Source: Syntrophorhabdales bacterium
GTDB lineage: Bacteria; Desulfobacterota; Syntrophorhabdia; Syntrophorhabdales; WCHB1-27
Direction: 5' to 3'
NCBI GenBank assembly: GCA_035541455.1
Contig: DATKNH010000129.1
Span: 1 to 45,160 of the forward strand
Length of the DNA stretch: 45,160 bases
The translations under genes and the position numbers were made by a program. The notes under the pieces are model-generated. The model was not told the origin of the DNA. It worked only from the letters and a program-made list of their open reading frames with translations, and did no database searches. The number at the start of each line of letters is the position of its first letter. Position 1 is the first letter of the stretch. Positions 1-45,160 of this stretch are shown piece after piece.

Positions 1-468
1 TTACCACCACGGGAAAATCCCTCTCGGCAACTGGCTCTTAAGCCACACCTCGAAAACGAGATAGGTGACGGCAACACTGAGAAAAGAAGCTAATAGCGCA
101 CCTGTAAGGCGCTTGTTATTCGGATTGAAAAAGAGGCCGAAGAGCACGACAAACGTTGTGAGGATATATCCGAGAAGATCCAGAAAAAGAGCATAGAAGA
201 CGAGAAGAGCCAGAGTGTAGGAAAGTTTGAATGGCGCGCTCTCCAGAAATCGCGGACGAACTCTTTCTGATCCTGCCCCGGTCTTCTCTGACGCAGGCCT
301 TTTGAATACGGTTACCAGTGCGCCGATCGCCATGACGAAAAGCCCGGCCGCAAAGGCCACGAATCCGACTCCCGGTTCCTTAAACGTACCGAGGCCGGTT
401 CGATAGGACCAGACGCTGACGGTCACTCCAATCAAGAGCCATATCGGCCCCTCAAGTATTCGTAACAC
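1..468 (-). CDS. tctB: Tripartite tricarboxylate transporter small membrane subunit TctB
   Basis: The 155-residue product has four hydrophobic segments (about residues 5-25, 33-53, 82-105 and 120-145), the size and layout of TctB, the small membrane subunit of tripartite tricarboxylate transporters. TctB works in the inner membrane with the large permease TctA and a periplasmic TctC binding protein to import carboxylates. The start is a GTG at 466-468 with a GGGAGA-type ribosome site just upstream. The stop codon is the first three bases of the window, so the gene is complete. It is the last visible gene of a minus-strand run with two tctC genes directly upstream; a tctA gene would be expected beyond the window edge, but that cannot be seen. 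Sequence conservation in this family is low, so the call rests on topology and neighbours. Confidence 0.8.
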   Translation of the reverse strand: MLRILEGPIWLLIGVTVSVWSYRTGLGTFKEPGVGFVAFAAGLFVMAIGALVTVFKRPASEKTGAGSERVRPRFLESAPFKLSYTLALLVFYALFLDLLGYILTTFVVLFGLFFNPNNKRLTGALLASFLSVAVTYLVFEVWLKSQLPRGIFPWW

Positions 469-564
469 GACTCTCCCGCCTGGAGATCAGTGATCAGCCA
501 GCAGTAAGCAGTCGACAAAAGACGGGATTCTTTGGCTGCTCAAAGCTCTCTGCTCACGCCTTTG

Positions 565-1551
565 TTATTTCACTAACCCTTCTTCTTTAAAAAAGACCTG
601 CAGGGCATCTTTGTACTGGTTGATCGATTTTTCGAAAGCTTTCGTTTCTTCAAAACTTACCTGGGTACCCATGCCGTTGATCTTTGCACGGAATTGCGGG
701 TCCTGGGCTATCTTGCGGATCGCATCATTCAGCTTCTGGATAACAGCATCCGGCGTGCCTTTTGGGGCGAAGACCCCCAAATAGGAGCCGAGCGCAAATT
801 TGTAGCCCAACTCAACTATAGTTGGTATATTCGGCGCAAAATCAGCCCTTTTCTCGAGGAGAAGGGTAAGCACCTTTATCTGCTTTGCATCGATCAGGGA
901 TATCACAGCAGGGTAGGCAGGCGTGCCGGCTGGCACGTGACCTCCAAGAATGGCGGGTACGATCTTCGTGTCGCCGTCGAAGGGCACATCGATCAGGTTT
1001 ATGTTTTCTGCCTTTGCGATGCTTTTCATTGCGAGGTATCCCTGTGTGCTTTTGCCGTGAATGCCGATCTTGGCGCCCGGGTTTTTTCGCGCATACTCGA
1101 CAAGATCCTTCACGCTGTTAATGGGTGAGTCTCCCTTTACCGAGATGGTAAGCACTGGTATACCCACCTTGGAAACGGGCTTCAGGTCTTTGCTCGAATA
1201 TGGTGCCTCGTAGAAATAGGTGTAGACTTCTGGAATGCTCGCAGAGGAGGGGAAAAAGCCGATCGTGTACCCGTCCGGCTTTGCCGCGGCTACTGCGTTG
1301 CCGCCCATGGTTGTTGATCCGCCGGGCTTGTTGACGGCTACGACAGGTTTCTTCAATTGCTTTTCCATGGCCTCTGCCAGTGCGCGGGCGCCGAGATCGG
1401 TCACACCGCCGGGCGGATAGGGGATGACCATGTTTATGGCTCGGTCAGGATATTCTGCAGCCGCAGTCTGAACCCCTGTAGCCTGCATCAGCATGAGTGT
1501 CGCGACCAGAAGGACGACCCCCGAAATGTGTATCGACTGACGCTTTCTCAT
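565..1551 (-). CDS. tctC: TctC-family (Bug) periplasmic substrate-binding protein, copy 1
   Basis: The 328-residue protein starts with a signal peptide (hydrophobic stretch about residues 10-30, AxA-like cleavage before EYPDRAI) and continues with the Bug/TctC fold: the YPDRAI strand, the PYPPGG loop near residue 45, a DLGARA helix and the GGxxTxGG motif. It would bind a carboxylate or similar small ligand in the periplasm and deliver it to the TctAB permease. The ATG at 1549-1551 has a GGGAGGG ribosome site. It lies between tctB and a second, very similar tctC, and shares the terminal motif FFKEEGLVK with copies 2 and 3. The three are probably tandem duplicates. The ligand cannot be told from sequence. 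Confidence 0.92.
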   Translation of the reverse strand: MRKRQSIHISGVVLLVATLMLMQATGVQTAAAEYPDRAINMVIPYPPGGVTDLGARALAEAMEKQLKKPVVAVNKPGGSTTMGGNAVAAAKPDGYTIGFFPSSASIPEVYTYFYEAPYSSKDLKPVSKVGIPVLTISVKGDSPINSVKDLVEYARKNPGAKIGIHGKSTQGYLAMKSIAKAENINLIDVPFDGDTKIVPAILGGHVPAGTPAYPAVISLIDAKQIKVLTLLLEKRADFAPNIPTIVELGYKFALGSYLGVFAPKGTPDAVIQKLNDAIRKIAQDPQFRAKINGMGTQVSFEETKAFEKSINQYKDALQVFFKEEGLVK

Positions 1552-1609
1552 GTCAATCCCTCCCGTTTTTGTTTTGTCTCACATAATTGGCCAGCGTTGG
1601 CGTGACTCC

Positions 1610-2596
1610 TCACTTAACCAGACCCTCCTCCTTAAAGAAGGCCTGCAGGTTCTCCTTGTAGAGATTGACTGTCCTCTCGAAAGCCTTGGTGTCCTCGAAC
1701 AACACCTGTGTGCCCATTTTGTTCATCTTGTCACGGTAATCCTTTTCCTGGGATACCTTTGCCATCGCATCGCTTATCTTGTTGACCGCAGCATCCGGTG
1801 TACCCTTTGGAGCAAAGATGCCGAAAAAAGAGCCGGACGGCAGCTTGTAGCCCAGCTCAACCAGAGTCGGAATGTTCGGAGCAAATTCAGCCCTCTTTTC
1901 GATCAGCAGCGTAAGGACTTTTACCTGCTTTGCCTCCAGGAGTGCTGCGATGCCCGGATACGCAGGCGTGCCCGCCGGTACATGACCTCCGAGAATGGCT
2001 GGTACGATCTTCGTGTCGCCGTCAAACGGAACGTCCACAAAGGTCACGTTGTCCTGCTTCGCGATGGTTTTCATGGCCAGGTATCCGGTTGTGCTCTTGC
2101 CATGAATAGCCATCTTGGCCCCGGGATTCTTGCGTGCATACTCGACAAGGTCCTTGATACTGTTTATCGGAGAATCGCCCTTGACGGTGATTGTAAGAAC
2201 CGGCGCACCAATTCTGGCTACAGGCCTAAGGTCTTTGCTTGAGTAGGGAGCTTCATAGAAGTATGTGTAGATTTCCGGGAAGGCTGCCGAACTGGCAAAA
2301 GCGCCCAGCGTATAGCCGTCCGGTTTTGCGGTGGCTACAACATTGCCGCCTATGGTTGTCGACCCGCCAGGCCTGTTGACGACAAGGACTGATTTTTTAA
2401 GATATTTTTCCATGGCTTCTGCCAGTGCGCGGGCGCCAAGGTCTGTCACGCCGCCAGGAGCGTATGGTGCTATGAGCGTAATCGCCCGATCGGGATACTC
2501 CGCGGCCCAAGCCGTGATCCCGGCGACCGGGCTCGTGAGGAAAAACAGGAATAAGACGATCACGCCAATTCTACGCACGGACGTATATACCATCAT
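1610..2596 (-). CDS. tctC: TctC-family (Bug) periplasmic substrate-binding protein, copy 2
   Basis: This 328-residue Bug-family protein is a close paralog of the gene downstream: the stretch around residues 190-215 (DVPFDGDTKIVPAILGGHVP) and the C-terminal FFKEEGLVK are the same in both. It has a signal peptide with a hydrophobic core at about residues 11-31. The start at 2594-2596 follows an AAGGGGGA ribosome site; a second ATG comes right after it. It lies 105 bp after the selenoprotein gene grdA, so it is probably co-transcribed with the grd cassette. Identity between copies is highest in the region lining the ligand cleft, which suggests related ligands; this is inference. Confidence 0.92.
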   Translation of the reverse strand: MMVYTSVRRIGVIVLFLFFLTSPVAGITAWAAEYPDRAITLIAPYAPGGVTDLGARALAEAMEKYLKKSVLVVNRPGGSTTIGGNVVATAKPDGYTLGAFASSAAFPEIYTYFYEAPYSSKDLRPVARIGAPVLTITVKGDSPINSIKDLVEYARKNPGAKMAIHGKSTTGYLAMKTIAKQDNVTFVDVPFDGDTKIVPAILGGHVPAGTPAYPGIAALLEAKQVKVLTLLIEKRAEFAPNIPTLVELGYKLPSGSFFGIFAPKGTPDAAVNKISDAMAKVSQEKDYRDKMNKMGTQVLFEDTKAFERTVNLYKENLQAFFKEEGLVK

Positions 2597-2701
2597 TTAT
2601 CCCCCTTTGTTGCTTTTCCTCACCTCATGGCCGCCTATCAGCCCAGGCACGCGGGCAATGCGCACTTGACGCACGGGGTAGGGAAGCACGTCCCGGCGTC
2701 C

Positions 2702-3166
2702 CTACGCGGGCTGGGTGTTCTCGCGTATAGCCTTGAATTTTCGTGCAACTTCGTCAGTATCGACGATCATACTCACAATCCCGGCCGACTCCTCGTACAC
2801 ATCCTCAGGAATTACCGCTTTTACTTCAGGTTCCAAGATATGGTAAATCGGCAACCCCAGGGAGACTCCGGCCAGGGGCCCCGCATAGCTGGGATCTCCC
2901 ACGGTGAGGGTTTCGGCTGCGATTTCTGCACCCTCGATGTCACTCGCGCCGAGAAGCACGACCACATCGTCTTTGCCCTGCTGTTCGACGATCTTCTTGA
3001 TCTGAGCCTGACTTTCCAAGTCAAGCGTGCCTGCGGCGGTTCAGACAAAGCATTCCGTTGTCATGAAGGCGATTGTGCCGCCTGCGGCCTCCACACATTT
3101 TGCAATCGCAGGACCGGGTACGCCGTCCCGCTCGCCGACGATGATAACTCGCTTACCTCTAAGCAT
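2702..3166 (-). CDS. grdA: GrdA-type selenoprotein (glycine/sarcosine/betaine reductase protein A) with in-frame UGA = selenocysteine
   Basis: Read through one UGA (3041-3043), the frame gives 154 residues with the features of GrdA, the small selenoprotein that carries the Se-carboxymethyl intermediate of glycine, sarcosine or betaine reduction. The motif is ECFVUTAAGTLDLE with Cys39 and Sec42, the Cys-x-x-Sec pair known in the family, followed by AAETLTVGDPSYAGPLAGV near residues 77-95, also typical. The N-terminus GKRVIIVGERDGVPGPAIA matches family form. The ATG at 3164-3166 has a strong AAGGAGG site 5 bp upstream. If UGA is taken as stop, only a TTG-started fragment from 3019 is called and the redox centre is lost. 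It follows grdC by 118 bp and precedes tctC. The residue-by-residue fit on both sides of the UGA makes a frameshift or true stop unlikely. Confidence 0.93.
3007..3025 (-). promoter_or_regulatory. Candidate SECIS hairpin in grdA mRNA
   Basis: Fifteen nucleotides after the grdA UGA the mRNA can form a 7-bp stem CUUGACU / AGUCAGG around the 5-nt loop UGGAA. Bacterial SECIS elements are hairpins placed directly after the UGA within the coding frame, often with G residues in the apical loop, and bind SelB. Position and loop fit; the fold has not been computed. Confidence 0.6.
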
Positions 3167-3284
3167 GATGACCTCCTTTGTGATACCCTTGCACGCTATA
3201 CATTACACGTTGCGCATTGCAAGCTCAAGGCAAATATCCTTCTACGCTCCGTGCCCCATCCCTTGTCTCAAACCCTTCGTAGAA

Positions 3285-4736
3285 CTAGCGTCGCGCCGGG
3301 TTTGCCTGCAGAAGGAACGAGAGCCCGTCCGAAAGCTGTGACATCCTGCCTAGAAAGAGACTTCCCTTTGCCACGAACATGGCGTGTTTCATACGTCCCT
3401 GCCGCATTTCCTCGAGGGCATGTCCCAAGAACGGCACTGCTGCAGGGATATGCCCCTGTGTGGGGGAGAAGCCGGGCATACCCCGTTCTTTGACAAAGGC
3501 ATCGATCCCCGACTTGTCGATCTCCTTTCGGATCGCGGCAAGCGCGCCCATGATCTTGTAGTTGGTGAGAGGCGTGTTGCCGCTGCCCGCGGGCAGGGTG
3601 ACCTCCGGGTTATGCATCTCGGTGGCATACCGGTCGATCTCCATCATCTTCATGCCTACTTTCTCGAGAGGCTTTACAATGAGGGAGGTCATGATGTCCT
3701 GCTGGCTCGATGCAGCGCCTATGTTGTGCTTGCCCACAGCATCCAGCCGAATGACGGGATTCACGCCGTCATCCTTTGTGATGAGTATGGCAAGACCGCC
3801 GAGCACGTCTTCCAGTACGGGCATGTTATGCTTGAGGTGACCGTGGTACTTCATGCCGATCTTCGCCAGGCAGCCGCCGCCGATGACAACAACCCGGTCA
3901 AATACCCCTGCCTCGACCTGGCTTGCCGCGTCCACAAGGGCGTGGATCGGTGCAGCGCAGAACGCCTTCACGTCGTGCCCGCTCGCATTAACGCAGCGGC
4001 ACATCTCGCCGATGGCTTTCGAGAGGCTCCCGCCGCCCCGGTTGTACCGATCCCCGACCGCGTCCTCCGAACAACTCAGGATAAAGTCCACCTGCGAAGG
4101 CTCGATGCCGGCCCGCTTGAAGAGATGGAACATGGCAAGCGCTCCCGAAGCTTTGCCGAGCAGGTTTTCCATGAGCACATGGGCCTTGAGGGTATCGTCG
4201 GCGTCATGGTCCCGCCTGACGAGACCAACAATGGCTCCGCCGGAGTAAAGAGGCAGGGCCTCATCCTTCTCGATACGCTCTATGATCTTCTCATACGGCA
4301 CGCCGTCACCGATTTTCTTCGCGGTGTTCTCCGTGAGGAAGGACTGGCGGGACATCACCTGTTTGGTTTTTTCCGCAAACTCCGGTGTAAACCAGACCAG
4401 ATCAAAATCGTCGGCGCACTTGAGCCAGCCGTAGAACTCTTCTTCGGGCTGTATCTCGCCGAACGGACCTATCCTGCGGGCATCTTTGACCGGATGTTGG
4501 TACCAGGGCTGAGGAATGTCGTTAAGCCGGTCCGGGTGCAGGTTACCGATATACACCTGATTCGGAGGATAGGCAATAGCCTCCTCGAAGCTTCGCACAT
4601 GGGCGTAGATATCCTTTTCCAGCGCACCTCCCGTGCCGCCGTTTAATGCTATGTCGCGGATCGGCTTTGAGCCGTATCGAACGAAACTGGGAACGTGGAC
4701 AAGAATATAAGAACACTCTTTGACAACAACAGCCAT
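3285..4736 (-). CDS. grdC: GrdC-type subunit (glycine/sarcosine/betaine reductase component C, beta subunit)
   Basis: The 483-residue protein resembles GrdC, a ketoacyl-synthase-III-like subunit of protein C, which takes the Se-carboxymethyl group from GrdA and forms a Cys-bound acetyl thioester; with GrdD this is released as acetyl phosphate. Visible landmarks are AIAYPPNQVYIGN near residues 53-65, the FILSCSEDAVGDRYNRGGG segment near 219-237, FCAAPIHAL near 259-267 with the probable active Cys, and a Gly-rich VVIGGGCLAKIGMK segment. The length fits the family. The ATG at 4734-4736 follows a GGGAGG site. It lies between the selenocysteine thioredoxin and grdA. No grdD is visible in the window, so how the acyl group would be released is open. 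Confidence 0.88.
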   Translation of the reverse strand: MAVVVKECSYILVHVPSFVRYGSKPIRDIALNGGTGGALEKDIYAHVRSFEEAIAYPPNQVYIGNLHPDRLNDIPQPWYQHPVKDARRIGPFGEIQPEEEFYGWLKCADDFDLVWFTPEFAEKTKQVMSRQSFLTENTAKKIGDGVPYEKIIERIEKDEALPLYSGGAIVGLVRRDHDADDTLKAHVLMENLLGKASGALAMFHLFKRAGIEPSQVDFILSCSEDAVGDRYNRGGGSLSKAIGEMCRCVNASGHDVKAFCAAPIHALVDAASQVEAGVFDRVVVIGGGCLAKIGMKYHGHLKHNMPVLEDVLGGLAILITKDDGVNPVIRLDAVGKHNIGAASSQQDIMTSLIVKPLEKVGMKMMEIDRYATEMHNPEVTLPAGSGNTPLTNYKIMGALAAIRKEIDKSGIDAFVKERGMPGFSPTQGHIPAAVPFLGHALEEMRQGRMKHAMFVAKGSLFLGRMSQLSDGLSFLLQANPARR

Positions 4737-4768
4737 GATTGGATACCTCCCTGCCTTAGAAGACTGCG

Positions 4769-5083
4769 CTATAGCAGTTTCTTGATTGACTCCTCAATGG
4801 ATTCCACGGACACATTGCCTGAGAGCCGTTCCACCTCCTTGCCGTCTTTGAACAAGAGATAGGTCGGCAGGGACATCACCTTCAGTTGGAGGCAGAGGCG
4901 CCTGTTTTTCGGAGCTTCCACCTTCGTCATCTTAACCTTGCCCGTATACGTGGTGCCGAGTGCCTCCACCTGAGGCATAGCCTTAAGGCAGGATACTCAC
5001 TGCGGCCCCCAGAAATCTACAAGCACGGGGAGGTCTGACTTGATTACTTCCGGTTCAAAACTTTCGGTTGTCAGGTCCTGCAT
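4769..5083 (-). CDS. trxA: Selenocysteine-containing thioredoxin (U-x-x-C active site) of the grd type
   Basis: Reading through a UGA at 4997-4999 gives a 104-residue thioredoxin: a strand PVLVDFWGPQ, then U29-V-S-C32, then LKAMPQVEAL, a cis-Pro motif (SLPTYLLFKDG) and a C-terminal helix. The active site is Sec-x-x-Cys where thioredoxins have Cys-x-x-Cys; the surroundings resemble thioredoxins of clostridial grd operons, which from memory carry a CxxC there. Such thioredoxins re-reduce protein A after each cycle. The ATG at 5081-5083 has an AAGGAG site overlapping the stop of the upstream grdB-like relic, so it may be translationally coupled to it. An ATG-started remnant at 4978 is what remains if UGA is read as stop. 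Start and UGA are in frame by count. Confidence 0.9.
4961..4977 (-). promoter_or_regulatory. Candidate SECIS hairpin in selenothioredoxin mRNA
   Basis: Nineteen nucleotides after the UGA the mRNA forms a perfect 6-bp stem UGCCUC / GAGGCA around loop AGGUG. The adjacent G pair in the loop is a feature known from SelB-binding hairpins. The short palindrome GCCTTAAGGC between the UGA and this stem could compete or stack. Not computed. Confidence 0.55.
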
Positions 5084-5094
5084 GGCACATCTCC

Positions 5095-5247
5095 TTACTG
5101 AGAAGTATTGGTTTCGTTGGGTGTTGACGCCAGAGCCTTCAGAGCGGCAAGCACTACGTTCCCGCGTAGCGCCTTCTCATCCTCGCGTGAAAGGTTGGGG
5201 TCACCCAACGGATTGGTAATGCCTATACCTGAAACGATGCGGTTGGC
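5095..5247 (-). pseudogene. C-terminal relic of a grdB-like gene (glycine/sarcosine/betaine reductase protein B selenoprotein subunit)
   Basis: Directly after the tctC copy 3 stop, a different frame encodes about 50 residues up to a TAA at 5095-5097: ANRIVSGIGITNPLGDP, then LSREDEKALR, then a short helix LAALKAL. This pattern (NRIV..I.I.NP.G.P.LS...EKALR) matches, from memory, the C-terminal end of the GrdB/GrdF/GrdH substrate proteins. The remaining roughly 380 residues, including the Sec site of GrdB, are absent: the region upstream is an intact tctC. The stop overlaps the ribosome site of the thioredoxin gene, as expected for an old operon junction. It may be a true deletion or recombination relic, or an assembly junction. 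It has no own start codon with a ribosome site and is probably not translated usefully. Confidence 0.65.
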
Positions 5248-5251
5248 TTTC

Positions 5252-6232
5252 TTACTTAACCAGCCCTTCTTCCTTGAAGAAGACCTGCAGTTCCTTCTTT
5301 TCCCTCTCGGTCGAGACTTCGAAGGATTTTGTTTCTTCAAAGGAAGGCAGAATGCCCAATTCCATCAGCTTCGCGCGAAACGCGGAATCCTGTGAAACCT
5401 TTGCGGCCGCGTCATTTATCTTTTTCACGATGTCGTCCGGCGTGCCTTTTGGTGCGAATACCGAGTTTGCCATACCCGGGGGAATCTTGTAACCGAACTC
5501 AACGATGATAGGCACGTTCGCCGGCATGAAATCGGCTCGTTTCTCTACAAGGAGGACTACCAGTTTGAGTTGTTTCGCGTCCACAAGAGATTTGACTGAA
5601 GGGTAGGTAGGGGATCCGACGGGAATATGGCCGCCGAGAATGGCAGGCACAATCTTGACGTCGCCGTCGAAGGCGACATCGATGATGTTGAGGTTCTCAT
5701 TTTTCGCAATAGCTCTCGTAATAATGTAGCTGGGCGATGTCTTGGTGTTGATGCCCCACTTTGTCCCGGGATTCTTGCGCACATACTGGACGAGATCTTT
5801 AAGACCGTTAATGGGTGAATCACCTTTGACCACTATGGCGCCCACGGCCGTCGCAACCCGGCAGACAGGTCTTAAATCCTTGCTCGCGTAAGGCGCCTCA
5901 TAGAAATAGGTATATACCTCCGGGATGCTCGCCGCAGGTGGAAAGTAGCCCAGAGTGTATCCGTCGGGTTTGGCGGTGGCCACGACGTTTCCACCCATCG
6001 TCGTTGAACCGCCTGCCCTGTTGACCACCACTACAGACTTCTTGAGCTGTTTCTCCATTGCCTCCGCGAACGCACGCGCACCCAGGTCGGTCACGCCTCC
6101 CGGAGGATAGGGCACGACCAGAGTAATAGTCCGGTCGGGGTAATCCGCCAAAGCCCAGCGGACTTCGACCAGGCTTCCGGACAAAAAAACCAGCATCGCA
6201 ATGGTATAAACAATGACTGCCGTCTTTCGCAT
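5252..6232 (-). CDS. tctC: TctC-family (Bug) periplasmic substrate-binding protein, copy 3
   Basis: This is a 326-residue Bug-family binding protein with a signal peptide (hydrophobic core about residues 4-24, cleavage before DYPDRTI), the PYPPGG loop, DLGARAFAEAMEKQLKK helix and the GGSTTMGG motif. It ends in FFKEEGLVK like copies 1 and 2 but is more diverged in the cleft region (INTKTSPSYIITRAIAK instead of IHGKST...). The ATG at 6230-6232 is chosen because of the GGGGAGG site just upstream; an in-frame upstream extension to 6391 has no ribosome site. It begins the minus-strand block and abuts the grdB relic. A weak promoter-like TTGCGC and CATAAT pair 17 bp apart lies 30-70 bp upstream. 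Confidence 0.92.
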   Translation of the reverse strand: MRKTAVIVYTIAMLVFLSGSLVEVRWALADYPDRTITLVVPYPPGGVTDLGARAFAEAMEKQLKKSVVVVNRAGGSTTMGGNVVATAKPDGYTLGYFPPAASIPEVYTYFYEAPYASKDLRPVCRVATAVGAIVVKGDSPINGLKDLVQYVRKNPGTKWGINTKTSPSYIITRAIAKNENLNIIDVAFDGDVKIVPAILGGHIPVGSPTYPSVKSLVDAKQLKLVVLLVEKRADFMPANVPIIVEFGYKIPPGMANSVFAPKGTPDDIVKKINDAAAKVSQDSAFRAKLMELGILPSFEETKSFEVSTEREKKELQVFFKEEGLVK

Positions 6233-6380
6233 ACTCGTCCTCCCCTTGCTATCTTCTCTGCCTGGTATTATGCATAATGTGAGCGGCGTGCGCAACAAAA
6301 AAGGAGCTTTGATCTCCTCGAGTGAAGCCGCGCCGCCTGGGCGTCGGGGCGTGGGAAGGGTGGAATCTTCAAATTTGCTA

Positions 6381-6409
6381 TTGACCCGCACACTCCAATT
6401 TACTACATT
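6381..6409 (+). promoter_or_regulatory. Promoter of the MFS gene; implies a leaderless mRNA
   Basis: TTGACC (6381-6386), a 17-bp spacer and TACATT (6404-6409) form a good sigma-70 promoter. Only eight bases separate the -10 box from the ATG at 6418, and there is no ribosome site. Transcription would begin at or within a base or two of the start codon. Confidence 0.65.
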
Positions 6410-6417
6410 GCAACTGC

Positions 6418-7791
6418 ATGCGTCGTTATCTTATTTTTTTCACCGCAGGCTTCAGCTTGTTCATGTACGCGATCGACGGCACGGTAGTAGCAGTCGCGTT
6501 TCCTGATTTCACGAGGGATCTGCATACCAATGTCCTTTGGTCGGCGTGGACGCTCTCAATCTTTTTCATTGCGGTTACGATAACCATGCCGTTGGCGGGA
6601 AACCTGGTTGACAGTTTCGGCCGTAAAAAGGTCTTCCTCATCTCGCTGGCTCTTTTCACCGGCAGTTCCTTTGCCTGCGGTCTTGCACCCAGTATCCACG
6701 CGTTGATCGCGTTCAGATTCGTGCAGGGCGTCGGGGGCGCCTGCTTTCTTCCTACCGCTTCAGGGATTGTCAGCGACAACTTCCCCGAGAATCGTGAGGC
6801 TGCAATCGGGCTTTTTTCCAGTATCTTCAGCATCGGAGCTGTTATAGGGCCGAACCTGGGGGGTTGGATCGTGAGCCGATACTCCTGGCGTTACATCTTT
6901 TATATCAACGTGCCGATTGGAATGGCCCTGATGGGCGCCTGCATGCTGCTGCTCAAGGAGTCGAGGGTTCTTGTCCGCTCTCGTGTCGATCTTATCGGTG
7001 CCGCCCTTATGAGCGGTTCGCTGCTCTTTCTTATGTTCGGGCTGAATCTCCTCGCTGAAAACTTCTCCATGCTGACGTTACTACTTTCCGTATTCCTGAT
7101 CCTCATCGGCATTTTTTTGTCGATTCATTTCATCCGCCAGGAGAGGAAGGCTTCGGCGCCCATCCTTGACATTGCTTTGCTCCAGTCGACGCCCTTTGTG
7201 GCGGCCAACGTTTCAAATCTGATTATAGGCATCAGCACCATTGGTGCTTTTTCATTCGTACCGCTTTACGCGGTTTCGGTTCATAAGCTTTCTACTCTCA
7301 TGAGCGGTATGATCCTGACCCCTCGCTCTTTTGCCATGGCCGTGGCAGCGGCTGTCACGAGCTTTCTTTTGAAGAAGTGGGGCTACCGGTGGCCAATGGT
7401 ACTTGGCTTTGGTCTGATGTCCCTGACGACGATTCTTCTCGCGCCCGGGCTATTCCTGAGGGAGGCGCCATTTTTCGGATTGGGAACCATAGAGACGCTC
7501 GCGTTCCTGTTGTTGCTGAACGGGATGGGCGCAGGAGTTGTATTTCCTGCTGCCAACAATGCCTGTATAGAATTGATGCCCGAGAAGGTGGCGACGATCG
7601 TTGCGCTGAGAAATATGTTCAGGAATGTCGGTGCCGCGGTCGGTGTTTCTCTGCTTACGATTATACTTCACGTGAGTTCTGATAACGTCCGCGGCTTCAC
7701 CGTCATCTTTGTTGCTGTCGGCTTGCTGTTCCTGACTTCGATTCCCCTTCTTTTCCTCATGCCTGCAGGAAGGAAATCCTGGGAAGGCTGA
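6418..7791 (+). CDS. MFS transporter, drug:proton antiporter-like (DHA2 / EmrB-QacA type)
   Basis: The 457-residue protein is a major facilitator with many membrane segments. Motif A is seen as NLVDSFGRKKVF near residues 61-72 and the antiporter motif C as IGAVIGPNLGG near residues 140-150. The start MYAIDGTVVAVAFPDF resembles DHA2 exporters (MxxLDxTIVNVALP). It probably exports toxic organic compounds with proton antiport. The ATG at 6418 has no ribosome site but lies eight bases after a -10 box, so it is probably a leaderless message. It is divergent from the tct-grd operon and converges on the ferredoxin gene, separated by 33 bp. Its substrate cannot be deduced. Confidence 0.88.
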   Translation: MRRYLIFFTAGFSLFMYAIDGTVVAVAFPDFTRDLHTNVLWSAWTLSIFFIAVTITMPLAGNLVDSFGRKKVFLISLALFTGSSFACGLAPSIHALIAFRFVQGVGGACFLPTASGIVSDNFPENREAAIGLFSSIFSIGAVIGPNLGGWIVSRYSWRYIFYINVPIGMALMGACMLLLKESRVLVRSRVDLIGAALMSGSLLFLMFGLNLLAENFSMLTLLLSVFLILIGIFLSIHFIRQERKASAPILDIALLQSTPFVAANVSNLIIGISTIGAFSFVPLYAVSVHKLSTLMSGMILTPRSFAMAVAAAVTSFLLKKWGYRWPMVLGFGLMSLTTILLAPGLFLREAPFFGLGTIETLAFLLLLNGMGAGVVFPAANNACIELMPEKVATIVALRNMFRNVGAAVGVSLLTIILHVSSDNVRGFTVIFVAVGLLFLTSIPLLFLMPAGRKSWEG

Positions 7792-7824
7792 GAATAATAC
7801 CAAGGTAAGCTTTGCGTTCCCTAC

Positions 7825-8049
7825 TCACTCCGCCTGCTTGTAGAGAAGCATCATAGGTAATGGAATCCTGAGACGTATGGTGCCTTCTACAGGACATTCT
7901 TCCACGCACCCGTTACAATAGGCACATTCCTGCGGGTAAGTCACCTGTGGGACATGCTTCTTTTTCGATCCGAAGTAAACGTCCTCGGGGCATGTGTCGA
8001 CGCACTTTCCACAACGGATACACTTTTTCTCATCTATGACGGGCGGCAT
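7825..8049 (-). CDS. Ferredoxin-type protein with two [4Fe-4S] motifs, partner of the upstream flavoprotein
   Basis: The 74-residue protein has two cluster motifs, CIRCGKCVDTCP (about residues 10-21) and CAYCNGCVEECP (about residues 43-54), like the small AprB or dicluster ferredoxins. It should pass electrons to or from the flavoprotein encoded 14 bp upstream. The ATG at 8047-8049 was preferred over an upstream start because an AGGAGG site lies just before it. The C-terminal tail RLRIPLPMMLLYKQAE is short, unlike the long tail of true AprB. Confidence 0.88.
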   Translation of the reverse strand: MPPVIDEKKCIRCGKCVDTCPEDVYFGSKKKHVPQVTYPQECAYCNGCVEECPVEGTIRLRIPLPMMLLYKQAE

Positions 8050-8063
8050 ACTTGCTTGACCTC

Positions 8064-9713
8064 CTATCTGGCTTCGGCTCTCCATTCGGTGACCGGTTTT
8101 CCATCTATTCTTTTCTGGATCTGGACCTGCTTGTTCATCCTGGGGTTTGTCAGCGGGTAGTCGAGACGCACGTGGTTCCCTCTCGTCTCACGCCTTTCCA
8201 GGGCGCCTGTGAACACCAGTTCACCCAGTTCGATGAGATTCAAGACTTCGAGGCATCGCATGACTTCGTGCTGGTTGCCGGCACGTATGATCTGATACGT
8301 CTTCTTCTTCAAGCGAGCCAGATGTGCAGAGCCGGCTTCGAGTAAAGCTTCAGATCGGAGCCAGCCGGCGTAATCCTGCATGATCTGCTGAAGGGCGATA
8401 TTCACTTCTCTCCAGTCCGCACCATCCTTTCTTGCCAGTATACTTCCTACGAGAGCCGCTTTCTGTTGAGCCTGCTCTCTCATGCCGCTCACATCCGGCC
8501 GATGGCCGCTCTTTATATAGTTCACTGCGTTTTCCCCGCAGATCCATCCAAACACGGATGCGTTGGACACTCCCGGCGCCAGTTCCTCACCTATGGCATA
8601 AAGGCCTTTCAGTGACGTCTCTCCGTTTTCGTTGGTAACGATCCGTCCCTGACAGCCATGGTCGTACGTCATGAATTCGACCGGATGTTTTCTCTGATCT
8701 ATTCCCTCTTCTTTCATGTGCTCAGAGACGGGCGTGAGGCCCTCGTGAGCGAACCAGTGCACCATGTCCCGGTAATCGTCGTCTGAAATGCCTCTGCCGT
8801 CCATGTAGACGGGGCCGCGCCCTGATGTCCAGTAATCATGAAAGAGCGCCTTGTTTACCTCAGGGGTGATATCGCCGTAGAGGCCCTCGGGCCGCGTTAC
8901 GAAAGGCCCGATCGGTTTCCCGTGCGGGTCTCTGAAAACTCCCACCCACGTTGCCTGGCCGAACCGCGCAAAATATTTAGGGCCCACGTGAAGCATTCTC
9001 ATTTCTACGTCCTGCAGTTCCGCTCCTGCCCGATAGGCCATGAGGCGGCCGTCTCCGGTGAGACTCGGTCTTGTCGCGTTATTATTGAGCCATGCAGGCG
9101 TAATCGCGGGAAAGAGCCTAGCGACGGCTCCTGTGCCGATGATAACGGCACCTGTTTCGAACGTGAAGATTTTGCCTGTTCGCGCATCGATGCCGACCGC
9201 ACCCCCCACGCCACCCTTTCCCAGCAAATCAAAAACCATGACCCGGTTGACGATCTGAACCTTCCGTTTTTTGGCCTGCTCGGTTAATACTGGCTTTTGC
9301 CTCCGTCCTTCATACTTCAGGAGACAGCGCAGCCCACCAGGAAACGCATGGCCCGCAAAATGGTACTTCCCATCTTGTTTGGTCGGGATACCCCAGCTGT
9401 CCCACAGTTTGACTATATCGAAGGTTCTTGCAATGTGAGCTCGAATCCTTTTCATCCCGAGGGTCTGGAAGTTGTGCAGTTGCTGGGTCTGCAGCATTTC
9501 CTCGATGTAGGTGTCGATGGAGGAGCCGTGCACTTCCGGTATGTAGCAGAGGTAGTGATCGCAGCCACCACCCCCCTTGCCGCTGTGCAGCACGTTGCCT
9601 TTCTCGGCAACAATCACTTTTGCTCCAAGTTCGCTGGCCCGGATGGCTGCCATCAACCCGCCGATGCCGCCTCCTACGCACAGGACATCACATTTTAAGT
9701 GTTCTGTTTCCAC
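8064..9713 (-). CDS. FAD-dependent oxidoreductase, fumarate reductase / AprA-like flavoprotein
   Basis: The 549-residue protein has the N-terminal FAD-binding fold (CVGGGIGGLMAAIRA, residues 12-26), an SGKGGGGCDHY segment near residues 44-54 and a C-terminal helical domain, as in the succinate dehydrogenase / fumarate reductase / adenylylsulfate reductase flavoprotein superfamily. With the ferredoxin just downstream it resembles an AprBA pair, but it is about 100 residues shorter than typical AprA and no aprM, qmo or sat genes are near, so sulfate reduction is not supported. The start is a GTG at 9711-9713 placed 5 bp after GGAGG; a TTG further upstream lies inside that ribosome site. The substrate is unknown; a membrane-free reductase of an unsaturated acid or a thiol/disulfide system are both possible. 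Confidence 0.8.
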   Translation of the reverse strand: METEHLKCDVLCVGGGIGGLMAAIRASELGAKVIVAEKGNVLHSGKGGGGCDHYLCYIPEVHGSSIDTYIEEMLQTQQLHNFQTLGMKRIRAHIARTFDIVKLWDSWGIPTKQDGKYHFAGHAFPGGLRCLLKYEGRRQKPVLTEQAKKRKVQIVNRVMVFDLLGKGGVGGAVGIDARTGKIFTFETGAVIIGTGAVARLFPAITPAWLNNNATRPSLTGDGRLMAYRAGAELQDVEMRMLHVGPKYFARFGQATWVGVFRDPHGKPIGPFVTRPEGLYGDITPEVNKALFHDYWTSGRGPVYMDGRGISDDDYRDMVHWFAHEGLTPVSEHMKEEGIDQRKHPVEFMTYDHGCQGRIVTNENGETSLKGLYAIGEELAPGVSNASVFGWICGENAVNYIKSGHRPDVSGMREQAQQKAALVGSILARKDGADWREVNIALQQIMQDYAGWLRSEALLEAGSAHLARLKKKTYQIIRAGNQHEVMRCLEVLNLIELGELVFTGALERRETRGNHVRLDYPLTNPRMNKQVQIQKRIDGKPVTEWRAEAR

Positions 9714-9817
9714 GATGACCTCCAAACACTTCCAGGGTGAGCTGTCTTAAGCTTTCCTTCAGTATTCGATACGATGCGATGATTTGCAAACGAGTTTAGT
9801 GAAACGACTGGTAGTTG

Positions 9818-10645
9818 TCAAGGATATGAACTGTTCTCACTCTGCTCACCTACGTTCTCCCGCAATCCTTTGAAGAAGCGAACAATCTCTTCATAATCCT
9901 GCCCTTTTATAATATGTTTCAGAAATTCGAGGCGGGACGTTATCCGGTCAAGTTGGGAAAGGCAATGGGGATTGAAGAGTATCTCCGACAGCAGTTGATC
10001 GTCCTCCGATAGAAGATTGCGGGCGATACTCAGGTGACGTTTAAAGGTCGTTCCCGGAACTGTTGCAGTGTTGACGCAGGCGGCGAAGATCATTGAGGCG
10101 GCAAATGGCATGGCAAGCGAATAAGCCATCATCCTGTCGTGCTCCTTAAAGGAGTACTCAAAGATATGCACCTTGAGATGCCGGAAGAAGTTCTGAAAGA
10201 AATCCCGCCCCTCACTGCACGAATCGGTGATGATGATGCCATTCTCTTCGCTGAGGGTTTTCATGTCTGTAAACGTGGGGCCGAACATCGGATGGATTGA
10301 AGCGAATCTGAAGGGGATTCTCTCGTAATACTCCGCGATCTCTCCTTTGACAGAGGCGACGTCACAGAGAATACAATCTCTCTTGAGATAGGGCACAGTC
10401 TTCTCAAATGCGGATAGCGTCTGTCGAAGGCTCACGGCATTAATAAGAATTTCAGGCCGAAACCCTTTGATGGTTCCGGGGTGACTCAAGTGCACCACAC
10501 TTTTCAGGCCGGTTTGTTTTCCCTCGTCGCTGTCGTAAACCGCAACCTCGTTGTTGCGGGAGAGTTCCCGTGCAAGCCACGAACCCATGCGGCCTGCACC
10601 CAGAATAACAATTCTTTTTGGACGCGAACTGGTCTTGCTGCGCAC
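9818..10645 (-). CDS. tyrA: Prephenate dehydrogenase
   Basis: The 275-residue protein begins with a NAD(P)-binding Rossmann motif (ILGAGRMGSWLARELS, about residues 14-29) and has the signature HPMFGPTF near residues 118-125 of prephenate/arogenate dehydrogenases. It oxidatively decarboxylates prephenate to 4-hydroxyphenylpyruvate on the route to tyrosine. It has no chorismate mutase or ACT domain of its own; the mutase is in PheA upstream. It starts with GTG at 10643-10645 with an AAGGAG site in the end of pheA, 3 bp downstream of that stop. It is the last gene of the aromatic amino acid operon. No obvious terminator follows. Confidence 0.88.
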   Translation of the reverse strand: MRSKTSSRPKRIVILGAGRMGSWLARELSRNNEVAVYDSDEGKQTGLKSVVHLSHPGTIKGFRPEILINAVSLRQTLSAFEKTVPYLKRDCILCDVASVKGEIAEYYERIPFRFASIHPMFGPTFTDMKTLSEENGIIITDSCSEGRDFFQNFFRHLKVHIFEYSFKEHDRMMAYSLAMPFAASMIFAACVNTATVPGTTFKRHLSIARNLLSEDDQLLSEILFNPHCLSQLDRITSRLEFLKHIIKGQDYEEIVRFFKGLRENVGEQSENSSYP

Positions 10646-10648
10646 TGC

Positions 10649-11710
10649 TCACTCCTTACGGCTTCGCGGGTAACAGCCGAGCAGTTTGAACGTTTTGGAC
10701 CGGTTCCTGATTTCATCAAGAGTTTCCACGACCCTGGGGTCTCTGTCTGAACCTTCGAAGTCAAGAAAAAAGGCGTAACCGCCCGGATCATCACGAAGAG
10801 GTCTGGACTCTATCCGTGTCATGTTGATCCCTCTGTCGGAGAGCGTCTTGAGAACGGCGAAAAGTTCACCCGGCCGGTGCATTACTGAAAAGAGAACAGA
10901 GCACTTGTTTCCTTCTTCGGGAAGAGTTTCCCGCGCGAGCACTATAAACCTCGTCCTGTTCGAAGTGTGATCCTCAACGTTTTCCTTCAAAATCTCCAGG
11001 TTGTAGAGCTCAGCGCAAAGTCCGCTCGCGATTACCCCGGTTGCGGCGGGTTTCTGCTCTCGCAGCATGGCGGCAGCACCTGCTGTGTCGTAAAACGGGC
11101 GTGCCTCCAGTTTGTGTCTCGAAATAAAAGCCCGACACTGTCCCAGGGCCTGGGGATGCGAATAGACAGCCCTGATTTCGCGGTAATCCTGCTCGGGCAA
11201 CGCGAGGAGACAATGGTGCACCGGTATGGTGGCCTCCCCGACTATTTTAAGATCGGAATCGATCAGCAGGTCGTTTACCTCGGTAATGGCCCCTTCGAGA
11301 GAATTCTCCACCGGCACTATGCCGAAATCAAGCTGCCCGGTTTCCACGAACCTGAATACATCATGGAATGAACCACATGGTATCGACGCGAGGGCTGGAG
11401 CATAGGCGTGGGCCGCGACCTCGCTATAGGCTCCGTGTTCCCCCTGAAACCCGATGATGGATAGTTCCTTTTCCTGGATGCGCCTGCTCTCTGCAATGAT
11501 GGTCGTGTAGAGCCTCTCTGTAAATTCAGGATCGGTGACATTGTGAGAGTATCTCCGGACATGTTCGATTACCTCCCGTTCGCGGTCAGAATCGACCACG
11601 CCTTTCTTGAGCCTTCTCAATCTCAACGCATACTCCATTCTGCGGTTGAGGAGTTTTACGATTTCATAGTCCGTGGCATCTATAGCTTTCCGTATCTCGC
11701 TGAGATCCAT
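10649..11710 (-). CDS. pheA: Bifunctional chorismate mutase / prephenate dehydratase
   Basis: The 353-residue protein has an N-terminal AroQ-type chorismate mutase helix bundle (residues 1-85, LSEIRKAIDATDYEIVKLLNRR), then a prephenate dehydratase domain starting IIGFQGEHGAYSE near residue 84 with NSLEGAITEVNDLL, and a C-terminal ACT domain with the ESRPL motif near residue 313. It converts chorismate to prephenate and then phenylpyruvate, and the ACT domain is the usual site of phenylalanine feedback. The ATG lies 4 bp after the aroC stop with a GGAGG site across the junction. It sits between aroC and tyrA, so its mutase activity also supplies TyrA. Confidence 0.95.
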   Translation of the reverse strand: MDLSEIRKAIDATDYEIVKLLNRRMEYALRLRRLKKGVVDSDREREVIEHVRRYSHNVTDPEFTERLYTTIIAESRRIQEKELSIIGFQGEHGAYSEVAAHAYAPALASIPCGSFHDVFRFVETGQLDFGIVPVENSLEGAITEVNDLLIDSDLKIVGEATIPVHHCLLALPEQDYREIRAVYSHPQALGQCRAFISRHKLEARPFYDTAGAAAMLREQKPAATGVIASGLCAELYNLEILKENVEDHTSNRTRFIVLARETLPEEGNKCSVLFSVMHRPGELFAVLKTLSDRGINMTRIESRPLRDDPGGYAFFLDFEGSDRDPRVVETLDEIRNRSKTFKLLGCYPRSRKE

Positions 11711-11714
11711 GAGA

Positions 11715-12710
11715 TTACCTCCGCAGTACTCGTGGTATTTTTTGTTCGATCATCATCAAGTCGGCAATGACGATGGCACAGGCTGCTTCCACGATAACGG
11801 GCACCCTGAGTGCGATGCAGGCATCGTGGCGCCCGCTGATGGTCAATTCCTGCTGTAACCCTGTCTCCACGTCTATCGTCTGCTGAGCCTTGGAAATGCT
11901 GGACGTGGGTTTGACAGCAACGCGGAGCAGAATTTCGTTTCCGTTACTGATCCCTCCGCTGACACCTCCCGCGTTGTTTGTTCTCGTTTTGCCGGCTGCG
12001 GTAAGTATCGCATCGTTGTAATGACTTCCCGTCATGGTGCTGCACGCAAAACCCGTTCCGAACTCTATGCCCTTGATGCCCGGTATCGAAAAGATGAGGT
12101 GGCTGAGAAGAGATTCGACCGAGTCGAAAAAAGGCTCTCCCAGGCCCGCAGGCACGCCTTCGATTTTGCACTGGACGATGCCTCCGATAGAGTCTCCGGC
12201 CCGGATAGCATCTTCGATCGCAGACTCTATCTTTGTCGAGCCTCCTACTTCGACGAGCTGTGCCTGTATGCTGAGTGGACTCAGGAGTTTTTTTGCGACT
12301 ACGCCGGCCGCGACAAGCGCTGCTGTCAGCCTACCCGAGAAAGTTCCTCCACCTCGATAGTCGTTGAACCCGCCGAATTTTTGAAAGGCAACAAGGTCAG
12401 CATGGCCGGGTCTCGGCCTTGTTCTTATCTGCTCGTAAGCATCAGAGTCAACGTCCTTGTTTTCAATGAGGATAAGAAGAGGCGCGCCCGTCGTTTTGCC
12501 ATTGAAGAATCCGGTCATAATCGAGGGGATGTCATCCTCTCGCCGCGCGGTTGTGCCCGGTCTTCCGCTCCTTCTCCGTTCGAGGTCGATCGTGAAGTCT
12601 CCAGCCTCCAGGTCGAGTCCTGCCGAACAGCCGTCAATGAGAACTCCGACGCACTTTCCATGGGATTCGCCCAGGATACTCACGCTGAACAGCCTGCCGA
12701 AGGTATTCAT
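11715..12710 (-). CDS. aroC: Chorismate synthase
   Basis: The 331-residue protein starts FGRLFSVSILGESHG, the chorismate synthase signature, and has RPGHADLVAFQKFGGFNDYRGGGTFS-type residues near 98-123 and the ISNGNEI segment near 250. It eliminates phosphate from EPSP to give chorismate and needs reduced FMN. It is shorter than the common 350-390 residue form, mainly at the C-terminus, but the signatures are complete. The ATG overlaps the aroA stop by 4 bp, showing translational coupling. Confidence 0.95.
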   Translation of the reverse strand: MNTFGRLFSVSILGESHGKCVGVLIDGCSAGLDLEAGDFTIDLERRRSGRPGTTARREDDIPSIMTGFFNGKTTGAPLLILIENKDVDSDAYEQIRTRPRPGHADLVAFQKFGGFNDYRGGGTFSGRLTAALVAAGVVAKKLLSPLSIQAQLVEVGGSTKIESAIEDAIRAGDSIGGIVQCKIEGVPAGLGEPFFDSVESLLSHLIFSIPGIKGIEFGTGFACSTMTGSHYNDAILTAAGKTRTNNAGGVSGGISNGNEILLRVAVKPTSSISKAQQTIDVETGLQQELTISGRHDACIALRVPVIVEAACAIVIADLMMIEQKIPRVLRR

Positions 12711-13960
12711 GGTGCCTCCCTGATGCTCTCCAGGTCAGAGAAGAAATCCGGGTAAGACTTTGCTACGGACTCCTCGCCGTTTACACCCACACGCCCATCT
12801 GCGCGCAGCGCTGCCACTGCGCACGACATGGCAATCCTGTGGTCGTTATGCGCGTCCACCATAGCCTCCCTCACATTTCCTCCCTGCACCTCCAGTGCAT
12901 TGCCCATCATTCTGATAGAGATGCCGAGTTTTTGAAACTCTGATGCCAGCGCTGCTGCTCTGTCACTTTCCTTGTGCTTCAGCCGGTGAAGTCCGTGGAT
13001 AACACTTTTCCCTTCGCATCCGCTTGCAAGCGCAACGAGCGGAGGAAAAAGGTCAGGGCAATCCGTGGCATCACATTCGAAAGCATTGAGGAATCCTTTT
13101 CTGACTGTGATGCGATCCTTTTCCGGTTGCACAGATGCACCCGCTCCTGTCAGGATCTGAAGGATGGCGCGGTCTGCCTGAAAAGACCTGAGATCGAGGC
13201 CTGTCACAGTTACGCTGCCTGTTAGGGCCCCTGCTACCAGGAGAAAAGAGGCACCAGACCAGTCGCCCTCCACAATGTAATCGGATGACAGGAAAACCTG
13301 ATTCCCCTTCACAAAGAATTCCTCGAAGCGTGCATCATGCTCAATGCGTATGCCGAACTTTTCGAGAAGACCTATGGTCATCTGCACATAGGGTGAGCTC
13401 TTCAGATGGGTGACCTTCATGAGAGAATCTTGTTCGCAGAAGGGCAGGGCCATAAGGAGGCCTGTCAAGAGCTGCGAACTTACGGCACCGTTGATGCTGA
13501 CGTGTCCTCCCTTCATCGGCCCTCTGACTTTGATGGGTGCATGACCGTGATCGGTTGTACACGAGGCGCCCAGGGGCAAAAGCTCTTCCACCATGTCCAT
13601 CGGTCTTTTGCCAAGTGATCCTGAAGCCAGGAGCGTAATCTCTTTGTCCTGCAGAGCGGCAATGGGAGTGAACATACGCATACAGAGCCCTGATTCGCCG
13701 CAATCGAGCACAGTCCCTTTCGCGATAAGAGCCTGTTTGCCGGTACCATGGATTGCCAGAACTCCTTCTCTTGCTTCTATTCTGGCGCCGAGAGCTTTAA
13801 TGATACCGAGGGCGGACATCGCGTCGTCGCAGAAGGAGGGGTTGTAGATGCGCGAGGTTCCGTTTGCGAGCAGGGCTGCTGCGAGAGCCCTTCCCATCAT
13901 ACTTTTTGAGGGAGGCGCGGCCACGCGCCCCTTAACTGCTGAGGGTTTTATGAATTTCAC
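12707..13960 (-). CDS. aroA: 3-Phosphoshikimate 1-carboxyvinyltransferase (EPSP synthase)
   Basis: The 417-residue protein has the N-terminal PPSKSMMGRAL motif (about residues 15-25), a DCGESGLCMRMF segment near residue 84 and the C-terminal KESDRAAAL and DHRIAMSCAVAAL motifs. It transfers enolpyruvate from PEP to shikimate 3-phosphate. The GTG at 13958-13960 is chosen because GGGAGG lies 7 bp before it; a further upstream ATG at 13984 includes that site. The gene overlaps the end of the aroE-aroK fusion by 29 bp. GESGLC has Cys where many enzymes have Thr or Ser, a minor deviation. Confidence 0.93.
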   Translation of the reverse strand: MKFIKPSAVKGRVAAPPSKSMMGRALAAALLANGTSRIYNPSFCDDAMSALGIIKALGARIEAREGVLAIHGTGKQALIAKGTVLDCGESGLCMRMFTPIAALQDKEITLLASGSLGKRPMDMVEELLPLGASCTTDHGHAPIKVRGPMKGGHVSINGAVSSQLLTGLLMALPFCEQDSLMKVTHLKSSPYVQMTIGLLEKFGIRIEHDARFEEFFVKGNQVFLSSDYIVEGDWSGASFLLVAGALTGSVTVTGLDLRSFQADRAILQILTGAGASVQPEKDRITVRKGFLNAFECDATDCPDLFPPLVALASGCEGKSVIHGLHRLKHKESDRAAALASEFQKLGISIRMMGNALEVQGGNVREAMVDAHNDHRIAMSCAVAALRADGRVGVNGEESVAKSYPDFFSDLESIREAP

Positions 13961-15239
13961 TCCATATCCTCCCGGCAATCTCATCAGGTCTTTCTCCTTC
14001 TGTACTGATCAGGAGATCGGCCGTAGACGCGTAAAAAAATCGGCGTTCTCCGAGCTGTTTCTCGATGCGAGCCAGCGGGTCCTCACCATGCAGAAGTGGT
14101 CTGCTACCGGTGTCAGCGATTCTGGTCAACAATGTCTTTGGGCTTGCCCACAGCCAGACAGGCACCGAGGTGCTTCTTATCGTTTGTATATTTCGCTTCG
14201 TCAATATTGCGCCTCCTCCGCATGCGACCACCGCGTGTGAAATATTCCAGAGCTTCTGCACCTCGGTGCGCTCCATGTTCCTGAAAGTCTCCTCTCCCTC
14301 CTTCTCGAAAAGCTCCGCGATCGACCGGGCTGCTTTTTCCTCCACCATGCTATCGATATCGATCACGCTCATACCAGTGAGCGCCGCCAACTCTGTCGCA
14401 ACAGTCGATTTTCCTGACCCGCTCAGGCCTATCAGTGCTATATTCCGGTGCACGGGCCATGTCTTTTTCATTAACGCCTTGCGCATCGTTTCAAGAGGGG
14501 CCGTTTCACCCGTGAAATACCCGAACGCGGGGAGAGCCTGATGCAGGAGCCAGAGGCGACCATCAACCACATTACAGCCGGCACGCTGTGCATCCTGGAG
14601 GAGTGCGGTTGGACGGGAGTAGTTGGCATCGAGCACGGTGAGCTCTCTTGAAAGCAGGCCAGGCTCGATGACGCGCTGCTCGGACGAGATAGTCGAGATG
14701 AGCAGGTGGGAACCTTTGAGCGCCTCTTCCGCGCGTTCAAAGGGAAGAACGCTGCATCGCAGGACGCCGGCAGCTTCTTCAGCTTTCTCAAGAGAACGAT
14801 TCACCAGCACAACCTCAGCGCCTGCTGAAAGAAGGGCGAGAGCAGCCGCTCTGCCCGCACCCCCGGCGCCGAGCACGACCGTTTTCTTTCCTGCAGGCTC
14901 AAAGGAGGTTTCCTTGAGCGCCCCCAGGACACCTGCAGGGTCTGTTGTGTACCCGAAAAACTTACCAGCTTGTTGTACTACAGTGTTAACCGAACGTATC
15001 TTTGCCGCAACCTCTTCCACTTCGTCGAGGAAAGGTATGACGTCAGCCTTGAACGGCGAGGTAATGTTGAGACCATCGATGCCTGCCTCGCGGGCGGTCG
15101 TAATCACTTCTTCCGCTGTGGTCACGGCAAGGCGGGTGTACACCGCGTCCAGGGAGAGTTCCCTGAACGCCGCATTGAACATCCGCGGACTTCTGCTGGC
15201 CAATATAGGGTTGCCAGCTACTGCGTAAATGTTACCCAT
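13932..15239 (-). CDS. aroE-aroK: Shikimate dehydrogenase - shikimate kinase fusion
   Basis: The 435-residue protein joins two consecutive enzymes. Residues 1-255 are shikimate dehydrogenase: NITSPFK (58-64, catalytic Lys64), Asp100 in the YTTDPAG segment and the NADP loop GAGGAGR (124-130). Residues about 265-435 are shikimate kinase: Walker A GLSGSGKST (271-279), the DIDSMVE shikimate site near 292 and CGGGAIL near 339. The product reduces 3-dehydroshikimate and then phosphorylates shikimate. The frame is continuous with no stop or shift at the linker. The ATG lies 12 bp after the aroD stop with only a weak ribosome site, so coupling is likely. The fusion order matches the reaction order. 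Confidence 0.94.
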   Translation of the reverse strand: MGNIYAVAGNPILASRSPRMFNAAFRELSLDAVYTRLAVTTAEEVITTAREAGIDGLNITSPFKADVIPFLDEVEEVAAKIRSVNTVVQQAGKFFGYTTDPAGVLGALKETSFEPAGKKTVVLGAGGAGRAAALALLSAGAEVVLVNRSLEKAEEAAGVLRCSVLPFERAEEALKGSHLLISTISSEQRVIEPGLLSRELTVLDANYSRPTALLQDAQRAGCNVVDGRLWLLHQALPAFGYFTGETAPLETMRKALMKKTWPVHRNIALIGLSGSGKSTVATELAALTGMSVIDIDSMVEEKAARSIAELFEKEGEETFRNMERTEVQKLWNISHAVVACGGGAILTKRNIQTIRSTSVPVWLWASPKTLLTRIADTGSRPLLHGEDPLARIEKQLGERRFFYASTADLLISTEGERPDEIAGRIWSEIHKTLSS

Positions 15240-15251
15240 GTTTCTGTCTCG

Positions 15252-15923
15252 TCAACTACTCAATATCACTTTTCTTAGTTGTGCCACCAACGTGGCCAGC
15301 GTCTCATTGTCTATCTGGCCTTCTGCTGTTTCCTTGCCCTTCGCAAGCGATGCGAACGTAAGAGGGCTTCCGAGAAAGGGTGTGGCAATCCTGGTTATTC
15401 TTCCCTCGTCTCCTATGCCGATAACCACTATTTTTCTGCTATCATCCAAAAGACCGAGGAGCCGTGCGCTCTCTTCAGGTAACCGGACAGTGCACGCAAT
15501 CTTCGCAATGTCGGCGCCGGCCTCAAAGCAGGAATCGACAATCCTGTCAAGCACGTGTCTTCCGGGTGTGCCCGCGTGGTCGTGAAAGGATACGATCACG
15601 CGACAATTGTATGCCTTGGCTTTGGCGATAATCTCTTCCCTGTAGTTTCTTTCCGATTCAATCTCTACGTCGACGAAGGCCGCCCCTGCTTCGATAGCGG
15701 CTATAAGGAGCTTCTTGCGATCCTTGTCCGGGTGTGCCCTCGCCCTGCATGTCGCGATCAGCGTTTTCGGTTGTGAAAAGAGTGAGCGTACCTCGTCGAG
15801 CGTGGGACGTATCACGTCGATGCGTATCTCGGCGCAATCGAGTCTTTTCAGGGCCGACATGCATGAAGCCACCGAGTCTTCTGCGAGACTAACACAAATC
15901 ATGGAGCATCCCATCGAGTTCAC
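15252..15923 (-). CDS. aroD: 3-Dehydroquinate dehydratase, type I
   Basis: The 223-residue protein is a type I (Schiff base) dehydroquinase: EIRIDVIRP near residues 32-40, the catalytic His in VSFHDH (His114) and the Schiff-base Lys in DIAKIA (Lys141). It dehydrates 3-dehydroquinate to 3-dehydroshikimate. The start overlaps the end of aroB; ATG codons at 15923, 15914 and 15902 are all possible and none has a clear ribosome site. The third would give the family's usual MICVSL start. Confidence 0.92.
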   Translation of the reverse strand: MNSMGCSMICVSLAEDSVASCMSALKRLDCAEIRIDVIRPTLDEVRSLFSQPKTLIATCRARAHPDKDRKKLLIAAIEAGAAFVDVEIESERNYREEIIAKAKAYNCRVIVSFHDHAGTPGRHVLDRIVDSCFEAGADIAKIACTVRLPEESARLLGLLDDSRKIVVIGIGDEGRITRIATPFLGSPLTFASLAKGKETAEGQIDNETLATLVAQLRKVILSS

Positions 15924-16917
15924 TGACTTTTACGGGCGCGACTCTCGCGCGGCCTATCCCGTCAAGCAGGACAAAGTGAATCTCTTCGTTCTCCCTCTTC
16001 TTGTCTTTCCTCAGGGCTTCTCGCACCGCGGTTGCATCCACATGCGCTGTCACAGGAAGCCCGAACCTCTCAAGAAGCGTCCTGAGTCTCTCCACGTCGC
16101 TTTCCGGGATGAGGCCACGGCGAGCAGAGAGCGTGGCTGCAGCCACCATACCTATGCTCACGCCTTCTCCGTGCCGCAGGCGGCCGAGGCTTTCGAGCGC
16201 GTGTCCGATGGTGTGGCCGAAATTGAGTTTCCTTCGTTCCCCTTTCTCCTTCTCGTCGAGCGATACGATTCTGGTTTTGACTGAAAGGGAATCGTAGACG
16301 ATGCGTTCGATTACTCCGTGATCGAGCGATAGAGCCTCCATCCACGCTGCTTCGAAAAATGAAAAGAGATTTGCATCGCCGATCGCGGCGGTCTTAATCG
16401 CTTCGGCAAAGCCGTTCCTCAGTTCAGGACCGGAAAGAGTTTTGAGCAGAGAGAAGTCGCAGAGCACGAACGAGGGCTGAGTGAAGGTGCCGACGAGGTT
16501 CTTGTAGTTCTTGAAATTAACCCCGTTTTTCCCTCCGACGCTGGCATCTACCTGGGCCAGAAGGGTCGTGGGCACGAAGCCGAACCGGAGCCCTCGCAGA
16601 TACGTTGATGCGGCGTATCCCGCCACATCGCAGACGAGCCCGCCGCCAATTGCCAGAACGAGAGAGGAACGATCAATCTCGGCTCGAAGGAAAGTCTCGT
16701 ACATCTTCTCTACAGTCGCCAGCGTTTTGGAACGCTCGCCAATACCTGTTTCTATTACCTCGCACGGCGGGAACAGGTTCCCGTAAAGAGCACGTACTGT
16801 AGTGTCCGTCACGATAACCTTTTTTGCTCTGCCGCAATAAGAGGTGAGGTGTTCCAAGGGTTCCCCGACCATGACGGTTGATTGACCTGAGGTGCCTGCA
16901 ATCTGTAGTGACCTCAT
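15889..16917 (-). CDS. aroB: 3-Dehydroquinate synthase
   Basis: The 342-residue protein has the NAD-binding [19 protein letters not shown] region near residues 91-109, [19 protein letters not shown] near 115-133 and the zinc-ligand region [11 protein letters not shown] near 233-243. It cyclises DAHP to 3-dehydroquinate using NAD+ and a divalent metal. Its ATG overlaps the stop of aroF by 4 bp and its own end overlaps aroD by 35 bp. All landmark residues of the family are present. Confidence 0.96.
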
Positions 16918-17762
16918 TGCCCTGCCGCCATGACCTCCGTTGAATCGATGGTACCCATCGAATCCATGAAACGATGAAGGGCGCTGACCCGTCGCATCAT
17001 ATCCGAAAACTCCCGAGGCGTTAAAGCCTGCTCCTTGTCGCAGAGAGCCTCCTCGGGATTATTATGTACCTCGACAATGATGCCGTCTGCTCCTGCCGCC
17101 ACCGACGCGAGACTCAGCGGAGGAATGAGAGAGACTCTTCCGGTTGCATGGGAGGGATCAACGATAACCGGGAGATGCGTCAACTCCTTCAGTGCGGGTA
17201 CGGCAGTCAAGTCGAGAGTGTTCCTCGTGTAACTTTCAAACGTGCGAATGCCTCTCTCGCAGAGAACGACGTGAGGATTCCCCTCGCTCAGGATGTACTC
17301 CGCGCAGTTGAGCAGTTCTTCCAGGGTTGAGTTCATGCCCCTCTTTAAAAGCACGGGTTTGTGCGATCTTCCCACTTCCTTGAGAAGGGAAAAGTTCTGC
17401 ATGTTCCTCGCGCCTATCTGGAGCATGTCAGCGTATTCACTTACCCAGAAAACGTCTCGCGCATCAATGACCTCGGTCACAATGGGAAGCCCGGTTTCTC
17501 CCTTCGCCTTTCTGAGGATCTTGAGAGCCTTTAAGCCAAGACCCTGGAATGCGTAGGGCGAACTGCGCGGCTTAAAGGCACCTCCGCGCAAGAGGTGGCC
17601 TCCTGCTTTCTTGACCGCGTGGGCGGTTTCTATTGTTTGCCGTTCGGTTTCCACGCTGCACGGTCCGGCAATTACCGTAAATCCCTCTCCTATGGGTATG
17701 CCTTCCACGCGGACTACTGTCCTGCCTTCGCCGTTCAATGAGGCCAGTCTCAAATTCTTCAT
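16914..17762 (-). CDS. aroF: 3-Deoxy-7-phosphoheptulonate (DAHP) synthase, type I-beta
   Basis: The 282-residue protein is a DAHP synthase of the short KDO8P-like type I-beta class: IAGPCSVE (about residues 30-37), [15 protein letters not shown] near 60-74, [10 protein letters not shown] near 116-125, LLKRG near 138 and DPSHATGR near 202-209. It joins PEP and erythrose 4-phosphate, the first step of the pathway. There is no regulatory ACT or chorismate mutase domain, so allosteric control may be absent and control may rest on the attenuator upstream. The ATG at 17760-17762 follows GGAGGAG. Confidence 0.95.
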
Positions 17763-17800
17763 GATCTCTCCTCCGGTAGGTTAAGCCGCATATCGCGCCT

Positions 17801-17832
17801 AATAAAAAAGGCCGTGGATGTTTCCCACGGCC
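17801..17832 (-). terminator. Intrinsic terminator of the aro operon attenuator
   Basis: On the minus strand GGCCGTGG and CCACGGCC form an 8-bp stem (9 with a flanking A-T) around a 7-nt loop, followed by TTTTTT. It lies 38 bp before the aroF start codon, between leader peptide and first gene, so it acts inside the operon leader, not at a gene end. Confidence 0.88.
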
Positions 17833-17845
17833 TCACAAACTGAAA

Positions 17846-17910
17846 GGGCCGCGGGTTCTGCACCCACGGCCCTTGATTACCATCTAGGGTAAAGGACACC
17901 CGGGGTGCAG
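17846..17910 (-). promoter_or_regulatory. Attenuator switch: mutually exclusive RNA segments
   Basis: Five segments can be seen. A (17903-17910, CUGCACCC, inside the leader ORF) is complementary to B' (GGGUGCAG, 17858-17865). B (17862-17872) pairs with C (17846-17856) in an 11-bp stem with one wobble. C also pairs with D (17824-17832), the left arm of the terminator. So A:B plus C:D excludes the terminator, while B:C leaves D:E free to terminate. A ribosome stalled in the aromatic codons leaves A free; one at the stop codon covers A. The logic is inferred from complementarity by eye. Confidence 0.75.
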
Positions 17911-17961
17911 GATCCTGTACCAAAAATAAAAGTAGCCGAAAATGGTTGTCGAGTACTGCAT
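17884..17961 (-). CDS. Aromatic leader peptide of the aro operon
   Basis: A 25-residue ORF from ATG (17959-17961) to TAG (17884-17886) holds the stretch FGYFYFWY at residues 8-15, seven aromatic residues in eight, including the single Trp codon, plus Tyr3. It contains all three amino acids whose shared pathway the operon encodes. It lies between a consensus promoter and an intrinsic terminator, which is the arrangement of classical leader-peptide attenuators. The ATG lies eight bases after the -10 box and has no ribosome site, so its translation probably starts on a leaderless mRNA. Confidence 0.88.
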   Translation of the reverse strand: MQYSTTIFGYFYFWYRILHPGCPLP

Positions 17962-17969
17962 AAGGCGAC

Positions 17970-17998
17970 AGTATAAAGCCGAACCTTTCTGTTGTCAA
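17970..17998 (-). promoter_or_regulatory. Consensus sigma-70 promoter of the aro operon
   Basis: On the minus strand TTGACA (17993-17998), exactly 17 bp and TATACT (17970-17975) form a near-perfect promoter. It faces the leader peptide and aroF. No other promoter of similar quality is seen within the operon. Confidence 0.88.
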
Positions 17999-18073
17999 GT
18001 GAATGAAAGCTAATCAAAGAACGGTACGGCGGCGTCCGCCGTGTCCCGCAGAGGCACGCGTCATCACAAGCTC

Positions 18074-18102
18074 TTGATTATGGCGGTAGGGAGGTATATT
18101 AT
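18074..18102 (+). promoter_or_regulatory. Probable promoter of the aldo/keto reductase gene
   Basis: TTGATT (18074-18079), a 17-bp spacer and TATTAT (18097-18102) lie 45 bp before the ATG at 18148. It is divergent from the aro promoter, 75 bp away. Confidence 0.5.
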
Positions 18103-18147
18103 TGCTGACACAGCCGGGAAGACAACGAGAGCTGCCGGAGGAGAGCT

Positions 18148-19302
18148 ATGACAAAAAGGGATGATGCAGCAATCAACAGACGCGATTTCCTGAGGATCGG
18201 GATGGCAGGAGCTGCCACCATCGGTTTAACAGGCATGGGAAACCTCCTCAGCGCAGCCGAAGCGGCGCCGGCGCCTGTCTATCGCACGTTGGGCCGGACC
18301 GGGCTCAAGGTCACTACGCTCAGTTTCGGCGCGATGCTCACGCCCGAGTATGAAGTCATACGGGCAGGCTTTGACATGGGAATCAATTACGTGGATACGG
18401 CACGCCGCTACCTGAACGGAAGAAGCGAAGATATTGTCTCAAAGGCGCTTGACGGCATACGTGACAAAGTGTACGTGGCCACGAAGACACGCAGGGAATC
18501 GACCACCAGGGACGAGATCATGAAGGATATCGAGACGAGTCTTGCCCAGCTCAAGACCGACCACATCGACGTGATCCAACTTCACGGCCTTGAGAATGCG
18601 AAGCAGGTGTTGAATCCCGAGGCGCGCGCGGCCTACACCAAGGCCAGGGAACAGGGCAAGGTCCGCTTCTTCGGTGTGAGCACCCATACCAACATGGCAG
18701 AGGTCATCAATGCGGTAGTAGACGATCCTGACAAGTTCTTCGACACGGTGCTTGTGCAATACAACTTCAACTCTGATCCTTCGGTGAAGCAAGCTATGGC
18801 CAGGGCTAAAACGGCAGGAATCGGTGCGATCGCCATGAAGATTCAGATGGGCGGCTACAAGACAAGGGAGGAGGTCAAGGCCATGACTCCGGAGCAGGCC
18901 GCAGCCAATCTGAAATGGGTTCTGCAGGACACGAACGTGACGTGCGCCATCCCGGGGATGAGGACCGTAGACCAGGTAAAACAGATGTTCCCTGCAATGC
19001 AGGCAAAGCTCACAGATAGAGATGTGCGCGTGATCCGTCAGTATGCGCAGGCGATCGCACCGTACTATTGCAGGTTGTGCGGGGAGTGCGAAGGCACATG
19101 TCCCAACGGGGTGGCCATCAGCGTGATTAACCGTGCACTCATGTATGCCGAGGGGTATAAGGAGTTTGCGCTGGCAAAAGCGACATTCGACGAAGCTCCG
19201 AGGTCGTCTCTCTGTTCCTCGTGCGAGGACTGCGTGGCTCTGTGTGTCAACGGCCTGAATATCGCAAAAAAAATGCGCCAGGCTCAGAGTATGTTTGCAT
19301 GA
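18148..19302 (+). CDS. Tat-exported aldo/keto reductase with C-terminal [4Fe-4S] domain
   Basis: The 384-residue protein has a Tat signal (NRRDFLRIG, residues 10-18, then a hydrophobic stretch ending near AEAAPA), an aldo/keto reductase barrel (YRTLGRTGLKVTTLSFGAM; DTARRYLNGRSE with Asp and Tyr of the active site) and a C-terminal ferredoxin-like part with CRLCGECEGTCPNG and CSSCEDCVALC. Fe-S aldo/keto reductases of this kind occur in anaerobes and are annotated only generally. Export with a folded cofactor suggests a periplasmic reductase that receives electrons through Fe-S clusters. The ATG follows GGAGGAG. The next gene overlaps its stop by 4 bp, so the two form an operon. Confidence 0.87.
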   Translation: MTKRDDAAINRRDFLRIGMAGAATIGLTGMGNLLSAAEAAPAPVYRTLGRTGLKVTTLSFGAMLTPEYEVIRAGFDMGINYVDTARRYLNGRSEDIVSKALDGIRDKVYVATKTRRESTTRDEIMKDIETSLAQLKTDHIDVIQLHGLENAKQVLNPEARAAYTKAREQGKVRFFGVSTHTNMAEVINAVVDDPDKFFDTVLVQYNFNSDPSVKQAMARAKTAGIGAIAMKIQMGGYKTREEVKAMTPEQAAANLKWVLQDTNVTCAIPGMRTVDQVKQMFPAMQAKLTDRDVRVIRQYAQAIAPYYCRLCGECEGTCPNGVAISVINRALMYAEGYKEFALAKATFDEAPRSSLCSSCEDCVALCVNGLNIAKKMRQAQSMFA

Positions 19303-20237
19303 TACGCATGACACATCTGATTCGGATGATAAGGTTATTGCGCTGCGCACCGGTTGTTACGGCTGTGCTGTTATTCACTTTTTCGTCTCTGTTTGCAGCT
19401 GAAAAAACAATTGACGATATTCTTCCCGAGGAATGTGTGCAGGGCTGGGCCATGGACGGCAAGGTGACAACGTACACGCCGGACAACCTCTACAAGTACA
19501 TCGACGGCGAGGCCGAACTGTACATGCCCTACGGCTTCCGTAAGGCTGCAACGGTGATGTACTTGAAGCCGGGAAGCGCTGATACCGGGATAGTGACCAA
19601 TATTTTTGAGATGGGATCGCTCCTCGAGGCTTTCGGTATCTACTCTAATTATCGTACCCCCGCGTTGGAACAGGTAAGAATCGGTGCTGAAGGTTTTGCA
19701 GACGAATCGCAACTCATGTTCTACCAGGACCGTTATTTTGTCCAGATCGAGGCTTCAGGTTCGGTCACAGAGGGAGGCTTCATCTTTCGCTCCTGCGCTG
19801 AGGCAGTCTCGCGCAATATAGCTGACAGCAAGGAAAAACCTCGCGAGCTCCAATTCCTCAAGGTGCCGGAAGCTGTACCTCTGACTGAAAAGTATTATGC
19901 CTCAGGGCTGCTGGGTCACGGCTTTTTCGGAAAAGGCTTTACCGGAGAGGTGACGATCGAAAAGGCGCGGGCAAAGTCAGTGCTGATGCTGGCAGGGTCT
20001 GAAAAGGCAGCCGCGCAGGTCTTCACCGACTACGAAAAGTACCTGAAGGAATCAAAGGTCACGCCTGCACTGGCGAGGGATAAGGGGGGCAACATCCTGC
20101 ACGCGATGGATCCGCTTTACAAGGGCGTGGTGCTGGCGCAGTCCGGTCAATACGTGGTGGGTGTCGTGGGCCTCAAAGAGCCGCATGACGGCGATGCACT
20201 CATCGCGGAGCTTGTCAAAAACCTTCCGAAGCGGTAA
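19299..20237 (+). CDS. DUF6599-like exported protein
   Basis: The 312-residue protein has an N-terminal hydrophobic segment (about residues 14-34, signal peptide) and the motif TPDNLYKYIDGEAELYMPYGF near residues 63-83, which I recall as the hallmark of DUF6599. The rest is a mixed alpha/beta domain with no recognised catalytic residues. The ATG at 19299 overlaps the TGA of the upstream reductase (ATGA), so an earlier in-frame start within that gene is rejected. Translational coupling implies a joint periplasmic function with the Fe-S aldo/keto reductase. The function is unknown. Confidence 0.75.
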   Translation: MIRMTHLIRMIRLLRCAPVVTAVLLFTFSSLFAAEKTIDDILPEECVQGWAMDGKVTTYTPDNLYKYIDGEAELYMPYGFRKAATVMYLKPGSADTGIVTNIFEMGSLLEAFGIYSNYRTPALEQVRIGAEGFADESQLMFYQDRYFVQIEASGSVTEGGFIFRSCAEAVSRNIADSKEKPRELQFLKVPEAVPLTEKYYASGLLGHGFFGKGFTGEVTIEKARAKSVLMLAGSEKAAAQVFTDYEKYLKESKVTPALARDKGGNILHAMDPLYKGVVLAQSGQYVVGVVGLKEPHDGDALIAELVKNLPKR

Positions 20238-20397
20238 GGTCAAGAGAACTGCCCAAGCCGCTTGCACGGTCTCTCTCGCTTGCTGGCGAATCGTGTATTT
20301 CCCTGGCCAATAGTACCGTATTCCACTTCCGCCATTGCACATGGCAATGATTAGAACGGGTGCCGCACACCAGCTACTGTACCTCTTAAATGTCGTT

Positions 20398-20406
20398 TGT
20401 TATAAT
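20398..20406 (+). promoter_or_regulatory. Extended -10 promoter before the sensor gene
   Basis: TGTTATAAT is a perfect extended -10 element (TGnTATAAT), 76 bp before the ATG at 20483. The matching -35 position (TGTACC) is poor, as is usual for extended -10 promoters. Confidence 0.5.
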
Positions 20407-20482
20407 GAGATGGAACTTAGGCGCCTGATCGGCGGCCACGTGATGTCCCGAGGCGATCCGTAAGCTCGTTCAGGAGGAAAGT

Positions 20483-21256
20483 ATGAAACTAAAGACAAAA
20501 CTCACGTCGGGCTTAGGCTTTCTGTTCTTCATTATCTTCGCGCTCGCCGCTTTTTGTTCCTACTATGTAGGCACCCTGGGCCAGGAATCCGAAAGAATCC
20601 TGAAGGACAACTACGACTCGCTCGTCTATGCCCGGAATATGGTCGCCGGTCTCGAAGACATCAAAACGTCGGTTACCGTTGCTATGTACACCTCGCGCAC
20701 GTCCGAGCACTACGCACGACTCTTCGAGTCAGGGAAGAAGTTGTTCGAGGAGAACCTCAAGCTGGAACGCAACAACATAACCGAAGTGCACGAGAAAGAG
20801 TATGTCGAAGCGCTTACCCAGGAGTATGCGTCCTTTCTCAAACTGTCCGTCCAGCTCAGAGAAGGCCCTGCCGAGCCTTCCGCTTATATCCGCGATTTTC
20901 TGCCGGCCACTGAACGGGTGAGAGAATCCATCAGGGGCATCTACGACGTGAACATGGAGGCGGTCGTGCGCAAAAGCCAGCAGGCAACCCGTGACGCCAC
21001 CCGCTTTATGCAGGGCATGGCCATGATAGGCGCTATCTGCCTGGTGCTGGCGTTGGGCTACTTCTGGTACTTTCCGGTCTACATATCTTCCACCATGAGC
21101 TATCTCGCAGAGAGAATGAGCAACCTGGTCAAAAAGAGCGGCGTTCCCTTCGAGGCAACCACGAACGACGAGGCCGACATCATGCTGCAGGGAATAAAGG
21201 CGCTCGAAGAAAAACTCGGCGTAAACAAAGAGAGCGTGAATACTCAAAGGAGCTAA
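20483..21256 (+). CDS. Membrane sensor protein with periplasmic four-helix-type domain and no output domain
   Basis: The 257-residue protein has a first membrane segment (about residues 9-30), a long helical extracytoplasmic region (about 31-175) like the four-helix-bundle sensors of chemoreceptors and histidine kinases, a second membrane segment (about 177-200) and a HAMP-like helical tail. No kinase, methyl-accepting or cyclase domain follows; the frame ends cleanly with TAA. It could be a truncated receptor or a stand-alone sensor that acts through a partner. The start has an AGGAGG site. No partner kinase is near. Confidence 0.65.
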   Translation: MKLKTKLTSGLGFLFFIIFALAAFCSYYVGTLGQESERILKDNYDSLVYARNMVAGLEDIKTSVTVAMYTSRTSEHYARLFESGKKLFEENLKLERNNITEVHEKEYVEALTQEYASFLKLSVQLREGPAEPSAYIRDFLPATERVRESIRGIYDVNMEAVVRKSQQATRDATRFMQGMAMIGAICLVLALGYFWYFPVYISSTMSYLAERMSNLVKKSGVPFEATTNDEADIMLQGIKALEEKLGVNKESVNTQRS

Positions 21257-21288
21257 TCTCGCTGACTCTCTAAGAGGCGCTACACGTC

Positions 21289-21537
21289 TTGAAGATGCGA
21301 GAGCCGGTGGAATCCCTCAATATGCTCCCGTCCATGTGGCTCCTGACTGGCGAGATCGTCACGGAGCTCGAGGCCATTAACGTCCTCACCGGAGCAACGG
21401 CGTTCCAGTGCAGCGCTGGCGGTATCGGTGGTGCAGAAGGCGGCGTCTGGATCGTGTTCAGGGGTACCAGGGAACAGGTTACCAAGGCGCTCGACCTGGT
21501 GCATTCTATCCAGGGTGAACCACCTTACGTGGAATAA
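21289..21537 (+). CDS. Small protein of unknown function
   Basis: An 82-residue frame starting at TTG 21289 (or ATG 21295) has an ordered look: LLTGEIVTELEAINVLTG, a Gly-rich GGIGGAEGGVWIVF strand and a helix VTKALDLVHSI. It lies 32 bp after the sensor gene on the same strand. An AAGAGG site fits the TTG better than the ATG. I do not recognise the family. The rich Gly-Gly strand recalls small ligand-binding domains, but this is not evidence of function. Confidence 0.45.
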   Translation: MKMREPVESLNMLPSMWLLTGEIVTELEAINVLTGATAFQCSAGGIGGAEGGVWIVFRGTREQVTKALDLVHSIQGEPPYVE

Positions 21538-21563
21538 CATCCCGGGACGTTGTGAGCAAACAG

Positions 21564-21600
21564 GCTGATGAGGCCGAAAGCCTTTGCCCGCCTCATCAGC
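21564..21600 (+). terminator. 11-bp perfect inverted repeat, possible terminator without U-tract
   Basis: GCTGATGAGGC and GCCTCATCAGC flank a 15-bp spacer, 27 bp after the stop of the small ORF. It would form a very stable hairpin but no T-run follows, so it may be a Rho-dependent end, a processing or stabiliser element. Confidence 0.4.
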
Positions 21601-21760
21601 GTCAATGTTCCATCTCATTCACCTTATTACCCACGCGATCTCAGAACCGGGCCACGACATGCCGTGGATGGCGAAGCCTGTAGCGTAAATTGATAGCCGG
21701 ACTTATATTAAAAGGCTATGGGGAATCTCGGGTCAAAAATAAAAAGGCGGTGACACCACT

Positions 21761-22141
21761 ATGAAGAAGGTACTGCTTGTCGTTGTTGTGCTGGTGATGA
21801 GCCTGGTCTTTGCGATGGGCGTGTTTGCCCAGGCTGTGACGACGCCAACACGTTCCACGCCCGCGAAGAAGGCCCAAACACCAAAGTCGATGCAATATGT
21901 AGGTACCATCGTTCTGGTTGACGCGACCGCAAAGGGCATTGTCGTCAACGGCAGGAACGGCGAAATGACCTTCGACGTGTCTATGACCGCGTGGAAACCT
22001 TATAAGTCTGTGCACGAGGTCAAACTGGGCGATCCTGTTACCGTATGGTACATCGAAAAAAACGGGGAAATGAAAGCCTCTTCCGTGACGAAGGCAAACC
22101 CTCCAAGTCTGAAGGAGGAATCTATTCCTGCAAACAAGTAG
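21761..22141 (+). CDS. Small exported protein of unknown function
   Basis: The 126-residue protein has a signal peptide (KKVLLVVVVLVMSLVFA, cleavage near FAQA at about residue 24), a Thr/Pro/Lys-rich linker to about residue 45 and a compact beta-rich domain (MQYVGTIVLVDATAKGIVV, then VKLGDPVTVWYIEKNGEM) that recalls small OB-like periplasmic domains. The ATG has an AAGGCGG site. It stands alone between two hairpin-bearing spacers. Function unknown. Confidence 0.7.
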   Translation: MKKVLLVVVVLVMSLVFAMGVFAQAVTTPTRSTPAKKAQTPKSMQYVGTIVLVDATAKGIVVNGRNGEMTFDVSMTAWKPYKSVHEVKLGDPVTVWYIEKNGEMKASSVTKANPPSLKEESIPANK

Positions 22142-22250
22142 CCTTCGTCTACGAGAGCGGGGGACGTATTCCCGGTTCCGGCCCGCTTTAAGCCTTTAGA
22201 AGCGTAAGGCCTCTCCTCGTGTTTCCACTCGAACTCGTGCCAGCCTGACC

Positions 22251-22280
22251 TTGGGCGCTGCGCCTGGTGGCGCTTCCCAA
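22251..22280 (+). other. Stable hairpin upstream of the Tat-2Fe-2S gene
   Basis: TTGGG...CCCAA enclose an inner perfect stem GCGCC / GGCGC with loop TGGT, in the 253-bp gene-free stretch before 22395. No T-run follows. It could be a leader structure of the molybdoenzyme operon; it does not match a riboswitch I recognise. A weak promoter-like pair TTGATG and TAAACT (17-bp spacing, 22333-22361) lies downstream of it, which would exclude it from the mRNA if real. Confidence 0.35.
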
Positions 22281-22394
22281 CATTTGCTATGCAGGCGTAC
22301 AGAGTCTGCCCATTTGCGTCTTGAGATAGTTCTTGATGGTTTTTGTCAGGTTAGATAAACTGTAAGCTTCGAGACCATGTGCAGGAGATGACGT

Positions 22395-23045
22395 ATGGAT
22401 GAAGAACGAAAAGCATCGGCAGAAGAAGCAAAGCAGAAAAAAAGCTCCATGAGAGTCTCCCGTCGCGACTTCCTAAAAGGAATGGCGACGACTGCGGTAG
22501 CGGCGACCATTACCACGTTTCCGGGACAATCTCTTCCCGAAGCCGAAGCTGCATTGCCTTCGGGAGTCAAGGAAGCGCTCATCACCCTCAATGTCAACGA
22601 CAGAGCCTATCGCGTGAAAGTGAAGTCAAATTGGACCCTGCTCGATGTATTGCGACGGGAGCTCGATCTCACCGGAACCAAGAAGGCCTGCGACCACGGG
22701 AATTGCGGCGCCTGCACGGTAATCGTGGATGGAAAAGCAGTTTATGCATGCTCTCTCCTCGCGATCGGCATGGATGGCAAGAAGATCGCTACCGTCGAAG
22801 GCTTGAGGGAAGGAGAGAAGCTCCATCCCATCCAGAAGGCTTTCTCCGAGCAGGGAGGGTACCAGTGCGGTTTCTGTACCTCGGGGCAGATGATGGCCGC
22901 TAAGGCGCTGCTCGATAAAAACGCGAACCCCACAGCAGATGAGGTACGCATGGCCATGGCCGGCAATCTCTGCCGATGCGGCGCTTATCCGAAAATCATC
23001 GAATCGGTTTTGAGTGCGGCCAAAAAAATTTCGGCAGGCGCGTGA
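22395..23045 (+). CDS. Tat-exported [2Fe-2S] subunit of a xanthine-dehydrogenase-family molybdoenzyme (set 1)
   Basis: The 216-residue protein begins with a Tat signal (SRRDFLKG, residues 22-29, then a hydrophobic stretch to AEA) and has the two [2Fe-2S] domains of the family: Cys99, 104, 107 and 119, then Cys158, 161, 193 and 195 (QCGFC and CRC motifs). It carries electrons between molybdenum centre and FAD. A Tat signal on the small subunit only is known from PaoABC-type periplasmic aldehyde oxidoreductases, where it exports the whole complex. The ATG follows AGGAG. Its stop overlaps the start of the molybdenum subunit by 1 bp. Confidence 0.92.
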   Translation: MDEERKASAEEAKQKKSSMRVSRRDFLKGMATTAVAATITTFPGQSLPEAEAALPSGVKEALITLNVNDRAYRVKVKSNWTLLDVLRRELDLTGTKKACDHGNCGACTVIVDGKAVYACSLLAIGMDGKKIATVEGLREGEKLHPIQKAFSEQGGYQCGFCTSGQMMAAKALLDKNANPTADEVRMAMAGNLCRCGAYPKIIESVLSAAKKISAGA

Positions 23046-25279
23046 TGGCAGGCGAATTCAAAGTCGTCGGAAAACGAGTGGAGCGCGTGGATTCCTTTGA
23101 ACGGCTGACAGGGGAGGCGAAGTATGCATCTGATGTCTATCTGCCGGGAATGCTGTACGTAAAAGTCACGCGTAGCCCCCATCCCCACGCAAGGATTGTG
23201 AGGATCGATGCGGCGAAAGCCCAGGCGCTGGCCGGTGTCAAGGCGATTCTGACGCCGCAGGAAGTGCCGGACTTCGCAATTCATAGCAGGCCCAATCCTC
23301 CTTTCGTTCGGATGCCTGTCCTCGCGAGCACGCCCCGTTATGTGGGTGATGAGATCCTCGCCGTGGCAGCCGTGGATGAGGAGACCGCGGAGAATGCGCT
23401 GGAATTGATTAAGATTGACTTCGAGGTTCTTCCATTCGTGCTCGATGCCGAAGAGGCGGCAAAATCGGGAGCGCCACGCATCTATCCTGACGGGAATGTG
23501 ATACGCGAAAAGATTGACACCCTCGTGCGCGGCAATCTCGAGGAGGGATTTAAACAGGCGGACGTTATCTTCGAGGGGAAATATCAGACCCACATGATTC
23601 AGCACGTTACCTTGGAGCCGAGGGTGACTGTAGCAGCCTGGAACGGAAAGAAGCTGACTCTCTGGGACGGTGGCAAAGGGCCCTTCGGCCTTCGGAACGA
23701 TCTTGCAGAGGCTCTCAACATCAAGGTCAATCAGATCAGGGTTCTGACCCCGTTTATAGGAGGCGATTTCGGCGACAAGGGCAGGGTGGAGAGGCAGCAT
23801 GTCATCTGTGCACTTCTGGCGAAGAAGACAGGGCGGCCGGTCAAACTGGAGTTCACGCGGGAAGAGAACTTTCTCGCCACACACCATCGGTATCCGACGA
23901 CATGGTATATGAAGTACGGCGCGAAGAAAGACGGCACGTTGACTGCGATGCATGTGCGGCTCTACGCTGATCTTGGCGCCTATTACCACATGGACTTCGC
24001 CTATAATTCTCTCGAAGTTCCGAAGGGCGTTTACAGATGTCCCAATGTCATGCTGGAAGGCTACAATGTATTTACGAACAAACCTGAAGCCGGCCAGATG
24101 CGATGTGTCGGCCATCCGACCGGCATGTTCCCGCAGGAAGTCCACATGGACCGGCTCGCAGAAAAACTGGGCATGGACCCCTTTGAGTTTCGGCTTAAGA
24201 ATTACGCGCGAAAAGAGGATGGCGATCAGGACAGGAAGATTCCCTTTACAAGCTGCGGTATGGATGAGTGCGCCAGGCTGGCGTCCGAACAGTTCGGCTG
24301 GAAAACCAAATGGAAAACACCGGGCTCAGGCTCTGGTCCTGTGAGAAAGGGCGTCGGCGTTGCCTTTCAGTCATGCAGACACGGGTCGATCTTCGGGCCC
24401 ATGTCCGCTGTTATCAAAATGGATCAGGATGGCACCATAGAGCTGATGAACGGGCTCAACGATACAGGAGGCGGGCAGAAGACGGCCATGGGAATAATTG
24501 CCGCCGAAGAGTTGGGTGTGCCTTATGACGCAGTGCAGGTAACGACCGGCGACACTGACTCGACCACCGACACAGGAACCGCAGGGGGCAGTCGCGGAAC
24601 ACCATCTGTGGGCCTCGCCGTTGTGGCCGCTGCGCGGGATGTCAAAAATCAGTTGCTCGATGCGGCAGCCGATGTGCTGAAAAAGAAGAGAGACGATCTG
24701 GAGATTCGGGATGGCGCCCTCTTTATCAGGAGCGAGAACAGATCCGTTCCCTACAAGGAGATCGTTTCAAAAAGCGGCGCAACCATCGTCGGACGGGGTT
24801 CTCCCAAAGCACCGCAGGGCATTGCTACGCATACCTTCGGCGTTCACTTCGTCGAAGTGGAAGTGGACATGCGCACGGGTAAGGTGAAGGTACTGCGTCT
24901 CGTTGCGGCGCATGATGTGGGCCGTGCGATAAGCCGCATCGGGGTCGAGAACCAGATCCAGGGCGGGGCTGTTATGGGTATAGGTTACGGTATGCTCGAA
25001 AGACAGTATATGGACGCTCCTACGGGCATCTGCGTCAACTCCAATATGGTCGATTTCAAGGTTCCGTCTATCCTGGACGTGCCCTTTGTGGAGCCGATAA
25101 TCGTGGAGCCTGATGATCCTGTGGGACCGTTCGGCGCGAAGGGTTGCGGGGAACCGCCATACGGCGTGCCTGCGCCGGCCATTGCCAATGCGATCCACAA
25201 TGCCATCGGCGTGCGTTTCACCGAGATTCCGGTCAATATCCGATCGGTCCTCGATGGGATAGAGAAGCGCAAGGGATAA
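23045..25279 (+). CDS. Molybdopterin-binding subunit of a xanthine-dehydrogenase-family enzyme (set 1)
   Basis: The 744-residue protein has the usual features of the large subunit: VGKRVERVDSFERLTGEAKY at the start, IGGDFGDKG in the first half, GGQKTAMG and the catalytic Glu (Glu703) in GCGEPPYG near the end. It would hydroxylate or dehydrogenate an aldehyde, N-heterocycle or similar substrate at a molybdenum cofactor. The ATG at 23045 overlaps the TGA of the small subunit. It is strikingly close to set 3 in the window. Its own FAD-subunit gene is truncated, so this complex may use another FAD subunit or be a two-subunit enzyme. Substrate unknown. Confidence 0.9.
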   Translation: MAGEFKVVGKRVERVDSFERLTGEAKYASDVYLPGMLYVKVTRSPHPHARIVRIDAAKAQALAGVKAILTPQEVPDFAIHSRPNPPFVRMPVLASTPRYVGDEILAVAAVDEETAENALELIKIDFEVLPFVLDAEEAAKSGAPRIYPDGNVIREKIDTLVRGNLEEGFKQADVIFEGKYQTHMIQHVTLEPRVTVAAWNGKKLTLWDGGKGPFGLRNDLAEALNIKVNQIRVLTPFIGGDFGDKGRVERQHVICALLAKKTGRPVKLEFTREENFLATHHRYPTTWYMKYGAKKDGTLTAMHVRLYADLGAYYHMDFAYNSLEVPKGVYRCPNVMLEGYNVFTNKPEAGQMRCVGHPTGMFPQEVHMDRLAEKLGMDPFEFRLKNYARKEDGDQDRKIPFTSCGMDECARLASEQFGWKTKWKTPGSGSGPVRKGVGVAFQSCRHGSIFGPMSAVIKMDQDGTIELMNGLNDTGGGQKTAMGIIAAEELGVPYDAVQVTTGDTDSTTDTGTAGGSRGTPSVGLAVVAAARDVKNQLLDAAADVLKKKRDDLEIRDGALFIRSENRSVPYKEIVSKSGATIVGRGSPKAPQGIATHTFGVHFVEVEVDMRTGKVKVLRLVAAHDVGRAISRIGVENQIQGGAVMGIGYGMLERQYMDAPTGICVNSNMVDFKVPSILDVPFVEPIIVEPDDPVGPFGAKGCGEPPYGVPAPAIANAIHNAIGVRFTEIPVNIRSVLDGIEKRKG

Positions 25280-25294
25280 GGACAAAGGGAGAAA

Positions 25295-25420
25295 CTGAGG
25301 AAGAGCTTTACGTATTACAAGGTGAACACGGTATCACAGGCGGTTTCCCTGCTGGAGCGCCACGGTGATAAGGCCGCCCTCCTTGGGGGCGGCAGCGACT
25401 GCTCGGGCTCGCATATGCCG
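25295..25420 (+). pseudogene. Truncated FAD-subunit gene of the set 1 molybdoenzyme
   Basis: After the large subunit a frame beginning at CTG 25295 reads SFTYYKVNTVSQAVSLLE, then DKAALLGGGSD, which parallels the start of the intact FAD subunit of set 3 (FDYYKATTVQQAVDLLA, then DKAAILAGGSD). The match ends after about 36 codons at GGGSD; the frame then runs out of the family and stops at 25495, inside the opposite-strand metallophosphoesterase. No ATG is present at the start, though a GGGAGA site is. About 290 residues of the FAD subunit are lost. The end at about 25420 is approximate. Confidence 0.75.
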
Positions 25421-25436
25421 GAGAACCCGTTTCCCG

Positions 25437-26570
25437 TTATGCCCTTACGCAGCCTTCGTCAAGCAGCGTTTGATGCCCGGCGTTTTCAAAACTGAACCCC
25501 CTCACGAAGTATATTTCCCCTGCTGCATCCGGCTCCACCTCGACATAGGTGCAGGTCTTCCCATCGACCCACGTACCCGTGTTCGCATAGATATGCTTAT
25601 ATTCTCTGCACCCCAGAACTGACGCACCGAGGACAGGACGGAACGGGTGAAAGCCGTAGGTATGAGTATGTCCGAAAATGAGGATCCTTGGTGCATAGGG
25701 CTTCCCGGTGACGAAGATCCAGGAAGCCGCAAATAGCAGTGTGCCAAGATCCCCGAGCGGTGCGACCTCGCGAGGGATCGTGTCCTGACGTTTATTCCAC
25801 TCTTCGTAAATGCCCGCGTAGTCTCTCAGTATGTCCAGGTAGGTGGGGTCTGGCGAGAACCCGTCCAGCCCGTTCATGAGAAATGTGTTGCCCGTGCCTG
25901 GAGTCTTTCTGCGTATCTCATCAAAAAAGTCTTTCGGCAGCGTTCCCCCTATGCCCTCTCTGACGACATTTTGAAGGGTGGCGACCAAATCAGGAAATGT
26001 GCCTACCTGCGCGGCATAATCGGCCGCCACTCGCGCCATGAAGAACCCCTCTGGCAGGTGGCTGCCCGGGTGGCTCCATGTGTCGGGAGCATTGAACAGG
26101 CAGAAGCGGCTTCCGTGCTCGGCAAAGAGGACATTCTCTTTCTGGTAGAGGTCCATACCCGATGCCAGGGCGATGAAGTCGAGGTGCTCGAAACCGTTTT
26201 GAGGAGTGAAGATATCGCTCAACAGCATGTCATGGTTTCCCCGTACATAGGAGACTTCGATCGCGCTCGTTTCCTGGCAAAGACCCCTCAGTGCATCGAT
26301 CACCAGGGCGTTATCGTGCGCAGCAAGTATATCCATGAAATCTCTTGTCGGTGGGTGCTGCATGGGACAGACCCAGCCGTCCAGCAGGTCCCCGAGGATG
26401 ACAAGTTCCGCAACATCCTCCCGACTCTTCAGCCAGGTAAGAAACGATGCGGCAGTGGGAATATTTCTATTCATCCATGTGTATGCATGCATATAACCAT
26501 TGCCGCTGGGAGAGAAGCTGAACTCATCATTCAGGTGCAGATCACTCACGAAGATAAGCTTGTTCCTCAT
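25437..26570 (-). CDS. Calcineurin-like metallophosphoesterase
   Basis: The 377-residue protein has the family motifs in order: SDLHL (Asp10, His12), GDLLDGW (Asp61), RGNHD (Asn112, His113) and a late FGHTHTYGF metal-binding motif. It would hydrolyse a phosphodiester or phosphomonoester, and recalls UDP-2,3-diacylglucosamine pyrophosphatase-like enzymes, but is longer and has a large insert (about 160-270). The ATG follows AGGAGG. It has its own promoter and converges on the truncated FAD-subunit gene, with the relic lying at its 3' end, so it may have arrived with the rearrangement that cut that gene. Confidence 0.82.
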   Translation of the reverse strand: MRNKLIFVSDLHLNDEFSFSPSGNGYMHAYTWMNRNIPTAASFLTWLKSREDVAELVILGDLLDGWVCPMQHPPTRDFMDILAAHDNALVIDALRGLCQETSAIEVSYVRGNHDMLLSDIFTPQNGFEHLDFIALASGMDLYQKENVLFAEHGSRFCLFNAPDTWSHPGSHLPEGFFMARVAADYAAQVGTFPDLVATLQNVVREGIGGTLPKDFFDEIRRKTPGTGNTFLMNGLDGFSPDPTYLDILRDYAGIYEEWNKRQDTIPREVAPLGDLGTLLFAASWIFVTGKPYAPRILIFGHTHTYGFHPFRPVLGASVLGCREYKHIYANTGTWVDGKTCTYVEVEPDAAGEIYFVRGFSFENAGHQTLLDEGCVRA

Positions 26571-26614
26571 AGGACACCTCCTTATCCCCTGTATCTCACC
26601 GGGTAGTTTCTTTC

Positions 26615-26620
26615 ATTATA
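26615..26620 (-). promoter_or_regulatory. -10 element of the metallophosphoesterase gene
   Basis: A perfect TATAAT on the minus strand lies 45 bp before the start codon at 26570. The -35 position is weak, so this is a moderate call. Confidence 0.45.
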
Positions 26621-26671
26621 AGCAGATACCGGCAATTCGAAAATAAGATTCTGCCGGCGGCCGAAGAAATG

Positions 26672-27985
26672 TCAGTCTGCTTTCACAATGCGTCTCGCCT
26701 TTCCCTCGAACCGTGGAAGGCTGCCTATCTCAGTCACTTCCACATCAGGCGTTATTTTGACATTATAGGCGATGCTGTCAAGCAACATCTTCACAGCTCT
26801 TTGAAGTCGGTCGCCGGACATATCAGCCGCAGCCGGCTCGACCCTGATCTTCAGTTTTTTGCCTGATCCCTGGCGTGGGACGACCAGCTGGTACTCGTTC
26901 GAGAATTCAGGCACCTGCCTCACGAAATTCTCGATCGCGGATGGAAAGATATTGACTCCGCCGAAGTGAAACATATCATCGGCCCTTCCGATAACACCGC
27001 CAATCATTCTGAGAAACGTTCTCCCGCACTCACATCTGTCGTAATTAAACTTCACCAGGTCTCCTGTCTTGTACCGCAACAGAGGCGCCGTCTCACAACA
27101 AAGATTGGAGAGGACCAACTCGCCCACTTCACCCTGCCCGACGGGCTTCCCCGTGTCCTTATCGAGCGACTCAGGCAGAAACATCGCTTCGTTCAAGTGT
27201 GTCCCCTGTTGCGCGACACACTCGAATCCGAAATTTGTGATCTCGGTACTCCCTATGTCATCATAATTCTTCGCTCCCCAGAGTCTCTCGACGAGGCTCT
27301 TTGTTGCCGGGACTTGCGCGCCGGGCTCACCGGCTGTCACCACGATCCTCACCTCGGAATTGGGCAGATCGATGCCCATCTTCTGGGCAAGCTCCCCCAG
27401 GTAAATAATATATGTAGGCGTGCCACAGACAACGGTCGCGCCCCAATCTACGATACTCTTCAGCCTCACTTCTGACGACTGACCCCCACCGGGAACAATG
27501 GTGATGCCATGCTGTTCCATGGCCGCCTGCATGCCCCACCAAGCCACAAAAAGACCGTAGACAAACGGGAAAAAGGCGACGTCCTTGCTGTCAACGCCGT
27601 ACGCATAAATATAGTAGCTGAATTGTTCAAAATAGTTCTTGAACCAGTCCTTCTTGCTTACCGGGACCTTCAGCGGTGTGCCGGTCGTACCTGATGTCTG
27701 GAAAACGCGGCAGGCCGCTTCAGGCGGCAAGCAGGGGAAGTCACCGAAGATGGGATGCTCTTCTTGTGATTTCAGCAGTTCGGCCTTGGTCGTGAAGGGG
27801 ACCTTTTGGATATCGTTGATACTCTTAATGTCTTGCGGTGCCACGCCTGCCTCTTTAAATTTTCTTCTGTAGAAGGGGCTCTTCTCGATAACATATTTCA
27901 TCCGCTTTCTGAAAAGTTTCAATTGTCTTTTTTTAAAATCTTCCCTCTCCAGCGTCTCCAGATCCGGCCTCCACATCTTTACCAT
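26672..27985 (-). CDS. Aryl/phenylacetate-CoA ligase-like AMP-forming enzyme (PaaK family)
   Basis: The 437-residue protein has PaaK-type features: SPFYRRKFKEAG near the start, the ATP loop TSGTTGTPL (about residues 97-105), the YKTGDL motif and the C-terminal RADDMFHFGGVNIFPS segment. It forms an acyl-CoA from an aromatic or related acid with ATP. The ATG at 27983-27985 sits 4 bp after GGGGAGG; a further in-frame start upstream lacks such a site. It ends the operon of 4-hydroxybenzoyl-CoA-reductase-like genes and a TRAP transporter, which suggests it activates the acid that transporter imports. The exact acid is not readable from sequence. Confidence 0.87.
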   Translation of the reverse strand: MVKMWRPDLETLEREDFKKRQLKLFRKRMKYVIEKSPFYRRKFKEAGVAPQDIKSINDIQKVPFTTKAELLKSQEEHPIFGDFPCLPPEAACRVFQTSGTTGTPLKVPVSKKDWFKNYFEQFSYYIYAYGVDSKDVAFFPFVYGLFVAWWGMQAAMEQHGITIVPGGGQSSEVRLKSIVDWGATVVCGTPTYIIYLGELAQKMGIDLPNSEVRIVVTAGEPGAQVPATKSLVERLWGAKNYDDIGSTEITNFGFECVAQQGTHLNEAMFLPESLDKDTGKPVGQGEVGELVLSNLCCETAPLLRYKTGDLVKFNYDRCECGRTFLRMIGGVIGRADDMFHFGGVNIFPSAIENFVRQVPEFSNEYQLVVPRQGSGKKLKIRVEPAAADMSGDRLQRAVKMLLDSIAYNVKITPDVEVTEIGSLPRFEGKARRIVKAD

Positions 27986-28085
27986 AAGACCTCCCCGCAT
28001 GTTGATCCGTCCGGCTCCAGCTCACATTGCCCGAGCGTGATGTTCCCTCTTGTCACCGCAGAATGTTCTTGAAGACACCTGTTCG

Positions 28086-29153
28086 CTAGTATTTGTAGGC
28101 TGTCGGTATTTTCCTCGCCTTTTCCTGACCTATCCAATACGTGATGCGTTCCTTTATGTAGCCCATCCATGAATCGACTTCGGAAGCCTTAAAGCCTCTC
28201 TTCGACACCATCTCCTGCTTATACTCGCTGAAGAGCGGCTCTACAGCCTTAGACCATCGTGCCATTTCGGCGTCGCTGATCGGCACGATCTGTCCGCCCT
28301 TTGACAGGAAAAATTCTCTTCCGTCGATATCAGTCTTATTCCATTCGATCGCCCACATGTCGATATATTCAGCGGACAGATCGGTGAAAACTTTCTTCAC
28401 ATCCTCCGGAAGCCCGTTCCATTTGTCCCTGTTGAAGATCACGTAGAATGTGTAGCCGGGCCCTGCCTGGTACGCGGACGTATGATACTTCAGGACCTCG
28501 CCGGTCCTGAAGCTTTTCAGCTGCTCGAAAGGTCCCATGTTGCCGTCTATGACCCCTCTTCTCAGTGATTCGTACATGTCGACCATTTCTATCGGCACAA
28601 CGGTGGCTCCCAGCGCCTTGACAGCCTCCCCGCTCCTGCCCGTGCCCCTGATTTTCATGCCCTTAAGGTCTTCCAGCGTTTTCACAGGTTTGCTCAAAGT
28701 CTGGATAGTCGACGGCGGGCTGGCGCTGAACATTAAGGGGTGGTATGCCTCCCACTCTTTCGGTTTGAACTTGTTGTAGAAGTCATTGTTGACGTGCGTC
28801 CAGACAAAGCTGCTCGGACAACCAATGGGCAGTTCAGTGAGCTCCATGACCGGGAAACGCCCCCTCGAATAGGAACAGTGAGCAAGGCCGATATCAGCAA
28901 TACCAGACGCGACACCTGCTGCCATCTTGGGTGCGGTTAAGAGCGTCCCGGCAGGGTATTGAGTTACTTCCACCTTTCCTCCTGTCTTCTTGTTAACGTC
29001 GTCGCAGAATTTCTGCATAAGCGGCACATTGATGTGTAGAATCGGCATGTAGTTCGCAAACGAAAGCTTAATCTGCTGGGCGCCGACGTACGACGAAAAG
29101 ACCAGTGTAATTGCGACCGCGAAGACCAATGCCTTCCTGCCTACAGTTCCCAT
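28086..29153 (-). CDS. dctP: TRAP transporter periplasmic substrate-binding protein
   Basis: The 355-residue protein has a signal peptide (hydrophobic stretch about residues 7-22, cleavage after VGA) and the DctP fold with IKLSFANYMP, the KIRGTGRSGEAVKALGA segment (arginine of the ligand carboxylate site) and the RRGVIDGNMGPFEQLKS segment. It binds an organic acid for the DctQM permease encoded upstream. The ATG at 29151-29153 follows GGGGAGG; earlier in-frame starts overlap dctM. It lies between dctM and the ligase gene. Confidence 0.94.
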   Translation of the reverse strand: MGTVGRKALVFAVAITLVFSSYVGAQQIKLSFANYMPILHINVPLMQKFCDDVNKKTGGKVEVTQYPAGTLLTAPKMAAGVASGIADIGLAHCSYSRGRFPVMELTELPIGCPSSFVWTHVNNDFYNKFKPKEWEAYHPLMFSASPPSTIQTLSKPVKTLEDLKGMKIRGTGRSGEAVKALGATVVPIEMVDMYESLRRGVIDGNMGPFEQLKSFRTGEVLKYHTSAYQAGPGYTFYVIFNRDKWNGLPEDVKKVFTDLSAEYIDMWAIEWNKTDIDGREFFLSKGGQIVPISDAEMARWSKAVEPLFSEYKQEMVSKRGFKASEVDSWMGYIKERITYWIGQEKARKIPTAYKY

Positions 29154-29200
29154 GATTACCTCCCCTGATTTGTTATTGTGTATTTCCATAGAGACGTTTC

Positions 29201-30502
29201 TCATTTGAAAAACACCGAGGGAAGCCACAGGGCCAGTTCGGGAAAAATAAAAAGAAGGCCCCAGACCACGAACAGGGATATCAGAAATGGAGCCGCACCC
29301 TTGTAAATGGTTCCCATCGGCACTTTGGTAATGTTCTTAACAACAAAGATACATATGGCAACCGGCGGAATGATCATACCGACCATTATGACCACACAGA
29401 CGAGAATCCCGAACCAGATAGGGTCAAAGCCGAGCTTAAGCACGGTCGGGTAAAACATCGGAGTGGCCAGGATCATGAAGGCAAGGTCCTCTATGAAGGA
29501 ACCACCCAACTCGTAAACGAGGCAGATGAGGAACAGGATAACATAGCGGTTAACGTTCAGTGCAGAGAGATACACGGCTATCTTCTGAGGCATATTGGTG
29601 ACAGCGATAAAATGACCGAGGATCACCGAACCGGAGATGAGCATAAGAAACATGCCTGCAGTGCGGATTGATTCGGTGAGAGAGGTTGCATACTTCTTGA
29701 AAGTCATATCCTTCCTGAAAAGCGAAAGGAGAAGGACAGAAAAAGCACCGACCGATCCCGCTTCTGTCGGCGTGAAAAACCCTGTCATGATCCCCCCGAT
29801 CATGATGACAAAGATCACCAGCACCCAGGCAGCGTCCGGCAATGTCCGGATTCTTGCCTTCCAGGAAAAGCGGTCAGACACCGGAGCGACTTTCGGATTG
29901 ATCTTTACCCATCCGTAAATGACTCCGATGAACAGGAGGGCGATAATGGCTGCGGGCACTATGCCTGCAAGAAAGAGTTTTCCAATGGATTGTTCTGTGA
30001 TGATGCCATAAAGGATAAGCACAACGCTGGGAGGTATGAGACAGCCAAGAGTGCCCACCGTGGCAACCGTTCCTGTCGATAGTCTTTGATCGTATCCGTA
30101 ACGCTCCATTTCCGGCATCGCCACGCTGGCAAACGTTGCAGTCGTTGCCGTCGCCGAGCCGCAGATCGCCTTAAAGCCACTCCCTCCCAGAACTGTCGCT
30201 ATTGCCAGCCCTCCGGGAATGTGGCCCACGAACTTGTGAGCGGAATCGTAGAGCCTTTTGGCTACGCCGGCATGGTAGCCGACCTGCCCCATGAGAATGA
30301 AGAGCGGGAAGACCGTGTACCCATAATTGGTTATAACATCAAAGACGTCCCTGCCGATCAGATTGAGCGCGATCCAAAAACCCTTGAGATATGCGAAACC
30401 GATGAACCCGATAACAGCCATCGCAAACGCCAGTTCAATGCCGGTTGCAAAAAGCAGGAGCAGCAGGAAGAGGAGTGTGATGCCTGCGAACGTCTCATTC
30501 AT
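29201..30502 (-). CDS. dctM: TRAP transporter large permease
   Basis: The 433-residue protein has about twelve membrane segments and DctM motifs (GSATATTATFASVAMPEM near residues 123-140, GCLIPPS near 158-164). It moves the bound acid across the inner membrane with a sodium or proton gradient. The ATG at 30500-30502 is preferred because GGAGG lies 7 bp upstream; a GTG at 30508 is possible. It overlaps the end of dctQ by 8 bp. Confidence 0.94.
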   Translation of the reverse strand: MNETFAGITLLFLLLLLFATGIELAFAMAVIGFIGFAYLKGFWIALNLIGRDVFDVITNYGYTVFPLFILMGQVGYHAGVAKRLYDSAHKFVGHIPGGLAIATVLGGSGFKAICGSATATTATFASVAMPEMERYGYDQRLSTGTVATVGTLGCLIPPSVVLILYGIITEQSIGKLFLAGIVPAAIIALLFIGVIYGWVKINPKVAPVSDRFSWKARIRTLPDAAWVLVIFVIMIGGIMTGFFTPTEAGSVGAFSVLLLSLFRKDMTFKKYATSLTESIRTAGMFLMLISGSVILGHFIAVTNMPQKIAVYLSALNVNRYVILFLICLVYELGGSFIEDLAFMILATPMFYPTVLKLGFDPIWFGILVCVVIMVGMIIPPVAICIFVVKNITKVPMGTIYKGAAPFLISLFVVWGLLFIFPELALWLPSVFFK

Positions 30503-30980
30503 ATTCACCCCTCCATATTTTGATTATCTGCAGGACAAAAACGAGGCATTCAATGAAACAGCAGAACCCGACAGCATAGGCTAGAGGATAGGCAGGCAGT
30601 TGTATGGTCGGAGAGACCTCGCCCGACCTTCGGAACTCGTTCGCGACGACGAAGAGGTTGTATCCTATGCCAATGAAGAGAAGGAAGCAGATCAGCCGAG
30701 TGAATGTGTTAAGTATATCTCTATTCCCCTTCGCCACTCTTTCCAATACAATTTCCATGTTGACGTGGCACCGGTCGAACGAGACCTTGGGAATAGTGAT
30801 GCCGATCACGAGAGCCAGTGACAAGCCCACGATCTCGTAGGTGCCGACGAGAGGGTGACCAAAAGCGCGCATGATTACATCGGCAACCGTCAACAGCATC
30901 ATGAATGTCAGAGCCGTGCCGCCGATAGCGTTGAGGATCTTGGTTGTAATCGTCAGAAAATCTTCAAGTAAGTCCCCCAT
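30495..30980 (-). CDS. dctQ: TRAP transporter small permease
   Basis: The 161-residue protein has four membrane segments, the first at about residues 16-36 (LTFMMLLTVADVIMRAFG), as in DctQ, with the common GTYEIVGLSL motif near residues 40-50. It partners DctM. It lies 40 bp after the large molybdenum subunit gene, with a GGGGAGA site, so it is probably in one operon with it. Confidence 0.93.
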   Translation of the reverse strand: MGDLLEDFLTITTKILNAIGGTALTFMMLLTVADVIMRAFGHPLVGTYEIVGLSLALVIGITIPKVSFDRCHVNMEIVLERVAKGNRDILNTFTRLICFLLFIGIGYNLFVVANEFRRSGEVSPTIQLPAYPLAYAVGFCCFIECLVFVLQIIKIWRGEYE

Positions 30981-31020
30981 AGTTTCTCCCCTTTTATCTG
31001 CATGAATTGGCCTCAGGCTT

Positions 31021-33369
31021 CTACCCGCTTTCTTTGTTCTTTATCTGTTCCAGTTTCTCGATAATTCTGTGAGGATAGAATGGCGTCTGGTTCAACCGGA
31101 CCCCTGTTGCGTTGTACAGGGCGTTTGCGCATGCCGCGATGGTGCCAGCCACGTAACCTTCTCCCACTTCCTTTGTGTCGTAGTGACTGCCCTTCTTGTA
31201 CTCTTCCGTGATCACATCAACGTAGTCGGTCTCGACCATGTCAAGGGAGCAGGGAATGCGGTACTCCAGGAAGGAAGGGTTGATCACCGCTCCCTTGTCT
31301 GACACCACTTCCTCGTAGAGTGCGTGACCTTGACCCATCGAGACCTGCCCATCGATCTGTCCTTCAACGAGCACAGGGTTGAACGGAAAGCCACAGTCAT
31401 GTGCGGTGGTCACCTTGAGTATTTTCATCGCGCCTGTCTCCGTGTCTATTTCGACCTCCGCTACCTGCGCATAGGATGAGTAGTTCTCCGACCATCTTCC
31501 CTTCGTTGTCGCCAGGCTGGGATGGGCCGGCTCATCCTTCATGGTTCTGAAGTGGCCCTCCCCGATGATCGAGTCTCCCCTCTTCTTTGCGATGCTTGCT
31601 GCAATCGCCTGCCGGTAAGAGATCTTCTTGTCGGGCGCCCGCCTTGCAAAAATTTCCTTATTCCTGGCCACCAGCTCGCCGGGATCGGTATCGAGCTCTT
31701 CCGCGGCAGCTTGCAGGAGTTTTCTCATCGCGCTCTCTGCTGCCTTTTTGGCTGCGTTTCCGGTAACCCACGTCAGGCCGCTGATCCACGAACCGATGTC
31801 GACGCAGGTTGTCTCTGTATCGGCAGCGTAGACCTGGATATCCTCCACAGGGACTGACATTTCTTCAGCCACGATCTGGCTCAGTACTGTTTCCGCTCCC
31901 TGTCCCATATCCACTGCTCCCGTGATCAACAACACGCTCCCGTCATCAGTCAACTTTACTATGACCGACGAGCTATTCGGATAGACCAGGGAGCCCCCGA
32001 AGTATGCACAGGTACCGATGCCAATGCCACGCTTTATCTTTGACCCGTTCGATCGTTCTTCAACTGCCTTCTTGTGTTTCTCCACGAAATTAGTCCGGCG
32101 GGCCACCTCTTCCAGGCAGCGCACCAGGCCGAAGTTCTTCACACTATCTTCGTTGGGAAGTATCTCTCCGGGTCGCCGTGCGTTCCTGAGCCTCATCTCT
32201 GCAGGGTCCAGGTTCAGTTGCTCGGCGATCATGTCGAATTGCGATTCGACGGCAAACCGCACAGCAGGAGCACCATGGCCCCTCTGCGGGCAACGGACAA
32301 GATTGTTCGTATAGACAGAGTACCCCTCGTACTTGAGGTTCGGTATTCTGTAGGGAGTCATCAGAAAGCCCCAGGCAAGGAAGATCACAACCACACCGCT
32401 ACCTCTGTACGCGCCACTATCATTGATCGTCCGCACCTGCTGTCCGAGGATCGTTCCATCTCTCGCCACCCCCGTCTTCAACTCCACAATCAGGGGCTGA
32501 CCGTGACGGGCGCCTTTGAAAACTTCTTCCCTGCTGTAAACGATTCTTACCGGGCTATGACATTTCATCGACAGGAGCGAGGCTATGTATTCGTGACTGA
32601 AGAGATCGATCTTGCCACCGAACGCTCCGCCCACATACGTTTTGTGGACACGGACATTCCCAAACGGAAGACCAAGAGTATTGGCCAGCTTGGCCCGCTT
32701 GAGGAACGTGCCCATGCTCGAAACCCAAACGTCGAGTTTTCCTGAATAGTCGTAGCTCGCAACGATTGCCTGCGGCTCCATGTAGGCGTGAGTGCGCAGA
32801 TGGGTGACAAACCGGTCTTCCCTGACGAGATAGGCCTCTTCAAACGCCTGGTCGACATCACCCCACCCTGTGCGTGTCAGCCCGCCTATGTTCTTGTAGG
32901 GCTCCTGCACCTTTGGATGAGACGGGTGAATCTCCGGCGCGTTGAGCTTCATCGCCTCTTCCGGCGTGAAGACTGCCGGCAACACTTCGTATTCAACCTT
33001 TATCAGGGAAAGCGCTTCCTCGGCTGTAGGCTCGTCAATGGCCGCTACTCCTGCGACCTCTTCGCCAACGTGGCAGACCTTGTCGACTGCTATCGGGTAC
33101 TGATCCGCGGGGTATCGAGGGGTTTCCACAAAACCGTGCCTGATCTTGAGCGAATCTTTAGCCGTAACGATGGCTTTTACGCCGCGGAGTCTTTCTGCGC
33201 GCGTCGTATCTATTGAAAGGATGCGCGCGTGTGGATGCGGACTTCTCAATACCTTTCCATACAGCATCCCGGGGAGCGACACATCGACCGTATATTCGGC
33301 GCGTCCCGTCACCTTTGTCGGCCCGTCCTTGCGCGTTATCGATTTCCCGACATAAGAAAGCTCTTCCAT
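31021..33369 (-). CDS. hcrA: Molybdopterin subunit of a 4-hydroxybenzoyl-CoA-reductase-like enzyme (set 2)
   Basis: The 782-residue protein is an XDH-family large subunit: the start YVGKSITRKDGPTKVTGRAEY, the GGAFGGK motif (residues 247-253), GAVDMGQGAETVLSQIVAEE and the catalytic Glu737 in KEVGEGYVAG. As alpha subunit of 4-hydroxybenzoyl-CoA reductase it would remove a phenolic hydroxyl from an aryl-CoA with low-potential electrons. The assignment to this branch rests mostly on the FAD subunit two genes upstream, which has the extra Fe-S loop. A TRAP transporter and an acyl-CoA ligase lie downstream. The substrate could be another hydroxylated aryl-CoA. It starts 1 bp after the hcrC stop. 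Confidence 0.8.
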   Translation of the reverse strand: MEELSYVGKSITRKDGPTKVTGRAEYTVDVSLPGMLYGKVLRSPHPHARILSIDTTRAERLRGVKAIVTAKDSLKIRHGFVETPRYPADQYPIAVDKVCHVGEEVAGVAAIDEPTAEEALSLIKVEYEVLPAVFTPEEAMKLNAPEIHPSHPKVQEPYKNIGGLTRTGWGDVDQAFEEAYLVREDRFVTHLRTHAYMEPQAIVASYDYSGKLDVWVSSMGTFLKRAKLANTLGLPFGNVRVHKTYVGGAFGGKIDLFSHEYIASLLSMKCHSPVRIVYSREEVFKGARHGQPLIVELKTGVARDGTILGQQVRTINDSGAYRGSGVVVIFLAWGFLMTPYRIPNLKYEGYSVYTNNLVRCPQRGHGAPAVRFAVESQFDMIAEQLNLDPAEMRLRNARRPGEILPNEDSVKNFGLVRCLEEVARRTNFVEKHKKAVEERSNGSKIKRGIGIGTCAYFGGSLVYPNSSSVIVKLTDDGSVLLITGAVDMGQGAETVLSQIVAEEMSVPVEDIQVYAADTETTCVDIGSWISGLTWVTGNAAKKAAESAMRKLLQAAAEELDTDPGELVARNKEIFARRAPDKKISYRQAIAASIAKKRGDSIIGEGHFRTMKDEPAHPSLATTKGRWSENYSSYAQVAEVEIDTETGAMKILKVTTAHDCGFPFNPVLVEGQIDGQVSMGQGHALYEEVVSDKGAVINPSFLEYRIPCSLDMVETDYVDVITEEYKKGSHYDTKEVGEGYVAGTIAACANALYNATGVRLNQTPFYPHRIIEKLEQIKNKESG

Positions 33370-33370
33370 G

Positions 33371-33859
33371 TTAATGACCCCCTGGTTTCTGCACGCTCAC
33401 CGAAGCAATCGCCTTCACGATCTTGTTGTATCCCGTGCAGCGGCACAAATTGCCGGAGAGCGCGATTTGAATCTCCTCTCCCGTCGGCTTCGGTTTTTCG
33501 TCGAGCAATGCCTTTGCGGTTAAGACCATGCCGGGAGTACAGTAACCGCATTGGACCGCGCCGTGATCGAGGAATGCCTGCTGAATGGGATGAAGTTTTT
33601 CCCCGCTCGATAATCCTTCAATCGTTGTTATCGCCTTGCCCTGGGCTTCAACCGCGAGGAGTAGGCAGGAACGAACCGGTTTCCCATCGATAAGGACTGT
33701 GCATGTACCGCAGACGCCGTCATCGCATGCCTCTTTGGCGCCCTTCAAGGAAAGGTCCTCCCGCAGCACTTCGAGGAGCGTCCTGTTCGGATAGGTGGCG
33801 ATCTCGTACTCGAGGCCATTTACGATCAGTGAGATGAGACGCTTCGATTTTTTTTCCAT
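33371..33859 (-). CDS. hcrC: [2Fe-2S] subunit of the 4-hydroxybenzoyl-CoA-reductase-like enzyme (set 2)
   Basis: The 162-residue protein has the eight cluster cysteines: Cys45, 50, 53 and 65 in the plant-type N-terminal domain and Cys104, 107, 139 and 141 in the helical domain (QCGYC, CRC). Unlike the small subunits of sets 1 and 3 it has no Tat signal, so this complex is cytoplasmic, which agrees with a CoA-ester substrate. The ATG follows AAAGGAG. It sits 10 bp after hcrB. Confidence 0.88.
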   Translation of the reverse strand: MEKKSKRLISLIVNGLEYEIATYPNRTLLEVLREDLSLKGAKEACDDGVCGTCTVLIDGKPVRSCLLLAVEAQGKAITTIEGLSSGEKLHPIQQAFLDHGAVQCGYCTPGMVLTAKALLDEKPKPTGEEIQIALSGNLCRCTGYNKIVKAIASVSVQKPGGH

Positions 33860-33869
33860 GAGTTCTCCT

Positions 33870-34853
33870 TTACAGGCGCTCGAGGGCCGCTTTCATCGAC
33901 CTCTTCGCAAAAACGGCAAGCATCTTCCTGCGATACCACGCAGGCATGAAGGCGTTGTTCACAATCGGGAGATTCCTGGGAATCAATTGATCGACGCTAT
34001 CGAGGTCAACCTCCGAGGACCTTCTACCGACGACAATCCCGTTGATAGGCACGACCACGGGCGCGGGCCCTGCTGCGGAGAGGACAATCCGGGCAGATTC
34101 GATAATCTTACCGGCAGCAGAAACGAAAGCAGCAGCGCCGACCAAAGGATAATCCATTGCAGAGCGAAGTCTCAGTTTTTGATAGGTGGAACTCACTTTC
34201 TTCCCCGGGATGGGTACGATTACTTCTGTTGCGATTTCCTCCGCTTCCCGTTGCACCGGATTACGCCCCTGTCCGGTGAACAGCTCCTGGACAGCCACCT
34301 CCTCCGGTTTGCCCCGTTTCTTCTCGATTCTGATCTTCGCATCATGCGCGATAAGCGCAGGTGCCAGGTCTCCTTGATAGACGCTGAAGCACTTTCTGCT
34401 TCCAGGCACTGCCAGACACGCCTTGCCTCCCGCCTTAAGGCACGCCTGACGTTCCAGACGCCATGTACCCGATTGATTGTAGAAGATGCAGCGGGAATCC
34501 TGAAAGAGATTTCCGCCGATCGTTGCTACGTTACGGATGGGTGGCGCGGCCACGGCGAGCGCTGCCTGGTGAACCGCAGGAAGATGCTTTTCGATGAAGC
34601 CTGACGTCGCGATTTCAGCCAGAGTAGTCATTGCTCCGATACGTACATGTTGCCCTTGTCTCTTGATACCCCTCAGCTGCGGCAGGTTCTTGAGTCCCAA
34701 GAGGTACGAGGGCGTGATGAGGCCGAGCTTCATCAACGGCATGATATCGGTTCCTCCCGCCAGGAGCCGTACCTTCTTTCCGTACCGCTGCATCATCGCG
34801 AACATTTCCTGCAGGGTATCAGGCTCCAGGAAATCGAAATAAGGTAATCGCAT
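33870..34853 (-). CDS. hcrB: FAD subunit of the 4-hydroxybenzoyl-CoA-reductase-like enzyme, with extra [4Fe-4S] loop (set 2)
   Basis: The 327-residue protein has the FAD-binding LAGGTDIMPLMKLG and TIGGNLFQDS motifs and then a loop with Cys122, 138, 146 and 155. From memory, four cysteines with this spacing bind the additional [4Fe-4S] cluster that marks HcrB of 4-hydroxybenzoyl-CoA reductase and lets it take electrons at low potential. The surrounding RCIFYNQSGTWR resembles that loop too. It is the first gene of the operon hcrB-hcrC-hcrA-dctQMP-ligase. The ribosome site before the ATG is weak (GGGGGCCC). Confidence 0.85.
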   Translation of the reverse strand: MRLPYFDFLEPDTLQEMFAMMQRYGKKVRLLAGGTDIMPLMKLGLITPSYLLGLKNLPQLRGIKRQGQHVRIGAMTTLAEIATSGFIEKHLPAVHQAALAVAAPPIRNVATIGGNLFQDSRCIFYNQSGTWRLERQACLKAGGKACLAVPGSRKCFSVYQGDLAPALIAHDAKIRIEKKRGKPEEVAVQELFTGQGRNPVQREAEEIATEVIVPIPGKKVSSTYQKLRLRSAMDYPLVGAAAFVSAAGKIIESARIVLSAAGPAPVVVPINGIVVGRRSSEVDLDSVDQLIPRNLPIVNNAFMPAWYRRKMLAVFAKRSMKAALERL

Positions 34854-35006
34854 TACGGGCCCCCTGTAGTAGGTTTAAAAAAGTCACTTTCAGTTGAGGA
34901 AGTTTCGAGGAAATATTTTGTTGTAAATTTGAAACTGTGAATATTATTTTCCCGGTCCAGAGCTTTGCTGACCAGGAGGAATGGCGGCTCTGTTGGACTA
35001 CGTCTC

Positions 35007-35057
35007 GCCACGATTTTTGCTCCAGTCTGTCCACCCTAGCTTAACACAAATCGTGGC
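35007..35057. repeat. 10-bp inverted repeat
   Basis: GCCACGATTT at 35007-35016 is repeated inverted as AAATCGTGGC at 35048-35057, separated by 31 bp; three more base pairs can be added past a one-base bulge. It may be a terminator of an unseen transcript or a regulator site upstream of the hcr operon. Confidence 0.5.
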
Positions 35058-35095
35058 AGAGTATACCAGTTTGTTCTATCCAAGCTACGGTAGTC

Positions 35096-35123
35096 TTGCT
35101 GCCGCGCTAAGCAAGTATATAAT
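35096..35123 (+). promoter_or_regulatory. Promoter-like element facing a hairpin array
   Basis: A perfect TATAAT (35118-35123) lies 16 bp after TTGCTG (35096-35101). No gene follows on this strand; the transcript would contain the hairpin block and then run antisense into tctC copy 4. Confidence 0.35.
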
Positions 35124-35161
35124 GCGCAAGGCGTGTGCGATGTCCTGCGGCTGCGATGAAA

Positions 35162-35271
35162 GGGGCGACGCGAGCCCCATGCTGTATCCCCGAAGGGGTA
35201 GCGAGCGAGAGCTCGCGAGAGGGGGAGGCTCGACGGGCTTGGCCCGTAGAGGGGGCGACGTGAGCCCCATG
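35162..35271. repeat. Hairpin array flanked by 20-bp direct repeats
   Basis: Two 20-bp copies of GGGGCGACGyGAGCCCCATG (35162-35181 and 35252-35271, one mismatch) enclose three small perfect hairpins: CCCC-GAA-GGGG (35188-35198), GCGAGC-GAGA-GCTCGC (35201-35216, a GNRA tetraloop) and ACGGGC-TTG-GCCCGT (35233-35247). Each direct repeat is itself a GGGGC / GCCCC hairpin. The block ends at the base before the tctC stop codon. It looks like a REP-type element or the body of a structured RNA. Confidence 0.65.
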
Positions 35272-36255
35272 TTATGGTTTGCGCAGGCCCATCTTTGACG
35301 CCAACTCAGCCATATCCCTGTAATCGTCGTCTCTCAGCTTTCTCTGTTCGGCAGGCGTTTTGTATTCACAGGTGATCCCCATTGCCTCGATCTTCGGCTT
35401 TGTCGCCTTTACTGCTTTTTCGACAGCAGGAATGAGAACCTTTTTTGCTTCGTCCGGAATTCCCGCAGGCGCATACATGCCGAACCAGGTTGCCGGCAGG
35501 GGCTGCTTGTAGCCCAGTTCCTTCATGGTCGGTATTTCAGGCGAAGAAGCTCTCTTCGGGTCCATCACCAGGATCCTTAATCTTCCTGCTTCCGCGTGCG
35601 GTTTCAGCTTAGTATACGTATCGACCGCTGCTTCCACGTGTCCTCCCAGAACAGCAGTAACCACCGATTCCCCTCCCTCGAAAGGCACGTGCGTGAACTG
35701 GGCTCCGGTAAGAGACTGAATAAGCTCGATCACGAAGTGCGGCTGAGAGCCGACGCCGATGGACGTTACGCGTAGTTTGCCGGGATTCTTTTTTGCGTAA
35801 TCGATGAACTGCGTGAATGTTTTCCAGGGAGCGTCTGCTTTAACCCCGACAACGGTAGGCAAGAAGCAATAGAAACCGAGCGGCTCCAGGTCTTTCCCAG
35901 GATCAAACCGGACGACCTCCGGGTTTGCCAGAGGTGCATACACGAGGGCACCGGCGCTGGCATAGATCAGAGTGTAGCCGTCCTTCTTCGCCCTGACGCC
36001 TGCCTCGACTCCCAGAACCGTTCCTGCGCCTGGTTTGTTATTCGCGATAATTTTCTGGCCCAGGATCTGCCCCATTTCTTCTGCGAGGAGCCTTCCCGTG
36101 ATGTCCATTCCGGCCCCTGCAACATTGGGGATGATGAGCTGAATAGTGTGATCCGGATACCCTGCTGCAAAAGAGTGCAGAGACGCCAGCGCCACAATAG
36201 CTGCTACGAGTGAAAGAGCCAGCAACGTCTTGCAGAAGAAATGTTTTATCTTCAT
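35272..36255 (-). CDS. tctC: TctC-family (Bug) periplasmic substrate-binding protein, copy 4
   Basis: The 327-residue Bug-family protein has a signal peptide (hydrophobic core about residues 9-30, cleavage before GYPDHTI), the IIPNVAGAGMDITGR region in place of PYPPGGVTDLGAR, and the KPGAGTVLG motif. It is clearly more diverged than copies 1-3 and lacks their FFKEEGLVK end, so it belongs to a different branch and probably binds a different acid. No tctA or tctB is beside it; orphan TctC genes are common. It lies 30 bp after the M24-fold gene and ends next to the hairpin array. Confidence 0.9.
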   Translation of the reverse strand: MKIKHFFCKTLLALSLVAAIVALASLHSFAAGYPDHTIQLIIPNVAGAGMDITGRLLAEEMGQILGQKIIANNKPGAGTVLGVEAGVRAKKDGYTLIYASAGALVYAPLANPEVVRFDPGKDLEPLGFYCFLPTVVGVKADAPWKTFTQFIDYAKKNPGKLRVTSIGVGSQPHFVIELIQSLTGAQFTHVPFEGGESVVTAVLGGHVEAAVDTYTKLKPHAEAGRLRILVMDPKRASSPEIPTMKELGYKQPLPATWFGMYAPAGIPDEAKKVLIPAVEKAVKATKPKIEAMGITCEYKTPAEQRKLRDDDYRDMAELASKMGLRKP

Positions 36256-36285
36256 GCCATAACCTCCCGCATTGTCGATTTGTAA

Positions 36286-37419
36286 TTACACCGTCAACAG
36301 TTCATCGCTTGCATGGTTGATCCGTTCATAACCATCGTCGGTCACAAGATATGTCTCTCCCCAGAAGAAGCTGTTCTTGCCATCCGGCGTAAAAACAGTG
36401 GGATGGATGATAACGGCTGTCCCTGCTGTCAACACCTGGCTGTTCTGTGGGGAAACACGCGCTTCGTTCAGGTCGACACCGCACGTATGACCGTACGGGG
36501 GCCTGGGAATAAAGCCGCAACTCTCAACGTAGCCGATAATAGCAAGTGCGAGATCCCGCACACTCTTGCCGGGTCTGAAGACGTCAAGGCCCTTCCTGAT
36601 GGCGTCGCGCGCAACACGATAGAGCTTTTCCAGTTCGGGGTTGGATGTTCCGACGTTCACCGTGCGGACCAATTGCGTCCAGTAACCTTCGAGGCACGGT
36701 GTAATCTCCATTACCACGCTGTCACCTGCCTCTATGCGGCGGTGCGAAGGCGAATAGGGAAGCGAAAGAGCGTTAGCGTCACCCGGAGCAAAGCGGCCTG
36801 AACCTATGAGCGTGAAGTGCTGCTCCGCACCCCGTGCGCGTGCATACTCCTCGATGGCTGCGGCCACCTGGTATTCGGTAGCCCCTGGACGAATCGTTCG
36901 GAGTGCTGCTTCATATCCTCCGTCAGCGAGGGGTGCACATTTTCTGAAAAGGTCTGCTTCCTCACCGCTATGGTGAAACCGTGCCTCTTCGATCTCCTCG
37001 TGAGTTTCTACCCATTCCACTCCGGGGAGTTCATGCTTCAGATGGTTGTGCCATGTTACAGGAAGCACGTCGAAGTGAACACCAACTTTGCCGGCCACAG
37101 CATTGCGTTCTTTCAGGAGCGCTGTCAGTTCAGCCAGCATATCATTGCTTGAGCGGCAATCCCTTATGGAAGACCTGCGCGACGCTGCCTGCTGTTGAAT
37201 GGGGCTGCCAACAAAGAGTACCGGTTGCGCTGCCGGAAAGAGCACTGCCACCTGCCTGTTTGCCACGTTCTTATTGTCGACGTAGTACCTGAGATCACCG
37301 TACAATGCATTACCCACATTGACTTCGCCGAAGAGGATCAAGGCCTTGAGCCCGTTGGCCTCCATGATCTTCTTCATTATCTTGTCTCTACGTTCCCTCT
37401 CCTCGCTGCTGAACGCCAT
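36286..37419 (-). CDS. M24-family pita-bread-fold protein (aminopeptidase P / creatinase superfamily) with atypical metal ligands
   Basis: The 377-residue protein has an N-terminal creatinase-like domain and a C-terminal M24 domain (GATEYQVAAAIEEYARARGAEQ near residues 184-205; GHTCGVDLNEARV near 296). By eye the metal ligands usual in aminopeptidase P are not kept: the position of D-x-G reads MEITPCLEGYW, SDxTRT reads TQLVRT, and EPGxY reads HPTVF. This is the pattern of non-metal relatives such as creatinase, so it may be a C-N or C-S hydrolase or lyase and not a peptidase. The ATG at 37417-37419 has a GGGGAGA site; an upstream in-frame extension does not. It precedes tctC copy 4, so its substrate may be what that protein binds. 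Confidence 0.78.
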   Translation of the reverse strand: MAFSSEERERRDKIMKKIMEANGLKALILFGEVNVGNALYGDLRYYVDNKNVANRQVAVLFPAAQPVLFVGSPIQQQAASRRSSIRDCRSSNDMLAELTALLKERNAVAGKVGVHFDVLPVTWHNHLKHELPGVEWVETHEEIEEARFHHSGEEADLFRKCAPLADGGYEAALRTIRPGATEYQVAAAIEEYARARGAEQHFTLIGSGRFAPGDANALSLPYSPSHRRIEAGDSVVMEITPCLEGYWTQLVRTVNVGTSNPELEKLYRVARDAIRKGLDVFRPGKSVRDLALAIIGYVESCGFIPRPPYGHTCGVDLNEARVSPQNSQVLTAGTAVIIHPTVFTPDGKNSFFWGETYLVTDDGYERINHASDELLTV

Positions 37420-37671
37420 AGCCTGATCTCCCCGGCCGCTATTTTTGCTATCTAATATCCTATACATCCTCCGGTTAAGCAAGCGCAGCGAAAAAACCCG
37501 GCGCGACAAGTCTCTGTGGCGTCGCTTGTAAATTGTTCTTGACAAAGGTCTTGCGCGCATTGCACCATTCATGGATGGCAGAAAGAGTAACGTGCGCTTT
37601 CGGGGTGAGTTTCAATCAAGAAAGATAATAGACAAGCATGAGATAACCCAAGCACAGTGAAGGGGGAAAAA

Positions 37672-38310
37672 ATGGGCAAGAAGGAACACGAGCCTGTCAG
37701 TGAAGAGGAGAAAGAATCGGGCAAACTGAAGGTCACACGTCGTGACTTCCTGAAAGGCCTGGGAGCGAGTACCGTGGCTGCCGCCGTGATCACAACAGGA
37801 GGCGCTCACAGCGAGGCGGAAGCAGCGGCTCCTCCAAAGGGGACCCGTGATGCCCTGATCACCACGGAGATCAATGGTCGGAGCTATCGTGTTGCTGTCA
37901 AGACGCACTGGACCCTGCTGGATGTTCTGAGAAGGGAGCTTGGTTTAACAGGGACGAAGAATTCCTGCAACCGTGGTAGTTGCGGGGCGTGCACTGTCAT
38001 CATGGACGGCATGGCTGTGTATGCCTGCGCGCTCCTTGCGGTTGAAGCTGACAAACGAAAGATTACCACGATAGAGGGATTATCTGACGGCGAAAAGCTC
38101 CATCCCATTCAGAGCGTATTCATACAGGAGGATGCGCTTCAGTGCGGCTTCTGTACTCCTGGTATGATCATTTCCACCAAGGCGCTGCTCGACAAGAACC
38201 CGCGGCCAAGTGAGGCAGAAGTGAAAGAAGCACTTTCAGGGACGATTTGCAGATGCGCCGCTTATCCCAAGATAGTGAAGGCCGTAATGTCGGTTTCACA
38301 GAAGGCATGA
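37672..38310 (+). CDS. Tat-exported [2Fe-2S] subunit of a xanthine-dehydrogenase-family molybdoenzyme (set 3)
   Basis: The 212-residue protein has a Tat signal (TRRDFLKGLG, residues 22-31) and cluster cysteines at 99, 104, 107, 119, 158, 161, 193 and 195, the same positions as in set 1, although the two signal peptides and linkers differ in sequence. The ATG at 37672 follows AAGGGGG; a GTG at 37657 would place that site inside the gene. It precedes the large subunit by 9 bp. Confidence 0.92.
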   Translation: MGKKEHEPVSEEEKESGKLKVTRRDFLKGLGASTVAAAVITTGGAHSEAEAAAPPKGTRDALITTEINGRSYRVAVKTHWTLLDVLRRELGLTGTKNSCNRGSCGACTVIMDGMAVYACALLAVEADKRKITTIEGLSDGEKLHPIQSVFIQEDALQCGFCTPGMIISTKALLDKNPRPSEAEVKEALSGTICRCAAYPKIVKAVMSVSQKA

Positions 38311-38319
38311 GGGGGGCAC

Positions 38320-40539
38320 ATGAGCTCGCAATTCAAGATCATCGGAACACGCCAACCGAAGATAGACGCATTCGAGCGGGTAACCGCCCGGGCAAAATAT
38401 GCTTCAGATTTTTACCTACCTCGCATGCTTTATTGTAAAGTACTCCGAAGTCCATATCCTCATGCACGCATCGTGAGCATAGATACCTCCAAGGCATCTG
38501 CCTTGCCGGGTGTGGCATTGGTGCTCACACACAAGGAGATGCCGGAGTACGTGTGGCACATCGGAATGCCACTCCTCACAGATGTGGCGCGATTCGTGGG
38601 TGACGATATAGCGGTAGTGGCCGCAAAGGATGAGGAGACGGCCACCGAGGCGCTTGATCTCATCAAGGTGGAATACCAGAAGCTTCCCTTTGTACTCGAC
38701 CCTGAAGAGGCGCTGAAGCCGAACGCGCCCAAACTTTACCCTGATGGGAACTTGATAGGAGGAAAACCTGCGGTAGTGAGCAGGGGGGATGTCGAAAAGG
38801 GTTTTACCGAGGCTGATCTCGTTTACGAAGCCACCTACCGGACCAACATGTTGCAGCATGCAACCAGGGAACCGCGCGTCTGCGTCGCAGTATGGGAAGC
38901 CGGCAAGCTTACACTCTGGGATTCTACGCAGTACTCTTTTGATGTACAGCGGGGTGTAGCAAAGGCCCTGAATATGCCTATGAGCAAAGTCCGTGTGGTC
39001 TGCGATTTTATGGGAGGCGGCTTCGGCGACAGATCAGGGCCGGAGCGTTACAACGTGCTCGCGGCACTGGTTGCCCGGAAGACAGGCCGTCCTGCAAGAA
39101 TAGAATTCGACAGGGAGGAAAATTTTACGGCAGGCCACCACCGTTATCCGGTGATTCTCTCCTTGAAATATGGTGTGAAGAGGGACGGCACTCTTACTGC
39201 CTTGCAGGCGAAAGCCATTGCCGACATGGGAGCGTATGCTCACTTTCAGGGGGCAGGAGGCACGATGGAAGTTATCATGTCCACCTACCGGTGCCCCAAT
39301 ATGAAGGGCGAGAGCTATTCTGTGACGACCAACAAGCCTGAAGGCGGCTTTATGCGGTGCGTGGGCCATCCGCAGGGCACGTTCCCTCAAGAGATCCACA
39401 TGGATATCATTGCAGAGAAACTGGGAATGGACCCGGTTGAGTTAAGGTTGAAAAACTACGCGCGCCTGGAGGACGGTGACCAGTTCAGAAAAATTCCTTT
39501 CAGCAGTAATGGCATGGAAGAGTGCATCAAGCGGGGCGCCGAGACATTCAAGTGGAATGAGCGTTGGAAGAAACCCGTGTCGAGCGCAGGCCCTGTAAAG
39601 AGTGGTATCGGCATGGCTATCCATGCCTGCCGCCACGGGGCAATCGCCCCCGGCTGGCCGAGTTCCGGTATGGTCCGCGTCAACAGCGACGGGACCATCA
39701 ACGTATTTACGGGTACATCAGACATAGGCGGCGGACAAAAGGGAACAATGGCCATGATTGCGGCAGAGGAGTTAGGCGTGCCGCTGAAAAATGTCTTCGT
39801 CACTGCGACAGATACTGATGTGACCACAGACACGTTCGGCACTACCGGGAGCCGCCAGACGATCACAGGCGGAACCGGCACAAGGCTGGCTGCGGCCGAT
39901 GCGAAAAATCAGCTGCTCGATATTGCAGCGGCCGAGCTTAAGACGGACAAGAAGAATCTGGTTATAAGCGAAGGCACGGTTTATGCGCGCGGTTCCGAAA
40001 AAGGTGTCCCGCTGGATCAGATTGCAGCCAAGGCACCTGGACCAATAATGGGAAGAGGCGTCGGTATAGCTCCCACGAACATGATTTTTCACTCGTTTGC
40101 AGCGCACTTTGCCGAGGTGGAGGTCGACACAAGGACGGGCGCGGTGAAAGTGCTGAAACTCGTGGCAGTGCATGATCTGGGGAGAGCGATTAACGCGATG
40201 GCCACAGAAAACCAGATCGAGGGAGGTGCAATCCAGGGCATGGGCTTTGCGCTGGCCGAGGAACAGATTACTGACAGGGCCACAGGAATCTGCATCAACC
40301 CCAGCTACCTTGATTACAAGGTACTTACCATCAAGGATTTCCCGGAGATAACCCCCGTGATCGTTGAATCGGTCGACCCCTTTGGCCCCTTCGGGGCCAG
40401 GGGAGTTGGTGAACCGCCTTACAGTGTGCCGGCACCTGCCATAACGAACGCGATCTACAACGCGATAGGTGTGCGTTTTTCAGAGATCCCTCTTACTAAG
40501 GGTGTGGTGCTTGCGAGCCTTAAAAAAGCGAAGAGCTAG
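38320..40539 (+). CDS. Molybdopterin-binding subunit of a xanthine-dehydrogenase-family enzyme (set 3)
   Basis: The 739-residue protein is a close paralog of the set 1 large subunit: FKIIGTRQPKIDAFERVTARAKY at the start, the FMGGGFGDRSG motif, DIGGGQKGTMAMIAAEELGVP and the catalytic Glu698 in GVGEPPYSVPAPAITNA. It would sit in the periplasm, carried there by the Tat signal of the small subunit. The combination of this subunit with a Tat small subunit and an Fe-S FAD subunit resembles the PaoABC aldehyde oxidoreductase, so aromatic aldehydes are a reasonable guess for the substrate; this is inference. Confidence 0.92.
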   Translation: MSSQFKIIGTRQPKIDAFERVTARAKYASDFYLPRMLYCKVLRSPYPHARIVSIDTSKASALPGVALVLTHKEMPEYVWHIGMPLLTDVARFVGDDIAVVAAKDEETATEALDLIKVEYQKLPFVLDPEEALKPNAPKLYPDGNLIGGKPAVVSRGDVEKGFTEADLVYEATYRTNMLQHATREPRVCVAVWEAGKLTLWDSTQYSFDVQRGVAKALNMPMSKVRVVCDFMGGGFGDRSGPERYNVLAALVARKTGRPARIEFDREENFTAGHHRYPVILSLKYGVKRDGTLTALQAKAIADMGAYAHFQGAGGTMEVIMSTYRCPNMKGESYSVTTNKPEGGFMRCVGHPQGTFPQEIHMDIIAEKLGMDPVELRLKNYARLEDGDQFRKIPFSSNGMEECIKRGAETFKWNERWKKPVSSAGPVKSGIGMAIHACRHGAIAPGWPSSGMVRVNSDGTINVFTGTSDIGGGQKGTMAMIAAEELGVPLKNVFVTATDTDVTTDTFGTTGSRQTITGGTGTRLAAADAKNQLLDIAAAELKTDKKNLVISEGTVYARGSEKGVPLDQIAAKAPGPIMGRGVGIAPTNMIFHSFAAHFAEVEVDTRTGAVKVLKLVAVHDLGRAINAMATENQIEGGAIQGMGFALAEEQITDRATGICINPSYLDYKVLTIKDFPEITPVIVESVDPFGPFGARGVGEPPYSVPAPAITNAIYNAIGVRFSEIPLTKGVVLASLKKAKS

Positions 40540-40553
40540 AGGAGGAGAGAACG

Positions 40554-41543
40554 ATGAAACCATTCGACTATTATAAGGCCACCACGGTCCAACAGGCTGT
40601 GGATCTCCTTGCAAAATATCAGGACAAGGCCGCTATTCTGGCGGGGGGAAGCGATCTCCTTGGCCTAATGAAAGACCGTATAGAAGGCCCGAAGATGAAG
40701 CTGCCTCAGCACGTGGTCGACATCAAAGGGATCAAAGACCTGGCCATTATCAGAGAGCAGAAGACGAGCTTGAGGATTGGTGCTGCTGTTACGATCACCA
40801 GTATCATTTCGTCCGAGGTAGTCGCGGCAAAGTACCCGCTTCTCGTGCAGGCAGCAAAACAGGTGGCCGTGCCGCAAATCAGGAATGTTGGAACTCTGGG
40901 AGGTAACCTCTGCCAGCGTCCCCGCTGCTGGTACTTCCGCGGGAAGCTTTTCACAGAATGCCTGCGCAAGGGGGGCGGAAACTGCTATGCCCACGACGGA
41001 GAGAACCAGTACCACGCTATCATTGGAGGCGATATCTGCGCCATGGTTTACCCCTCGGATATGGCCCCTGCATTGATCGCGCTGGATGCGAAAGCCGAAA
41101 TAGCCGGTCCGAAGGGCTCACGTACTGTTCCGTTGGAAAAATTCTACGTGTCCCCGGAAAAAGTGATAGTCCGAGAGAATGTGCTTGCTCCTCAAGAGAT
41201 GCTGGTCGCTGTTGAAATCCCTGCATCGTCGCAGGGAAGAAAAGGAGTTTTTCTTAAGCTAAAGGAAAGGCAGGCCTTTGATTTTGCAATCGTCAGCGTT
41301 GCCGTGTCGCTCGCGTCGAAAGGCACGATACTATCTGATGCCCGCATAGCCTTCGGAGGCGTTGCACCATTCCCGCTCAGAAGTGCAAAAGCTGAAGCCG
41401 CCCTGAAAGGCAAGGAATTGAAAGGCGCCGTTTCCGCCGCGTGCGCCGTCTGTGTGGACGGTGCACAGCCTATGAGCAAGAATGGCTACAAGGTTGACGC
41501 GGCTAAAGGGGTCCTGGAGCAAGCGCTCACATCTCTGGCGTGA
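40554..41543 (+). CDS. FAD subunit of the set 3 molybdoenzyme, with extra Fe-S cysteines
   Basis: The 329-residue protein has the FAD loop ILAGGSDLLGLMKD near residues 28-41, TLGGNLCQRPRCWYFRG near 114-130 and five cysteines (120, 125, 136, 144, 162) where some members of this family bind an extra [4Fe-4S] cluster. The PSDMAPALIALDAKAEI segment follows, as in the family. It passes electrons from the [2Fe-2S] subunit to an acceptor. It begins 14 bp after the large subunit. It is the complete version of the gene that is truncated in set 1. Confidence 0.93.
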   Translation: MKPFDYYKATTVQQAVDLLAKYQDKAAILAGGSDLLGLMKDRIEGPKMKLPQHVVDIKGIKDLAIIREQKTSLRIGAAVTITSIISSEVVAAKYPLLVQAAKQVAVPQIRNVGTLGGNLCQRPRCWYFRGKLFTECLRKGGGNCYAHDGENQYHAIIGGDICAMVYPSDMAPALIALDAKAEIAGPKGSRTVPLEKFYVSPEKVIVRENVLAPQEMLVAVEIPASSQGRKGVFLKLKERQAFDFAIVSVAVSLASKGTILSDARIAFGGVAPFPLRSAKAEAALKGKELKGAVSAACAVCVDGAQPMSKNGYKVDAAKGVLEQALTSLA

Positions 41544-41547
41544 ATTT

Positions 41548-41931
41548 TTAGCGCAGCACTTGGTTCAGAGTAACTTGAAGCCGGTCCCTCAGAACCGGTT
41601 TGATGAGCGTGGCCCTTACTCCACTTGCGCGGACCTCTTCAAGTGTGATCAGGTGCCCCTGCCCGGTCATCAGAATAACGGCTATATCATCTTTCACGCG
41701 GAGCATTTGAGCTGCAAGCTGAGTTCCAAGCAAATCGGGCATCATCTGATCCACAATCACCGCGTCGAATCTTTCCGGAGCCCGGGAAAAAAGATTGAGT
41801 GCCTTCACAGGGTGAGTACAAACAACCGAAAGACAGCCGATACGGCGCAGCATGTGCCTGACCATTTCGGCGACCATCTCGTCGTCATCCACGACCAATA
41901 TTCTGTGTTTGCCTAATCCCCGTTTGCCCAT
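41548..41931 (-). CDS. Stand-alone response regulator receiver protein
   Basis: The 127-residue protein is a receiver domain alone: the acidic pocket VVDDDE (Asp15-Asp17), the phospho-acceptor Asp61 in IVDQMMPD, Thr89 and Lys111 in LIKPV. There is no DNA-binding or enzymatic output, as in CheY or Spo0F type proteins. The ATG at 41929-41931 lacks a good ribosome site. It converges on the FAD-subunit gene with only 4 bp between stop codons and lies 45 bp after the hydrolase gene. No partner kinase is near, though a sensor without kinase lies at 20483. Confidence 0.88.
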   Translation of the reverse strand: MGKRGLGKHRILVVDDDEMVAEMVRHMLRRIGCLSVVCTHPVKALNLFSRAPERFDAVIVDQMMPDLLGTQLAAQMLRVKDDIAVILMTGQGHLITLEEVRASGVRATLIKPVLRDRLQVTLNQVLR

Positions 41932-41976
41932 TACCAGTTGAACATAAGTCTTTCAAGGTCCTGATGCAAGAGTTTT

Positions 41977-42774
41977 TTATTCGGTTGAACCTTTAAAGGC
42001 TTTAAGCCATGCGACGATTTCCTCTGCTGCGACATTAGGGGTATTCATATGGTTGCTGTCGACAACGACGTATTTGTTGTTCTGGTTGGGGGGCGCTTTT
42101 TCAAAGGCATACGATGGGCCCGACTGGTACATAGGGTCCTGCGTGCCGACCACCCACAGAAGGGCGGTCCCCGGCTTAAGGGCTGCCGCATTGGTAGGCA
42201 TTACGGCGGGCCCCTGCGGGTCAGTGTAGCTGAGATAAATTTTTGCAGTGACTTTTCTGGTCTCCCTCTTCCCCTGGTTGTAATCATCAAAGATCCCGAT
42301 CTTATCACCATTGCCTTCGCTCACCATCTTACGCGCGGTTTCCACGCTCCCACCCACACTTGATGCGTATCTCTTCGCTTCCGGCGCGTGGCCGGGTGCG
42401 ACTGCCACTATCCCATCGACTTGCACTTTTGTGCCATAGTAGAGCGCCACGTTAGCGCCCAGACTATGTCCTGCGATAAAGATACGCTTGGCCCCTTTGC
42501 TCCTGATTTCTGCGATGGCTCTGTCGATTTCGGAAACCGTGTCCTCGTATGCTTTATCGAAGCCGCGGTACCTGGAGTAGGGCATCTCCGGCACCGTGAC
42601 AATGAAACCGTTTTTCTTAAGAGCATCTGCCAGTCCCGAAAGCAGGCTCGGGATACCGTCCTTTCCGTGCAGGAGAACGATACCCGTCTTTGTCTCGTCT
42701 GCAGCACCGGTTGAGGAAAGCACCAACAGAACAAGAAAGAACGCGCAAACTGTCCTTTTGACCATGTTCATCAT
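41977..42774 (-). CDS. Exported alpha/beta hydrolase
   Basis: The 265-residue protein has a signal peptide (hydrophobic core about residues 8-22, cleavage near GAA), an IVLLHGKDG oxyanion segment near residues 32-40, the nucleophile elbow GHSLG (Ser104) and a late acid and His (VVDSNHMNTP near the end). It is probably an esterase or lipase-like hydrolase. The ATG at 42772-42774 follows AAGGAG; a longer frame extending to 42996 has no ribosome site and would bury the signal peptide. Substrate unknown. Confidence 0.82.
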   Translation of the reverse strand: MMNMVKRTVCAFFLVLLVLSSTGAADETKTGIVLLHGKDGIPSLLSGLADALKKNGFIVTVPEMPYSRYRGFDKAYEDTVSEIDRAIAEIRSKGAKRIFIAGHSLGANVALYYGTKVQVDGIVAVAPGHAPEAKRYASSVGGSVETARKMVSEGNGDKIGIFDDYNQGKRETRKVTAKIYLSYTDPQGPAVMPTNAAALKPGTALLWVVGTQDPMYQSGPSYAFEKAPPNQNNKYVVVDSNHMNTPNVAAEEIVAWLKAFKGSTE

Positions 42775-42899
42775 GTGTGACTCCTTATGCCGGTTGATGA
42801 GCATTCCAGCATTACGATGATCAGTTACCTTAATTGTAGCACCGGTAGACTGCTTGTCGACAGATTTGGTAGCGGAGATAGTACGGTCACAGAAAAAAC

Positions 42900-42927
42900 T
42901 TGACAGGGCTAGACCCCGTAGAATAAT
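42900..42927 (+). promoter_or_regulatory. Promoter of the EntE-like ligase gene
   Basis: TTGACA (42900-42905), 16 bp and AATAAT (42922-42927) form a strong promoter 107 bp before the ATG at 43034. The leader contains a 7-bp inverted repeat, AGTGGAA (42960-42966) with TTCCACT (42998-43004). Confidence 0.65.
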
Positions 42928-43033
42928 TTCTTTAGGGATTATGCCCTGCAAATAACACGAGTGGAATGCATACTGCGTCATTACTGAGCCCCGCACGTTC
43001 CACTAAAAAAGCACATTGAATAAGGAGGACACC

Positions 43034-44680
43034 ATGGCTGTTGAAGGATTTGAACCGTATAAAGCAGAAGATGCCGAGAAATACAATCGACTGAGGTGGT
43101 GGCAAGGCCTCACCTGGGGGGATATGTTCGACAAGGCAACTGATATCTACCCGTGGAAAGAAGCGCTGGTTGATGACACGACTCGCTTTACCTACAAAGA
43201 GCTGCGGGAAAAAACGGACAGGGCTGCAATAGGCTTTATGCAGTTGGGCATCAAGTCTCAGGACTTCGTGCTGATGCAGCTCCCTAACTGGACCGAATTT
43301 GTTATTTCATTTTTTGCTTTGCAGAAGATCGGTGCTATCACTGTGTTGCTCATTTCGCGTCACGGGCTTTCGGAGGTCAACTACCTTGCCAGCCTCACGA
43401 ACCCGACTGCATGGATCGTACCTGACAATTACAAGAATATTGACTTCCTCTCGCTCATTAAAGGGGTAACGGATGCAACAAAGAGCCTGCGCCACGTGAT
43501 AACCGCAAGATCCGCAGACAAAAGCCGGTTTGTGACACTTGAAAGCCTCATTGAATCGGCGCAATTGACGCCATCAAACCTGCAGGCCCTTGATGAGAGG
43601 CGGCCTGATCCTATGGAAGTCTCCATGATCCTGCCCACCGGTGGTACGACCGGGCTTCCTAAAGCGGTGCCCCGGACACACAACGACTACATCACCTATG
43701 TTGAATATCACGCGAAGAGATGGGAGGTCACCAGCAATGATACGCTGCTGACTGTTGCGCCGGTGAGCCACAGCCAGGGGATGCACGTCGGGCTGGGGGG
43801 AAGTTTTTTTAACTACGGGAAGTACGTATTAGCCGATTCCACCGATCCTGCTGACATCTGCACGGTGATTCAGAGGGAGAAAGTCACTGCTTTTCCAACA
43901 GTGCCGGCAATTGCCCAGAGAATAGTGAATCTGGAGAATTTGAAACAGTACGACCTGAGTTCACTCAAAAAGATTTACTGTGGAGGCGCGCCCAGTACTC
44001 CTGAACTTGTCAAGGCAGTATACGAAAAGCTCAACTGTAAATTCGTGAATGCCTTTGGTTCATCCGAGGGAATGAGCTCCATGACACGCCTTGGTGATGA
44101 CATTGACACAATCTGTACCACAGTGGGCAGGCCGGATTGCCCCTACACCAAAGCGAAAGTTATTGATCAGTACGAGAATGAGCTGCCCGCCAATAAAGAA
44201 GGAGAGATCGTCTACAAGGGCCCCACAATTTTTACCGGTTACCTGAAATCAGCCGAAGAGAATAAGAAGAATTTTACCAAGGACGGTTTCTTCAAGACCG
44301 GCGATTTGGCCAGGATAGACGAAACCGGCATCATAAGGATCACGGGCAGGATCAAAGACACCATACTGCGGGGCGGAGAGACCATCAGTGCAGGCGGCAT
44401 TGAGCGGCTGATACGGACTCATGCTGCCGTGGCCGATGTCGCAGTGATCGGCATGCCGGATAAGGCTCTGGGTGAGAGAATATGCGCATACGTTCAACTT
44501 AAGCCGGGTGCAAAAATCGAGTTTGAGGAGTTGAAGACGCATCTCAAGAGCGTGGGCGCGTCAGTGCTCCAGATGCCGGAACGCATGGAGATAATCGACA
44601 GCATTCCGCTGACGAATCTCAATAAGGCGGATAAGAAGGCGCTGAAGGAGGACATAAAGAAGAAGCTAGGTACGGCGTAG
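43034..44680 (+). CDS. AMP-forming acyl/aryl ligase, EntE/DhbE-like
   Basis: The 548-residue protein starts EGFEPYKAEDAEKYNRLRWW, the form of 2,3-dihydroxybenzoate-AMP ligases and their relatives, and has the ATP loop LPTGGTTGLPK (about 200-210), a YCGGAPSTPELVK segment, the KTGDLARIDETG hinge and a C-terminal NKADKKALKED with the catalytic Lys. It would activate an aromatic or similar carboxylic acid as AMP ester, then probably as CoA thioester. No siderophore genes are near, so an aryl-CoA ligase is more likely than EntE proper. The ATG at 43034 follows AAGGAGG. Confidence 0.87.
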   Translation: MAVEGFEPYKAEDAEKYNRLRWWQGLTWGDMFDKATDIYPWKEALVDDTTRFTYKELREKTDRAAIGFMQLGIKSQDFVLMQLPNWTEFVISFFALQKIGAITVLLISRHGLSEVNYLASLTNPTAWIVPDNYKNIDFLSLIKGVTDATKSLRHVITARSADKSRFVTLESLIESAQLTPSNLQALDERRPDPMEVSMILPTGGTTGLPKAVPRTHNDYITYVEYHAKRWEVTSNDTLLTVAPVSHSQGMHVGLGGSFFNYGKYVLADSTDPADICTVIQREKVTAFPTVPAIAQRIVNLENLKQYDLSSLKKIYCGGAPSTPELVKAVYEKLNCKFVNAFGSSEGMSSMTRLGDDIDTICTTVGRPDCPYTKAKVIDQYENELPANKEGEIVYKGPTIFTGYLKSAEENKKNFTKDGFFKTGDLARIDETGIIRITGRIKDTILRGGETISAGGIERLIRTHAAVADVAVIGMPDKALGERICAYVQLKPGAKIEFEELKTHLKSVGASVLQMPERMEIIDSIPLTNLNKADKKALKEDIKKKLGTA

Positions 44681-44778
44681 ACCAACTTACCTTCAAGTGC
44701 ATGCATTCTTTGCCTGCGCCGCGAAGAGTGGGACACTTTAACAAAAGCCGTGGCGTTTCCGGAAGAGAGAATTTCTTC

Positions 44779-44807
44779 TTGACGCTTTCATTGTATGTGC
44801 TTAACAT
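44779..44807 (+). promoter_or_regulatory. Promoter of the outer-membrane protein gene
   Basis: TTGACG (44779-44784), a 17-bp spacer and TAACAT (44802-44807) lie about 125 bp before the GTG at 44932, leaving a long 5' leader. Confidence 0.6.
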
Positions 44808-44820
44808 TATAAAGGCACGG

Positions 44821-44900
44821 GTACCAGCTCGGGACGGGGGACTTACTGAACCAAAGCTCCATAAACGGACGAACCGCTGACAAAGTCTCGTTACTGGTAC
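44821..44900 (+). promoter_or_regulatory. Structured 5' leader, candidate cis-regulatory RNA
   Basis: GUACCAG (44821-44827) pairs with CUGGUAC (44894-44900) and, past a 2/3-nt internal loop, CGGGAC (44830-44835) pairs with GUCUCG (44885-44890), enclosing about 49 nt with a further CGG-ACGAA-CCG hairpin. It ends 18 bp before the ribosome site AGGAGG (44919-44924). It matches no riboswitch class I recognise. Confidence 0.45.
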
Positions 44901-44931
44901 GAAACAAAAATGTTGTACAGGAGGTGTAGCT

Positions 44932-45160
44932 GTGAAGAAAACTCTTATGTTGAGTCTGGCTTTATGTATTGTCTTCTGCGCCACATTGGCCTTCGCTGCC
45001 CAGCCCCTCGGCGGGCCTGTGGACGCGGAGCAGGGCAAGTGGGCGGCATCGGTCGGTTATTTCTATTCCCAGGACCGGTGGAGCTCGAGCACGATCAGCG
45101 GGGATTTTGACCCCAAGGTCAAGACGTACTCGTACTTCGGGCAGCTCGCTTACGGTATCG
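44932..45160 (+). CDS. Putative outer-membrane beta-barrel protein, 5' part only
   Basis: The visible 76 residues start at a GTG (44932-44934) with AGGAGG 7 bp upstream. A signal peptide (KKTLMLSLALCIVFCATLAFA) is followed by GKWAASVGYFYSQDRW and TYSYFGQLAYG, alternating aromatic strands like those of outer-membrane barrels. The gene runs off the window end, so its family cannot be fixed. It is the only gene here with a long structured leader. Confidence 0.65.
   Translation, partial: MKKTLMLSLALCIVFCATLAFAAQPLGGPVDAEQGKWAASVGYFYSQDRWSSSTISGDFDPKVKTYSYFGQLAYGI

Follow-up and report, generated by a model that had tools for sequence, protein, structure and literature searches.

The window analysed here (the whole stretch of 45,160 nucleotides) is contig C129 of a draft genome assembly (3.9 Mb, 97% complete, 173 contigs; G000 below). 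Positions 1 to 6,232 carry the following features, all on the minus strand and listed in the direction of reading:

5252..6232, minus strand: tctC3, binding protein of a tripartite tricarboxylate transporter (Tct), 326 amino acids (open reading frame; PF03401, 136.7 bits)
5095..5250, minus strand: grdB relic, the last 51 codons of a GrdB (NF040794, 6e-10; TIGR01918, 8e-9)
4769..5083, minus strand: Sec-thioredoxin, 104 amino acids, active site WGPQUVSC (PF00085, 76.8 bits; cut-off 23.5 bits)
3285..4736, minus strand: grdC, beta subunit of protein C, 483 amino acids, FabH-like (NF040746, 658 bits; cut-off 450 bits)
2702..3166, minus strand: grdA, selenoprotein A, 154 amino acids, Sec42 in CFVUTAAG (NF040748, 210 bits; cut-off 130 bits)
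1610..2596, minus strand: tctC2, Tct binding protein, 328 amino acids (PF03401, 161.7 bits)
565..1551, minus strand: tctC1, Tct binding protein, 328 amino acids (PF03401, 169 bits)
1..468, minus strand: tctB, small membrane subunit (PF07331, 54.8 bits; cut-off 29 bits)

Open reading frames and family scores agree with the gene order given in the original prediction, and its statement that grdE, an intact grdB and grdD are absent from the locus is confirmed locally. These three binding proteins score 137-169 bits (PF03401 cut-off 27 bits), and tctC3 is 61-64% identical to tctC1 and tctC2 in pairwise comparison. The contig terminates right past tctB, so that tctA falls outside the view; a relative from the same family (G002, Syntrophaceae MAG bog_1155) has TctA at the position corresponding to the contig end. 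The grdB fragment starts directly past the tctC3 stop, lacks a plausible start codon, and aligns to the final ~45 positions of the GrdB/GrdF models (6e-10 to 8e-9). In-frame TGA codons occur at residue 42 of GrdA (CFVU) and residue 29 of the thioredoxin (WGPQUVSC), and the G002 orthologues have UGA at both of the same places. Among the inspected loci lacking grdD, selenocysteine in the thioredoxin is confined to the window and G002 (WGPQUVPC), the other relatives having Cys there. A tRNA-Sec is encoded on contig C84 of the host genome (RF01852, 71 bits). A SECIS search for hairpins after the UGA codons gave a stem of 9 pairs for grdA (z -1.9) and a z of -0.7 for the thioredoxin gene. An Rfam search of the window returned no matches, a promoter scan found 2 promoter-like sites versus 3.5 in shuffled sequence, and on the minus strand none of the gaps separating the operon genes contained a terminator-like site. 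Elsewhere in the window, three molybdenum hydroxylase gene sets of the xanthine dehydrogenase type were read by eye (22395-25279, 31021-34853 and 37657-41543). Genes for TRAP transporters and CoA ligases lie nearby, and in two of the three sets the iron-sulphur subunit bears a Tat-like signal.

Three related tctC genes lying close together on a contig that ends at tctB raise the question of whether faulty assembly created the join between tctC3 and the grdB tail, or the arrangement in its entirety. However, the tctC copies share no more than 23 identical bases, none of them at the junction, and apart from distant tctC paralogues neither side of the junction is found anywhere else in the genome. 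A mis-join at a tctC repeat was rejected, long exact repeats being absent. Chimerism at the junction is thus unlikely, and an artefactual origin of the arrangement as a whole is given very little weight.

The grdA and grdC genes each occur once in the genome, both in the window, and the sole grdE and sole complete Sec-containing grdB lie together on another contig (G000:C152:1625-4226; 334 bits with PF09338 and 486 bits with PF07355). The original prediction had allowed either for a cassette whose partner grd subunits are encoded at another locus or for a reductase in which another protein supplies the substrate. The C152 pair, whose orthologous pair is linked to Tct genes in G002, supports the former, and the presence of a normal protein B in the genome counts against the latter. 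Of the subunits sought in the same genome, grdE and an intact grdB were recovered and GrdD was not. Nor does the genome hold a complete second grd operon that would make the window copy a plain relic, grdA and grdC being found only in the window. We infer that the C152 protein B is the partner of the window cassette. Solved structures searched by sequence gave no match for GrdB. A tRNA-Leu(CAA) gene (L003:1417-1504) ends 120 bases before grdE on C152, and the pair may represent an insertion at a tRNA gene. Contig C137 encodes a further selenoprotein (L005:321-1280, Sec171) that is PrdB/GrdB-like and of the PrdB-like kind, scoring 96 of 300 bits with the D-proline reductase PrdB model, below the cut-off.

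The arrangement becomes clearer beside G002, where one strand of contig G002:C315 carries a LIV-type binding protein gene, tctC, tctB, tctA, grdE2 and grdB2, and the divergent strand carries a MerR-GrdB fusion gene, trxB, grdE1, grdB1, Sec-thioredoxin, grdC, grdA and LIV-type ABC genes. This locus resembles the window in having the same core with a Sec-thioredoxin, the same type of protein B and the same type of Tct; it differs in having all genes on one contig and in keeping E1/B1, together with an ABC (LIV-type) transporter. The C152 GrdE and GrdB are each 63% identical to E2 and B2 of G002, compared with 37% and 50% to E1 and B1, and the C152 GrdB and B2 are sisters in the GrdB tree (support 100/99). 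The tctC1 product of the window is 63% identical to the TctC of the grdE2-grdB2 operon. The grdB fragment, by comparison, best matches the tail of GrdB1 in G002 (29/51 identical, versus 21/45 to the host's own C152 GrdB) and sits directly before the Sec-thioredoxin gene, the place of B1 in G002; judged by these alignments, it is the tail of a lost second protein B of the E1/B1 type. An origin of the fragment from the tail of a MerR-GrdB fusion was rejected, as the tail of the catalytic GrdB1 of G002 fits better (142 versus 127 and 110); such a fusion gene lies directly upstream of the thioredoxin gene in G016.

The G002 synteny indicates that the Tct transporter and the split-off protein B belong together, a pairing that draws mainly on this one relative, and that A, C and thioredoxin form a shared core. 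The simplest history suggested by these two genomes starts from an ancestor in which a LIV-linked protein B and a Tct-linked one shared a single A/C/thioredoxin core. The window lineage would then have lost E1 and most of B1, the grdB fragment marking the deletion of the second protein B, with Tct genes coming to flank the core and E2/B2 moving near the tRNA-Leu gene.

Conservation between the same two genomes bears on whether the cassette is a relic decaying after the loss of grdE and grdB. Nonsynonymous divergence from G002 (dN) is 0.09 for grdA, 0.16 for grdC, 0.32 for the thioredoxin gene, and 0.27 and 0.26 for the C152 grdE and grdB, and dS for the same genes is above 1.6 or saturated, which indicates that all of them are under purifying constraint. 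Although a real grdB fragment without a start codon adjoins tctC3 and grdE1 is gone, decay is highly improbable for a cassette in which grdA, grdC and the thioredoxin gene are intact, constrained and unique in the genome, both Sec codons are kept, and an intact grdE-grdB pair is encoded in the same genome.

Fusions of a DNA-binding domain of MerR type to the C-terminal, Sec-bearing half of GrdB also lie beside the grd operons at L022:13560-14898 and L023:10300-11686 (both minus strand; Pfam MerR_1, 28.8 and 28.9 bits against a cut-off of 21.6; GRDB, 149 and 150 bits). These are apparently selenoprotein transcription regulators derived from the enzyme, a kind of regulator for which no description was found in the open literature.

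Linkage between Tct and grd genes is rare (2 of the 80 loci compared), and in the window genome the Tct genes are unlinked to grdE-grdB; the G002 locus nevertheless provides a precedent, so that the original statement that known grd loci are not built into a Tct transporter does not hold. Further Tct binding proteins are encoded in the host genome on contig C85 and in the window at 35272-36255. The C85 genes form another Tct cluster (L134:4287-16128) with several TctC, AcnX and IlvD/Edd-type genes, and its TctA is 83% identical to that of the grd-linked operon of G002. At a GrdD-bearing locus of Desulfovibrio piger (L093:16575-19585), TctA and TctC homologues lie ~3 kb from grdA. Open reading frames read by eye place the core next to a TAXI-type binding protein and a fused TRAP permease in G016 and L041, LIV genes in L040, and ammonium transporter genes in L044. 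These differing transporters around the cores of relatives suggest that Tct is an exchangeable importer and not part of the enzyme. We infer that the substrate class carried by the importer is a small carboxylate, and the Tct link offers a handle on the substrate through what TctC binds. Three TctC genes around a cassette with no local protein B could also be taken to mean a new reductase in which TctC, instead of protein B, passes the substrate to GrdA. This is extremely improbable, as TctC is exported (signal peptides by reading) and GrdA is cytoplasmic, and as an intact protein B is encoded whose orthologue is Tct-linked in G002.

Features of the C152 protein B bear on the identity of the substrate. 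Its GrdE, like E2 of G002, is missing both cysteines of the GNCVSAC site of pyruvoyl formation, a feature also reported for FarE and the betaine protein GrdI (PMC10838667). The C152 GrdB has TUGTST instead of TUGTCT, and reads NHGGYDS and STAGVAC, unlike the AHGGxD and TxGNxT that make up the glycine motif of GrdB (PMC9751293). Scores fall below the curated cut-offs for glycine (TIGR01917, 532.8 of 602.2 bits), sarcosine and betaine (GrdF, 560 of 800 bits; GrdH, 455 of 775 bits) and, for GrdE, FarE (213.6 of 675 bits). A protein B lacking the glycine motifs probably acts on a substrate other than glycine, and one without an amine that forms a Schiff base, or another small carboxylate, appears likely.

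When 84 GrdC proteins are placed in a tree, the GrdD-linked sequences form one clade (37 rows, support 100/99), and the remaining 47, which come from at least six phyla and include that of the window, all lack an adjacent GrdD. The GrdD clade contains two rows without GrdD, L090 and L110, and in each of them the contig (5.0 and 3.6 kb, respectively) breaks off shortly past grdC. Searched as whole genomes with the curated GrdD model, none of 11 genomes of this phylum and none of 32 further genomes of the GrdD-less class (0 of 43) exceeded the cut-off, and all nine GrdD-bearing controls did. In the host genome, NF040747 gives no match and PF02504 matches only PlsX, of which there is one. The clean split of the tree and the genome searches indicate that GrdD has long been missing throughout the branch and that its absence is not a defect of the window locus; the earlier generalization that known grd loci carry grdD therefore gives way to precedent across a whole GrdC branch. 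The cassette is thus placed, by its GrdC, in a wide and little-noticed branch of glycine-reductase-like enzymes without the subunit making acetyl phosphate, and no description of a GrdD-less Grd system was found in the open literature. Loci with grdC-grdA and no GrdD include L053-L062, L068, L070 and L074 (Nitrospinota and others) and L079, L083, L088, L095, L099, L101, L103 and L105 (Actinomycetota), marine Nitrospinota and soil Pseudonocardiales among them. To our knowledge, these lineages are not known as amino-acid fermenters. A locus from Acidobacteria that branches at the base of this GrdD-bearing clade (L064:7733-8347) has a divergent GrdD (35%), present as two pieces at contig edges and possibly an intermediate. 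At L046:11513-11629 (the same as L027:7997-8113), the match to grdA covers 39 codons and breaks off just short of the Sec site, a possible frameshift or broken gene.

Glycine reductase is the textbook case of soluble ATP formation via acetyl phosphate and acetate kinase, and FabH-type enzymes act on CoA thioesters. The AlphaFold model of the window GrdC (pLDDT 90) has a FabH/OleA-type fold (best PDB match E 6e-11), the match to solved structures by sequence being a weak one of FabH type only, and its Cys260 is invariant in 36 sequences from both the GrdD-bearing and GrdD-less classes. Neither acetate kinase (Ack) nor phosphotransacetylase (Pta), the two enzymes searched for in this role, was found in the host genome, which would make acetyl phosphate a dead end there. 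Of the eight well-assembled GrdD-less genomes, G016, G020 and G079 likewise lack both enzymes, which brings the number without either to four; G077, G107 and G141 each have only one of the two, and G131 has both. GrdD is described as belonging to the protein C that forms acetyl phosphate (PMC9908766). The joint lack of GrdD, Ack and Pta is most economically read as direct transfer of the acetyl group to CoA, which makes acetyl-CoA, rather than acetyl phosphate, the most likely form in which this group is released. The same machine could still yield acetyl phosphate if GrdC alone, the housekeeping PlsX or another phosphotransacylase, such as PduL, replaced GrdD. GrdD resembles the PlsX family, the single PlsX of the genome would be at hand, and acetate kinase occurs in three of the eight well-assembled genomes, but the host and the three others lacking Ack and Pta have, as judged by these two enzymes, no known outlet for acetyl phosphate; this alternative is unlikely, though with an appreciable chance of being right.

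Taken together, these observations favor, with a probability of roughly 0.7, the cassette as a working part of a selenium-dependent reductase of a GrdD-less branch, with the substrate-binding half encoded elsewhere in the genome, the neighboring transporter as importer, a shared A/C/thioredoxin core, and acetyl-CoA as the most likely product. The core in the window, co-oriented with the periplasmic binding proteins of the importer, would comprise selenoprotein A, the GrdC of protein C and a dedicated Sec-thioredoxin. A small carboxylate would be taken up by TctC/TctB (with TctA past the contig end) and bound by protein B (GrdE and Sec-GrdB, C152), which would hand a carboxymethyl group to Sec42 of GrdA. 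The Sec-thioredoxin would regenerate GrdA, and GrdC would accept the acetyl group on Cys260, from which it would be released as acetyl-CoA.

It is conceivable, at somewhat less than even odds, that a phylogenetically separate GrdD-less branch, with members in Thermodesulfobacteriota, Nitrospinota, Chloroflexota, Actinomycetota, Bipolaricaulota and other groups, conserves the acetyl group as acetyl-CoA directly on GrdC. Its members would combine a constant A/C core with transporters and protein Bs that vary, many of these serving non-glycine substrates. If true, this would mean that acetyl-CoA is also a direct product of the same selenium chemistry, in genomes often without Ack and Pta, and that annotation underestimates how widely carboxylates are reduced with selenium in soils, sediments and the ocean.

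Compared with the clostridial glycine, sarcosine and betaine reductases (GrdA, GrdB, GrdE, GrdC, GrdD, Trx, TrxB), the host has a CxxU GrdA, Sec-GrdB, GrdE, GrdC and thioredoxin, but lacks GrdD, Ack and Pta, has a GrdC in a separate branch, and has an unlinked protein B that falls short of the curated cut-offs for glycine, sarcosine and betaine. Another parallel is the fluoroacetate reductase farACEB of Cloacibacillus porcorum, in which a shared A/C core encoded elsewhere is supplied by a protein B that does not act on glycine and has a transporter of its own, and the GrdE-like subunit lacks the two processing cysteines (PMC10838667). Unlike farACEB, the host falls under the FarE cut-off (214 of 675 bits), has another transporter type, and has no radical SAM gene seen directly beside the C152 grdE-grdB pair. 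That several protein Bs can feed one core is established knowledge from Synergistota, fluoroacetate reductase being the example, and Synergistota are drawn with grdD, unlike the host (PMC10838667). A selenocysteine thioredoxin (UxxC) has already been listed (PMC13188914) with the same active site as that in the window, the latter differing in its dedication to the grd core.
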